In this document: one piece after another, positions 1-64,000 of the stretch
Position numbering within the stretch: the stretch's first letter is position 1
Layout of the letters: the number at the start of each line of letters is the position of its first letter
Source of the DNA: Tardiphaga alba
GTDB taxonomy: Bacteria; Pseudomonadota; Alphaproteobacteria; Rhizobiales; Xanthobacteraceae
Length of the DNA: 64,000 nt
Reading direction: 5' to 3'
NCBI RefSeq assembly: GCF_018279705.1
Contig: NZ_CP036498.1
Coordinates: forward strand, 3,737,001 to 3,801,000
Notes under the pieces: generated by a model
The model's database searches: none
The model's input: only the letters and a program-made list of their open reading frames with translations
What the model was told of the DNA's origin: nothing
Program-made: the position numbers and the translations under genes

Positions 1-223
1 CGCCGCCCGCGAACATGTTGAACATGCCGAGGATGCCGCCGGCCTGCTGGCGGAACACCTGCTCCCAAGCCGACGGATCGATGCCGGGCAGCGGAATATA
101 GGTGCCGAGCCGATAAACAAGCAGCGCACCCAGGGTGAACCAGATGCGCTTCTTCAGTTCTTCGGCCTTGCCGAGCGCGGCAAAGTTGAGATTGGAGGCG
201 AGTTGCTCTGCTGCGGAAGCCAT
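1..223 (-). CDS. secY: Protein translocase subunit SecY (N-terminal part, cut by window edge)
   Basis: SecY is the central pore subunit of the inner-membrane SecYEG translocon. Only the first 74 codons are present, and the gene runs off the low-coordinate end of the window. The visible part has a short polar N-terminus with a KKRIW stretch, the first hydrophobic segment, and the family motif GTYIPLPGID that precedes the plug region. The ATG at 223 is preceded by GGGAG. It is the last gene of the spc operon seen here, 164 bases beyond rplO, which is its usual place. Confidence 0.95.
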   Translation of the reverse strand, partial: MASAAEQLASNLNFAALGKAEELKKRIWFTLGALLVYRLGTYIPLPGIDPSAWEQVFRQQAGGILGMFNMFAGG

Positions 224-387
224 GTCGGACTTTCTCCCGAACCTCCTGAACCGAGGTGTCTGCGTGATCGAGACACCCGGTGAGGCCGGACGTTACTTTG
301 TGCTCGGTATTGATAGAATCCAGCGGAGATAAAATCTACCCGAACACCGCGCAAGGCCGCCTGCGGTCGCAGGCGGCGCGCAGGTCA

Positions 388-879
388 TCAGGCGGCTTCG
401 CCGTCTTCCTTCTTGGCGGGCGCAAGGATGGTCACCTTGCCGCCGGCCTTCTCGATCGCCTCGACGGCAGCCTTGGAAGCACCGGCGACTTCGAGCTGGA
501 TCTTCGCCTTGATCTCGCCACGGCCGAGCACACGCACGCCGTCCTTGGCGCGGCGGATCACGCCGGCTTCGACGAGCGAAGCTGCGGTGATCGTGCCCTT
601 CGACGCGTCGAGCTTCTTGCTGTCGATCGCATCCTGGAGACGGTCCAGGTTGATCTCGGCGAAGTCGAGACGAAAGATGTTGTTGAAGCCGCGCTTCGGC
701 AGACGGCGATGCAACGGCATCTGACCGCCTTCGAAGCCCTTGATGCGCACGCCCGAACGTGCGGTCTGGCCCTTGCCGCCACGGCCGCCGGTCTTGCCCT
801 TGCCAGAGCCAATGCCGCGGCCGATGCGCATACGCTTCTTACGGGAGCCGGCGTTATCGGCGATATCGCTGAGCTTCAT
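388..879 (-). CDS. rplO: 50S ribosomal protein L15
   Basis: L15 is a late-assembling large-subunit protein that contacts 23S rRNA. The product is 163 residues. The Gly/Arg/Lys-rich N-terminal region ([20 protein letters not shown]) is the L15 hallmark, and the C-terminus ends in an acidic KKEDGEAA tail. The start was set at the ATG at 879 (MKLSDIAD), which matches the family N-terminus and has AGGAAA upstream. An in-frame extension to 921 lacks family similarity. It lies between rpmD and secY, as in other bacteria. Confidence 0.96.
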
Positions 880-995
880 CGTTCTGTTTCCTGTTTCGTC
901 CTGCCCTTCCGGAGCGGCCAAATGGCCGTTTTGCCGTCAAAAGCAGTGTCATCCTCGCGGCACCGTGTGGCCAGCTCGAGACGACGTGAAAGTCC

Positions 996-1187
996 TTAGT
1001 CCTCGACCACGCGGACGAGGTGCTGCACCTTGGCGATCATGCCGCGAACTTCAGGAGTGTCCTGAAGTTCGGTCACGCGGCCGATCTTGTTGAGCTTCAG
1101 GCCGACCAGGGTCGAGCGCTGCGAGTGGTGACGGCGGATCGCGCTGGCGATCTGCTCCACCTTGAGGGTCTTTGCGGCCTTGGCCAT
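996..1187 (-). CDS. rpmD: 50S ribosomal protein L30
   Basis: A 63-residue L30, the normal bacterial length. The [13 protein letters not shown] start and the LNKIGRV...MIAKVQHLV body fit the ferredoxin-like fold of the family. It sits between rpsE (23 bases away) and rplO (116 bases away) on the same strand. That is the standard spc order, so it is translated from the common transcript. Confidence 0.96.
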
Positions 1188-1210
1188 CGTGATTACTCCG
1201 AAAGTCAGGC

Positions 1211-1783
1211 TTACTCGGCGACCACTTCCGCATCCGAGCCAACGCGGCGCGACTGCAGGGTGGAAACCTTGAGGTTACGACGAGCGGCGACCGAACGCGG
1301 CGAATCCTGATGCTTCAGCGCGTCGAAAGTGGCGCGAACCATGTTGTACGGATTCGACGAGCCGACCGACTTGGCGACAACGTCCTGGATGCCGAGCGTT
1401 TCGAACACGGCGCGCATCGGGCCACCAGCGATGATGCCAGTACCGGCCGGCGCTGCACGCAGATAGACGCGGCCCGCACCGTGGCGGCCAGCGATATCGT
1501 GATGCAGCGTGCGGCCTTCGCGCAGAGCGACGCGCGTCAGGTTGCGCTTGGCGCTGTCGGTTGCCTTGCGGATCGCTTCCGGAACTTCACGGGCCTTACC
1601 GTGACCGAAACCAACCCGCCCCTTCTGATCGCCGATGACGACCAGCGCGGCGAAGCCGAAACGCTTACCGCCCTTAACGACCTTCGCCACACGGTTGATG
1701 TGGACGAGCTTATCGACGAATTCGCTATCACGCTCTTCCCGGGGGCCCCGGTCGCGTCCGCCGCGTTCGCGTTCACCTGCCAT
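1211..1783 (-). CDS. rpsE: 30S ribosomal protein S5
   Basis: S5 shapes the mRNA entry tunnel and contributes to decoding fidelity. The 190-residue product has a basic/acidic N-terminal extension ([12 protein letters not shown]), then the dsRNA-binding-like domain ([18 protein letters not shown]) and the C-terminal domain containing GGPMRAVFE. The ATG at 1783 was preferred over an upstream TTG because it gives the MAGERE start and has TTGGAAAA at SD distance. Spectinomycin-site residues lie in the VVKGGKRF loop, which looks wild type. Confidence 0.96.
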
Positions 1784-1848
1784 GGTGTTTTCCAATCTTT
1801 GCGAAGCTTTCGCTTCTGTGTCCGTTCAATTCGATGAATGCCAAAGGC

Positions 1849-2211
1849 TTAGAAGCTCAGCCCGCCTTCGCGAGCGGCATCAGCCAGCGCTTTGACGCGA
1901 CCGTGGTACAGGTACTGACCACGATCGAAGATCACTTCCTTGACGCCATTTTTGACGGCGCGCTCGGCGAGGAGCTTGCCGACGGCCTGCGCCGCATCGA
2001 CGTCCGCACCGGTCTTGCCACCATCGCGGAGACCCTTCTCCAGCGACGAGGCCGAAGCGAGCGTCTCGCCCTTCAGGTCGTCGATGACCTGCGCGTAGAT
2101 GTGCTTCGACGAACGGAACACCGAGAGACGCGGACGACCATTGGCATTGCGGCGAATGGCCAGACGAACGCGCTGCTTGCGCCGGGCATTCGTAATCTTG
2201 AGTTTCGACAT
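1849..2211 (-). CDS. rplR: 50S ribosomal protein L18
   Basis: L18 binds 5S rRNA and brings it to the large subunit. The 120-residue length is normal. Landmarks are [11 protein letters not shown] near the N-terminus, [20 protein letters not shown] in the middle and the C-terminal [24 protein letters not shown], which is highly conserved. It is 11 bases downstream of rplF and 65 bases upstream of rpsE. Confidence 0.97.
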
Positions 2212-2222
2212 GACCCGCTCCG

Positions 2223-2756
2223 TTACTTCTTCTTGCCTTCCTTGCGGAAGATAAATTCGTCGGAATAACGAACGCCCTTGCCCTTATAGGGCTCCGGCGG
2301 ACGATAGCTGCGGATCTCAGCCGCAACCTGACCGACGCGCTGCGAGTCGATGCCAGCGACGTTGATCTCGGTCGGCTTCGGCACGGTGATCGTGATGCCT
2401 TCCGGGATCGTGTACACGACGTCGTGGCTGTAGCCGAGCGCGAGCTGCAGGTTCTTGCCCTGCAGCGCGGCGCGGTAACCGACGCCGGTGATTTCGAGCT
2501 TCTTCTCGAAGCCCTTGGTGACGCCTTCGAGCAGATTGTTGATCTGCGCGCGGGCGGTACCGTACAGCGAACGCGCGCGCTTGGTTTCCGCACGCGGAGC
2601 GACGGTGATCTTGCCGTCCTTCAATTCGACCGAGACGTCGTCGTGAACGACGAACTGAAGAGCGCCCTTCGGGCCCTTCATCTTGACGGTCTGCCCTTCG
2701 ACATTCGCGGTGACGCCAGAGGCGATCGCGACGGGCTTCTTGCCTACACGGGACAT
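2223..2756 (-). CDS. rplF: 50S ribosomal protein L6
   Basis: A 177-residue L6 with two tandem L6 domains. The start [11 protein letters not shown] and the C-terminal motif [14 protein letters not shown], which contacts the sarcin-ricin region, are diagnostic. It lies between rpsH and rplR with gaps of 13 and 11 bases, consistent with tight cotranslation in the spc operon. Confidence 0.97.
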
Positions 2757-2769
2757 GAACTATCCTTCC

Positions 2770-3168
2770 TCAGAACACCGTGAAGAGAACTTCGCCGCCC
2801 ACATTCGCGTCGCGCGCGGCGTGGTCAGCCATAATTCCCTTCGGCGTCGACAGAACCGAGATACCGAGGCCATTGCGGACGCGCGGCAGGTTCTTCACCG
2901 AGACATAAACGCGGCGGCCAGGCTTCGACACGCGAGAGATCTCGCGGATGACCGGCTCGCCATCGAAATACTTGAGTTCGATCTCAAGCTCGGAGCGGCC
3001 ATTGGCATGCTCGATCGAGGCGAAGTCACGGATGTAACCTTCGCTCTTGAGAACTTCGAGCACGTTGGCGCGCATCTTGGAGCCCGGGGTCGAAACCTTG
3101 GATTTCGTGCGCATCTGCGCGTTGCGGATGCGGGTGATGAGATCGCTGATCGGATCGTGCGTAGACAT
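2770..3168 (-). CDS. rpsH: 30S ribosomal protein S8
   Basis: S8 binds the central domain of 16S rRNA. In gammaproteobacteria it also represses its own operon; whether that applies here is not shown. The 132-residue protein begins [16 protein letters not shown] and ends with the conserved [14 protein letters not shown]...GGEVLFTVF. It is placed between rpsN and rplF. Confidence 0.97.
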
Positions 3169-3182
3169 GTGCGACCCTCCCC

Positions 3183-3488
3183 TTACCAGCTCGACTTGAC
3201 CAGGCCGGGAACCAGGCCATTCGACCCGAGTTCACGCAGCGCGATACGGCTGAGCTTATTGAGACGATAAACCGAGTGCGGACGACCGGTCACTTCACAA
3301 CGGTTCTGGATACGAACCGCCGACGAGTTACGGGGCATCTCGGCCAGCTTCAGGGTGGCGGCGAACCGCTCTTCCATCGGCTTGTCCTTGTCGGCGATGA
3401 TGGCCTTGAGACGGGCGCGCTTCGGCGCCGCGTTCGCGGACATCTTCTTCCGACGGTTGTTCTTTTCGATTGAACTCTTCTTTGCCAT
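3183..3488 (-). CDS. rpsN: 30S ribosomal protein S14 (zinc-independent type)
   Basis: The 101-residue length and the lack of CxxC pairs (one Cys only) make this the long zinc-free C- form of S14, usual in proteobacteria. Landmarks are [10 protein letters not shown] at the start and [20 protein letters not shown] followed by a [11 protein letters not shown] terminus. It is 43 bases downstream of rplE and 14 bases upstream of rpsH. Confidence 0.97.
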
Positions 3489-3531
3489 GCTTGGCTCCTG
3501 GGTTACCGCGTTTGAACAGCTCGGAAGCTGC

Positions 3532-4091
<560 letters not shown>

Positions 4092-4092
<1 letters not shown>

Positions 4093-4400
4093 TAGATCTC
4101 AGCTCCCGAACGCTTGGCGACACGCACCTTGGTGCCGTCTGCCTGAATCTTGAAACCGACGCGAGTCGGCTTGCCGTCAGCACCGACGATGGCGATGTTC
4201 GACAGCTGGATCGGCGCCTCTTTCGAGATGATGCCGCCTTCCTGGCTCTGCGACTGCTTCTGGTGACGCTTGACCATGTTGACACCGCGCACCAGCGCCT
4301 TGCCTTCTGTCGGACGCACTTCGAACACCTCACCGGTGCGACCCTTGTCGCGGCCGGTCAGGACGATGACCTTGTCACCCTTGCGGATCTTGGCAGCCAT
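4092..4400 (-). CDS. rplX: 50S ribosomal protein L24
   Basis: A 102-residue L24, an assembly-initiator protein with a KOW domain ([20 protein letters not shown], residues about 5-24) followed by [11 protein letters not shown]. Both ends overlap their neighbours by one base: rplN stop/rplX start and rplX stop/rplE start each read TAATG. This points to coupled translation of rplN-rplX-rplE. Confidence 0.97.
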
Positions 4401-4768
4401 TACAGCACCTCCGGCGCGAGCGAAATGATCTTCATGTGGTTCTTGGCACGCAGTTCACGCGGCACGGGCCCGAAAATACGGGTACCGACCGGCTCGGACT
4501 GATTGTTGATCAGCACGGCGGCGTTGCGATCGAAGCGGATGACGGATCCGTCCGGACGGCGGATGTCCTTGCGGACACGCACCACGACGGCCTTCATGAC
4601 GTCGCCCTTCTTCACCTTCCCGCGCGGGATGGCTTCCTTGATCGAAACGACAATAACGTCGCCAACGGATGCATAACGGCGCTTGGATCCCCCAATCACC
4701 TTGATGCACATGACACGGCGTGCGCCAGAATTATCGGCCACGTCGAGGTTGGTCTGCATCTGAATCAT
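4400..4768 (-). CDS. rplN: 50S ribosomal protein L14
   Basis: The 122-residue length is standard. The start [19 protein letters not shown] is characteristic, and the body contains [14 protein letters not shown] and FGPVPRELR. It is the first gene of the spc part of the cluster, 38 bases after rpsQ. I see no terminator or clear promoter in that gap, so it is probably read through from the S10 genes. Confidence 0.97.
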
Positions 4769-4806
4769 TGATGCACCTCGTCCTCTGATTATGCGCTAAG
4801 CGCGGA

Positions 4807-5055
4807 TTAAGCGGTAGTTTTCTGTTCGCCCCGGACCACGGTCCAGCGCTTCAGCTTCGAGATCGGCTTGCTCTCTTCGATCCACACGGTGTCGCCCGGC
4901 TTGAACTGGTTGTTCTCGTCGTGCGCGTGATAGTTCTTCGAGCGGCGAATGGTCTTCTTGTAGATCGGGTGGGTAAAGCGACGGTCAACGCGGACCACGA
5001 TGGTCTTCGCCTGCTTGTCGCTGACGACCACGCCCTGCAGAGTACGTTTCGGCAT
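4807..5055 (-). CDS. rpsQ: 30S ribosomal protein S17
   Basis: An 82-residue S17 with an OB-fold. It begins [20 protein letters not shown] and contains [23 protein letters not shown]. The ATG at 5055 was chosen because it matches the family start; an open frame extending to 5136 runs into rpmC coding sequence and is not conserved. It follows rpmC after 10 bases. Confidence 0.96.
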
Positions 5056-5065
5056 GTGCGGCCCC

Positions 5066-5275
5066 TTACTTCGACTTGCCGTCGCGCTTCTGCGCGGCGA
5101 TGGTCTTGATACGTGCGATGTCGCGCCGAGCTTCACGCAGGCGCGAGGTATTTTCCAGCTGCCCGGTGGCGCGCTGGAAACGCAGGTTGAAGCGCTCTTT
5201 CTTCAGGTTGAGGACGGCGTCGTCCATCTGGTCCTGGCTCATCGCGCGGATATCGCTGGTCTTCATTTCAGCCAT
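5066..5275 (-). CDS. rpmC: 50S ribosomal protein L29
   Basis: L29 sits at the peptide exit tunnel. The product is 69 residues and helical. Landmarks are [22 protein letters not shown] followed by the conserved [22 protein letters not shown]. Gaps to rplP and rpsQ are 10 bases each, which fits one operon. Confidence 0.97.
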
Positions 5276-5285
5276 GGCTCAATCC

Positions 5286-5699
5286 TTACTCGGCAATACG
5301 CGACACGAAGCGCGTCTTGATCGGCAGCTTGGCGGCGGCAAGGGTCATTGCTTCCTTCGCGATCTGCGGCGTCACGCCGTCGATCTCGAAAATCAGCTTG
5401 CCCGGCTTCACGCGCGCCACCCACAATTCCGGCGAACCCTTGCCGGAGCCCATGCGGACTTCGGCAGGCTTCTTCGACACCGGCAGATCCGGGAAAATCC
5501 GGATCCAAACGCGACCGGCGCGCTTCATGTGACGGGTCAGTGCACGACGAGCAGCTTCGATCTGACGGGCGGTGATCCGCTCAGGGGCCATCGCCTTCAG
5601 GCCGAACTGGCCGTAAGCCAGTGTCGCGCCAGACGACGCAACGCCGTGGATACGGCCTTTGTGCGCCTTGCGGAACTTGGTCTTCTTTGGTTGCATCAT
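5286..5699 (-). CDS. rplP: 50S ribosomal protein L16
   Basis: A 137-residue L16, organiser of the A-site tRNA region. Conserved segments are [17 protein letters not shown] at the start, [24 protein letters not shown] in the middle, and [17 protein letters not shown]. The Arg that is hydroxylated in E. coli L16 lies in this last stretch. The first two codons are both ATG, so the exact initiator is ambiguous by one codon. Confidence 0.97.
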
Positions 5700-5732
5700 G
5701 GCTGTAACGCCTCAATCCCTAAATTTGTACGC

Positions 5733-6431
5733 TCAGGCAGCGTCGCGGCGCGGGCGCGAATTGTCGCCTTCAGCCATACGCTTGTCCTGGGCCATCGGAT
5801 CGTGCTCGAGGATCTCACCCTTGAAGATCCAGACCTTGACGCCGCAGGTGCCAAAGGTCGTGAACGCGGTACCCACACCGTAATCGATGTCGGCGCGCAG
5901 CGTGTGCAACGGCACGCGACCTTCGCGATACCATTCCATACGTGCGATTTCTGCACCGCCCAGACGACCCGAGCAGTTGATACGGATGCCCTCGGCGCCG
6001 AGACGCATCGCCGACTGAACGGCGCGCTTCATGGCACGGCGGAACGCAACGCGGCGCTCCAGCTGCTGCGCGATCGACTCTGCAACCAGGGTCGCGTCGA
6101 GTTCCGGCTTGCGGATTTCGACGATGTTGATCACGACGTCCGACGAGGTGATGTCGGCAACCTTCTTGCGAAGCTTGTCGATGTCAGCGCCCTTCTTGCC
6201 GATCACGACACCCGGACGAGCCGACTGGATCGTGACGCGGCACTTCTTGTGCGGGCGCTCGATGATGATCTTGGCGACAGCAGCCTGCTTGAGCTCCTTG
6301 TGCAGGATCTCACGGATCTTGATGTCTTCGTGCAGCAGCTTGCCGTACTCGTTCTTGCCGGCATACCAGCGCGAATCCCAGGTACGGTTGATGCCGAGGC
6401 GCAGACCGATTGGATTGATCTTTTGACCCAT
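5733..6431 (-). CDS. rpsC: 30S ribosomal protein S3
   Basis: S3 forms part of the mRNA entry helicase site. The 232-residue product starts [19 protein letters not shown] domain follows ([19 protein letters not shown], GxxG loop = GKKG), then the C-terminal domain with [12 protein letters not shown] basic tail, [10 protein letters not shown], ends the protein. It is placed between rplV and rplP with short gaps. Confidence 0.97.
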
Positions 6432-6446
6432 CTTACTCTCCTGCCC

Positions 6447-6830
6447 TTACGCTGCTTCAGCTTCGACCTGACGAACGACGATCGTCAGCTGAGCGAAAGG
6501 CTTAAAGATACGACCCGAGCGACCACGGCCGCGCGGTGAGAAACGCTTCATAACAATGCCCTTGCCAACATGAGCCTCGGAGACGATCAGAGCGTCAACA
6601 TCGAGGTCATGATTGTTCTCGGCGTTTGCAATCGCCGATTCGAGGCACTTCTTTACATCAACTGCGATCCGCTTGCGCGAAAATTGCAGATCAGCAAGTG
6701 CGGCCGAGGCCTTTCGACCACGGATCATCTGCGCCACCAAGTTCAACTTCTGCGGGCTGACGCGCAGCATGCGGGCGATTGCCTTGGCTTCGTTATCCGG
6801 GAGGGCCCGTTCGCGCTTTGGTTTGCTCAT
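6447..6830 (-). CDS. rplV: 50S ribosomal protein L22
   Basis: A 127-residue L22 whose long beta-hairpin lines the exit tunnel. The hairpin sequence [20 protein letters not shown] is intact, with no deletions of the kind linked to macrolide resistance. The N-terminal body has the [20 protein letters not shown] signature. It lies between rpsS and rpsC. Confidence 0.97.
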
Positions 6831-6841
6831 AGCTGTGCGCC

Positions 6842-7117
6842 TTACTTCTTGGACTTCTTGTCGCCGGCGTGGCCATGGAAGGTACGAGTCGGCGAGAACT
6901 CGCCGAACTTGTGACCCACCATTTCCTCGCTGACAGCGACAGGAACGTGCTTCTGACCATTGTAGACGCCGAAGGTCAGTCCGACGAACTGCGGCAGGAT
7001 CGTCGAGCGACGGCTCCAGATCTTGATCACTTCATGACGGCCAGACGAACGAGCGGTATCTGCCTTCTTGAGCAGAGAACCCTCAACGAACGGGCCTTTC
7101 CAGACTGAACGAACCAT
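6842..7117 (-). CDS. rpsS: 30S ribosomal protein S19
   Basis: A 91-residue S19 with the expected start [20 protein letters not shown] and the core [27 protein letters not shown]. It binds the 16S rRNA head together with S13. Gaps to rplB (12) and rplV (11) are short. Confidence 0.97.
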
Positions 7118-7129
7118 GTCCGGCGATCC

Positions 7130-7963
7130 TTACTTCTTCCGCTTGTGGCGGCTGATGAGAATGAACTTGTCTGTCGACTTGTTCGAACGGGTCTTCTTGC
7201 CCTTGGTCGGCTTGCCCCAGGGCGTAACCGGGTGACGACCACCCGAGGTACGACCTTCACCACCACCATGCGGATGGTCGATCGGGTTCATGACGACGCC
7301 GCGGTTATGCGGGCGCCAGCCGAGCCAGCGGGTACGACCGGCCTTGCCGATCGAGGTGTTCATGTGATCCGGGTTCGACACAGCGCCGATGGTGGCGGTG
7401 CAACGACCGTGAACCAGGCGCTGTTCGCCCGAGTTCAGACGGATGATCACGTAGTCATGGTCACGGCCGACCAGCTGGGCATAGGTGCCAGCCGAACGGG
7501 CGATCTGACCGCCCTTGCCGATCTTCATCTCGACGTTATGCACGATCGTGCCGATCGGCATGTTGCCCAGCGGCATGACATTGCCCGGCTTCACGTCGAC
7601 ATAGTTGCCGGCGATCACGGTGTCGCCGACGGCCAGACGCTGCGGAGCCAGGATGTAGGACAGCTCGCCGTCCTCATACTTGATCAGCGCGATGAACGCG
7701 GTGCGGTTCGGATCGTATTCGAGACGCTCCACCTTCGCCGGGACATCAAACTTGGTGCGCTTGAAGTCGACGAGACGGTAGGACTTCTTGTGACCACCGC
7801 CGCGGAAGCGAACGGTGATACGACCGGTGTTGTTACGACCGCCAGCCGAGTGCTTGCCTTCGGTCAGAGTCTTGACCGGCTTGCCCTTGTACAGCGCCGA
7901 ACGATCGACCATGACCAGCTGGCGCTGGCCGGGCGTCGTGGGATTGAATGTCTTAAGTGCCAT
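7130..7963 (-). CDS. rplB: 50S ribosomal protein L2
   Basis: L2 is one of the most conserved large-subunit proteins and lies near the peptidyl-transferase centre. The 277-residue product has the RNA-binding segment [19 protein letters not shown] and the C-terminal [18 protein letters not shown]. The latter contains the invariant histidine (HPHGGG) linked to peptidyl-transferase function. Gene order rplW-rplB-rpsS is canonical. Confidence 0.98.
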
Positions 7964-7975
7964 TGCTCGTCGCCC

Positions 7976-8275
7976 TTATAGACCGGTCGTGACGTCGATG
8001 CGGTGGCCCTCTTCGAGGGTGACAACCGCACGCTTGACATCAGACTGCGAACCGAAAGTGCCGCGGAAGGCTTTGGTCTTGCCCTTGCGCACCAGCGTGT
8101 TCACGCTCTTCACCTTGACGTCGAACAGCTTTTCGACGGCCTCTTTGATCTGCGGCTTGGTAGCCTTGCCGTCGACCTTGAACACGACCTTGTTGAACTC
8201 GGACGCGGTGGTCGCCTTTTCGGTGATCACCGGGGCCACGATCACGTCGTAATGGCGCGGATCGATATTCTTCAT
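7976..8275 (-). CDS. rplW: 50S ribosomal protein L23
   Basis: A 99-residue L23, docking site for trigger factor and SRP at the exit tunnel. Recognisable parts are [18 protein letters not shown] and [18 protein letters not shown]. Its start codon overlaps the rplD stop codon (ATGA), so translation is probably coupled to L4. Confidence 0.97.
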
Positions 8276-8892
8276 TTGAAGCGCGCCTCCAACGCATCAA
8301 GCGCCGCCTTGGTCAGAACCAGCTTCTGACGACGCAGAATGTCATAGACGTTGATGCCCTGGATCGGGAGCACGTCGATGTTCGGAATGTTACGGGCCGC
8401 CTGAGCGAAACCGACATGAACCTCGGCGCCATCGATGATCAGCGCATTGGTCAGGCCGAGACCCGAGAAGTGACCGAGAAGAGCCTTGGTCTTGGCTGCC
8501 TCGAGGGTCGCATTCTCGATCACGATCAGCGAGCCGTCCTTGGCCTTGGCCGAGAGAGCATGCTTCAGCGCGAGAGCACGAACCTTCTTCGGCAGATCGG
8601 TCGCATGCGAGCGAACGACCGGACCGAAGGCGCGGCCACCGCCACGGAACTGCGGCACGCGGGCCGAGCCGTGACGAGCACCGCCGGTGCCCTTCTGCTT
8701 GTACATTTTCTTGCCGGTGCGGTTGATTTCCGCACGGCCCTTGGCCTTGTGAGTGCCGGCCTGGCGCTTGGCCAGCTGCCAGTTGACGCAGCGCTGGATC
8801 AGATCGGTGCGAACATCGAGGCCGAAAATGGCTTCGTTCAGCTCGACCGAACCGGCTTCCTTGCCCTCAAGCGTGGTGACGTTCAGTTTCAT
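8272..8892 (-). CDS. rplD: 50S ribosomal protein L4
   Basis: A 206-residue L4. The start was set at the ATG at 8892 ([10 protein letters not shown]), preceded by GGAGCGTGAG that lies inside the end of rplC. The tunnel-lining loop region [26 protein letters not shown] is intact (split here: [15 protein letters not shown] then SARVPQ). In E. coli L4 also represses the S10 operon; I did not find evidence for or against that here. Confidence 0.97.
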
Positions 8893-8893
8893 C

Positions 8894-9616
8894 TCACGCT
8901 CCTTCCTGCTCAGCGGCCGGCGCTTCAACAGCACCCTCACCTGCCAGCTTGAACTTGCCGGGCTTCGGCGCGTCCTTCGGCAGTTCCTTCTTCACGGCGT
9001 CGCGGACCGAGATCCAGCCGCCCTTGGAGCCGGGAACGGCGCCTTCGACGAGGATCAGGCCACGCTCGACATCGAGCTGCACAACACGCAGGTTCAGCGT
9101 GGTGATGCGATCAACGCCCATGTGACCGGGCATCTTCTTGTTCTTGAAGGTCTTGCCTGGGTCCTGGCGGCCACCGGTCGAACCGATCGAACGATGCGAA
9201 ACCGACACACCGTGCGTGGCGCGAAGACCACCGAAGTTCCAGCGCTTCATACCGCCGGCGAAACCCTTACCGACCGAGGTGCCGGTGACGTCGACGAACT
9301 GGCCGACGACGAAGTGGTCAGCCTGGATCTCGGCGCCAACCGGGAGCAGCGCGTCTTCCGACACGCGGAACTCGGCGACCTTGCGCTTCGGTTCGACATT
9401 GGCGACCGCGAACTGTCCGCGTTCGGCCTTGGGCATATAGACGGTCTTACGCGAACCCGAACCGAGCTGCAGAGCGACATAGCCGTTCTTCTCGGTGGTG
9501 CGATGACCCAGCACCTGGCAATTGCCAAGCTTCAGAACGGTCACGGGGATATGTTCGCCGGCCTCTGTAAAGACCCGCGTCATTCCGACCTTCTGTGCGA
9601 TCACTCCGGAGCGCAT
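8894..9616 (-). CDS. rplC: 50S ribosomal protein L3
   Basis: A 240-residue L3, longer than the E. coli protein because of an Ala/Glu/Pro-rich C-terminal tail ([20 protein letters not shown]). Such a tail is common in alphaproteobacteria. The central region [16 protein letters not shown] and the following [18 protein letters not shown] form the loop that reaches the peptidyl-transferase centre. Its stop is one base from the rplD start. Confidence 0.97.
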
Positions 9617-9668
9617 CGGCGTGCTTCCTGTTCTTTCTGTCCGTTTGACCGGACGGGACTAATAAATC

Positions 9669-9977
9669 TTAGAGCTTGATTTCGACGTCGACGCCGGCGG
9701 CCAGATCGAGCTTCATCAAAGCATCGACGGTCTGCGGGGTCGGATCGACGATGTCGAGGAGACGCTTGTGGGTGCGCATCTCGAACTGCTCGCGGCTCTT
9801 CTTGTCGACGTGCGGCGAACGGTTGACCGTGAACTTCTCGATGCGCGTGGGCAGCGGGATCGGTCCGCGGACCTGTGCACCCGTGCGCTTCGCCGTGCTC
9901 ACGATCTCGCGGGTCGACGCATCGAGGATGCGATGGTCGAACGCCTTGAGTCGAATGCGGATATTCTGGCCGTTCAT
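9669..9977 (-). CDS. rpsJ: 30S ribosomal protein S10 (NusE)
   Basis: A 102-residue S10, which acts in the 30S head and, as NusE, in antitermination with NusB. The ATG at 9977 ([16 protein letters not shown]) was chosen. Upstream in-frame codons to 10040 fall in a repeat-rich spacer and are unlike the family. Ends in [12 protein letters not shown] as expected. It is separated from tuf by 83 bases, the longest spacer in this part of the cluster. Confidence 0.97.
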
Positions 9978-9999
9978 TGCCGTGTCTTCCTTAGAATGC

Positions 10000-10060
10000 G
10001 ATTGGTGAGTGGCGAGTAGCGAATGAACTCCATTCGCCACCCCCTATTCGCTATTCGCTA
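10000..10060. repeat. Short repeat/inverted-repeat spacer between tuf copy 1 and rpsJ
   Basis: The spacer contains GCGAATG facing CATTCGC across five bases, and then a run of TATTCGC heptamers (CTATTCGCTATTCGCTATT) that abuts the tuf stop codon. Short sequences of this GCGAATAG type occur as dispersed elements in related genomes (from memory, not checked). In the transcript it would fold between the tuf stop and the rpsJ leader and could be a processing or attenuation site. Confidence 0.5.
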
Positions 10061-11251
<1,191 letters not shown>

Positions 11252-11290
11252 GATTCTCTCCTCTGGGTCGTAAGCTCGCGCCTACGACGA

Positions 11291-13363
11291 TCAGGCAAAC
11301 TTCTTCTGGACTTCGGCCGACACGTTTGCCGGCGCTTCAGCGTAGTGATCGAATGACATCGAGAACGTTGCACGACCCTGGCTCATCGAGCGCAGCGTGT
11401 TCACGTAACCGAACATGTTCATGAGCGGCACCATCGCGTTGATGACGTTGGCATTGCCGCGCATGTCCTGGCCCTGGATCTGGCCACGGCGGGAGTTCAA
11501 GTCGCCGATGACCGAACCGGTGTAGTCTTCCGGCGTCACGCACTCGACCTTCATGATCGGCTCGAGCAGAACGGACTTGCCCTTCTGCAGAGCGTCACGG
11601 AGAGCCGCACGCGAGGCGATTTCGAAGGCGAGAGCCGACGAGTCGACGTCGTGGTAAGCGCCGTCCACCAGCTGGACATGAACGTCGACAACCGGGAAGC
11701 CGGCGACGACGCCCGAGGTCATGACGCTGTTCAGGCCCTTTTCAACGCCCGGGATGTATTCCTTCGGAACAGCACCGCCGACGATCTTGGACTCGAACAC
11801 GAAGCCCGAACCCGGCTCGCCCGGCTCGACCACGAACTTCACGCGGGCGAACTGGCCGGTACCACCGGTCTGCTTCTTGTGGGTGTAATCGACTTCAGCG
11901 CGCTTCGTGATCTTCTCACGGAACGCCACCTGCGGAGCGCCGATGTTGGCATCGACCTTGTAGGTGCGCTTCAGGATGTCGACCTTGATGTCGAGATGGA
12001 GTTCGCCCATGCCCTTCAGGATGGTCTGGCCAGACTCGTGGTCGGTCGACACGCGGAACGACGGATCTTCCGCAGCGAGCTTCGCCAACGCCACGCCCAG
12101 CTTTTCCTGGTCGGCCTTCGACTTCGGCTCGATTGCGATTTCGATCACCGGCTCCGGGAATTCCATGCGCTCGAGGATGACCTGCTGGTCCGGATCGCAA
12201 AGCGTGTCACCGGTGCGGGCTTCCTTGAGGCCAGCCAGAGCGACGATGTCACCGGCATAGGCTTCCTTGATGTCTTCACGGTTGTTCGCATGCATCAGCA
12301 GCATGCGGCCGATACGTTCTTTCTTCTCGCGGGTCGAGTTCACGACGCCGGTACCGCTCATCAGCACGCCCGAATAGATGCGGCAGAAGGTGATGGTGCC
12401 GACGAACGGGTCGTCCATGATCTTGAATGCGAGCAGAGCCAGCGGCTCCTTGTCGTCGGCCTTGCGGACGATCTCGTTGCCGTCTTCGTCCGTGCCCTTG
12501 ATGGCAGGAACATCAACCGGCGACGGCAGATAGTCGACAACGGCGTCGAGCAGCGGCTGCACGCCCTTGTTCTTGAAGGCCGAGCCACAGAGCACCGGAT
12601 AGAACGCGCCAGTCAGCACGGCCTTGCGGAGCAGACGCTTGAGCGTCGCTTCGTCCGGCTCGTTGCCGTCGAGGTAAGCGGCCATTGCGTCGTCGTCGAG
12701 TTCGACGGCGGCTTCGAGCATCTTCTCGCGATACTCCTTGGCCTTCTCGACCATGTCTGCCGGAATATCGACGATGTCATACTTCGCACCGAGGGATTCA
12801 TCGTTCCAGATGATGCCCTTCATGGTGACGAGATCGACGAGGCCCTTGAAGTTGTTCTCAGCGCCGATCGGCAGCTGAATCGCAACCGGCTTCGCACCGA
12901 GACGATCGATGATGTCCTGCAGGCACTTGTAGAAGTCAGCGCCGGTCTTATCCATCTTGTTCGCGAAAACGATCCGCGGAACCTTGTACTTGTCGCCCTG
13001 GCGCCAGACGGTTTCGGTCTGCGGCTCGACGCCCTGGTTGGAGTCGAGAACGCACACGGCGCCGTCGAGCACGCGCAGCGAACGCTCGACTTCAATGGTG
13101 AAGTCGACGTGGCCGGGGGTGTCGATGATGTTCAGGCGCTTGCCATTCCAGAATGCCGTGGTGGCAGCGGACGTGATGGTGATGCCACGCTCCTGCTCCT
13201 GCGTCATCCAATCCATCGTCGCGGCACCTTCGTGCACTTCGCCGATCTTATGGCTCTTGCCGGTGTAGAAAAGGATGCGCTCGGTCGTTGTCGTCTTACC
13301 GGCATCGATATGCGCCATGATACCGAAGTTACGGTAGTCCTCAATGGCATGTACGCGAGGCAT
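11291..13363 (-). CDS. fusA: Elongation factor G
   Basis: EF-G drives tRNA-mRNA translocation and, with RRF, ribosome recycling. The 690-residue length is usual. The GTPase domain shows G1 [14 protein letters not shown], the switch region with [10 protein letters not shown]3 DTPGHVDF and G4 NKMDKTGAD. Domain IV carries [21 protein letters not shown], and domain V ends near [11 protein letters not shown]. It lies between rpsG and tuf in standard str order. Confidence 0.98.
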
Positions 13364-13394
13364 GGGATGTTCCTTAAATTCCGGAGTTTCGCCG

Positions 13395-14251
<857 letters not shown>

Positions 14252-14923
14252 GTCAGCCTTCACCCTTTATTCGCGCGAAACCTCATGGCTTCGCAAAAAT
14301 TGCTCGGAGCTTCCGGCCCCACCGGTCTCGCCGCACACGAATTTCTTCGCGCAAAACGAAATAACGCCAACCACTCATCGCTGAGTGGATAGCGCTAACG
14401 CCGCAGAGGACCACGATGGTGACATCGGGCTGTCGCCGTCAGTCGTTACCTTGGTCATGCACTGAATTCGATTTCCCGGATTTTTCCGTAAAATCAAACG
14501 TCGTTTGGCATTGCCTAGATTTAAACGGCAGCGTTTGAGCGTCTTGGTCGAGGTTGGTGCCCGCGTGGCAAAGCCACTTGGGTGATCCGTACCGACACTG
14601 GCGATGCTCACCGCCTGTCGTTAAGTGGCCGGGTTGTATCCGCAGGGGTTAGGCAAGTCAACACCTATCCGCGTGCAAAATACGCTTGTGGCACAGCATT
14701 TTCTAGCATGCCAAGCCCCCGAAAATCACGCGGAATCCGTATGGATTCAAGGTCATCCACTACTCACTGGGCAGAGTCGAAAACTGCAGTTTGATGACGG
14801 CTGGATGGAGGCTTGATGAGATTTGTGGACCTCGAAACAGACGATTCTTGCCCCTCCTCCCGATTCCCGAGTCATCGCGCAGTCAGAATCGGGAGAATCG
14901 CGGTTCAGGCCATTACCTGTTCG
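14252..14923 (-). promoter_or_regulatory. Non-coding upstream region of the str/S10/spc superoperon
   Basis: A 672-base stretch without a convincing gene. On the minus strand it holds a candidate promoter (14633-14661, listed separately) and would give a leader of more than 350 nt before rpsL. Within it, CCACTCA-TCGC-TGAGTGG (14371-14388) can form a 7-bp hairpin. I did not recognise a known riboswitch or protein-binding leader. The part from about 14662 to 14923 shows nothing I can name. Confidence 0.5.
14633..14661 (-). promoter_or_regulatory. Candidate sigma-70 promoter of the str operon
   Basis: Read on the minus strand: TTGACT, 17 bases, TACAAC. The -35 matches 5/6 and the -10 4/6 of the consensus, with optimal spacing. 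A very similar pair (TTGACC, 17 bases, TACAAA) occurs upstream of secE, which supports both. No start-site evidence is available. Confidence 0.4.
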
Positions 14924-15313
14924 TTAAGGCAGGCGGGCGATGACCTTGATCTCGAAATCGAAGCCCGCGAGCCAGTTGACGCCCACGGCGGTCCAGTTCG
15001 GATAGGGCTTTTCCGGGAAGATCCTAGAACGGACAGCATTCACCGTCTCAAACTGGACCTTGGGGTCGGTGTGGAAGGTCGTGACATCGACGATGTCGTC
15101 GAACGAGGCCCCCGCCGCCTTCAGGACGTTGCCGAGGTTGTCGAAGGCCAGTTGCACCTGTTTGGCGAAGTCGGGCTCCGGTGAGCCGTCCTCGCGGCTG
15201 CCGACCTGTCCGGAGACAAAGAGAAGGTCTCCCGAGCGGATGGCCGCCGAATAGCTATTGATTTCGTAAAGCGCCTGCCGGCCGGCAGGGAAGATTGCGT
15301 CGCGTTTGGCCAT
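14924..15313 (-). CDS. Rid (YjgF/YER057c/UK114) superfamily protein lacking the RidA catalytic Arg
   Basis: A 129-residue Rid-fold protein. RidA proper hydrolyses reactive enamines/imines formed by PLP enzymes. Conserved parts are SGDLLFVSGQVG, FAKQVQLAFDNLGNVLKAAGAS and the VDVTTFHTD strand. At the place where RidA has YPARS with the substrate-binding Arg, this protein reads YPNWTAVGV, so the Arg is replaced by Trp. It therefore probably belongs to another Rid subgroup and its substrate is unknown. It is divergent from a TetR regulator, and three palindromes lie between them, so TetR control of this gene is likely. Confidence 0.85.
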   Translation of the reverse strand: MAKRDAIFPAGRQALYEINSYSAAIRSGDLLFVSGQVGSREDGSPEPDFAKQVQLAFDNLGNVLKAAGASFDDIVDVTTFHTDPKVQFETVNAVRSRIFPEKPYPNWTAVGVNWLAGFDFEIKVIARLP

Positions 15314-15349
15314 GATGTCTCTCCTGTTCCCAATCGACGCGCCAGTTGA

Positions 15350-15418
15350 TATACGCGCCGTATGTGATTAGCTGGGAGCATACGGATCGTATGTCAATAC
15401 TGACATACGTAATGTATG
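15350..15418. promoter_or_regulatory. Three-palindrome operator between the Rid gene and the TetR gene
   Basis: Three 15-bp palindromes of one type: TATACGcgcCGTATG (15350-15364), CATACGgatCGTATG (15379-15393) and CATACGtaaTGTATG (15404-15418). Their centres are 29 and 25 bp apart. They fill the divergent intergenic space, and the third lies 13 bp before the TetR start codon. This is the expected layout for an autoregulating TetR dimer that also controls the divergent gene. Confidence 0.75.
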
Positions 15419-15430
15419 TAATTTTGGAGA

Positions 15431-16033
15431 ATGGACGTGGCCACCGGTAAGCGTGCGCAGATGGTCGAGGAGACGCGGGGCAAGCTGATCGCGGCTGCTC
15501 GCAAGGCTTTTGCTGACAAGGGATATGCCGCCTCCTCCATGGATGACCTCACCGCGGCCGCCGGCCTGACGCGCGGCGCGCTCTACCACAACTTCGGCGA
15601 CAAAAAGGGCCTACTGCAGGCGGTGATCGACCAGATCGATGCCGAGATGCTGGCGCGCATGCGCGTGGCGTCCAGTCAGGCCGAAACGCCGTGGCTCGGC
15701 TTCATGACCGAAGGTGTCGCTTATATCGAAATGGCGCTCGAGCCCGAAATCCAGCGCATCATGCTGTTGGACGGCCCCTCCGTGCTCGGCGATCCCTCGC
15801 AATGGCCGAACCAGACGGCGTGTTTGCGAACGACCACGCAGGCGATCGAGCAGCTGATCGCAGATGGGGTGGTGAAGGACATGGATCCCGAGGCTGCGGC
15901 ACGGCTGATCAATGGCGCCGCGCTGAATGCCGCGCTGTGGGTGGCGGCGGCGAAGGAGCCAGCGGCGGTGTTACCGAAGGCCGTGGAGGCGTTTCGGGAA
16001 TTGGCGTCGGGATTGTTGCGGGCGGAGCGATGA
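15431..16033 (+). CDS. TetR/AcrR family transcriptional regulator
   Basis: A 200-residue repressor-type protein. The N-terminal helix-turn-helix is clear: AARKAFADKGYAASSMDDLT (about residues 18-37) followed by AAGLTRGALYHNFGDKKGLL. The C-terminal half is helical with a TetR-like ligand domain (MLLDGPSVLGDPSQW). TTTTGGAGA precedes the ATG. It is divergent from the Rid gene, and the three CATACG-N3-CGTATG palindromes between them are probably its binding sites. The ligand is unknown. Confidence 0.9.
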   Translation: MDVATGKRAQMVEETRGKLIAAARKAFADKGYAASSMDDLTAAAGLTRGALYHNFGDKKGLLQAVIDQIDAEMLARMRVASSQAETPWLGFMTEGVAYIEMALEPEIQRIMLLDGPSVLGDPSQWPNQTACLRTTTQAIEQLIADGVVKDMDPEAAARLINGAALNAALWVAAAKEPAAVLPKAVEAFRELASGLLRAER

Positions 16034-16047
16034 TCCGCACTCGCCTG

Positions 16048-16187
16048 TCATCCCCGCCTAGCACGCCGAAGGCGTGCGCGGAGCGGGGATCCAGTAGACG
16101 CTGTCAGTGCAACTCCATCACGACCGCCGGTGTCTACTGGATCGCCCGGTCCTAGCGCGCAATTGCGCGCACGGCCGGGCGACGACA
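16048..16187. repeat. Dispersed palindromic repeat, copy 1
   Basis: A composite element. The left hairpin runs from CATCCCCGC to GCGGGGATCCAGTA, the centre is unrelated, and the right part starts TACTGGATCGCCCGG and ends GGCCGGGCGACGAC. It includes the palindrome GCGCGCAATTGCGCGC and an inner inverted repeat CCAGTAGAC/GTCTACTGG. A related element with the arms exchanged lies at 18399-18495. The type resembles intergenic repeats common in this bacterial family (recognition from memory). Confidence 0.7.
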
Positions 16188-16219
16188 ATCGGAGAGGATG
16201 CGACAGTCGAGGACGACGC

Positions 16220-18277
<2,058 letters not shown>

Positions 18278-18398
18278 GAACCGGACCGTTGCTGGAGGCC
18301 CGGAATCCGGGCCGAAAGAATCATGCCGTGGCTTATTAGCGCCACGGCATGAAGTCTATGCGATCAGGATAGGTTCCGCAAAAGGGCTGCCACTGTCG

Positions 18399-18495
18399 TC
18401 ACCCGGCTTGACCGGGTGACCCAGTAGGCACTGGCGGATGTGATTGAGCCGGAACGTCGCCGCTTACTGGATCCCCCGCTTTCGCGGGGGATGAC
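18399..18495. repeat. Dispersed palindromic repeat, copy 2
   Basis: Left arm GTCACCCGG...CCGGGTGACCCAGTA, right arm TACTGGATCCCCCGC...GCGGGGGATGAC. The arms match those of the copy at 16048-16187 but in exchanged order. The two copies lie in the intergenic spaces on either side of the ABC exporter gene. They may act as transcript-end hairpins for the flanking minus-strand genes. Confidence 0.7.
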
Positions 18496-18510
18496 AATCA
18501 GAGCGAAATG

Positions 18511-20571
18511 TCAATCCTCGTCGTCCGCCTCGACCTTGTCGAAGAACGAATAGCGCAGGCTGTCCGCGTCGGCATACCAGTGGCCGGGGCCCTTCCCGGC
18601 TGCGAGGGTCGCTTCCCACACCTGCTCGGTGCAATCGCGGCGGTGCATCGAGAGGTCGAAACCGTTGCCAAAGAACAATTCCGACCACTCCCACCAGGTG
18701 CCGAGCTTCTTGACGCCGCGCAGCAGGTCGTAGCGGTCGATCACCGCCGGCGCCATGTCGGAAGTCACCGAACCGAAAATGAGGCCGGTCTTGATGACGC
18801 GGTTGAGCTCTTCGATGGCCGTGGTCACCTGCTTGTCGGCGACGTGGCACAGGCTGGTTTCGAAAACGAAATCGAACTGCTCGTCCTTGAACGGCAGATC
18901 GGTGATGGAGCCGAGCTTGTTGAACTTCTGCAGCGCCTTCGGCGTCTTGGCGTGGATCGCTTTGTTGTTCTCGACGCCCCAGGCATCGATGCCCTTGGCA
19001 CGCAGCGCGCCGACCAACTCGCCCGATGCCGAGCCCGCCACCAGCAGCTTGTAGCCCTTGGCGCGGCCCCAGACGATCTTGATCAGCTTGGTCAGATAAT
19101 CGGGATCGGTGAACTGGCTCCAGACTTCGCTGTAAGGCCCGACATTGCGATAGTTCTTGAAATACGCGTTGTCGATCTTGTCGGACGCGACGATGCCATT
19201 CACGCCCTGCGCACGGCGCAGCTTCATCATCTCGGTGACGATGATGTCGGTGGCTGCGTCCGAAGAATCGAGCAGTCCGTTCAGCGTGGAGTCGAACAGA
19301 TAATCGCCGACCACGACGATGCCCGGATGCCCCTTCGGCTCCGGACGATGATTTGTCATCACGTCACGCACCGGCATGCCGCCGGGGATGGAGTTCACCG
19401 ACGACAACCAGCGATGGATCTTGCCCTCGACGAGATGCGACTGCGCATCGCCGAACGAAGCCGGCAGCGACTTGATCGCAGCATCGATCAGCTCTTCATC
19501 GGAGAGATTGGCGAAGGCCAGCGCATCGGAGCCAGCAATCAGCCAGTTCAGCACACCGTGCTTGCCGACATCGTGGCGCGCACCTTCATTATAGACGCAG
19601 CAGCCGCCAAAGGCTTCTGACATGAACCACGCGCCGGGGATCTGGTCGCCCCAGAACGGGGTGTCGAACAGCAGCGAGACGCGCAGGTAATGCGCGGGAC
19701 GATCGAAATAAGCGATATGCTTGACCATCGAGCTGCGCAGGTCCTCGCCGTCCCAGCGCATGGTGGCGAGCCAGGAATGCGGCAGGCACATCACGACCAG
19801 ATCGAAGTCGCGCGTCTCCGGGCCCTTGCCGTTCATCATGTCGAGGCGGTAGCGCCCCTCTCCGGTCTTGCCGACCTTGAGGACGCGATGATTGAGCTCG
19901 ATATCGGCAGCGACTTCGGAACGCAGGCATTCGATCAGCTGTTCATTGCCGTTCTGGATCGAATACAGGCCGATATAGCCATCGACATCCATCACGAAGT
20001 TTTTCAGCGCATTGAGGCCATTGGTATTGTGCGCCTCGGTCGCGATATCCGAGCGTGCCATCGCCTTGAAGAAGCGCTTCGCCGTGGGATCGCTGACTTC
20101 CCGGTCGAGCAGTTCTTCGGCCGTGATCCATGCCCAGGGATTCTCGTTGTCGTGGGCGCCGACGCCTTCATAATATTCCAGCGGCGAGATCATCTTCGCG
20201 CATTTCTTGCGGAACGCCTCGATGGCCGCCGCGGTCTTGGCGCCATACTTCTTGCGCATGCCCGGAACGTCATCGAGCAATTCACCATCGAGCATCACCT
20301 GCTCGGCATCCATCGGAATTGTCTGCAGGCCGAAATGCTGGATCAGTTCGCGCAGCGGGTCCGGGCCGATCATCGAGTAGTCATAGATCTCGGCGACGCC
20401 GGCCTCGTACATCGCCGGGGACGAGTCGAATTTGCGGGTGACGATCTTGCCGCCGAGACGATCGGAAGCCTCATAGATGGTGACACGGCAGAGATCGCCG
20501 AGTTTCTTCTTGAGATACCAGGCGCTCATCAGGCCGCCCGGACCACCACCAACAATCGCAAGATCAAGCAT
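18511..20571 (-). CDS. Fusion protein: flavin amine-oxidase-like domain plus SAM-dependent methyltransferase domain
   Basis: A 686-residue two-domain protein. Residues 1 to about 485 look like an FAD-dependent amine oxidase/phytoene-desaturase-type oxidoreductase, with dinucleotide-binding LAIVGGGPGGLMSAWYL at the N-terminus and RLGGKI after the second strand. From about residue 506 a class I methyltransferase follows: motif I KLLVAGSASGELVGAL, an acidic strand end in GVENN, and DFVFETSLCHV. A linker of roughly 20 residues joins them. The combination suggests two consecutive steps on one small molecule, but the substrate cannot be told. The C-terminus is acidic (EADDED). Confidence 0.8.
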   Translation of the reverse strand: MLDLAIVGGGPGGLMSAWYLKKKLGDLCRVTIYEASDRLGGKIVTRKFDSSPAMYEAGVAEIYDYSMIGPDPLRELIQHFGLQTIPMDAEQVMLDGELLDDVPGMRKKYGAKTAAAIEAFRKKCAKMISPLEYYEGVGAHDNENPWAWITAEELLDREVSDPTAKRFFKAMARSDIATEAHNTNGLNALKNFVMDVDGYIGLYSIQNGNEQLIECLRSEVAADIELNHRVLKVGKTGEGRYRLDMMNGKGPETRDFDLVVMCLPHSWLATMRWDGEDLRSSMVKHIAYFDRPAHYLRVSLLFDTPFWGDQIPGAWFMSEAFGGCCVYNEGARHDVGKHGVLNWLIAGSDALAFANLSDEELIDAAIKSLPASFGDAQSHLVEGKIHRWLSSVNSIPGGMPVRDVMTNHRPEPKGHPGIVVVGDYLFDSTLNGLLDSSDAATDIIVTEMMKLRRAQGVNGIVASDKIDNAYFKNYRNVGPYSEVWSQFTDPDYLTKLIKIVWGRAKGYKLLVAGSASGELVGALRAKGIDAWGVENNKAIHAKTPKALQKFNKLGSITDLPFKDEQFDFVFETSLCHVADKQVTTAIEELNRVIKTGLIFGSVTSDMAPAVIDRYDLLRGVKKLGTWWEWSELFFGNGFDLSMHRRDCTEQVWEATLAAGKGPGHWYADADSLRYSFFDKVEADDED

Positions 20572-20790
20572 CTAAATTCTTTCGCGCCTTGAATGCCTGC
20601 CGGCCGCGCCCGGCAAAAATCGCTGTAGCGCATTCACCGCTACGGCGGAATCCGGACCGCTGCAGAACTGCCCCTGCCTACGTCGGATCGCACTAAACCA
20701 TTCCAACTAAGACCATTTTCGACCTGAAGGAAAGATGAACGGAGGTCGCAAGCGCCATGCGATGAGTCAAAATGGGCTAACCCGCAACAA
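20572..20790. other. Intergenic stretch between rpoC terminator and the flavin/methyltransferase gene
   Basis: About 220 bases without a gene. It should contain the minus-strand promoter of the oxidase-methyltransferase gene. I found no well-spaced -35/-10 pair and no repeat worth naming. Confidence 0.4.
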
Positions 20791-20819
20791 AAAAGGGCCG
20801 GCGTGAAGCCGGCCCTTTT
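20791..20819 (-). terminator. Rho-independent terminator after rpoC
   Basis: A perfect 12-bp stem AAAAGGGCCGGC / GCCGGCCCTTTT with a 5-base loop. On the minus strand it is followed by a T run (CCCTTTTTTG). It lies 24 bases beyond the rpoC stop codon and would end the rplJL-rpoBC transcript. Confidence 0.9.
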
Positions 20820-20842
20820 GATTCTTGTCAGGCGTGATCGAT

Positions 20843-25042
<4,200 letters not shown>

Positions 25043-25131
25043 GGTCTTCTCCTCGCGTGCCGATCGCCATCAGCAGCAAATTCGAAATTCTTTAGTCACG
25101 CGCGCTGCCATACGTCCGGGCTGCGGCGCAG

Positions 25132-25155
25132 ACGCCCGGCCGCGAGGCCGGGCGT
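25132..25155 (-). promoter_or_regulatory. Stem-loop in the rpoB-rpoC spacer
   Basis: ACGCCCGGC and GCCGGGCGT form a 9-bp perfect stem with a 6-base loop, 11 bases beyond the rpoB stop codon. No T run follows, so it is more likely an mRNA stability/processing element than a terminator. The flanking sequence resembles one arm of the dispersed repeats near 16.1 and 18.4 kb. Confidence 0.5.
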
Positions 25156-25166
25156 GACGCATTGAA

Positions 25167-29285
<4,119 letters not shown>

Positions 29286-29727
29286 CGTGGCCTCTCATTG
29301 CGTCGCCCGGGAGGGGCGAACCTTCCAGAGCACAGCTGCCGCCGCCTCCGGGTTGAATTTTTCCGACACCGCCCCGAAATCCGCGCCCAGATTCAGGAAC
29401 AAAATCCCTAAATCGAGCGTTCAAACCCCAGAACGCAAAACGACGTGCGCGATGCCTGACAGCACCTCGCCCGTCCAAAACCATCTAGCTGCGGACCGAA
29501 AAGCCCGAAATTGGCCAATCTCCCAACGGCTTAGGATAGAACGTTACCGCTCTCGCCGTCAAACCGCGCTTATCTGCCGCCGACCCGATATGGGGCGGCA
29601 ATCATGGAGATTCGAGGGTCGTTCCCTCAGCTTCCCCACACTTTCTTGTGTGCAGCCATCGCTGGATACACGTAAGCCCCGTAGGAAGAGCGGCCCGAAG
29701 GCCGCCCTTCCCGGGAACTCAAAGGTC
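29286..29727 (-). promoter_or_regulatory. rplL-rpoB intergenic region
   Basis: A 442-base spacer without a gene. In bacteria this spacer typically holds the partial attenuator that makes RNA polymerase subunits less abundant than ribosomal proteins. The one clear structure is the hairpin at 29684-29711. I found no strong internal promoter. Confidence 0.6.
29684..29711 (-). terminator. Attenuator-like hairpin between rplL and rpoB
   Basis: On the minus strand GGAAGGGCGGCC, TTCG loop, GGCCGCTCTTCC: a 12-bp stem with one G-U pair and a UUCG tetraloop, 16 bases after the rplL stop codon. The sequence after it (TACGGGGC) has no T run, so full termination is unlikely. Partial termination or processing fits the known logic of this operon. 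Confidence 0.65.
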
Positions 29728-30105
29728 TTACTTGAGCTCGACCTTGGCGCCAGCCTTCTCGAGCTGAGCCTTGATCTTTTCGGCTTCGTCCTTGGCAACG
29801 CCTTCCTTGAGGGGCTTCGGCGCGCCTTCGACCAGGTCCTTGGCTTCCTTGAGGCCGAGACCGGTGATCGCACGGACTTCCTTAATGACTTCGATCTTCT
29901 TGTCGCCAGCCGAAGCCAGGACGATCGTGAAGTCGGTCTTTTCTTCAGCAGCAGCAGCACCGCCACCAGCGCCCGGAGCAGCGGCAACAGCCACGGCAGC
30001 GGCAGCCGAAACGCCCCACTTCTCTTCGAGCAGCTTGGCGAGTTCGGCGGCTTCGAGCACGGTCAGGCTCGAGAGGTCGTCAACGATCTTATTGAGGTCA
30101 GCCAT
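29728..30105 (-). CDS. rplL: 50S ribosomal protein L7/L12
   Basis: A 125-residue stalk protein that recruits translation factors and is present in several copies per ribosome. It has the N-terminal dimer domain ([22 protein letters not shown]), an Ala/Gly hinge ([16 protein letters not shown]) and the C-terminal domain with [20 protein letters not shown]. An AAGGA ribosome-binding site lies just upstream. It is directly preceded by the 19-nt element that can pair with the rplJ leader. Confidence 0.98.
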
Positions 30106-30119
30106 TGTCTATATCCTTA

Positions 30120-30138
30120 AGCGTATTTGGTTCGAACC
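30120..30138 (-). repeat. 19-bp inverted repeat, rplL-proximal arm
   Basis: The plus-strand sequence AGCGTATTTGGTTCGAACC lies between rplJ and rplL, immediately before the rplL ribosome-binding site. Its exact reverse complement is at 30850-30868 in the rplJ leader. In the transcript the two arms are perfectly complementary, 711 nt apart, and enclose all of rplJ. Confidence 0.85.
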
Positions 30139-30157
30139 AGTTTGATTGCGAAGGGCG

Positions 30158-30676
30158 TCAGGCCGCTTCGCTCTTTGAGGCATAGGCCTGAACAACGCGC
30201 GCGACCTTTGCCGCGGGTGCTGTCGACAGCTGAGCGATCTTGGTCGCCGGCGCCACAAGGAGGCCAACGAGTTTGCCGCGCAGTTCGTCGAGCGAGGGCA
30301 GCGCGGCCAGGGCCTTGACGCTGTCGACGTTCAGGACTGTCTTGCCCATCGAGCCGCCAAGAATGACGAACTTGTCGTTCGCCTTGGCAAATTCGACGGC
30401 AATCTTCGGTGCAGCTACCGGATCGTCCGAAGTGGCGATCACAGTCGGGCCCTTCAGCAGGGAACCGATGGCAACAACATCCGTGCCTTCAAGAGCAATT
30501 TTGGCGAGACGGTTTTTCGAGACCTTCACCGAGGCACCCGCCTGCTTCATCTGCTTACGCAGGGTCTGCATCTGGGCAACGGTGAGGCCGGAATAATGGG
30601 CGACGACCGCAACGCCGGTGGTCTTGAAGACCCCGTTCAGCGCTTCGACCGCGTCCTTTTTAGCCGCTCTTTCCAC
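30158..30676 (-). CDS. rplJ: 50S ribosomal protein L10
   Basis: L10 is the stalk base that binds L7/L12 dimers through its C-terminal helix. The product is 172 residues. The start is the GTG at 30676 ([16 protein letters not shown]), preceded by GGAGAG. The upstream in-frame sequence to 30826 is not conserved. Core segments are [36 protein letters not shown] and FVILGGSMG. The C-terminal helix is [16 protein letters not shown]. It is the first gene of rplJL-rpoBC here because rplKA lie 20 kb away. Confidence 0.96.
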
Positions 30677-30849
30677 AGCAAGCTCTCTCCGGTTGGCAGT
30701 CTCGATCGAGATGAGACCGCCGGTTTGCACCCAACCGCCCCACCGACATGACCTCGAGACACACAGCCTCCAGACATCTCGGGCGAGACGATCATGATAG
30801 CCTGCCCTCCCGAACCCAGGCTGCAAGCAGCCAAAGCGCGGGGTGTCGA

Positions 30850-30868
30850 GGTTCGAACCAAATACGCT
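30850..30868 (-). repeat. 19-bp inverted repeat, leader arm
   Basis: GGTTCGAACCAAATACGCT on the plus strand, the perfect reverse complement of 30120-30138. It lies 173 bases upstream of the rplJ start codon. The inner GGTTCGAACC is itself palindromic. Confidence 0.85.
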
Positions 30869-31264
30869 GTCAGCCGCATGGCGGCATTGGCGAAATCAGT
30901 CTTCACCCATCTATGCTGGCTTGAGGATTAAGCCGTTGATCGAACTCACGTTCAGCACGTGAATTTGTCGCGGGCGCCAGCAGTCTTGGACAGGATTCGA
31001 GATCATCGATCGGCCATGATTGACCTCTCAAAGACCCCTGCTCGCTTTCGTCAAAACCGGGTCGTAGATCCCGCGCCCTTCGAGCGATCCATGCGGATAG
31101 CCTGAAAGGAAAGGTCTCCTAGATACCGGGTTGTCGGAATACGAACACAGACGTGCCAGCATAGGCCAGCAAGTCCAGAGGCGGCTGTTTAACGAGTCTT
31201 TATCGGCTTGCCAAGTGGGAAGTGCCGAACTGGCATCGTTTTTGCCGGGGAACTCTAATCCCCG

Positions 31265-31279
31265 ACGGGCCCAGCCCGT
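31265..31279. promoter_or_regulatory. Candidate operator of the toxin-antitoxin pair
   Basis: ACGGGC-CCA-GCCCGT, a 15-bp palindrome centred about 42 bases before the antitoxin start. Toxin-antitoxin operons are commonly autoregulated through such sites. TAGACT, three bases after it, could be a -10 element, but no good -35 accompanies it. Confidence 0.4.
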
Positions 31280-31313
31280 GCTAGACTGCGCTGCGAGACA
31301 GGGATGAGCGACG

Positions 31314-31589
31314 ATGGTAGCGAAAGCATTGCAGGTCGAACTGACCCTTGAACAGCAAGAACTGCTGCAGCGTCACCTCGATAATGGCGAATATGAAAGC
31401 CCGAGCGATGTGATCGGCGACGCCTTACACGCTCTGGACGAGCGGAACAAAGCTTTCGACCACTTTCTACGCCGCGAGGTCGAAGCGGCGTTCGCCAGCA
31501 AGGCGCCATCCGTGCCGATCGATGAGGCCTTCAGGCGCGCACGCGCCGCGATAGCGAGCCAAGCAAAGGCCGCGAAGCGTGACACATGA
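31314..31589 (+). CDS. ParD-like antitoxin
   Basis: A 91-residue protein with an N-terminal ribbon-helix-helix (LQVELTLEQQELLQRHLDNG, then EYESPSDVIGDALHALDE). The C-terminus is basic and probably wraps the toxin. It fits type II ParD-like antitoxins, which repress their own promoter and neutralise the toxin. The stop codon overlaps the downstream toxin gene by 11 bases, as is usual for such pairs. Confidence 0.85.
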   Translation: MVAKALQVELTLEQQELLQRHLDNGEYESPSDVIGDALHALDERNKAFDHFLRREVEAAFASKAPSVPIDEAFRRARAAIASQAKAAKRDT

Positions 31590-31887
31590 CGTCATATTTC
31601 TCGACAAAGCGAGCAATGACCTGACGTCATTGTCAGTCTACATCGGTAGCCAAGCTGGCGAAGCGATCGCCAGCCGCTATCTCGACCGACTTTACGCAGC
31701 CTGCATGGCCTTGGCCCATTTTCCCGAGCGCGGCACGAGGCGCGACGATATTCGTCCCAACCTTCGCACGATTGGCTTCGAACGGCGGGCAACGATCATT
31801 TTTCAAGTCACAGACACGCAGGTGCAGATTGTCACGATCGCCTATGGTGGACGAGACTTCGAGACCGAGCTACGCGAACAAGAATAG
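31579..31887 (+). CDS. ParE/RelE-superfamily toxin
   Basis: A 102-residue toxin of the ParE group. It has the typical strand-helix layout: HDVIFLDKASNDLTSLSVYI, an LYAACMALAHFPERGTRRDD segment, RTIGFERRATIIFQV, and a C-terminal IVTIAYGGRDFE. ParE proteins poison gyrase, while RelE relatives cleave mRNA. The PERGTRRDD segment favours ParE, but the target is inferred. It is translated with the antitoxin by an 11-base overlap. Confidence 0.85.
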   Translation: MTHDVIFLDKASNDLTSLSVYIGSQAGEAIASRYLDRLYAACMALAHFPERGTRRDDIRPNLRTIGFERRATIIFQVTDTQVQIVTIAYGGRDFETELREQE

Positions 31888-31888
31888 T

Positions 31889-31915
31889 AAGGGGCGCGCT
31901 TGCGCGGCGCCCCTT
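31889..31915. terminator. Hairpin between convergent toxin and cytochrome genes
   Basis: AAGGGGCGC / GCGCCCCTT, a 9-bp perfect stem with a 9-base loop, between the toxin stop codon (31887) and the stop of the minus-strand cytochrome gene (31926). It is probably a bidirectional transcript end. There is no pronounced T run. Confidence 0.6.
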
Positions 31916-31925
31916 GACAGATTGG

Positions 31926-32570
31926 TCACCCCTTCGGACAAGCTGCCCCCGCATCCGCCCACGCCTTGATCAGTTCACCGAACTGTTTTTGCGTGCCCGG
32001 CGCCGGGGTGCGGTTGCCGCCGGGCTTCCAGCCCCAGCCGACCAGCTCATCCTCGGCCATGTGGTGCACGAGCGCAGCCATGTCCTTGCCGCCGTTGCGC
32101 TCCTTGTCCTTGATCTGCGCGCAGATCTGACCAAGCGTCTTGCCCTGCCAGGCCATCTCGATCGGCGCCAGCGACCACTTCGCATTGCCCGGCACATTAG
32201 CGGCGTCAAAATTTTCTTCGTGGTGACAGGTCGTGCAGGCGAGACCGCCAGCCGCGCCCATGCCGCCCTCGCCGCGCACCACCAGCGGGATGTGCGGACG
32301 CATGCGATCGGTCTGGGTTGGACGATCGCCGGCCGGATGGCAGTTCAAACAGCGCGGCGACTGGATCACCTTGCCGGCCTCATTGAACAGCGCGACCGCG
32401 CGCTCGTTCTTGTTCTTGATCTTGGCAAAAGCCGAGACCGGCTGCAGCGTTTTCGGATTGCTGACCGCAGCATCGGCTTCGTTTGTGCCGAACTGCGCAA
32501 CGGACAGCGCGCCAGCCGACAGCCCACCGGCGACCAGCGCCAGCATTGCATACTTCACCAGTTTGTTCAT
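31926..32570 (-). CDS. Di-haem c-type cytochrome of an isoquinoline-1-oxidoreductase-like enzyme
   Basis: A 214-residue secreted protein with a signal peptide (KLVKYAMLALVAGGLSAGAL). It has two haem-binding CxxCH motifs, CLNCH (about residue 94) and CTTCH (about residue 130). It overlaps the end of the upstream Mo-subunit gene by ATGA, so it is probably the electron acceptor of that periplasmic molybdenum hydroxylase, which has no FAD subunit. Histidine pairs in the C-terminal half could be further ligands. Confidence 0.8.
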   Translation of the reverse strand: MNKLVKYAMLALVAGGLSAGALSVAQFGTNEADAAVSNPKTLQPVSAFAKIKNKNERAVALFNEAGKVIQSPRCLNCHPAGDRPTQTDRMRPHIPLVVRGEGGMGAAGGLACTTCHHEENFDAANVPGNAKWSLAPIEMAWQGKTLGQICAQIKDKERNGGKDMAALVHHMAEDELVGWGWKPGGNRTPAPGTQKQFGELIKAWADAGAACPKG

Positions 32571-34732
32571 GCCGAGGCTCCGGGTACGATGGGCAGTTGT
32601 CGCGGTCGTCCGAGGCCGAGCTTGGCCATGGCATTGGCAACGGCCGGCCCGAGCGGCGGCACGCCGGGCTCACCGACGCCCGAAGGTTTTTCGGTCGACT
32701 TCACGATCACCACCTCGACCTCCGGCATCTCGTTAATTCGCAGCGAGCGGTAGGTGTCGAAATTGCCGGACACTGGCGCGCCGGCATCGAGCGTCTGCTC
32801 GGCATAGAGGATGTGGCCGAGGCCAAACCCGATGCCGCCTTCCATCTGCGCACGGATGATGTCAGGATTGACGGCGACACCACAATCCACGGCACACCAG
32901 ACCTTGTGTACTTTTGGCCCATCCTCGGTCATCGACAGTTCGACCACCTGCGCGACAAAAGTTTTAAAACTCTCGACCACGGCAACGCCGCGGGCGCGGC
33001 CTTCCGGCACCTTGTAGTTCTTCCAGTCGGCAAGTTCGGCGACGGCTTTCAGCACGCCGGCATGACGCGGCTTCTTGCCGAGCAGTTCGAGCCGGCCTTC
33101 CACCGGATCCTTGCCGGCAGCTTCCAGCAACTCATCGACAAAGGCCTCGACCACGTAGCCGGTATGGGTGTGGCCCACCGAGCGCCACCACAACACCGGA
33201 ACGCCAACATCGACCTGATGCATGTCGCAACGGAAATTCGCGACTTCGTAGGGGATCTCGTTCGAGCCTTCATAGGAGGTCGGATCGAGGCCGTCCTTGA
33301 ACATGATCTGTTCGAAGAACGAGCCCTTCATGATCGACTGTGAAACGATGGTGTCACTCCAGGCCTCGATCTTTCCGTCGCGCACCGCGCCACGCATGCG
33401 GTGAATGGCATAGGGCCGATAATAGCCACCACGCATATCGTCTTCGCGAGTCCAGACCAGCTTGATGCCCTTGCCCGGCCCGATCGCCTTGGCGACTTCA
33501 GCCAGTTCGGCAGCCTGATGCGTGGTCTGTTGCGCGCGGCGACCGAAGCTGCCGCCGGCAAGGATCACATCGATCTTCACTTTCTCGATGGGCAGACCGA
33601 GCACCTTCGAGATCGCCTGATGGTCCGGCGTTGGGAACTGGCAGCCATATTTCGCGTAAGCCGTGTCACCGTCCCATTTGAGGTACGCGTTCAGCGGCTC
33701 CATCGCGGCGTGGGCGAGATAGGGGAAGACATATTCGACTTCGACGACACGGCCGCCCTTGGCCATGGATTCCTCGAACTTGCCTTCAGCCTTGACCAGC
33801 TTGCCCTGCGTTTTCGACAGCGTGCGGAATTGTTGCAGCAATTCCGCGCTGCCACGTTTCTCGGCCTTGCTGTCATCCCAGGTGATCTTCAGCGCCTCGC
33901 GGCCCGTCTTCGCCGCCCAGAAGCCTTTGGCGTAGACTGCCACGCCGGTCGGCACCTGCTTGACATCGACCACACCCGCAACAGCTTTCGCTGCCGTCGC
34001 ATCGAACGACTTCACCTTGCCGCCGAATTTCGGCGAGCGCGCCACGACCACCGTGAGCATGTCGGGCTCGTTGATATCGAGCGTGAAGAATGCCTTGCCA
34101 TTGCTCTTGTCGGCACTGTCGAGGCGCTTTACCACGCCTTCCTTGCCAATGAGCTTGAAGTTCGCCGGGTCCTTCAGCTTCGGATCGGCCGGCACCGGCA
34201 TGGCCATCGCCTTTTCGGCGAACTCACCGAACCGACCTTCCTTGTCCGATCCATGTTTGATCACGCCCTTCTCGACGGTGATCTCCCCAGCGGGCACCTG
34301 CCACGCCTCGGCAGCGGCAGCGACCAGCATTTCCCGAGCGGCCGCCCCGACCTGGCGCATCTGGACGTAGGAATTCGCAATAGCGGTGGAGCCGCCAGTG
34401 CCCTGCATGCCGAAAGCGAGATTCTTGTAGAGGACCGGATTCGACGGCGCATGGTCGGCGCGCATCTGCGACCAGTCGGCATCGAGCTCTTCGGCGACAA
34501 GCGTCGCCATGCCGGTGAACGGCCCCTGCCCGAACTCAATGCCCTTGCACAGCACCGTGACGGTGTTGTCAGGCTTGATGATCAAAAACGTATTCGGCGC
34601 GATATTGACCTTCGGCGGTGCTGCGGCCTGCGCAAACAGTTTGTCGCCGCGCGCCACATAGGCGCCGATGACGAGGCCTGCACCGGCCTTGAGCAGCGTG
34701 CGACGCGAGAGCTTGGTGTCGTGAACAGTCAT
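32567..34732 (-). CDS. Molybdenum-binding subunit of an isoquinoline-1-oxidoreductase/aldehyde-oxidase-type enzyme, copy 1
   Basis: A 721-residue protein of the xanthine-oxidase superfamily, beta-subunit type. A twin-arginine signal SRRTLLKAGAGLVIGAY at the N-terminus predicts folded export to the periplasm. The molybdopterin-loop motif GGSFGRR and the catalytic glutamate motif GVGEPGVPPLG near the C-terminus are both present, so the enzyme should be active. It forms an operon with the 2Fe-2S gene (3 bases upstream) and the cytochrome (overlapping). The substrate, an N-heterocycle or aldehyde, is not deducible. Confidence 0.88.
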   Translation of the reverse strand: MTVHDTKLSRRTLLKAGAGLVIGAYVARGDKLFAQAAAPPKVNIAPNTFLIIKPDNTVTVLCKGIEFGQGPFTGMATLVAEELDADWSQMRADHAPSNPVLYKNLAFGMQGTGGSTAIANSYVQMRQVGAAAREMLVAAAAEAWQVPAGEITVEKGVIKHGSDKEGRFGEFAEKAMAMPVPADPKLKDPANFKLIGKEGVVKRLDSADKSNGKAFFTLDINEPDMLTVVVARSPKFGGKVKSFDATAAKAVAGVVDVKQVPTGVAVYAKGFWAAKTGREALKITWDDSKAEKRGSAELLQQFRTLSKTQGKLVKAEGKFEESMAKGGRVVEVEYVFPYLAHAAMEPLNAYLKWDGDTAYAKYGCQFPTPDHQAISKVLGLPIEKVKIDVILAGGSFGRRAQQTTHQAAELAEVAKAIGPGKGIKLVWTREDDMRGGYYRPYAIHRMRGAVRDGKIEAWSDTIVSQSIMKGSFFEQIMFKDGLDPTSYEGSNEIPYEVANFRCDMHQVDVGVPVLWWRSVGHTHTGYVVEAFVDELLEAAGKDPVEGRLELLGKKPRHAGVLKAVAELADWKNYKVPEGRARGVAVVESFKTFVAQVVELSMTEDGPKVHKVWCAVDCGVAVNPDIIRAQMEGGIGFGLGHILYAEQTLDAGAPVSGNFDTYRSLRINEMPEVEVVIVKSTEKPSGVGEPGVPPLGPAVANAMAKLGLGRPRQLPIVPGASA

Positions 34733-34735
34733 GGC

Positions 34736-35200
34736 TCAGCCCTCCAGCGTTTTCGCGGCGCTATGGATCGCGGCGCGGATGCGGACATAGGTGGCACAGC
34801 GGCAGATATTGCCGTTCATCGCCAAGTCGATGTCTTCATCAGTGGGCTTGGGATTGAGGCCGAGCAGCGCAGCTGCGCTCATGACCTGGCCGGACTGGCA
34901 GTAGCCGCATTGCGGCACATCGTGGGCGACCCATGCGGCCTGCACTGCCTTGGCTTCCTTGCTGGTCACCCCTTCGATGGTTGTGACCTCGCTTGAGCCG
35001 ACAGCCGAGACCGGCATCGAGCAGGAGCGCACGGGTTGGCCATCGAGATAGACCGTGCAGGCACCGCATTGCGCGACGCCGCAGCCATATTTGGTGCCGG
35101 TCAGCCCGGCGCCGTCTCGGATAGCCCAAAGGAGCGGGGTATCGGGGGCGACGTCGATCTGACGCGACTCCCCATTGATCTTGAGGGTGAACGCAGCCAT
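34736..35200 (-). CDS. 2Fe-2S subunit of molybdenum hydroxylase, copy 1
   Basis: A 154-residue alpha-type subunit with two [2Fe-2S] clusters. The plant-ferredoxin-type Cys set is [21 protein letters not shown] (split: CGVAQCGAC and SC). The second set, in the four-helix domain, is CGYCQSGQ and NICRCATY. It pairs with the Mo subunit encoded 3 bases downstream. It has no Tat signal of its own, so it is probably exported as a complex with that subunit. Confidence 0.92.
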
Positions 35201-35218
35201 CGCTGTTGTCCTTGTCGT

Positions 35219-35238
35219 CGAATGTACGCCTACATTCG
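35219..35238. promoter_or_regulatory. Palindrome upstream of the first molybdenum hydroxylase operon
   Basis: CGAATGTA-CGCC-TACATTCG: perfect 8-bp arms with a 4-base spacer, 18 bases before the 2Fe-2S start codon. Another half-like ATTCGA lies 17 bases further on (GCATTCGACAATT). A regulator-binding site is likely, but the regulator is not known. Confidence 0.55.
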
Positions 35239-35367
35239 ATTGCTTCTAAAACGCATTCGACAATTACAGCCGCAGTGCGGGATGGCCTACTCAATTATTT
35301 TTGTACCGCGCGGGAACGAAAGTCTGTTGCCAACGTTTAGCGGGGCTTTTCTGACCTTCCCGGCGAT

Positions 35368-36150
35368 CTAGGGACGGATTGCCGGCGTCTCGACCGCCAG
35401 ACCATTGGCGCGAGACGCGAGATAGAGTTGCAGATTGATCAACTCCTCTGAGTCGTTGGCATAAGGCTGCGCGCGCACGCCGGTCATGCAATTGCGGAGA
35501 CGGCGCTTGAGCGATCCGAGACTTTGCCACTCGAGCCGATAGAGCGGATAACCCGTGGGATGCGCCTGGGTGATGGACGAACCGGCCAGCTGCCGATCCC
35601 AGTTATCGTCATGGCAGTTGCTGCAGGCGAGATTAAGTTGCCCCTGCCGGCGCGTGAACAGGTCGCGCCCCTTGGCGACGAAGTCCGCAACCCGCGGATC
35701 ATTGCCCGCTTCGATCGGCAGCCCGCGAGACTGGCGTCCGATCAAGGCCGTCAACGCCAGCAGTTCACGGCTGTCATCGGCAAGCGGCGCCTCATCCTGG
35801 TGACGTGTGCGGCAAAGATTGATTCGCTGTTCGAGATCGACCGGCTGCTTCAACACCTCGTCGAAGGCCGGATATTTTGCGCTGACGCCGCGCATGGCAC
35901 CGATGTCGCCATGGCAATCCGTGCAGGACTTCTCTGACGGACTGCTCTTGGCCTTCCACAGTGCATAGCCATCCAGCACCCACAACATGCCGGGATTGGA
36001 CGTGTCGTCGTCCTGCATGGCCCGTGTTTCCGGCGCCATGAAAGACGATCCGGATCTGCGCTGGTCAGGCGCGATCTCGGCAGCGTCACTGGATAGCGGC
36101 ATCGCCAGCCACACCAGCAGAAAAGCAATGATCGCACGCGCGGAGATCAT
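35368..36150 (-). CDS. soxA: Sulfur oxidation c-type cytochrome SoxA (di-haem type)
   Basis: With SoxX it forms the cytochrome that attaches thiosulfate to the SoxY cysteine. The product is 260 residues with a signal peptide (ISARAIIAFLLVWLAM). Haem motifs are CTDCH and CSNCH. A lone Cys in RINLCRTRH fits an axial ligand, and RNCMTGVRAQPY carries the catalytic Cys and the conserved Arg/Pro/Tyr. The ATG at 36150 was chosen because it overlaps the soxZ stop (ATGA) and gives a clean signal peptide. Confidence 0.92.
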   Translation of the reverse strand: MISARAIIAFLLVWLAMPLSSDAAEIAPDQRRSGSSFMAPETRAMQDDDTSNPGMLWVLDGYALWKAKSSPSEKSCTDCHGDIGAMRGVSAKYPAFDEVLKQPVDLEQRINLCRTRHQDEAPLADDSRELLALTALIGRQSRGLPIEAGNDPRVADFVAKGRDLFTRRQGQLNLACSNCHDDNWDRQLAGSSITQAHPTGYPLYRLEWQSLGSLKRRLRNCMTGVRAQPYANDSEELINLQLYLASRANGLAVETPAIRP

Positions 36151-36467
36151 GAAACAGTGATGTTCGCCGAAGCGGTTTCCTGGAAACCACGATCGCCGAT
36201 CCATTTGAATTCGAACGTGCCACTCTCGGTGGCCATGGTGAAGAACGAAATGAACGGATTGGCCGACGAGGCAGGAAACAGATCGGCGCGAAACACCTCG
36301 ACACCATCATAGCGGCAGGTGAAGCTGGTGATGATGTTGCGCGGAATGATTTCGCCGGTCTCGGTGTGGCGGTAGCCCGTCTCCATGACGTGCGACATCA
36401 GCGCCTTGATCTCGATGACGTCTCCGCGCTTCGCGGTCGCCGGCACATTGACCAATGCGGCCGCCAT
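36147..36467 (-). CDS. soxZ: Sulfur carrier complex subunit SoxZ
   Basis: A 106-residue immunoglobulin-like protein that pairs with SoxY. The segments IEIKALMSHVMETGYR and FEFKWIGDRGF are family landmarks. The start at 36467 overlaps the soxY stop (TGATG), and the stop overlaps the soxA start (ATGA). Translation of Y, Z and A is therefore linked. Confidence 0.94.
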   Translation of the reverse strand: MAAALVNVPATAKRGDVIEIKALMSHVMETGYRHTETGEIIPRNIITSFTCRYDGVEVFRADLFPASSANPFISFFTMATESGTFEFKWIGDRGFQETASANITVS

Positions 36468-36952
36468 CAGCTCGCCTCCTCGGTGCAAGCCGCGAGCGTC
36501 ACCACGACATCCGCAGTGGCCGACCAGAACGAACCGTCCGACAGTTTCGCGATAGCCGTCAACGTCTGCGTATCGGCGAGCCGGATACGCGTCGAGACCT
36601 GAGCGCGCCCCGCGCGCGGACCGATATAGAAGTTGCCGACATTCGGCTGCGGATTCTTCTCATTGAAAACATGGATGCTGACCACATGCTCGGCCTCGGT
36701 CATCGGGCTCGCCACCGATACCGTGAGCGGAACGGTGTTGCCGTTCTCCACGAGCGGCGGCACGTCGAGCTTCACCTTTCCGCTGCGAACAACCGCACCT
36801 TTGACGACATCGCGGATGGCCGCCTTCATCATGTCGGGCGTCGCCTGCGCCGGGCGGTGACCGACTAGGGCCACCACGGCGCCGGCACCAAGGGCCAACA
36901 GCCGACGGCGATCCGCATCGTCGAGTTTCTGTATCGCTGCTGTCTGCGTCAT
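36467..36952 (-). CDS. soxY: Sulfur carrier protein SoxY, with an atypical C-terminus
   Basis: A 161-residue carrier. The Tat-type signal is RRRLLALGAGAVVALV, and the Ig-like domain contains VHVFNEKNPQPNVGNFYIGP. In studied SoxY proteins the substrate-carrying cysteine lies in a C-terminal GGCGG arm. Here the end reads VVVTLAACTEEAS, so the cysteine is kept, but the glycines around it are replaced and five residues follow it. It is coupled to soxX by an ATGA overlap. Confidence 0.9.
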   Translation of the reverse strand: MTQTAAIQKLDDADRRRLLALGAGAVVALVGHRPAQATPDMMKAAIRDVVKGAVVRSGKVKLDVPPLVENGNTVPLTVSVASPMTEAEHVVSIHVFNEKNPQPNVGNFYIGPRAGRAQVSTRIRLADTQTLTAIAKLSDGSFWSATADVVVTLAACTEEAS

Positions 36953-37407
36953 GGGTCTTTCAGTGTCTCGAGATAGGCCACCACATCCTCGATCTGCTCT
37001 GCCGACAGGATCGGCTTGTCACGCCAGTTCGCACCGACGCGCTCAAGACCTTCGGTCCGGTAATAAGACGGCATGATCGTCGCCGTATTGAGGCGCGAAG
37101 CATCGACCAGTCGCAGCCGCAACTGCCCCTGCGACCACCGCATGCCGGTGCCGGTCAGATCCGGAGCCAGATTTCCTTGGAATTTCTGCTCGGCGAAAGG
37201 GCCACTATGGCACAGCAGGCAGGTGTTCTGCCGGGCGACAACGATCGCACGCCCACGCGCAACGTCGCCCGAACGTCCCGTCAGCGACGCTGGAATGGCA
37301 TCGTCGATGACATCGTATGGACGCAACGCCTCGCTCATCGCCGTACCGGCCAGCAAGAAAGTGACAGCACCCACTCCCATTGCGATGTCACGCTTGCGCC
37401 TAGCCAA
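36949..37407 (-). CDS. soxX: Sulfur oxidation c-type cytochrome SoxX
   Basis: A mono-haem cytochrome, the partner of SoxA. The haem site is CLLCHSGPF, and a Met in TIMPSYY may be the sixth ligand. I place the start at the TTG at 37407. This gives a normal signal peptide with a basic head (ARRKRDIAMGVGAVTFLLAG), has AGGCGAAG at SD distance, and overlaps the soxF stop. The alternative ATG at 37380 lacks the basic residues and any SD. Length is 152 residues with the TTG start. Confidence 0.88.
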   Translation of the reverse strand: MARRKRDIAMGVGAVTFLLAGTAMSEALRPYDVIDDAIPASLTGRSGDVARGRAIVVARQNTCLLCHSGPFAEQKFQGNLAPDLTGTGMRWSQGQLRLRLVDASRLNTATIMPSYYRTEGLERVGANWRDKPILSAEQIEDVVAYLETLKDP

Positions 37408-38680
37408 AAACTTCGCCTGTGATGGTGTCGAACCAGGAGCGCGCATAGACGGCTTCCTGATTGCGGAACGTGAGCGTCGCTTCGAGCGGGCTGGTGCCGC
37501 CCGCGCCCTCGACATCGGTCAGTAAGCCGTTTTTCGGCTGATAGACGCCGGCGATGGAAATCCCGTAATCCGGCGCAACAAGACTGTAGCAGGTGTTGAT
37601 CAACTTGGGTGCAGCCGGCGCGGCACCCGCCAGCAATGACACCACCGCGCTCGCGCAAGCCTTTGCCTGTGCATTGGCGGAGAAAGCCGATTTCGGCATG
37701 CCGCCGGCGATACAGGCGTCGCCAATGACATGGATGTTCGGAACTTGCTTCGACTCGAACGTGACGGGATCAATCGGGCACCAGCCGGAGCGATCGGTCA
37801 CGCCCGCAATGGCGGCGATCTGCCCTGCCCGCTGTGGCGGCAGCACATTGGCGACAGCCGCCTTGTGCTTGTCGAATTCGGTGACGAGCGTATTGGTCGC
37901 GGCATCCACCGACGTGACCTTGCCGCCATGCGACAGCCCGACCCATTCGACGAGGCCGGGATAAAGCTCCTGCCATGCCTGCAGGAACAGCCGCTGCTTC
38001 GAGAAGGCATCCTTGGAATCGAGAATGATCAGCTTGGAGCGCGGCTTCTTCGTCTTCAGATAGTGCCCGATCAGGCTGGCGCGCTCATAGGGTCCGGGCG
38101 GGCAGCGATAGGGATTGGCCGGCACCGAGATCACGACCAGTCCGCCATCGTCCATAGCTTCCAACTGGCGTCGCAGCAGCAGCGTCTGCTCTCCAGCCTT
38201 CCAGGCATGCGGCATGCGCGCGGCCGCCGCTTCGTCATAGCCCTGCAAGGCGTCGAAGCGCAGGTCGATCCCCGGCGACAGAACCAGACGGTCATATGCG
38301 AGCGTTGTACCGTCCGCGAGCCCGACGCTGCGTGCCGCAGCGTCGATCTTGGTGGCCGCCTTTGTCGCCATCTTCACGCCGCCGGCCACGACCTTGTCAT
38401 AGCCGAACTGCTGCGCCTCGATGGCACGATCCCCGGCAATGACTTCATTGCTCATCGGGCATGCCGTGAACGTGCGATTGGGCTCGACCAATGTGACGTC
38501 GAGTTTGCCATCGAGAGCATGCAGCGTCCGTGCACAGCTGACGCCACCGAAGCCGCCGCCGATCACCACCACACGAGGGCGCGTCTGTGCGATCGCCGGC
38601 CCTGTCACCATCAACGCCGCCGCGGCAGCGGCCGTCTGACCAAGGAACGTCCGTCGGGATGTCAGATGAGGTTGGGTCAT
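37400..38680 (-). CDS. soxF: Flavocytochrome c sulfide dehydrogenase flavoprotein (SoxF/FccB)
   Basis: A 426-residue FAD protein with a Tat signal (TSRRTFLGQTAAAAAALM). It has the dinucleotide motif VVVIGGGFGGVSCART. CPMSNEVIAG matches the segment where FAD is covalently bound to Cys in FccB. CPPGPYERA and the later NTCYSLV would supply the redox disulfide. It oxidises sulfide or a sulfur intermediate and passes electrons to the small cytochrome encoded just upstream. Confidence 0.9.
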   Translation of the reverse strand: MTQPHLTSRRTFLGQTAAAAAALMVTGPAIAQTRPRVVVIGGGFGGVSCARTLHALDGKLDVTLVEPNRTFTACPMSNEVIAGDRAIEAQQFGYDKVVAGGVKMATKAATKIDAAARSVGLADGTTLAYDRLVLSPGIDLRFDALQGYDEAAAARMPHAWKAGEQTLLLRRQLEAMDDGGLVVISVPANPYRCPPGPYERASLIGHYLKTKKPRSKLIILDSKDAFSKQRLFLQAWQELYPGLVEWVGLSHGGKVTSVDAATNTLVTEFDKHKAAVANVLPPQRAGQIAAIAGVTDRSGWCPIDPVTFESKQVPNIHVIGDACIAGGMPKSAFSANAQAKACASAVVSLLAGAAPAAPKLINTCYSLVAPDYGISIAGVYQPKNGLLTDVEGAGGTSPLEATLTFRNQEAVYARSWFDTITGEVFG

Positions 38681-38689
38681 CGGCGCACG

Positions 38690-39013
38690 CTACTTCTGTT
38701 CCGCGAGCCAGGCCGCGATCGGACGAAGCTCATCATCGGAAAAACCCTTGGCGATCCGGCCCATCACTGTGGCAGGCCTTGTACCGTTACGGAAGCCAGT
38801 CATTGCCTCCGTGATCTCGCCGGCATCGCGCCCATGGATGGGTGGGATTGCCGACGATGCCGCGCCTTGCACCGCATGGCAGCCTGAGCATGAAGCCGCG
38901 CCGGGCGGTGGCGCGGAAGCCGCCATCGCCGGGCCAATAGAAATGACGGCCAGCGTGGCAGCCAGCGCTCTCACATCAAGATATCCAGCCCGATCTGCGA
39001 AACGCCTTGTCAT
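38690..39013 (-). CDS. soxE: Small c-type cytochrome (SoxE/FccA-like)
   Basis: A 107-residue exported mono-haem cytochrome with a signal peptide and the haem motif CSGCHAVQG. The C-terminal part (MGRIAKGFSDDELRPIAAWLAEQK) is typical of class I cytochromes and of FccA-type partners. The start at 39013 lies 7 bases after the preceding Mo-subunit stop, and soxF follows 9 bases downstream. It is probably the electron acceptor of SoxF, and possibly also of the upstream molybdenum enzyme. Confidence 0.82.
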   Translation of the reverse strand: MTRRFADRAGYLDVRALAATLAVISIGPAMAASAPPPGAASCSGCHAVQGAASSAIPPIHGRDAGEITEAMTGFRNGTRPATVMGRIAKGFSDDELRPIAAWLAEQK

Positions 39014-39020
39014 AGCATCC

Positions 39021-41216
39021 CTATGCGAAAGTGATGTCGTGGCTCTTGAGCGGCACAGAACGGATCCGCTTGCCCGTCGCTGCGAAGAACGCATTGAGCA
39101 CCGCCGGCGCCGCGACGCAGATCGTGGGTTCGCCGACACCGCCCCAGAAACCGCCTGACGGCATCAGGATCGATTCCACTTTCGGCATCTCCTTCAGCGT
39201 CATCGACTGATAGGTGTCAAAATTCTCCTGCTCGATACGGCCGCCCTGCACCGTGCATTCGCCGTAGAACAGCGCCGACAGGCCATAGACGAAGGAGCCT
39301 GCGATCTGGCGATCAATCTGCCATGGATTCACCGCATGGCCGGGATCGGTGGCGGCGACGATGCGATGGATCTTGATCTTGTTGCCATCGGTCACCGAGA
39401 TTTCGGTCGCTGCCGCCACATAGCTGCCAAAGCCCATATGCTGGCAGATGCCGCGGAACACGCCCTGCGGCGCCGGCGTCGTCCAGCCGATTTTGTCGGC
39501 CACCGCATTCAGCACCGCGAGATGCTTGGGATGCTTCGACATAAGCTTGCGGCGGAATTCCACTGGGTCCTGTCCGACCGAATGCGCCAGCTCATCCATG
39601 AAGCATTCGAGATAGATCGCATTCTGATTTACATTGACGCCGCGCCAGAAGCCGGGCGGCACATGCGGGTTGCGCATCGAATGGTCGATCAGGAGATTGG
39701 GGATCGTGTAGCCGATTGCCGCTTCGCCTGACGTGTTGAGCCCCTGGAACACCACAGGGTCCATGCCGTTCTGCATGCCCTCGGGCCGCACGCTGGCCAG
39801 GATCGACTGGCCCGAGATGCGCAGATGCAGGCCTATCAGGTTGTTGTCGGCATCGAAGGCGCCGACCAGTTTGCTCTGCGTGATCGGGTGATAGCGACCA
39901 TGCAACATGTCCTCTTCGCGCGTCCACATCAGCTTGATCGGGACGCCGGGCATCTGCTTGGCGATGGCCACGGCCTGCCGGACATAATCGGTCATGCCGC
40001 GACGGCCGAAGCCGCCACCGGGCATGATCTTGTAGACCTCGCATTTGTCGCTCGGCAGGCCCGACGCTTCGACAACTGCAGCGAACACCGCCTCGCCGTT
40101 CTGCGTGCCGGTCCAGACCTCGCATTTGTCCGCTGTATAAAGCGCCGTGGCGTTCATCGGCTCCATGGTGGCGTGGTTCTGGAACGGATATGCGTAGACC
40201 GCCTCCACCTTCTTCGCCGCACCGGCAATCGCCGCTTTCGCGTCGCCGTTTTTGTTGGCGATGAAGGCGGGCTGTGCGGGATCGAGCCCCTCTTCCAGCC
40301 ATTTGGCGATGGAGGCGCTGGTGACATTGGCGTTCGGGCCCTCGTCCCACACCACCGGCAGCGCCTCGAGCGCCGTCTTGGCGCGCCACCAGGTATCGGC
40401 CACGACGGCCACCGCCGTATCGCCAACCCGGACAACCTTCTTGACGCCCTTCATGCCGGTGATCTTGCTGTCGTCAAAGCTCTTCAGCTTGCCGCCGAAT
40501 ACGGGACAATCCTTGATCGCGGCATTCAGCATGCCGGGCATCGTGACATCGGCGCCGTAGATCATCTTGCCATTGACCTTCTCGACGGTGTCGAGACGTC
40601 GCAGCGGCTTGCCGGCAATCTTCCAGTCCTTCGGGTCCTTGAGCGGAACGTCTTTCGGAGGCTCAAGCTTGCCCGCAGCGTCAGCTACCTTGCCGAAGGT
40701 CACTGTCCGGCCTGACGGCGTATGGGTGATCACGCTGTTCGCGGCCGTGCATTCCGCCGCCGGCACGGCCCACTCGTTGGCCGCTGCCTGGATCAGCATC
40801 ATCCGCGCTGCGGCGCCGCCCTTGCGGACATAGTCATGCGAGGTGCGGATGCCGCGGCTGCCGCCGGTGGAGAAGTCGCCCCATACGCGCTTGCGCGCAA
40901 TGCTCTGGCCCGGCGTCGGATATTCGGTCGTGACTTTCGACCAATCGCATTCGAGTTCTTCGGCCACGAGCTGCGCGAGACCGGTCAACGTGCCCTGCCC
41001 CATCTCCGAGCGCGCGATACGCACCACCACCGTATCGTCGGGCTTGATCACCACCCAGGCATTCACCTCGGGCGGAATATCCGCGGCGTGAGCTGCCACG
41101 GGGCCGCCGAGGTGAAGATCGAAACCGAGCGCCAGCCCGCTGCCGACGGCGGCGGTGCCCAGCACGAAAGCGCGACGGTTAAGGACCGGAGACTTCGAGA
41201 GAGAACCATGAGCCAT
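39021..41216 (-). CDS. Molybdenum-binding subunit of an isoquinoline-1-oxidoreductase/aldehyde-oxidase-type enzyme, copy 2
   Basis: A 731-residue paralogue of the protein encoded at 32567-34732. It has a Tat signal (LNRRAFVLGTAAVGSGLAL), the pterin-loop motif GGGFGRR and the catalytic-Glu motif GVGEPTICVAAP. The start at 41216 has GGGAGG at good distance. It is the second gene of an operon that continues without a real gap into soxE-soxF-soxXYZA. That linkage suggests its electrons enter the same periplasmic cytochrome pool. Substrate unknown. Confidence 0.88.
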   Translation of the reverse strand: MAHGSLSKSPVLNRRAFVLGTAAVGSGLALGFDLHLGGPVAAHAADIPPEVNAWVVIKPDDTVVVRIARSEMGQGTLTGLAQLVAEELECDWSKVTTEYPTPGQSIARKRVWGDFSTGGSRGIRTSHDYVRKGGAAARMMLIQAAANEWAVPAAECTAANSVITHTPSGRTVTFGKVADAAGKLEPPKDVPLKDPKDWKIAGKPLRRLDTVEKVNGKMIYGADVTMPGMLNAAIKDCPVFGGKLKSFDDSKITGMKGVKKVVRVGDTAVAVVADTWWRAKTALEALPVVWDEGPNANVTSASIAKWLEEGLDPAQPAFIANKNGDAKAAIAGAAKKVEAVYAYPFQNHATMEPMNATALYTADKCEVWTGTQNGEAVFAAVVEASGLPSDKCEVYKIMPGGGFGRRGMTDYVRQAVAIAKQMPGVPIKLMWTREEDMLHGRYHPITQSKLVGAFDADNNLIGLHLRISGQSILASVRPEGMQNGMDPVVFQGLNTSGEAAIGYTIPNLLIDHSMRNPHVPPGFWRGVNVNQNAIYLECFMDELAHSVGQDPVEFRRKLMSKHPKHLAVLNAVADKIGWTTPAPQGVFRGICQHMGFGSYVAAATEISVTDGNKIKIHRIVAATDPGHAVNPWQIDRQIAGSFVYGLSALFYGECTVQGGRIEQENFDTYQSMTLKEMPKVESILMPSGGFWGGVGEPTICVAAPAVLNAFFAATGKRIRSVPLKSHDITFA

Positions 41217-41227
41217 GATCGCCTCCC

Positions 41228-41677
41228 TCAAACGCCGGCTGCGGAGTGGATGGCTTCACGCACCTGCTGGAACGTGCCGCAACGGCAGATATTGGTCACC
41301 GCATGATCGATGTCCTCATCGGTGGGCTGCGGGATCATCTCCAACAGCGCTGCGACGGCCATGATCATGCCGCTCTGGCAATAACCGCATTGCGGCACGT
41401 CGTGGTCGATCCAGGCCTGCTGCACCTTGTGCATCACACCATTGGCAGCGAGCCCTTCAATGGTGGTGATCTGCTTCCCCACCGCTTCGCTGAGCGGCAT
41501 GCTGCAGGAGCGAACTTGCTGGCCATCCACGTGAACGGTACAGGCGCCGCATTGCGCAACACCGCAGCCATATTTGGTCCCGGTCAGGCCGGCATTTTCG
41601 CGGATCGCCCACAGCAGCGGCGTATCCGGCTCGGCATCGATATCGTAGGTCCGGCCGTTGATCGTGAGGTTCGCCAT
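41228..41677 (-). CDS. 2Fe-2S subunit of molybdenum hydroxylase, copy 2
   Basis: A 149-residue small subunit with both cluster sets: CGVAQCGAC...RSC and CGYCQSG...NICRCGTF. It matches copy 1 (34736-35200) throughout. The ATG at 41677 ([13 protein letters not shown]) matches the family start. It is the first gene of the operon carrying the second Mo enzyme and the sox genes. Confidence 0.92.
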
Positions 41678-41773
41678 CGCATTGCCTCGAGGTAGCGGCG
41701 CATATCGCCTTTCCCCGAGCATCGCCGACATTTGGAATTGCTCCAAATCAATTTTGCTTTGGCAACAAAAACA

Positions 41774-41798
41774 GCGTCCGGCGGGAACCCGTCAGCGC
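41774..41798 (-). terminator. Possible terminator after the hydroxyacid dehydrogenase gene
   Basis: On the minus strand an imperfect stem (GCGC...GGGTTCCC...GCGC type) is followed by TGTTTTTGTT. It lies about 40 bases beyond the dehydrogenase stop codon and before the 2Fe-2S gene. The stem has bulges, so confidence is modest. Confidence 0.4.
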
Positions 41799-41833
41799 CC
41801 CCACCTGCTCCGCATGCTAGCTGTCGCCAGAAA

Positions 41834-42787
41834 CTAGGCTTTCACCGCGTAAGGCAACGTGTTCCCCGCGTAAAACGCATCGAGATTGGCGATGACGCAG
41901 TCCTGCATGCCGATATGCGAGTCCAGCGTGTGCCCGCCGATATGCGGCGTCAGCACGACATTCGGGAACGCCGTCAGCGCGTCCGGCGCATGCGGCTCCG
42001 TCTCGAACACGTCGAGGCCAGCACCCGCAATCGTCTTGTCGGCCAGTGCCTGCGTGAGCGCCGCCTGATCGATCACCGAGCCGCGCGAGATATTCACCAC
42101 ATAACCATTCGGGCCGAGCTTCTTCAGCATCTTGGCATCGATGATGTGATGCGTTTCCGCGCCGGCGCGCACGGCGATCATCAGCACGTCGCACCATTCG
42201 ACCAGCGCAGCGAGATCCGGCTCGTAGCGATACGGCAGCTCGTCATATTTCGTGCGGTTGGTATAGGCGACGTCGCATTCGAAAGCGGCGACGCGCGAAG
42301 CGATCTTGCGGCCGATCTCGCCCATGCCATAGACGCCCACTTTTCGCCCGGGATTGCCCGGCTGCGGCGCCATCAGCGGCGACGGCTTGCGATCCGACCA
42401 GCCGCCTTCGCGCACATACTGATCCGCAGGAATGAGGCGCCGCGTCGCCGCCAGCATCAGCGTCAGTGCAAGATCGGCCACAGAGGCGGCATTGGCGCCG
42501 GGGCTGTTGCCGACCACGACCTTCCGCTCGGCGGCCGCCTTGAAATCCACGCCATCATAGCCGGTGCCGTAACAGATGATGGCGCCGAGCGCCGGCATCA
42601 TGTCCATCACCTCAGCCGGCAGCACGTGCCCGCCTGCAGTGATCATGGTGCGCACGTCTTTCAGTTCGTCTGCCGAGAAAACACTCAGCGGCGGCTTGCC
42701 GCCGGCATCGAGGAGATCGAAGCGCTCGCCGATACGCACCATCTGGGCCTTCGGGAAACGCGAATAGATCAGAACCTTCTCGGCCAT
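41834..42787 (-). CDS. D-2-hydroxyacid dehydrogenase (NAD-dependent)
   Basis: A 317-residue enzyme of the D-isomer 2-hydroxyacid dehydrogenase family. The NAD site is VGVYGMGEIGRKIA. The catalytic triad appears as Arg in VNISRGSVIDQAAL, Glu in AGLDVFETEPH and His in LTPHIGGHT. It may reduce glyoxylate/hydroxypyruvate or a related keto acid. The start at 42787 has AGGAAT upstream. Links to the neighbouring operons are not evident. Confidence 0.88.
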   Translation of the reverse strand: MAEKVLIYSRFPKAQMVRIGERFDLLDAGGKPPLSVFSADELKDVRTMITAGGHVLPAEVMDMMPALGAIICYGTGYDGVDFKAAAERKVVVGNSPGANAASVADLALTLMLAATRRLIPADQYVREGGWSDRKPSPLMAPQPGNPGRKVGVYGMGEIGRKIASRVAAFECDVAYTNRTKYDELPYRYEPDLAALVEWCDVLMIAVRAGAETHHIIDAKMLKKLGPNGYVVNISRGSVIDQAALTQALADKTIAGAGLDVFETEPHAPDALTAFPNVVLTPHIGGHTLDSHIGMQDCVIANLDAFYAGNTLPYAVKA

Positions 42788-42824
42788 ATGCTCATTCCTG
42801 CTGCGGTAAAGACGCGAAAACAAA

Positions 42825-42854
42825 AGGGCGGAACCGGTTGCCCGATTCCACCCT
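42825..42854 (-). terminator. GCAA-capped terminator behind autotransporter 1
   Basis: On the minus strand AGGGTGGAATCGG, GCAA, CCGGTTCCGCCCT then TTTTGTTTT: a 13-bp stem (two G-U pairs) with a GNRA-type loop. It is homologous to the terminators at 47660-47683 and 51032-51061, with compensating changes in the stem. Confidence 0.85.
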
Positions 42855-42879
42855 GGATCCTTGCAAGCCGCGTACCGGC

Positions 42880-42921
42880 TTAGCCGAGCATGCTGCCCGG
42901 CTCAACCTCGATGCCCGCCCC
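42880..42921 (-). pseudogene. Detached, diverged copy of the 3' end of rplA
   Basis: Fourteen codons read G-A-G-I-E-V-E-P-G-S-M-L-G-stop, against [17 protein letters not shown] at the end of rplA (51086-51127). By hand count 32 of 42 bases agree. The similarity continues through the terminator (42817-42921 versus 51024-51127, about 77% over 105 columns). It lies 17 bases after the autotransporter-1 stop and has no start codon of its own, so it is a displaced tail, not a gene. Confidence 0.8.
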
Positions 42922-42938
42922 TCCGGTGAAGGCCCCGG

Positions 42939-45900
42939 TTACCACGCGTAGCGGACGACGCCCCTGCCGGCATAGCTGCGGGTGGTGTCGGAGAATTCCC
43001 CGTCAAAGGTCGCAGCGACCGCCCAGCCATTGCCCCATTTCACTTCCGCCGACGCCGAGGTGAGCGCAGCGTTGCGCGAGGCCTGTGCGCCATTCACGGT
43101 GAAGCCGGCACCGGGCAGCGACTGGAAGGTCGCTGCGATCGACCGATCGGTGTTGAAGTCATGCACCCATGCCGCGCGTCCGCGCAGCGTCAGCAGCGCA
43201 TCATTCACCGCGAAGGATTTATCGGTGCGGAGACCAAGCTCGGTGCGCGTATCCGTCACCGTCTTGCCTGCATAGGTCAGGCCGAAGGTCGTGGCGCCTG
43301 TCGCCGAAGTCTCGGCGTAAGCGGGCAGATCGAATGCCGTCACCTGAACAGCTGCATAGGGTGTGATGCCGACGCCACCGAGCGTTGGCAACAGCCAGCG
43401 ATTGCCGACCTCAACGCGCCCGGAATACGCATTGGCGTTGAACGCAGCTTGCAGACGATCCGTCACGCCGGCCGACACAAGACGGTCCGTCGTGATGCTC
43501 TGCCAGCCATAGGCTGCAGCCGCAGTGACATAGGCCGAACCTTCGCTGTGACGCACGAAAGCGCCAGCCTGCATCAGGTCCGAGCGACCGGAGCCGCCAT
43601 TCGCCACCGAGAAGTTGGTGCCGCCGCCCGCCATCGCGAAACCGGCAACAGTCGCTGGCGAGAACCAGTAGTCAGCACCCACAGCCGCGCCGTAGATATT
43701 CGACGTCGTGTAGTTCGATCCGAGCGCAGCATTGCCATCCGTCGTGCGCGATCCGCCGAAGCCCGCGGCCCATACGTTCCAGCGCTCTTCGAACGCCTTC
43801 GGCGGCGCCTTAGTGAACATCGCAAATGCGTCAATCGGCTTCGATGGCGCGGCATAGCCCATCGCATTCGCTGTATCGCCTCGCCCCGCCGTGAACGGAT
43901 CGGTCATGACGCCGATGAACTGGTTCATCGCGTCGAACGTCACCTGCTGCGATCCCGTCGCCGTCTCGCCGGAGACTTGCGTCAGGCCATTCGGGCCAAG
44001 CGTGGTGAACGCCGTCGGAATGCCTCCGGTGGTGTTGAAATAGTTCGTCAGCGCATTGCCGACATTCTGCTGGTTGGTGTTGAGGCCGCCGGGAGCGACG
44101 AAACTGAGCGTCAGGTTCAGATAGACATTGTTCGCATCGTAGCTCAGCGCTGAACTGATGGAGGCCGGCATCCCGATATTGACCAGTGCGTCAAAGGTGC
44201 CCGAGCGCCCGCCCGCCGCATTCAGGATCGTATATTGCCGCGCCGTATAGGTCCCTGCAGCGTAGCTGGCACGGACCGTACCGGCGAGCGTCGCGGTGCC
44301 GCTGACATCGGTGCGATCGGCCTGCGTCGGCGAGACCTCGACACTGTAATTCGCGCCCGCGCCGAAAAGGAGATCGCCGGTCACTGCGAGCGTGCCGATG
44401 GAGTTGCCCGGCGCCAACGTGCCGCCCGCCGCGATCGTGGTGTTGCCGAGCGTACCGGTTCCGCCGAGCGTGCCACCATTGTTGACGGTCGTCGCCGAGA
44501 CGATCGCGCCGTTCACCGCCAGCGTGCCGCCATTCACGATCGTCGCGCCGCTATAGGTGTTGTTGCCTGTCAGCGTCATCGTGCCGGTGCCGGTCTTGGT
44601 CAGGGCCAGAGTGGCGCCGCCATTCGACAGCAGGCCGGAAAACGTCGTCGATGAATTGTCGCCGCCCGTGATCAGCGTGCCGGTGGCGCCGATGCCGCTC
44701 GCATTGACCGTCCCCGCCCCAGCCAGCGAGCCGATCGTCTGGCTGACATTGCCGACATCGAGAAACGAGTTCGCGGTGACGGTCACTGCTGAATTGGCGC
44801 TGAAGGCATTGCTCTGCCGGCCGAGCAGCGCGGCGGCACCGCCGGTCGTCCCGTCACCGATGATGGTCGCCCCGCTATAGGTGTTCACGCCCGACGAATC
44901 GAAAGCGACGGAACCGACGACACCGTTGCGGAGGATCGTCAGCGCACCGCCCGGACCATTTCCGTCGGTGATCGCCCCCGTCAGGATCACTTCTCCGCCC
45001 GCAGCATCGATGCTGCCGCCAGCGGTGTTGATGCGGAACGTGTTCGTCAGCGTCAGGGGGGTGATGCCGCTGCCCTGCTGCAATGTGCCACCATTGAGCG
45101 TCACCGCGCCGGAGCCGAGCGCGCTGGCGTTCCCGGCGCTGATCGCTCCAAGAGTGATCGTCGTGCCGCCGCTATAGTTGTTGGCCCCGTCAATGTCAGC
45201 GTGCCGGTGCCGTTCTGGATCACTGCGCCGTTGCCGGTGATGGCACTGCCCAGCGTCTGCGCCGTCGATTGATTGAAGGTCAGACTCCCATCTACAGCGA
45301 TATTGCCGTTGATCACCGAGCCGGTCTGCAGCGTCAGCGTATTGGCGCCACCGGTGAAGGTGATCGCATTGGCCTGGGTCAGGCCGTCACCACCCATCCC
45401 GCCGGTGATCGTGCCGGAATTGATGACCGTCAGACCCGCGCCGACGACACCAGCGCCGCCGACACCATTCGCGCCGGCGCGGCCGGGAATACCACCTGTT
45501 CCGGCAGCGCCCGCAGCGCCGCCACTGCCGCCTTCGATGGTACCTTGATTGTTGAGAACCATACCAGCTGACATCGACAGACCGATGCCGCCATCGCCAC
45601 CATTACCGCCCATACCGGCCCATCTGGCTCCGGCTCCAAATCCGGAGTTTCCACCTCGACCGCCCGCGCCACCTGCCCCGCCAACCAACCCTCCGGTGTT
45701 CGTAACCAGTCCGCCGCCGGAGGCAATAGCGCCATATCCGCCAGCACCGCCGCCACCGCCGCCACCGGATGTTTCACCGTTGGCATCGCCGCCGTGCCCG
45801 CCAGCACCACCTGAGCCGCCCTGCAAGACACCTGCATTGGTGCCGATCGGGCTGCCTGCTCCATTTCCGTTATATCCGCCGCCGCCGCCGCCGCCGCCGG

Positions 45901-46332
45901 CACCTGCTACGAGGCTGGTGTCTCCCCCCGGATTGCCGGCCGCTCCGTTCGGCGTCCCGGCAGTTCCTCCTGCCCCCCGGTCCCAACAACAGCGCCAGCG
46001 TCTTCACCAAGGCCACCATCAGCGCCATGGCCGCCGCCCGCACCGCCGCCACCGCCGCCGCCGCCGCCGCTAGGCGTAAAAAGACCATCGCCCGGCGTCG
46101 TGCCGTCGGCACCGTCACCTCCGCCGATGCCACCAGAATTGCCGCGTCCTGACGCGCCGCCATTGCCGCCATTGGCCAGTGCCGGACTGGACAGCGCCGT
46201 CGCTGCCAGAAGCAAAGCAAGCAGAGCTGAAATGCCTCGGGACGAGAATCTTCCAGTTTTCAAAATCGACGGAGAGAAAGTCGTTGCGATAAAATTGGCC
46301 GTCTTGCCATCCCGAACACGCCGCTTGCGCAT
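42939..46332 (-). pseudogene. Autotransporter 1 (type V secretion), reading frame broken twice in this sequence
   Basis: One large outer-membrane autotransporter in three frames. Frame 1 (45907-46332) has an extended signal peptide ending SSPALA and a Gly-rich region. Frame 2 (to 45101) is the Gly-rich passenger. Frame 3 (42939 onward) has autotransporter-associated beta-strand repeats (TLTGNNTYSGATIVNGGTLA) and the barrel ending in VVRYAW. The breaks are one missing base in the C6 run 45973-45978 and one in the C4 run 45185-45188. Adding one base at each restores a continuous protein. The barrel is very close to that of autotransporter 2. Either sequence error or a disrupted gene. Confidence 0.85.
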
Positions 46333-46453
46333 GACGATTGCCTATTCCCAACCAAGCGGTGCAGGAAATTCCCATTCACTGACAGCCGCTTCAAAATTCC
46401 TGTTTCGACTGTTTCCGCAGGAGGCCCGCTTCTTTCAAGGCGAATATGGCCGT

Positions 46454-46481
46454 TGGGACGCTGGGTTAAGCAAATGGGACG
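46454..46481. promoter_or_regulatory. Candidate AraC-family operator upstream of autotransporter 1
   Basis: Direct repeat TGGGACG (46454-46460) and TGGGACG (46475-46481), exactly 21 bp apart, two helical turns. It lies between the divergent autotransporter 1 and AraC-type genes. The same repeat with the same spacing is found upstream of autotransporter 2. Confidence 0.7.
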
Positions 46482-46544
46482 GCAGGTAAAGCCGGCGGCG
46501 TGGTGGACACGGATCAAGCAGCGATTTGAAGTTCATCCGGCGAT

Positions 46545-47642
46545 ATGACAGCGTGTTTCGCGACAAGCCCGAGAATCCGCATGCCCCCGCCTGACGACCA
46601 GCCTGTAACCTTCATCGATTGCTACACAGCGGAGTTTCCGGAAGGCGATCCCGAGAGCGCAGCGTCCTACGGGCAGATGCTGTCAGCGGTGTTCGACTTC
46701 GATGTGCCGGCCTTCGCACAGTCCACACCATTCTCCGCCCGCTCGGACGTCTATATCCTGCCTGATGTGACACTCTCGCGTGCGCGCAGCGCCGCCGCCC
46801 GCTTCACGCGCACGGCAAGGACCATCGCCGAACGCGGCACCGACCAGATCCTGGTCGTTTGCTACACCAGCGGCTCCTTCACGATGACGACAGCCAGCGA
46901 CACCAAACAGGTTCAGGCCGGCGAACTGGCCTTCATCGACCTGTCGCAGGAAATCACCATCGAGGCGACTGCCGTCGCAAATATCAGCCTCGCTCTGTCA
47001 CGGCGCAAGCTGGAGACGATGGTGCCCTTCATCGATGACGCACACGGCTTCATCCGCGAACCCGGCCCGCTGTCGCGGCTGCTGCTGGACACGATGGAGA
47101 ATATCATGGCCATGGGCCCTGCCATCCCGGTGGTCGATGCGCGCGCCATGGCGAGCGCAACCATCGATCTCGCAGCCGCCTGCCTCGAACCGCTGTCGCG
47201 CCAGCAGGTGGAGACCAAATCCGGCCGCAGCACCGTTTCGCTGGTCGCCATCAAGTCGTTTATCGAACGGCACCTGTCGGATGCCGATCTCAAACCGCAA
47301 ACGCTGATCGACGAGTTCGGCGTCACGCGCTCGACGCTGTACCGGCTATTCGAACCGCTCGGCGGCGTCAGCGCCTATATCACCCAGCGCAAGCTGCACC
47401 GCGCCTTCCGCCTCATCACCGACACGCTGCAGCCAAGGCAGCGCATCTCGCAACTCGCCTTCGATGTCGGCTTCAGCCACCCCTCGGCCTTCACCCGCGC
47501 CTTCAAGGAGTTTTTCGGCCTGTCACCGACGGACGTCCAGATGCTGGCGGGGCAATCGAAGGAACGCGACGTGCAACTATTGGTCTCACCCGATCTGATG
47601 AAATATCTCAGCCCGATCGCCGGCCCGTCCGTCGCCGCTTAA
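46545..47642 (+). CDS. AraC-family transcriptional regulator
   Basis: A 365-residue regulator. The N-terminal part resembles the AraC-binding-like domain of the AraC/XylS type (LVVCYTSGSFTMTTAS...QVQAGELAFIDLSQE). The C-terminal 100 residues contain two helix-turn-helix units: LIDEFGVTRSTLYRLFEPLGGVSAY and ISQLAFDVGFSHPSAFTRAFKEFFGLSPTD (each split here by the reader at about 20). It lies between two autotransporters on the opposite strand, and both have 21-bp-spaced direct repeats, so it probably controls them. The start could also be the ATG at 46581; neither has a strong SD. Confidence 0.88.
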   Translation: MTACFATSPRIRMPPPDDQPVTFIDCYTAEFPEGDPESAASYGQMLSAVFDFDVPAFAQSTPFSARSDVYILPDVTLSRARSAAARFTRTARTIAERGTDQILVVCYTSGSFTMTTASDTKQVQAGELAFIDLSQEITIEATAVANISLALSRRKLETMVPFIDDAHGFIREPGPLSRLLLDTMENIMAMGPAIPVVDARAMASATIDLAAACLEPLSRQQVETKSGRSTVSLVAIKSFIERHLSDADLKPQTLIDEFGVTRSTLYRLFEPLGGVSAYITQRKLHRAFRLITDTLQPRQRISQLAFDVGFSHPSAFTRAFKEFFGLSPTDVQMLAGQSKERDVQLLVSPDLMKYLSPIAGPSVAA

Positions 47643-47659
47643 CGCACTGCGCCAAGAAA

Positions 47660-47683
47660 GCGGGACCGATTGCCCGGTCCCGC
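47660..47683 (-). terminator. GCAA-capped terminator behind autotransporter 2
   Basis: On the minus strand GCGGGACCGG, GCAA, TCGGTCCCGC then TTTCTT: a 10-bp stem of the same family as those at 42825-42854 and 51032-51061. It also lies just beyond the stop codon of the convergent AraC gene, so it may serve both strands. Confidence 0.8.
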
Positions 47684-47707
47684 CCTCGATGCCTGCAAGC
47701 CCCTGCA

Positions 47708-50700
47708 TCACCACGCGTAACGGACGACGCCCTTGCCGGCATAGCTGCGGGTGGTGTCCGAGAACTCGCCGTCAAACGTTGCGGCGACTGCCCAGCCATT
47801 GCTCCACTTCATTTCAGCCGACGCCGAGGTCAGCGCCGCATCGCGCGAGGCCTGCGCGCCGTTCACGGTGAAGCTTGCGCCAGGCAGCGAATGGAAGGTG
47901 GCGGCAATCGCGCGATCGGTGTTGAAGTCATGCACCCAGGCCGCACGCCCGCGCAGCGTCAGCAGCGCATCGTTGACGGCAAAGGACTTGTCGGTGCGCA
48001 GACCAAGCTCGGTGCGCGTATCCGTCACCGTCTTGCCCGCATAGGTCAGACCGAAGGTCGTGGCGCCGTTAGCCGAGGTCTCGGCATATGTCGGCAGATC
48101 GAATGCCGTCACCTGCACGGCCGCATAGGGCGTGACGCCGATGCCACCCAGCGTCGGCAGCAGCCAGCGATTGCCGGCTTCAACACGCCCGGAATAGGCA
48201 TTGGCGTTGAACGCGGCCTGCAGACGATCGGTCACACCTGCAAGCACGAGCCGATCCGTCGTGATGCTTTGCCAGCCATAGGCTGCCGCTGCGGCGACAT
48301 AGGCCGAGCCCTGGCTATGACGAACGAACGCACCGACCTGCACCAGATCGGAGCGACCCGATCCACCATTTGCCACCGAGAAGTTCGTGCCGCCGCCTGC
48401 CATCGAGAAGCCGGCGACAGTCGCCGGCGAGAACCAGTAGTCTGCGCCTACGGCGCTGCCGTAGATGTTCGATGTCGTGTTACTCGATCCGAGCGCAACA
48501 TTGCCATCGGTTGATCGCGATCCGCCGAAGCCCGCCGCCCACACGTTCCAGCGTTCTGCGAACGCCTTCGGCGGCGCTTTTGCGAACATCGCAAACGCAT
48601 TCGTCGGGTTCGATGGCGCTGCATAGCTCATCGCGCTCGCTGAATCCCCCCGCCCCGCCGTGAACGGATCGGTCATGATGCCCAGGAACTGGTTCATCGC
48701 ATCGAAGGCCACCTGCTGCGATCCCGTTGCCGTCTCGCCGGAGACTTGCGTCAGGCCTGCCGCGGTAAGCGATCCGAATGCTGCGGGAATGCCGCCCGTC
48801 GTGTTGAAGTAGTTGGTCAGCGCGTTGCCGACATTCCGCTGGTTGGTGTTCAGCGTTCCGCCGGAAATGCCGAAATCGAGCGCGAGATTGAGATAGGCAT
48901 TGGTCGCATCATAGCTCAGCGCGTTGCTGAAATTTGCCGGCAGGTTGGTGTTGGCGAGCGCCGCGAATGTCCCCTGCACGGCACCGGCCGTCAGGATCGT
49001 GTACTGCTTCTTGATGTTGCTGCCGGATGCGAAGTTCGCACTGACCGTCGCACCGCCAATATTTGCGGGGCCGGTGACGGTGGCGAAGCTTGCGGTCGCG
49101 GGACTGACCTGGACGAGATAGGTCGCGCCAGCTTGCAGCGTGAGCGCACCATTCACCGTCATCGACGTGCCCGCAAGGCCTGATCCCGGCGCAAAGGTGC
49201 CACCGGCATTGACCGTGGTGTCACCGACCGAACCGATGCCGGTCAGCGTGCCGCCGGCAATGATTGCGGGATCTGTGAGCGAACCATTGACCACCAGCGT
49301 GCCGCCATTGACCGTGGTCGGACCTACAAACGTATTGATGCCCGTGATCGTCGTGATGCCACTGGTCGTCGTCAGCGTCGCCCCGCCGGAGATGCTATTG
49401 ATCGTGCCGCCTGTCGATGTAACGAAGCCGGTGAGTTGACCATTGGTCAGCGTGCCACCTGCCAGTGCAACCGCAAAGATCGTCTGCGCGACGCCGCCGA
49501 GATCGAGTGTGCCGCCGGTGTTCACCGTGGTGGCACTTGCTGCGCTGAATGCATTTGCAGCGCCGCCCGTCAGCGTGCCGCCATCGATGGTGGTCGTGCC
49601 CGTATAGCTGTTGCCCCCGGACAATGTGAGTGTGCCGGCGCCCAGTTTGGTCAGGTTTCCGCCCGCGGAAGCGAGACCGCTGGCGAAGCTGACATTCTGG
49701 CCGTTGGTGTCGATGCTGTAAGCTTGATTGGCTGCGCTAGAGAAACGGCTCGAATAGTCGATTTGGTTGGCAGCGCTATATCGCAGCGTGCCGCCAGTGA
49801 AGGACAGCGTGCCGGCCGTTCCGAGCGCATCGGCACTGCCGACATTGAGCGTGCCCTGCTGAAACGTCGTGCCGCCCGTATAGGTGTTGGTCCCGGTCAG
49901 CGTCAGCGTGCCCGCACCGTGCTTGGTCAGCCCGCCGTCGATCGCGGCATCGCCGCCGATCGTCGAGTGAAGCAAGGATTGCGCGATGGTGACGTCAAAT
50001 CCGCTGGTGTCGATCACCGCGCCGCCGTCACGGACATTGGCGACATTCAGTCCTTGCATGAACGTCGTCGATGAGGCTGCTGCTTGCAGCGTTCCCCCAT
50101 TCAGATTGATCGTCGATAGCCCGGCATTCGTCGTGACACGTTCGGCAGAGATCGTGCCTCCATCGAGATTGACGGTACCGGTCGCACCGGCGCCGATCTG
50201 AAGCGTCGTCGATTCAACCAATCCGGTACCGCCGACTGTCAGCGTGGCGCTGCCGCTCTTGCCCAGATAAAAATCTCCCCTAACGGTGCCCCTGAAATCG
50301 TATAACTGCCACTCGCAACCGTTCCGATATTTATCCCGCCAGTGGAAATGAATGTGCCACCGGTTTGGTTGACACTACCGTTGGCGAGTAAGGCGATGAC
50401 CACCCGCCCTGCCGAGAAGGTGCCGCCCGACAGGTTCAGGGTGCCTGCTCCAGTGTTGCTGCCGATATAGACGTTCCCACTGGCATTGGCAGCGTCCAGA
50501 GTGCCGCCGGACTGGTTCACCGTCCCACTGATATTCATACTTGAGAAGCTGTTGATGCCGCTGGTCACGGCGTATGGGGAGTTGCTTCCATTGACGATCA
50601 GCTCCTGCGCGCCGACCCGACCAGCGCCCAAAATGGCGATAACCGGCACAGCGACCAGCGCCGTCGAAGCCAGCAGCACGCGTCGCAACAGATCCGTCGC

Positions 50701-50772
50701 CGCGCCATCCATGCGAAGATATCGACTACCCCACCGCGCCGCTGAAGCAACGCGCTTGCCTTGACGTCCCAA
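47708..50772 (-). pseudogene. Autotransporter 2 (type V secretion), reading frame broken once in this sequence
   Basis: The larger part (47708-50221, 837 residues) holds beta-strand repeats (TLSGGNSYTGTTTIDGG, TLTGTNTYTGGTTFQQG) and a barrel ending VVRYAW. The N-terminal part (from 50239 upward) holds the signal region LLRRVLLASTALVAVPVIAI and serine/glycine repeats. They are joined by GDFYLGKSGSATLTVGG if one base is added in a C4 run at 50277-50280 or 50289-50292. I suggest a TTG start at 50772 with GGTGGAG upstream; ATG 50712 is possible. The barrel is nearly the same as that of autotransporter 1. Confidence 0.85.
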
Positions 50773-50855
50773 CGTGAACACTCCACCGATCCCGCACCGA
50801 TTTTGAAGCACTCCTTCACCAAGGCGCTGCGGCGTTCAAGATGGATGCGCTCTGC

Positions 50856-50883
50856 TGGGACGCTCGGATAAGAGAATGGGACG
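50856..50883. promoter_or_regulatory. Candidate AraC-family operator upstream of autotransporter 2
   Basis: TGGGACG (50856-50862) and TGGGACG (50877-50883), 21 bp apart, with similar bases between them (CTCGGATAAG versus CTGGGTTAAG at autotransporter 1) and a shared CAGGTA after the second half. The conserved block extends to about 50895 and includes an upstream TTCAAG. Confidence 0.7.
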
Positions 50884-51031
50884 ACAGGTATAGTCCGCGA
50901 TGTTCGCAGACTGACGCGCAGAGCACCAATTTGAGATTTGTCAGACGACAACACACGCCCTGACAACCTCACCGATGATTCCACTGTAATGACGACAGAC
51001 ACGGCCCCCGGTCATCACAGCCCAAAAGAAA

Positions 51032-51061
51032 AGGGCGAGATCAGTTGCCTGATCCCGCCCT
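51032..51061 (-). terminator. Rho-independent terminator after rplA
   Basis: On the minus strand AGGGCGGGATCAG, GCAA, CTGATCTCGCCCT, then TTTCTTTT: a 13-bp stem with a GCAA loop, 25 bases beyond the rplA stop codon. It ends the secE-nusG-rplKA transcript, so rplJ needs its own promoter. Confidence 0.92.
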
Positions 51062-51085
51062 GATATTTGCAAGCCGTGTTGCGGC

Positions 51086-51778
51086 TTAGCTGAGCACGGT
51101 GTTCGGCTCGACCTTGATGCCGACGCCCATGGACGAGGACACGGCCACGCGCTGCACATAGGTGCCCTTGGCGCCAGCCGGCTTCGCCTTCACGACGGCG
51201 TCGGCGAGAGCCTTGATGTTCTGCACCAGCTTGGCTTCGTCGAACGATGCCTTGCCGACGCCAGCCTGAATGATGCCGGCCTTCTCGACACGGAATTCGA
51301 CCGAACCGCCCTTGGCGCCCTTCACGGCACCGACGACGTCCATGGTCACCGTACCGATCTTCGGGTTCGGCATCATGCCGCGCGGACCGAGCACCTTACC
51401 GAGACGGCCGACCAGCGGCATCATGTCGGGGGTCGCGATGCAGCGGTCGAAATTGATTTCGCCGTTCTGCACCTTCTCGGCCAGGTCTTCCGCACCGACG
51501 ACGTCGGCACCGGCAGCCTTGGCTTCCTCAGCCTTCGCACCACGGGCGAACACGCCGACGCGGAGCGTACGGCCAGTGCCGTTCGGCAGCGAGACGACGC
51601 CGCGGACCATCTGGTCGGCGTGGCGCGGATCGACACCGAGATTCATCGAGATTTCGATGGTCTCGTCGAACTTCGCCTTGGCGCGTTCCTTGACCATCTT
51701 GATCGCTTCATCGATCGTGTAGAGCTTCTCGCGATCAACGCCTTCGCGAATAGCCTTCAAACGCTTTCCGATTGCCAT
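51086..51778 (-). CDS. rplA: 50S ribosomal protein L1
   Basis: L1 forms the mobile stalk near the E site. The product is 230 residues with the start [19 protein letters not shown] and the signature [20 protein letters not shown]. It lies 6 bases from rplK. Unusually, rplJ does not follow: a strong terminator and a 20-kb accessory region come next. A diverged copy of its last 14 codons is found at 42880-42921. Confidence 0.97.
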
Positions 51779-51784
51779 GATCGA

Positions 51785-52212
51785 TTACCCCTGAACCTGG
51801 AGACCCATCGAACGGGCAGAGCCCTCGACCATGCGCATGGCCGATTCGACGGAATCGCAATTGAGATCGTTCATCTTCTTCTCGGCGATCTCGCGGATCT
51901 GCGCAGAGGTCACCTTGCCCGCGACATCGCGGCCAGGAAGCTTCGATCCGGACTGGATCTTGGCGGCCTGCTTGAGGAAGTGAGACATCGGGGGGTCTTG
52001 AGCACGAAGGTGAACGAACGATCGGCATAGATCGTGATCACCACCGGAATCGGGGTGTTCTTTTCTTCCTTCTGCGTCTGCGCGTTGAACGCTTTGCAGA
52101 ATTCCATGATGTTCAAACCGCGCTGACCAAGCGCTGGACCGATCGGGGGCGAAGGGTTCGCCGCACCGGCCGGCACCTGAAGCTTCAGGTATCCGGTCAC
52201 TTTCTTTGCCAT
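51785..52212 (-). CDS. rplK: 50S ribosomal protein L11, with an apparent one-base frameshift
   Basis: L11 binds the GTPase-associated region of 23S rRNA. The N-terminal domain ([20 protein letters not shown], then [18 protein letters not shown]) reads in one frame, and the C-terminal domain ([20 protein letters not shown] to [17 protein letters not shown]) in another. The break is in a run of six Cs (minus strand; plus 51990-51995). One added base gives LKTPPMSH and a 142-residue protein, exactly the family length. As L11 loss is very costly, this is most simply a sequencing or assembly error. Confidence 0.93.
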
Positions 52213-52341
52213 ACTAAACTCCTGTTGTGCCGGCGGCTGCCGGCGGTTTCAGGTTTCGTGGTGCGGTTCAAGTGCGGTTGGCAACCGCCCTCTCCTCCCA
52301 CGACCTTCATCAACGCGAAGCAGTGCTTCGCGCTATTGCGA

Positions 52342-52872
52342 TCAGACCTTCTCGACCTGACCGAATTCCAGTTCGACCGGCGTTGCGCGGCCGAAGATCG
52401 ACACGGCGACCTTCACGCGCGAACGCGCTTCGTCGACTTCTTCCACCACGCCGGAGAACGATGCGAACGGGCCATCGGCCACCTTCACGTTCTCGCCGAT
52501 CTCGAACGAGATCGAGGTCTTCGGGCGCTCCACGCCTTCCTGCACCTGATGCAGGATGCGCATCGCTTCCGATTCCGAGATCGGCATCGGCTTGTTCTCG
52601 GCGCCGAGGAAGCCCGTAACCTTCGGGGTGTTCTTGATGAGGTGGAAGGCCTCGTCGGTGAGCTGCATCTTCACCAGAACGTAGCCGGGGAAGAACTTGC
52701 GCTCGGCTTCCATCTTGCGGCCGCGGCGCACTTCCGTGACCTTCTCGGTCGGGACCAGAACCTGTTCGAACAGGTCTTCGACGCCACGCTGCTTCGCCTG
52801 CTCCTTGATGGATTCGGCGACCTTCTTTTCGAAGTTCGAATAGGCGTGAACGATGTACCAGCGCATGCTCAT
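52342..52872 (-). CDS. nusG: Transcription termination/antitermination protein NusG
   Basis: A 176-residue NusG that binds RNA polymerase and couples it to Rho or the ribosome. The NGN domain starts RWYIVHAYSNFEKKVAESI and contains RKMEAERKFFPGYVLVKMQL. The C-terminal KOW domain has VKVADGPFASFSGVVEEVD. It lies between secE (13 bases) and rplK (129 bases). Confidence 0.97.
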   Translation of the reverse strand: MSMRWYIVHAYSNFEKKVAESIKEQAKQRGVEDLFEQVLVPTEKVTEVRRGRKMEAERKFFPGYVLVKMQLTDEAFHLIKNTPKVTGFLGAENKPMPISESEAMRILHQVQEGVERPKTSISFEIGENVKVADGPFASFSGVVEEVDEARSRVKVAVSIFGRATPVELEFGQVEKV

Positions 52873-52885
52873 AATTCAGGTCCGT

Positions 52886-53077
52886 TTAGCGAATGCCGAG
52901 CAAGAAAGTCACAAGCAGGCGAATGATCTGATCTGCGGCGAAGAAGAACACCGACGACAGCGCCACCATGATGAAGACCATGATGGTGGTGATGGTCGTC
53001 TCGCGACGCGAAGGCCACGTGACCTTGTTGGTCTCGGTGCGCACTTCCTGCAGGAATTTGAACGGGCTGAATGCCAT
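52886..53077 (-). CDS. secE: Protein translocase subunit SecE
   Basis: A short 63-residue SecE with one membrane helix, the common form outside enterobacteria. The conserved cytoplasmic part FLQEVRTETNKVTWPSRRET is followed by a hydrophobic helix (TTIMVFIMVALSSVFFFAAD). First gene of secE-nusG-rplK-rplA here. tRNA-Trp, normally next to it, is 9 kb away. Confidence 0.97.
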   Translation of the reverse strand: MAFSPFKFLQEVRTETNKVTWPSRRETTITTIMVFIMVALSSVFFFAADQIIRLLVTFLLGIR

Positions 53078-53382
53078 CGTTAAGTGATCCGCATCCGTCG
53101 TGAGACGATTGAATAGTTTCAGGAATCCAGACAGCCCTCTTGCGCCCGATCCATCACCGAAGGAAATCTTCGCCGTGGATGAGCCGCCAAGCGAGCTCGT
53201 TTGTCTGGAGATCGAAGCCGCGTCGGAAGTCCGTCAAAACGGGCCGACAGCGAGTGGTGCTTTGTAGGGGCGCGGCGCGAAAAGGTCAAGAACGCCAATG
53301 GGGATGGCTGGAACCGGCGCCACCCGGCGCGCCGTCACCGCCGGGCGGGCCCCCGCCATCCGTGCCCATTGATATCATTGAT
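53078..53382 (-). promoter_or_regulatory. secE upstream region with candidate promoter
   Basis: A 305-base region without a gene. At 53261-53289 the minus strand reads TTGACC, 17 bases, TACAAA (5/6 and 4/6 to consensus). This would start the secE-nusG-rplKA transcript about 180 bases before secE. The part from 53290 to 53382 shows nothing else I can name. Confidence 0.5.
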
Positions 53383-55494
53383 CTATTTCCGCACAAGGGA
53401 GCGCACGTGCCGCACCACATGATCGGCCACGATGGCGTGCCCTTCCGCCGTCGGATGCACCGCCCCGCTATACATCGCCGCATAGACCGGCTGCAGGATG
53501 TCGAACTGGGTGAAGCCGGTTGCATGGACATTGGCCGTCAGGAACGCGTCGTTCGGGGTCCGGAACAGGCGCCATTTCGAAGCATAGGGCAGATAGGCCG
53601 CCGGCGAGTAAGGCGTGAACTCCTCCTTGCCGAACCAGCGCCGCGGCATCGCCATGGCCTCACCGTCGGCCTGCGGCCGCTTCGGATCCCGCGCGCAAAG
53701 ACCACGCTTGGTGAACTCGGCCTGATGATCGGTGATCAGCCGGAAACCCGTCCCTGCCCCCGTTGCCAGCGCCGGGCACCCTGCCCCGCGCCCATTGGTG
53801 ATGCAGGCGGTGCGCGCGAAGAAATCGTTGAGGAAGTTGACGGTCTCCCCCAATCGCTCGCGCGACAGCGACAGCTTCTTGTGGACGTCGAGGCCAAGCG
53901 TCGGCTGCGTGCCGCACAAGGCACCGGTCTCGTCGAACTGGATCGGCTCATAGGCCGTCTGCAACACATTCGCCGGCTGCACGCCGAACCCGTCACGCAG
54001 GGCATCGCGCAGCGCCACCATGCGCTCGTCGAGTTGCTCCATATAGGCACGCGACACCTGCGGCGAGAACCGGATCTGCTTGCCGAGCAAATTCGCGATC
54101 GGCGCAAGATCACCGGCAGAGTCCGTCATCGCATAGACCATCAGCGGCGAGAAGCCGACATCGTTGCCGCCGATCGACAGCAACAGCGTATCGATCGGCC
54201 GCTTGCGCTCCGACGGCGCACACCACGCTTTCGACACCGGCATATTGGCCACCTGCACGCTGCCGCTCGCATAGGTCGGCAGATTATAGGTCGCGCGTTG
54301 GGTGCGGCCTTGCGGAGTCTTGCAGATGAGATCGGCAAGCTGATCGAGCTGCGAGCGCACCATCGTGTTGCCAGCGCCTTCACGCGCCTTCTTTTCGAGG
54401 AAGAGGCCTTCGGTCACTTCCGAACCCGTGCATGCCAGGCTGACCAGCGTGATCGAGCGATGCGGATTCTCCAGCGCCATCTGCAGGCCGACGCGGAACG
54501 GATAGCCATATTGCGAGCGATGGCAGTCGGGACTCAGCCAGCGCGGATTGGCGGCGTTGAAGGCCTTGTCGAACTGCGCCGACGCAAGCGGGAAATACAG
54601 CTCCTGCTCTTCGTCGGAGAGTTTTCGCCGCGGCAAATTCTTGTAGTCGAAACTTCCCGCAGGCGCGGCGGGCGTCAGCTTCTGCAGCGACTTGGATGTG
54701 CTGCGCGTCGCCATTTCCTCGCGCATCAGCGTGGGATCATAGACCATCTCACGCACGGCGCTGAACGTCACCGGCACATCGGGATTGCTTTCGCCGGAGG
54801 CAAAGGAATCCCCGAGCGCGACGATGAACAGATCCTCGACGGCAACCTGCGGCTCGCTGAGCGTACGACCATCCGGCAGTTTCACCTGCACCGATGCGCC
54901 CGACACGTTGCGATCGACGGCGTAAGGCAGCCGATTGATCTTCAGCGGCGTCGCGCAGGACTGCGTCTTGGTTTCGGTCTTGCTGCCCGGCCGCCGCGGC
55001 GTCCAGCTCCAGACGCAATCATAGGCGCCTGTTTCGGCGATGCGCTCAGGCGCCAGTCGGATCGCAACGGTGTGCGCATCCGGCAGTACATAATCTTCCT
55101 TGGCCGTGCCCCATGAATAGCGCCGGTCGCAGGTCTGGAGATAACGACCCTGCCGGCTGTCGTAGCAGACGGCGTCGATGGTCTGCGATGCCCAGCCCAG
55201 CCGCGAGCGATTGTAGCCTGCGCGCGCAGTCGCGGCGCAGCTGGTCAAGCTGGTCTTGTCGGTGCAATCGGGATCGTTGAGACGACGCTCCGTGCGCCAG
55301 ACCACATCGGCGGGCGGCAGCACGGTTTCGTTGCGCGCAGCGGGATATCCGCGCTCATACATCGCGAAGGATGCAGCATTCTTGAAAAACCGGAACGGGC
55401 TTTCGACCTGCCAGAGCAGATCAGCGGCATGAGTTCCGAAGGACGACCCGAGTAACGTCGTGGTCCCCACGACGAACGTTACAAGCAATTTCAT
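53383..55494 (-). CDS. Large secreted SGNH/GDSL-type hydrolase
   Basis: A 703-residue exported protein with signal peptide MKLLVTFVVGTTTLLGSSFG. Residues about 25-220 form a cysteine-containing N-terminal region of unknown role. The hydrolase core has block I GDSFASGES (Ser at 230), block III GGNDVGF and block V HPTAEGH. These are the SGNH catalytic Ser, Gly, Asn and His. Many Cys residues suggest disulfides in the periplasm or outside. The substrate could be a lipid, an acylated polysaccharide or a cell-wall ester; it cannot be told from sequence. Confidence 0.82.
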   Translation of the reverse strand: MKLLVTFVVGTTTLLGSSFGTHAADLLWQVESPFRFFKNAASFAMYERGYPAARNETVLPPADVVWRTERRLNDPDCTDKTSLTSCAATARAGYNRSRLGWASQTIDAVCYDSRQGRYLQTCDRRYSWGTAKEDYVLPDAHTVAIRLAPERIAETGAYDCVWSWTPRRPGSKTETKTQSCATPLKINRLPYAVDRNVSGASVQVKLPDGRTLSEPQVAVEDLFIVALGDSFASGESNPDVPVTFSAVREMVYDPTLMREEMATRSTSKSLQKLTPAAPAGSFDYKNLPRRKLSDEEQELYFPLASAQFDKAFNAANPRWLSPDCHRSQYGYPFRVGLQMALENPHRSITLVSLACTGSEVTEGLFLEKKAREGAGNTMVRSQLDQLADLICKTPQGRTQRATYNLPTYASGSVQVANMPVSKAWCAPSERKRPIDTLLLSIGGNDVGFSPLMVYAMTDSAGDLAPIANLLGKQIRFSPQVSRAYMEQLDERMVALRDALRDGFGVQPANVLQTAYEPIQFDETGALCGTQPTLGLDVHKKLSLSRERLGETVNFLNDFFARTACITNGRGAGCPALATGAGTGFRLITDHQAEFTKRGLCARDPKRPQADGEAMAMPRRWFGKEEFTPYSPAAYLPYASKWRLFRTPNDAFLTANVHATGFTQFDILQPVYAAMYSGAVHPTAEGHAIVADHVVRHVRSLVRK

Positions 55495-55738
55495 TCGCGA
55501 TTTCCGGCTGAACAGACAGCCGTCTGTCGCGCTGGCGGTAAAAGAGGTTCACCGCCGCGACCCCGCGCCACAGGGCCGATCACGCAAACAAACGCATGCG
55601 CTAGCCTCACCATTGATTAACCGAACAGCCAAACAAAGCCGAACAAAGCTACCTAATTACCTGACGTCGTTGGCGAATTACCATGCCTCAAGGTTTTTAC
55701 CCGCAGGAGTACTGACCAACTCAGGTATCGGGTCCATC

Positions 55739-56896
55739 ATGCAACCTGCCGCCAGCGTCAGAGCAATATCCGGCCGAAGCGATGCCGGCGAAGACGCGCG
55801 CAGGGAACTGGCGCGCCGCGCCGCGCAGCGCCGGCCAGCCTATGTCGCCCAGGCAGCGAGCTACGGGCTCGATGCTGCATTGTTGCTGCTCTATCACTTC
55901 GCTGGCGTTGTCTCGGCGACCGCAAGCGGTCTCTATCTGGCTGCCGGTCTGATCGTCACCGGCATCGCGCTCTACGCGTCCGAGCTGCATCTCAACGATC
56001 GCTTCCGCGACCACTACCTCACTGTCCCACTCTGCGTATCCAGCATCACGATCCAGCTCTTCGCGATCTATCTCGCTCCGCAGGTCGGCATCTATTTTAT
56101 TCTGCTGATCTTCGTGGTGCTCGGCTTCGGCGCATTGCGGATGAGCGCGCGTCAGACGGCATTGGTCTGGACCTTTGCGACGCTTGGACTTGCGGCCTTG
56201 TTCCTGATGACCGACCGCACCATCACCCTCCCCGTGGGCAGCACCACCGAACGCCTGCTCGCCGTCGCAGTCTTCGTCACCGCGCTCGGCCGCTGTGCCA
56301 GCACCGGCCTCTACGGTTCGTCGATGCGCGAGATGCTGTATCGCCGCAGCAACGATCTGCGCGAAGCCAATGCGCGGATCGAGGAACTGGCGCAGCTCGA
56401 CGAACTCACCGGCGCCTTCAATCGCCGCTACATCATGAAATGCCTGAACGACGAAATCGCCAAGGTGCAGCAGCAGGGCACGATCTGCAGCGTCGCCATC
56501 ATCGATCTCGATCACTTCAAGCGCATCAATGACCGCTACGGTCATCCGGTCGGCGACGAGGTACTGCGCAGCTTCGCCATCTCGATCTTCGCCAATATCC
56601 GCATGGTGGACAAACTCGGTCGCTATGGCGGCGAGGAATTCCTGCTGGTGTTGCCGGACAATACGGTCGAGCAGTCACTGCAGATCGTCGAGCGCCTGCG
56701 TGGCATCATCGCCGATCTCGACTGGGCGTCCGTCGCGCCGGACCTGTCGCTCACGATGTCTGCCGGCATCAGCGGCATTGCACCGAACGACACCGCCGAG
56801 GATGTTCTCGCCCGCGCTGACCGCGCGCTCTACAGCGCCAAAGATGCCGGCCGCAACCGTGTGCTGGCGGTGCCACAGCGACGCCGCTTCATCTGA
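55739..56896 (+). CDS. Membrane-bound diguanylate cyclase (GGDEF domain)
   Basis: A 385-residue enzyme expected to make cyclic di-GMP. The N-terminal half has about six hydrophobic segments (for example IQLFAIYLAPQVGIYFILLI), with no recognised sensor domain. The GGDEF domain starts at LAQLDELTGAFNRRY, and the active site is GGEEF (residues 297-301). An RMVD sequence five residues before it (288-291) is a proper inhibitory RxxD site. The ATG at 55739 was chosen because earlier in-frame sequence overlaps the divergent hydrolase gene. It probably links c-di-GMP to surface features encoded nearby. Confidence 0.9.
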   Translation: MQPAASVRAISGRSDAGEDARRELARRAAQRRPAYVAQAASYGLDAALLLLYHFAGVVSATASGLYLAAGLIVTGIALYASELHLNDRFRDHYLTVPLCVSSITIQLFAIYLAPQVGIYFILLIFVVLGFGALRMSARQTALVWTFATLGLAALFLMTDRTITLPVGSTTERLLAVAVFVTALGRCASTGLYGSSMREMLYRRSNDLREANARIEELAQLDELTGAFNRRYIMKCLNDEIAKVQQQGTICSVAIIDLDHFKRINDRYGHPVGDEVLRSFAISIFANIRMVDKLGRYGGEEFLLVLPDNTVEQSLQIVERLRGIIADLDWASVAPDLSLTMSAGISGIAPNDTAEDVLARADRALYSAKDAGRNRVLAVPQRRRFI

Positions 56897-57076
56897 TCGT
56901 CGCCATCGATAGCAACCGCGTGGTGCTTCGCTACGCGCATCATGGTGCATGCTTACGCAAATTCACCGACACGCGCCCCTACTAACGTTAAACTTTTCAT
57001 CTCATTGAAGGCATCGCATTGCGTCGCTCTCATGTGTCTGTGCGCAGCAAGCGCACGCATAAAATGGAGTGAACGC

Positions 57077-57349
57077 ATGAAGAAGATTGCAACCATCGTC
57101 GTGGTGGCCGCCTCGCTCGCGAGTCCGCCTGTCTTCGCCAAGGGGCTGAACCTCGGACTTGGAGCCGGCGTCGGCGTCGCGACCTCCGGCCTGCTCAACA
57201 GCACCATCGCCGTGAACCCATCCGTTGCCGTCAATGTCGCCGGCACTGGCGGGGTGCTTGGCAAGAACGGCCTGGTCGGCGGCCTGCTGAGCAAGGGCCT
57301 CAATCTGGGCGTGGGTGTCGGCGCGAGTGCCGCTGCCTGCGGCTGCTAG
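57077..57349 (+). CDS. Small secreted Gly/Val-rich protein of unknown function
   Basis: A 90-residue product with a clear signal peptide (KKIATIVVVAASLASPPVFA, cleavage likely after VFA) and TGGAGTGA upstream. The mature part is about 68 residues, rich in Gly, Val, Leu and Asn, and contains KGLNLGLGAGVGVA near its start and KGLNLGVGVGASAAACGC at its end, an internal repeat. The only two Cys form a terminal CGC. I do not recognise a family. Composition resembles small surface, amyloid-like or peptide-toxin precursors, but this is not evidence of function. Confidence 0.65.
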   Translation: MKKIATIVVVAASLASPPVFAKGLNLGLGAGVGVATSGLLNSTIAVNPSVAVNVAGTGGVLGKNGLVGGLLSKGLNLGVGVGASAAACGC

Positions 57350-57424
57350 GCCCACAATAAGCGTCCACTGTTGAAAACCGGTGTGGGCGGGGCAACCTGC
57401 CCACACCACGCGACTGGGATCGCT

Positions 57425-57544
57425 CTAGTGATAATCACGCGGATCGCGCACCGTCGCCGCAACGGCGGTCAACAGCGACGCGCCGATGAGCGGCACCAGG
57501 CAGAGGCCGAGAAAAGTCCATACGACAATGAGCAACGTGTTCAT
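57425..57544 (-). CDS. Tiny single-helix membrane protein (hypothetical)
   Basis: A 39-residue open frame starting at the ATG at 57544 with GGAG about 11 bases upstream. It has one hydrophobic helix (LLIVVWTFLGLCLVPLIGAS) and a short polar tail (VRDPRDYH). A 12-base-loop inverted repeat, ACTCCGAA/TTCGGAGT (57554-57581), lies in its upstream region. Such microproteins are common, but without comparison the call is only moderate. Confidence 0.45.
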   Translation of the reverse strand: MNTLLIVVWTFLGLCLVPLIGASLLTAVAATVRDPRDYH

Positions 57545-57779
57545 GGTCTTCGCACTCCGAAACCAAGTCTTGATTCGGAGTATGGAGAAGGCCAATCCCG
57601 ATGGGTTAACGCCGTTTACCATCGTACCGACCCAAAAATCGTCGTCACGGAGCCGGTTGTCGGCGTTGCGCGACAACAGCACGCACAAGGGACTTTCGCC
57701 TCACGTCCCTGATCCGTTGATCTGATGCGCCAGCTGCGGCACCGTCGCGCCCGGGATTCGACGACGGCTGGGGCGTGGC

Positions 57780-58604
57780 ATGGGACGATCACTGAGCATT
57801 ACGGGAACGCTTCGCTATCTCGGCGGCCTCCTCACACCATGGCGGTCAGCCTACAAGGTGTTCGCTGTTCCATCGAACCATGCGTTCTTCGTGACGCCTC
57901 ATGATGTCGTGGGACGGCATATCTCCAAATACGGATCCCACGAGCCGGTTCTGACCGCCTGGATCCGCACGCATCTGTCCGGCTTCGCCCCCGGCGCGGG
58001 CATCGTGATCGATGTCGGTGCCAATCTGGGCTGGCATGCCGTCCATGCGGCCAAACTCGCATCCGTCACGCGCGTGGTCGCCTACGAGCCCGACGCGTTC
58101 AATGCCTGGCTGCTGGATCGCAACATCGCGCAGAACGACGCAACGAATGTCATCGTGACGGCAGCGGCCGTCGGCGGCACGTCGGGCGTCGCCGAGCTTC
58201 ACAGCTACAAGTCCTCGAACAAGGGACGTCATTCGCTGGCGTTCCAGCACGGCCTGCGATCCCGCAGCGTCCCGCTCGTCACGCTTGACGACTCGCTGCA
58301 AACACTCGGCATCGAGGATGCACCTGTCCTGCTCATCAAGATCGATGTCGAAGGCTATGAGCCCGAAGTGCTGGCAGGCGCCACGGCGACGCTCAACCGG
58401 ACGCGGGCCGTCATCACCGAATTCGATCCATCGTCCGGCCTGCGCGATCAACTGGCACCGCAACGTGTCATCGACCTGCTCATGGCCGCGCAGTTCGATC
58501 CGCATCTGTTGTCCGCGTCAGGCTCTCTCGAACCAGCGGATATTGCGGCCATCACGGCTGCCGGCAAACAGGTCGATCTGATCTGGCTGAAGCGCGGTGG
58601 ATAA
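57780..58604 (+). CDS. FkbM-family SAM-dependent methyltransferase
   Basis: A 274-residue protein. The SAM-binding motif I is VIDVGANLGWHAVHAAK, followed by VVAYEPDAFNAWLLDRNI (acidic strand-2 end). The FkbM hallmark LLIKIDVEGYEPEVLAGA is present. Family members O-methylate sugars or polyketides, often surface polysaccharides. Its place beside an autotransporter and a c-di-GMP enzyme would fit surface glycan modification, but this is inference. Confidence 0.87.
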   Translation: MGRSLSITGTLRYLGGLLTPWRSAYKVFAVPSNHAFFVTPHDVVGRHISKYGSHEPVLTAWIRTHLSGFAPGAGIVIDVGANLGWHAVHAAKLASVTRVVAYEPDAFNAWLLDRNIAQNDATNVIVTAAAVGGTSGVAELHSYKSSNKGRHSLAFQHGLRSRSVPLVTLDDSLQTLGIEDAPVLLIKIDVEGYEPEVLAGATATLNRTRAVITEFDPSSGLRDQLAPQRVIDLLMAAQFDPHLLSASGSLEPADIAAITAAGKQVDLIWLKRGG

Positions 58605-58625
58605 CGCGCCTTTCGGCGCACTACA

Positions 58626-61600
58626 TCACCATGCGTATCGCACCACGCCTTTGCCAGCGTAGCTGCGCGAGACATCCGAGAACTCCCCCTCGAACGTCCC
58701 GGCCACAGACCAGCCATTCATCCACTTCAACTCCGCCGATGCCGAGGTGAGTGCGGCATTGCGGGCCGGTGCCGCGCCGTTCACGACGAAACTCGCACCC
58801 GGCAGTGCCTGGAATGTCGCCGAGGCCGAGCGATCGGTATCGAAGTCATGCGCCCAGGCCGTGCGACCGCGCAGCGTCAGCATCGCATCATTGAGCGCGA
58901 ACGATTTGTCGCTGCGCAGGCCGAGTTCGGTGCGCGTGGCCGTGACGCTCTTGCCGGCATAAGCCAGCGCAAACGTCGCCGCGCCACCTGCGCCCGTCTC
59001 CGCATAGGCCGGCAGATCGAACGCCGTCACCTGTGCCGCCGCATAGGGCGTGAGACCGACGCCGCCCATCCATGGCGTGATGACGCGATGACCCGCCTCG
59101 ATGCGCCCGGAATAGGAATTCGCGTTGAACTGCGCGTGCAGGCGCTCGAAGCCAGCCGCAGCGATGGTGCGCTCGGTCGAGATGTCCTGCCAGCCATAGG
59201 CGGCGGCAGCGGTGACATAGGTCGCGCCCACGCTATGCCGCACGAAGACGCCGGCCTGGAACAGATCGGAATGGCCGGAGCCGCCGCCATTCACGGAGAA
59301 GTTGCTGCCGCCGCCAGCCATCGAGAAACCGGCAATGGTGTTCGGCGAGAACCAGTAGTCCGCACCGATCGCGGTGCCGTAGATGTTTGATGAGGTGTTG
59401 TTCGATCCAGCGAGGGCATTGCCGTCGGTCCGCTGCGTTCCGCCGAAGCCGGCCACCCAGACATTCCAGCGCTCTTCAAAGGCCGGCGCCATCGGCGGCG
59501 CCTTGCGATGCATTGCGGCGAAGGCATCGGTCGCATGGCGCTTGCCGGTTGGGACCGTCGCCTCAAAGGCATAAGCGGATGCGCTGGCCGCGCCTTCGCC
59601 ACGTCCTGCTGCGAACGGGTCGGTCATCACGCCCATGAACATGTTCATCGCGTCGAACGTGGTCTGCTGGCTGCCGCTGCCGAGTTCGCCTGATGCCTGT
59701 GTGAGGCCCGCCGGACTCAGTTCGCCGAACACCAGCGGAATGCCGCCGGTGCGGTTGAAGAAATCCGTCAGCGTCTTGGCAACGCCCTGCTGGTTACGAT
59801 TGAGACCGTTGCCGAACGTCGGATCGAAAGCCAGCGCCAGGTTGAGATACGCGTTGTTGCCATCGTAGCTCAGGGTCGAGTTGAAGGTCGCCGGCAGGTC
59901 GGTGTTGACCTGCGTGCCGAAGGTGCCGCTCACCCCGCCGGCCGCATTCAGGATCGTGTACTGCCTGGCGACATAGCTTCCGGGGGCAAAATGCGCATGC
60001 ACCGTCGCATTGCCGAGTGTCGCCGTGCCGGTGACATTGACGCGGTCCGAATTGGTCGGCGACACCTCGACCATGTAGCTCGACGCAGCCGTCAGCGAGA
60101 GATTGCCCTGCACCGTGAGCAAGCCGATGGAATTGCCCGGCGCCAGCGTGCCGCCATTGATGGTGAGGTTGCCGACCGTGCCGTTGCCGGCGATGGTGCC
60201 TGACGCATTCACGGTCGTGAGCGAGGACGTCGCGATCGAGCCGTTGAGACCCAGGCTCAACGTGCCGCCATCGACGCTAGTTGCGCCGGTATAAGCGTTG
60301 ATGCCCTCAAGCGTCAGTTGTCCCGCACCGGCTTTGATTACACCGCCGGAGCCGGTGATGGCGCCGGCATAGGTCGTGCTGCTGTTGTCACCGCCCACAG
60401 TCAACGCGGCCGAGCCCAGCGCGACTGTTGCACCGGCAGCCCCGGTCAGGGAGCCGATGGTCTGATTGTAGCCATTCAGATCCAGCGTCGCAGCGGTCGC
60501 GACCTCATAAGCCCGTTGGCGGCAAAGGCGCGCTGGCCGCCCGCCTGCAATATGCCTTCGGCGACCGACCAGTTGCCTCCCACTGCCGTCGTGCCGGTCA
60601 GCGTCCATGTGCTGCTTCCGATCTTCGCGTAGGTCGCGAAGCCGCGATACTGCGCAGCGCCCCCGATGTCCGACATGTCGAAACTGGCATTGCTGCTGCC
60701 GCCAAATGCAAGCGTCGCATTGCTGCCTGTGGCGACGACGTTGCCGATGAATGCGTAGCCAGTCCGAAGCTCGAGCGTATTGTTCGTGCCGGCCAAAGTG
60801 ACGGCATTTCCGTGGCTCACCCCATCGCCCGCGAGACCTCCGGCGATCGTTCCGTTGTTGATCACGCGCGATGACGATGCATTGACCTGGACGCCGGTGC
60901 CGCCATCGGTGCTGGAGCCCGCATTCGTCCCGGCCCCGCCCGTAATCGTCCCCGCATTGTCGATGCTGGCGCTCGCGCCGCTGCGCAGGGTCACACCCGC
61001 CGCGCTGCCGTCCCCGTCGTCCCGCCGGTGATCTGCCCACCGACGATATTGGAGATCGAGCCGCCCCAGATCTCCACCGCGGTCGCCCCGCTGCCGCCGG
61101 TGATCCGGTTGGCATTGGTGATCGTCGCCCCGTTTGCGAGAAGGCCCGCACCACCCAGTGCGCCGCCGATGATCGCCCCATTGTTGTTGATCGTGCCGCC
61201 GGACACCGCAAACAGCCCGGCACCGCCGGTGCCATTCCAGCCAGCCGTGCCGCCGGCGCCGCCGGAAATCGTGGACATGGCATCCACCGTCACCACACCG
61301 CCATCGCCGAGGACGAGCCCGGCACCGCCGCCACCAGCGCCCCCACCGGTCCCGAACTGGCTGGAGCCGCCAGCACCGCCGGTCACGTTGAAGCCTGCGG
61401 TATCAAATGTAACCCCGGTCCCCGTCAGGATCAGGCCGGCGCCACCGCCACCGCCGCCGCCCCTGATATTCGGTATTTGACCACCATCAGTGCCGGCCAC
61501 GTTCTGGCTCAGTGTCACCGAGGCATCGTCGACCACACGGCCACCTGCACCTCCAGCACCCCCATCTGCGCCCCCGCCACCTCCGCCGGCACTGGCGTCG

Positions 61601-62025
61601 TTGGGCGATCCAGCCGGCTGGCCGGCCCCCCAGCTGCCGCCTCCGGCAGCCGCGGTCCCGTCCAGCGAGGTCGCCGCGCCTCCGCCGGCATCCCCGTAAT
61701 TGCCACCGCCGCCGCTACCGCTGCCGATCCCGCCTGATACGGTCGGCATCATGAATCCGCCGCCGCCGCTGCCACCTCCGCTGGTGATCTGCTGGGCGGT
61801 GGCATCACGGATATCCATGAGAGATGAGGCCAGCAGCGCAGCCGAGACAGCCAGCGCTGCTATCGGGCCTCCGCATGCGGTTGACGCGAGCAGACCGCTG
61901 CGGCTCGTCGGTTTCACGAATGGTCCGGCGCACGCGTTGATGACGACGCGACATTTCGGCGGCTGCGCAGGCATAGGCATTCCCAACAACTCGGCCGGCA
62001 TCCAGCGGCGCTGACGCAAGGACAT
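58626..62025 (-). pseudogene. Autotransporter 3 (type V secretion), reading frame broken twice in this sequence
   Basis: Three frames make one protein. From 62025 comes an extended signal region (GLLASTACGGPIAALAVSAA) and a Gly-rich passenger. From about 61012 to 60512 there is a second frame (ASIDNAGTITGGAGTNAGSS), and then the frame continuing to the barrel that ends VVRYAW at 58626. Single missing bases in the C4 run 61012-61015 and the C3 run 60512-60514 explain both breaks. The barrel is related to, but more diverged than, those of autotransporters 1 and 2. The start has CGGAGG upstream. It lacks the TGGGACG direct repeat. Confidence 0.83.
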
Positions 62026-62226
62026 GCGCCTCCGGATGTCGGCAATTCAAGATCGACGGGATCGATCATATCAGAGGTATAGGGAAACCATCACCCTTAA
62101 GACAGAAAAATCATGCCGAGAGGCTGTTTCCTGCGACCGGCGCATGCGGCCACTGGCCACGGACAAGCAGCGGCACCGTTGCTGAAGGCAACCCGATCCG
62201 ATCGGAACATGAACTGCTGGGAAAAA
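62026..62226. other. Spacer between autotransporter 3 and tRNA-Trp
   Basis: About 200 bases without a gene. It should hold the promoter of autotransporter 3. AGGTATAGGG at 62076-62085 resembles the AGGTATAG found beside the operator of autotransporter 2, but the direct repeat is absent. No terminator for tRNA-Trp was evident. Confidence 0.35.
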
Positions 62227-62302
62227 TGGCAGGGGCGGTAGGGCTCGAACCTACGACAACCGGTTTTGGAGACCGGTACTCTACCAACTGAGCTACACCC
62301 CT
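62227..62302 (-). tRNA. tRNA-Trp (anticodon CCA)
   Basis: A 76-nt cloverleaf with encoded CCA. Acceptor AGGGGTG pairs with CGCCCCT, the anticodon arm is CCGGT-CTCCAAA-ACCGG with anticodon CCA, and the T-arm GTAGG-TTCGAGC-CCTAC is perfect. It lies downstream of tuf copy 2, its usual neighbour, but secE is 9 kb further on. Confidence 0.97.
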
Positions 62303-62407
62303 ACAGAACCGCGCCATGGCGCCGGTTCGGGCCGTTTGAAGCACAAGCGGCCCCTGATTTGCAAGAGCCGAACTGCACACGGGAACGAAAACATCCCCGG
62401 AATCAAA

Positions 62408-62439
62408 ACGGCGGGCAAGGGAACTCCCCTGCCCGCCGT
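62408..62439 (-). terminator. Terminator between tuf copy 2 and tRNA-Trp
   Basis: ACGGCGGGCA / TGCCCGCCGT, a 10-bp perfect stem with a 12-base loop that itself has GGGA/TCCC complementarity. The minus strand continues GTTTTGATT. It would end the tuf transcript before tRNA-Trp, and lies just beyond the stray tuf 3' end. Confidence 0.8.
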
Positions 62440-62449
62440 CTTTAGTCGA

Positions 62450-62483
62450 TTACTCGATGATCGAAGCGACGACGCCTGCACCG
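62450..62483 (-). pseudogene. Detached 3' end of a tuf gene
   Basis: These 34 bases are identical to the last 34 bases of tuf copy 1 (10061-10094) including the TAA stop codon, and encode [10 protein letters not shown] in the tuf frame. They lie 69 bases beyond the true stop codon of tuf copy 2, whose own 3' end has different synonymous codons and a TGA stop. This is a displaced gene end, not a functional reading frame. Confidence 0.85.
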
Positions 62484-62485
62484 GA

Positions 62486-62511
62486 CACAAGTGCGGTTTA
62501 CCGCACTTGTG
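62486..62511. repeat. Perfect palindrome between tuf copy 2 and the stray tuf end
   Basis: CACAAGTGCGG, TTTA, CCGCACTTGTG: 11-bp perfect arms with a 4-base loop. It occupies the segment that separates the real and the displaced tuf ends and may be the core of a small inserted palindromic element. Confidence 0.7.
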
Positions 62512-62552
62512 CAAAAGATGAGGCGGTTGGCGTTATCGGGGTTTTGCGCCGA

Positions 62553-63743
<1,191 letters not shown>

Positions 63744-63920
63744 TGATCCACCTGTTTTGCCGACGCCCATGCGTGGCACACCAAACCGGCGGCTGGTTAC
63801 TAAGGAAAACGCCCCTATTCAAGCCCGAACTTATGGGCCAAGCTCCTCAGACATGCCGGCTAAGCCCCTTATTTAGTCTGGCAAAAGACAAGATCAATCG
63901 GGAGCCCCCAAGGAGCGCCT

Positions 63921-64000
63921 ATGAACGCCCAGACTGCCGCCAAAACCGCGACTCAGCCGCAGACCCTCCCTCGGACCCCCGCCCTTCCCGAGGCCCGACC
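63921..64000 (+). CDS. Start of an unidentified gene (cut by window edge)
   Basis: An ATG at 63921 preceded by AAGGAGCGCCT, a strong ribosome-binding site, opens a frame that continues to the window end (26 codons: NAQTAAKTATQPQTLPRTP...). It is Ala/Thr/Pro-rich and divergent from tuf copy 2. Too little is visible to name it. Confidence 0.55.
   Translation, partial: MNAQTAAKTATQPQTLPRTPALPEAR

Follow-up and report, generated by a model that had tools for sequence, protein, structure and literature searches.

The window (the whole 64-kb stretch of DNA that was analysed) contains an eight-gene unit, FeS-Mo-soxE-soxF-soxX-soxY-soxZ-soxA, on the minus strand at 41677-35368, followed by a second molybdenum (Mo) hydroxylase operon. 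The genes, with the basis of each assignment, are:

41228..41677, minus strand: FeS_B, 2Fe-2S subunit of the Mo hydroxylase (open reading frame)
39021..41216, minus strand: MoB, Mo large subunit, xanthine-oxidase family (PF02738 and PF20256)
38690..39013, minus strand: SoxE-like mono-haem cytochrome c (CSGCH; PF13442 at 24.2 bits, under its cut-off of 27)
37400..38680, minus strand: SoxF/FccB flavoprotein of flavocytochrome c sulfide dehydrogenase (PF21706, PF09242)
36949..37446, minus strand, start codon uncertain: SoxX cytochrome c (TIGR04485)
36467..36952, minus strand: SoxY variant with carrier arm LAACTEEAS (TIGR04487)
36147..36467, minus strand: SoxZ (TIGR04490 at 85.5 bits, cut-off 76; PF08770)
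35368..36150, minus strand: SoxA, di-haem, haem-ligand Cys present (TIGR04484 at 216.5 bits, cut-off 110)
34736..35200, minus strand: 2Fe-2S subunit of the second Mo operon, a neighbour outside the unit (PF01799, PF00111)
32567..34732, minus strand: MoA, Mo large subunit of the second Mo operon, a neighbour outside the unit (genus comparison)
31926..32570, minus strand: c-type cytochrome of the second Mo operon with two CxxCH motifs, a neighbour outside the unit (open reading frame)

All genes named in a preliminary description of this DNA lie where it had placed them, and the first operon is as compact as it had claimed, with gaps of at most 11 bases (11 from the Fe-S stop to the Mo start, 7 from Mo to soxE, 9 from soxE to soxF) or overlaps (soxF with soxX; soxX with soxY by 4 bases, soxY with soxZ by 1, soxZ with soxA by 4). 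The second 2Fe-2S/Mo/cytochrome operon, which it had reported to follow the Sox genes, spans 35200-31926 and looks separate because it begins 167 bases past the soxA stop; its cytochrome carries CLNCH and CTTCH motifs and gave no Pfam or NCBIfam match.

The C-terminal end of the window SoxY is AACTEEAS, whereas canonical SoxY has GGCGG, and the protein scores above the cut-off of TIGR04487 (SoxY-related AACIE arm; 224.7 bits, cut-off 172) but below that of TIGR04488 (true GGCGG SoxY; 107.9 bits, cut-off 125). Judged by its sequence, it is a non-canonical SoxY, a point absent from the preliminary description. TIGR04557, the quinoprotein-associated SoxYZ-like carrier, was not reached by either carrier protein (SoxY 60.6 bits, SoxZ 28.8 bits; cut-off 140). 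On the SoxY tree, arms of this AC type fall on one side of a single branch (SH-aLRT 72); 73 of the 80 best named matches to the subfamily come from Bradyrhizobium or Tardiphaga, and a SoxY profile search of all proteins, limited to 8000 candidates, added one protein with the NCBI name "SoxY-related AACIE arm protein".

The proteins that would load and unload this carrier retain their expected residues. As in canonical Sox, SoxX and SoxA both exceed their family cut-offs (TIGR04485 at 73.6 bits against 61, scored on the longer frame 36949-37515, and TIGR04484) and the haem-ligand Cys and Arg of SoxA are kept, as they are in all 145 complete SoxA proteins from AC-armed loci; SoxX haem and Met are kept in 148 of 148. 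Because canonical SoxA has the same Cys and Arg (11 of 11), which also match solved SoxA, these residues cannot separate thiosulfate from another load. SoxF carries the domains of the flavoprotein in flavocytochrome c sulfide dehydrogenase (SoxEF/FccAB) and its pair of redox Cys, which 120 of 120 proteins from AC-armed loci keep; it matches 5n1t (3.1e-149) and is by sequence an ordinary sulfide dehydrogenase flavoprotein. Its neighbour is a putative SoxE, named from gene position and one CxxCH only, a motif kept in all 56 such proteins found at AC-armed loci.

MoB and MoA both have MoCoBD domains, a twin-arginine leader and the catalytic-Glu motif GVGEP, and the genes adjoining them do not encode FAD subunits, in agreement with what had been described. 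Together with the eight Cys of the Fe-S protein for two 2Fe-2S clusters (kept in 134-135 of 135 complete proteins from soxY-bearing loci, window included) and a Mo GEP motif kept in 134 of 135 at AC-armed loci, these features place the enzyme in the xanthine-oxidase family. Among solved structures, MoB is nearest in sequence to the aldehyde dehydrogenase large subunit 8gy3_C (1e-77), and no NCBIfam equivalog was exceeded (best 170.4 bits against a cut-off of 780), hence no named substrate class. In aerobic CO dehydrogenase a Cys stands beside the active-site Arg; in MoB alignment gives RGVN at this Arg, and we rejected a CO dehydrogenase-like site on account of this Gly and a TIGR02416 score of 51.2 bits (cut-off 991).

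SoxB and SoxC of this genome's canonical locus, used as queries, had no match in the window, as had been claimed. That canonical locus, with SoxX, SoxA, SoxY, SoxZ, SoxB and SoxC, lies at C1:1.62 Mb, 2.15 Mb from the unit, which is therefore a paralogue. Of 72 genomes carrying an AC-armed soxY, 39 gave a SoxB match, including four g471 genomes in which it lies elsewhere in the genome, and 33 gave none genome-wide (31 of 67 among those of good quality), which weakens SoxB in trans as a general rule.

We surveyed 154 fetched AC-armed soxY loci (window included) and identified a xanthine-oxidase-family Mo gene in 144, so the linkage is conserved. Nine of the other ten are cut by a contig end, and the last has its Mo gene elsewhere in the genome. 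No SoxB or SoxC was detected near any of the 154 at a threshold of 150 bits, whereas the 17 comparison loci (16 of them GGC-armed) had soxB or soxC in 14 and Mo in none; all 14 are among the GGC-armed loci, so that arm type and partner covary. Mo and soxY share a strand in 140 of 141 scored pairs, and the set stays together while gene order varies: the Mo gene is turned round in L070, soxF follows soxA in L210/L213, and in L227 it is Fe-S/Mo that comes after soxA. SoxEF is present in most, but not all, versions of the unit: in 18 loci with soxX and without soxF, Mo adjoins soxX at spacings of -15 to 306 bases, and the smallest versions, 16 loci with FeS-Mo-XYZA (e.g., L264, L268, L261), have no linked sulfide dehydrogenase and no SoxB. 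Flanking genes give no substrate lead, since the most widespread cluster of open reading frames outside the unit (18 loci) looks low-complexity by eye and the next occurs in 9. The Mo hydroxylase and Sox carrier are one conserved unit in numerous Alphaproteobacteria and in a single group from outside the class. Much of the linkage reflects shared descent, as the SoxY tree indicates, and this lessens its weight as evidence for the joint action proposed below. The preliminary description had counted a complete soxB-CD set nearby with ordinary thiosulfate oxidation, together with unconserved Mo linkage, as findings against its reading; this genome does have a canonical sox set, yet the linkage is conserved and 33 genomes yielded no SoxB.

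The earlier pairing of the Sox carrier with both Mo hydroxylases stands for MoB and falls for the second operon. MoA occurs in 17 of 18 genus genomes, nine of which have no TIGR04487 match over cut-off, and in the seven relatives with both MoA and the unit the two are on different contigs or no less than 0.46 Mb apart; we therefore rejected this operon as part of the system. MoB-type enzymes likewise extend beyond the unit. RGVN was considered as a sign of sox linkage and rejected, as six Mo rows that lack an adjoining soxY (L263, L265, L267, L270, L273, L274) have it too and L214/L215 have GVC instead, so that it is a mark of most of the Mo clade and not of linkage. The Mo lineages tied to SoxYZ number three (the RGVN clade, L223/L228 and L224/L225). 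Close MoB relatives lacking an adjoining soxY (L263, L265, L267, L270, L273) and G204, a one-contig genome that keeps Mo-soxX-soxA with no SoxY match, make it probable that the Mo enzyme is able to function on its own, which counts against the carrier-based reading given next.

The best explanation, to which we give about an even chance, is a single periplasmic oxidation unit built on variant SoxYZ, in which the Mo hydroxylase replaces SoxB/SoxCD. By analogy with canonical SoxXA and thiosulfate, SoxXA would form a disulfide between the Cys of the AACxE arm and a sulfur compound that is probably organic. The Mo hydroxylase would then use water to oxidise the carrier-bound or just-released compound, in the position of SoxB/SoxCD in the classical cycle, handing the electrons via its pair of 2Fe-2S clusters to SoxXA, SoxE or a soluble c-type cytochrome, and SoxEF would oxidise the sulfide or persulfide set free. 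The conserved genes and residues, the variant arm, the absence of SoxB/SoxC beside the unit and the adjacency of Mo and soxX where soxF is missing favour this reading, in which contact between the Mo enzyme and SoxY is hypothetical. As substrate, an organosulfur compound whose carbon can be oxidised (a thiol, thio-aldehyde or thiol-aldehyde adduct) would be likelier than thiosulfate. Against this, xanthine-oxidase-family enzymes attack electron-poor carbon and, to our knowledge, there is no precedent for one oxidising saturated carbon next to sulfur. A more specific version, which we hold to be unlikely, is a carrier-dependent hydroxylase acting on a substrate disulfide-tethered to SoxY: SoxXA would capture a periplasmic thiol on SoxY, the carbon next to sulfur would be oxidised and the C-S bond cut without oxygen, and the products would be an aldehyde or an acid together with persulfide on SoxY, which SoxEF clears.

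The same genes could also divide the labour on one organosulfur compound, the Mo enzyme oxidising a free aldehyde and SoxXAYZ with SoxEF clearing away the sulfur, neither acting on the other. The kinship of MoB with 8gy3_C, the Mo relatives without soxY and the ordinary character of SoxF all fit this rather unlikely reading; the 16 FeS-Mo-XYZA loci argue against it, as they have no linked exit and SoxY sulfur there would need the Mo enzyme or an unlinked one, such as the SoxB that the four g471 genomes have elsewhere. Quite improbable is an inorganic pathway in which SoxY carries thiosulfate or sulfide, Mo replaces SoxCD and the canonical locus supplies SoxB. Such a locus, with SoxB and SoxC, does exist here, SoxB occurs in 39 of the 72 genomes, and the SoxA catalytic residues are those of solved and canonical SoxA, but the other 33 genomes yielded no SoxB and no Mo-linked copy has the GGCGG arm. 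We presume that the soxY2 of B. diazoefficiens is of the AC-armed kind. According to the accessible part of PMC5748708, thiosulfate oxidation in that organism needs soxY1 and not soxY2, which also counts against an inorganic pathway, and for the single-unit reading, if soxY2 is this gene.

Enzymes of the xanthine-oxidase family need a Mo=S ligand, and SoxXA/SoxYZ might serve enzyme upkeep, bringing sulfane sulfur to the exported Mo enzyme to restore Mo=S or shielding it from thiols. The three Mo lineages tied to SoxYZ are what upkeep predicts, and SoxYZ-like carriers also accompany PQQ dehydrogenases (TIGR04557; PMC12997753, in its accessible part); we nonetheless find it very doubtful, with related Mo enzymes lacking an adjoining soxY (L265, L267, L270, L273) and the second Tat-led Mo enzyme present in nine genus genomes without a TIGR04487 match over cut-off. 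Chance neighbours with unrelated tasks, while likely for the second Mo operon, have a next to negligible probability for MoB and the Sox genes, given Mo at 144 of 154 loci and an explanation for the remaining ten.

Carried by many bacteria, this altered Sox set lacks the usual sulfate-releasing enzymes and is joined to a Mo enzyme of a kind that normally acts on carbon compounds, which suggests a periplasmic oxidation route not yet described, possibly one for organosulfur compounds. Thiosulfate oxidation is what Sox genes are commonly taken to mean, but this widespread SoxY subfamily goes with a Mo enzyme of a carbon-oxidising type; given this tie and the genomes in which no SoxB was found, AC-type soxXYZA should not be used to predict thiosulfate oxidation. 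The unit also offers a partner for soxY2-type genes without a role in thiosulfate growth, whose function becomes testable.

No description of a Sox-Mo link was found in the literature searched, though an earlier one may exist. In SAR324, the accessible part of PMC4782131 describes SoxYZ next to a flavocytochrome c sulfide dehydrogenase with no other sox genes; these genomes also encode an isoquinoline 1-oxidoreductase, to which it draws no SoxYZ link. The divergent SoxY of lucinid symbionts and free-living bacteria (PMC11237559, as far as accessible) likewise show arm variants, other neighbours and proposed organosulfur or C1 roles, but those neighbours are DMSO reductase, tetrathionate reductase and PQQ alcohol, methanol and formate dehydrogenases; "xanthine", "aldehyde" and "molybd" are absent from the accessible main text. 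The quinoprotein-associated carrier with its SoxH-like hydrolase (TIGR04557/TIGR04559), also present in this genome (L010), similarly ties SoxYZ to periplasmic carbon-compound dehydrogenases, judging from the family name and the accessible part of PMC12997753, but with fused SoxYZ, PQQ enzymes and a metallohydrolase. With Mo enzymes of the aldehyde dehydrogenase/isoquinoline 1-oxidoreductase type, MoB shares the domain plan, twin-arginine leader, separate 2Fe-2S subunit and active-site Arg and Glu, while at the active-site Arg it reads R-G-V-N-x-N against R-S-V-S in 8gy3_C, and it lies in an operon with Sox genes. The window SoxY is a member of TIGR04487, whose name tells the arm difference only. 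With canonical Sox, such as the C1:1.62 Mb locus, the unit shares SoxXA, SoxYZ, the near-C-terminal SoxY Cys and the SoxA haem-ligand Cys; where canonical Sox has SoxB/SoxC and GGCGG, the unit has a xanthine-oxidase-family Mo hydroxylase and an AACxE arm.

The window carries two neighbouring sets of genes for molybdenum (Mo) hydroxylases:

41677 to 35368, minus strand: eight-gene unit of 2Fe-2S subunit, Mo large subunit (MoB, 39021..41216), SoxE-like cytochrome, SoxF, SoxX, SoxY, SoxZ and SoxA
35200-31926, minus strand: second operon (Fe-S/Mo/cytochrome), starting 167 bases after the unit

Genes of the unit are separated by 11, 7 and 9 bases, in that order, and overlap thereafter. SoxA, SoxX and SoxZ pass NCBIfam cut-offs, both molybdopterin-binding domains are matched in MoB, and SoxF is named for its flavocytochrome c domains; the SoxE label is based on position and a single CxxCH, the Pfam score lying below the cut-off. 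SoxY is of a non-canonical kind, failing the true-SoxY model and belonging to TIGR04487 (AACIE arm); we call such proteins AC-armed. On the far side of the unit, two minus-strand genes (42939-45104 and 47708-50221) encode proteins resembling autotransporters, both having passenger repeats, and an AraC-type regulator lies between them (46545-47642, plus strand).

The preliminary description had claimed that soxB and soxCD are absent, and indeed the SoxB hydrolase and SoxCD are missing from the window's cluster. A check for soxB elsewhere in the host genome (one contig, 5.86 Mb, nearest named relatives Tardiphaga) located it in a canonical locus at about C1:1.62-1.63 Mb, where SoxX, SoxA, a GGCGG-armed SoxY, SoxZ, SoxB and SoxC all exceed their cut-offs and a cytochrome c occupies the expected SoxD place. 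A third SoxYZ set, a fused quinoprotein-associated SoxYZ-like carrier (TIGR04557), adjoins a SoxH-like zinc hydrolase (L010:9989-11787, G000:C1:1.02 Mb), so that three SoxYZ carriers with different partners occur within one genome.

TIGR04487 members above the cut-off were found in 31 of 150 relatives searched (host genome included) and in 22 of 387 genomes sampled from the class, 2 of the 22 being already in the relative set. A genome-collection scan gave 571 stretches encoding a relative, and 73 of the best 80 of these 571, which we retained, are Bradyrhizobium or Tardiphaga by name. We fetched neighbourhoods of about 9-10 kb on each side, contig permitting, in a partly redundant set: the named and unnamed collections share some DNA, so that a locus can appear under two handles (e.g., L043 = L100). 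In 152 loci (window included), the SoxY arm is xAC with no more than 8 residues after it; in two further Mo-linked loci, L224 and L225, GAC is followed by 36 and 22 residues. The carrier cysteine of these two is no longer near the SoxY C-terminus.

The proposed conserved linkage of the Mo enzyme with sox genes was upheld for MoB: 144 of these 154 loci hold a Mo gene, namely 140 with MoB at 350 bits or more, L224/L225, L227, whose Mo gene is more distant (220 bits), and L103, where a fragment is cut by the contig end. In nine of the ten loci without one, the contig ends within 1.7 kb upstream of soxY; G226, the only one of the nine checked genome-wide, has MoB on another contig, as does G224, the genome of the tenth (L208). 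Our 17 comparison loci, with SoxY below the TIGR04487 cut-off or the host's own canonical SoxY, comprise 14 GGCGG loci, each of which has SoxB or SoxC and lacks Mo, and three with neither (one GGCLT, one GGCIT, and L081, which has no readable arm). After dropping SoxY copies identical across the last 110 residues, there remained 134 AC-armed loci with Mo and 10 without, 14 GGC-armed loci with SoxB or SoxC and 2 without, and, among other arms, 2 (L224/L225) and 1 (L081). The arm groups split across a single branch of the SoxY tree (support only 72), so much of the linkage count reflects shared descent, and rearranged gene orders are better evidence for selection.

Residues were counted in complete proteins of AC-armed loci, near-copies included (for SoxA, 145 rows, 141 different). 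The SoxA haem-ligand Cys and its Arg are kept in 145/145, as in canonical SoxA (11/11), and the first-haem CxxCH in 144/145 (one gap). Also kept are SoxX haem and Met (148/148), the SoxF Cys pair (120/120), SoxE haem (56/56), Fe-S Cys (134-135/135), the Mo GEP motif (134/135, the exception being the shorter, 663-residue frame of L059) and a twin-Arg pattern in Mo subunits (130/135) and SoxY (142/142). A locus typically has FeS, Mo, SoxX, SoxY, SoxZ and SoxA as its core; SoxX was not found in L223 and L228, SoxA in L059, or either in L062, and SoxA is absent from L136, which is cut by a contig end. SoxEF is optional: among 141 Mo-linked loci (window left out), SoxF was seen without a small SoxE in 64, a count to be read knowing that tblastn may miss SoxE, and SoxF was not seen in 21, in 18 of which soxX is present and adjoins the Mo gene.

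Conserved linkage with sox does not extend to the second Mo hydroxylase. Of the genus's 18 genomes, 17 have its large subunit (MoA, 32567..34732), and 9 of the 17 have no TIGR04487 match above the cut-off. In all seven relatives with both, MoA stands apart from the unit, on another contig (G001, G002, G010, G015) or at 3.7 Mb (G006), 0.9 Mb (G016) or 0.46 Mb (G017); among the genomes seen, the window's adjacency is therefore unique to its host and in all likelihood an accident. The second-operon cytochrome (31926-32570, minus strand) has two CxxCH and no Pfam or NCBIfam match. Beyond it lie a ParE-like toxin gene (31579-31887, plus strand) and, preceding that, a small ORF (31314-31589, plus strand) whose position would suit an antitoxin, with no Pfam match.

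A MoB profile search of 397 genomes of the phylum gave matches of at least 1066 bits, then a gap, the next being 854. Four small genomes outside the class (group g471, 1.7-2.1 Mb) carry FeS-Mo-soxX-soxY-soxZ-soxA with soxEF absent, and all four have SoxB elsewhere. Our guess is that g471 is Polynucleobacter, for which part of PMC3308952 shows three SOX clusters. In a quick-method MoB tree of 77 rows (76 of 146 complete Mo proteins plus MoA), the window's MoB falls inside a starred clade of 66, with soxY adjoining in 61, soxXA only in 1 and none in 4. Two more Mo lineages adjoin SoxYZ (L223/L228 and L224/L225), so the pairing either predates the 66-row clade or arose more than once. A second Mo subunit lies between the usual one and soxE in L067 (5212-7335) and L071 (6357-8495), with Arg-Cys (WRCVN) versus Arg-Gly in the unit's Mo subunits; CO dehydrogenase has a Cys beside its active-site Arg.

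SoxB hydrolyses sulfate off SoxY, and SoxCD oxidises the sulfane left on it. Canonical SoxXA couples thiosulfate to the SoxY Cys, as a portion of PMC5748708 describes. The unit retains an intact SoxXA loader and SoxYZ carrier, with a xanthine-oxidase-family Mo hydroxylase in the place of SoxB and SoxCD that would handle whatever SoxXA loads onto the variant-arm SoxY. That the hydroxylase may act on this compound is the economical reading of the gene content, given that loader and carrier are intact, SoxB and SoxCD absent from the cluster, the arm altered and Mo fixed in place. Nearly every known enzyme of the xanthine-oxidase family oxidises carbon, which makes an organic load more likely. A search of 72 AC-armed soxY genomes (host not counted) found SoxB in 39 and not in 33 (36 and 31 of 67 in the good-quality subset), so in many hosts the unit occurs with no SoxB; counted over the 50 genomes, host excluded, above the TIGR04487 cut-off (relatives and class samples), SoxB was not found in 21.

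Thiosulfate as the load is weakened further by B. diazoefficiens, whose thiosulfate oxidation needs soxY1 and not soxY2 according to the same portion of PMC5748708, provided that soxY2 is the AC-armed gene. Genome G041, which has one soxY match 1.7 kb from soxB and another that is AC-armed, fits this proviso without proving it; its genus group, g25, also contains G080, and the Mo protein from G080 clusters with named Bradyrhizobium. Against the proposed role of the Mo enzyme stand the Mo relatives without adjoining soxY, together with G204, which keeps FeS-Mo-soxX-soxA in open frames on one contig (L263) with soxYZ absent from the locus and zero SoxY matches in the whole genome.

Within the open-licence papers searched, we found no description of a Sox carrier paired with a xanthine-oxidase-family enzyme. 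The AACIE arm variant is already named by NCBI curators, and second sox loci have been published. PMC11237559 treats divergent SoxY proteins that have other partners, and PMC4782131 notes SoxYZ beside a flavocytochrome c in SAR324.
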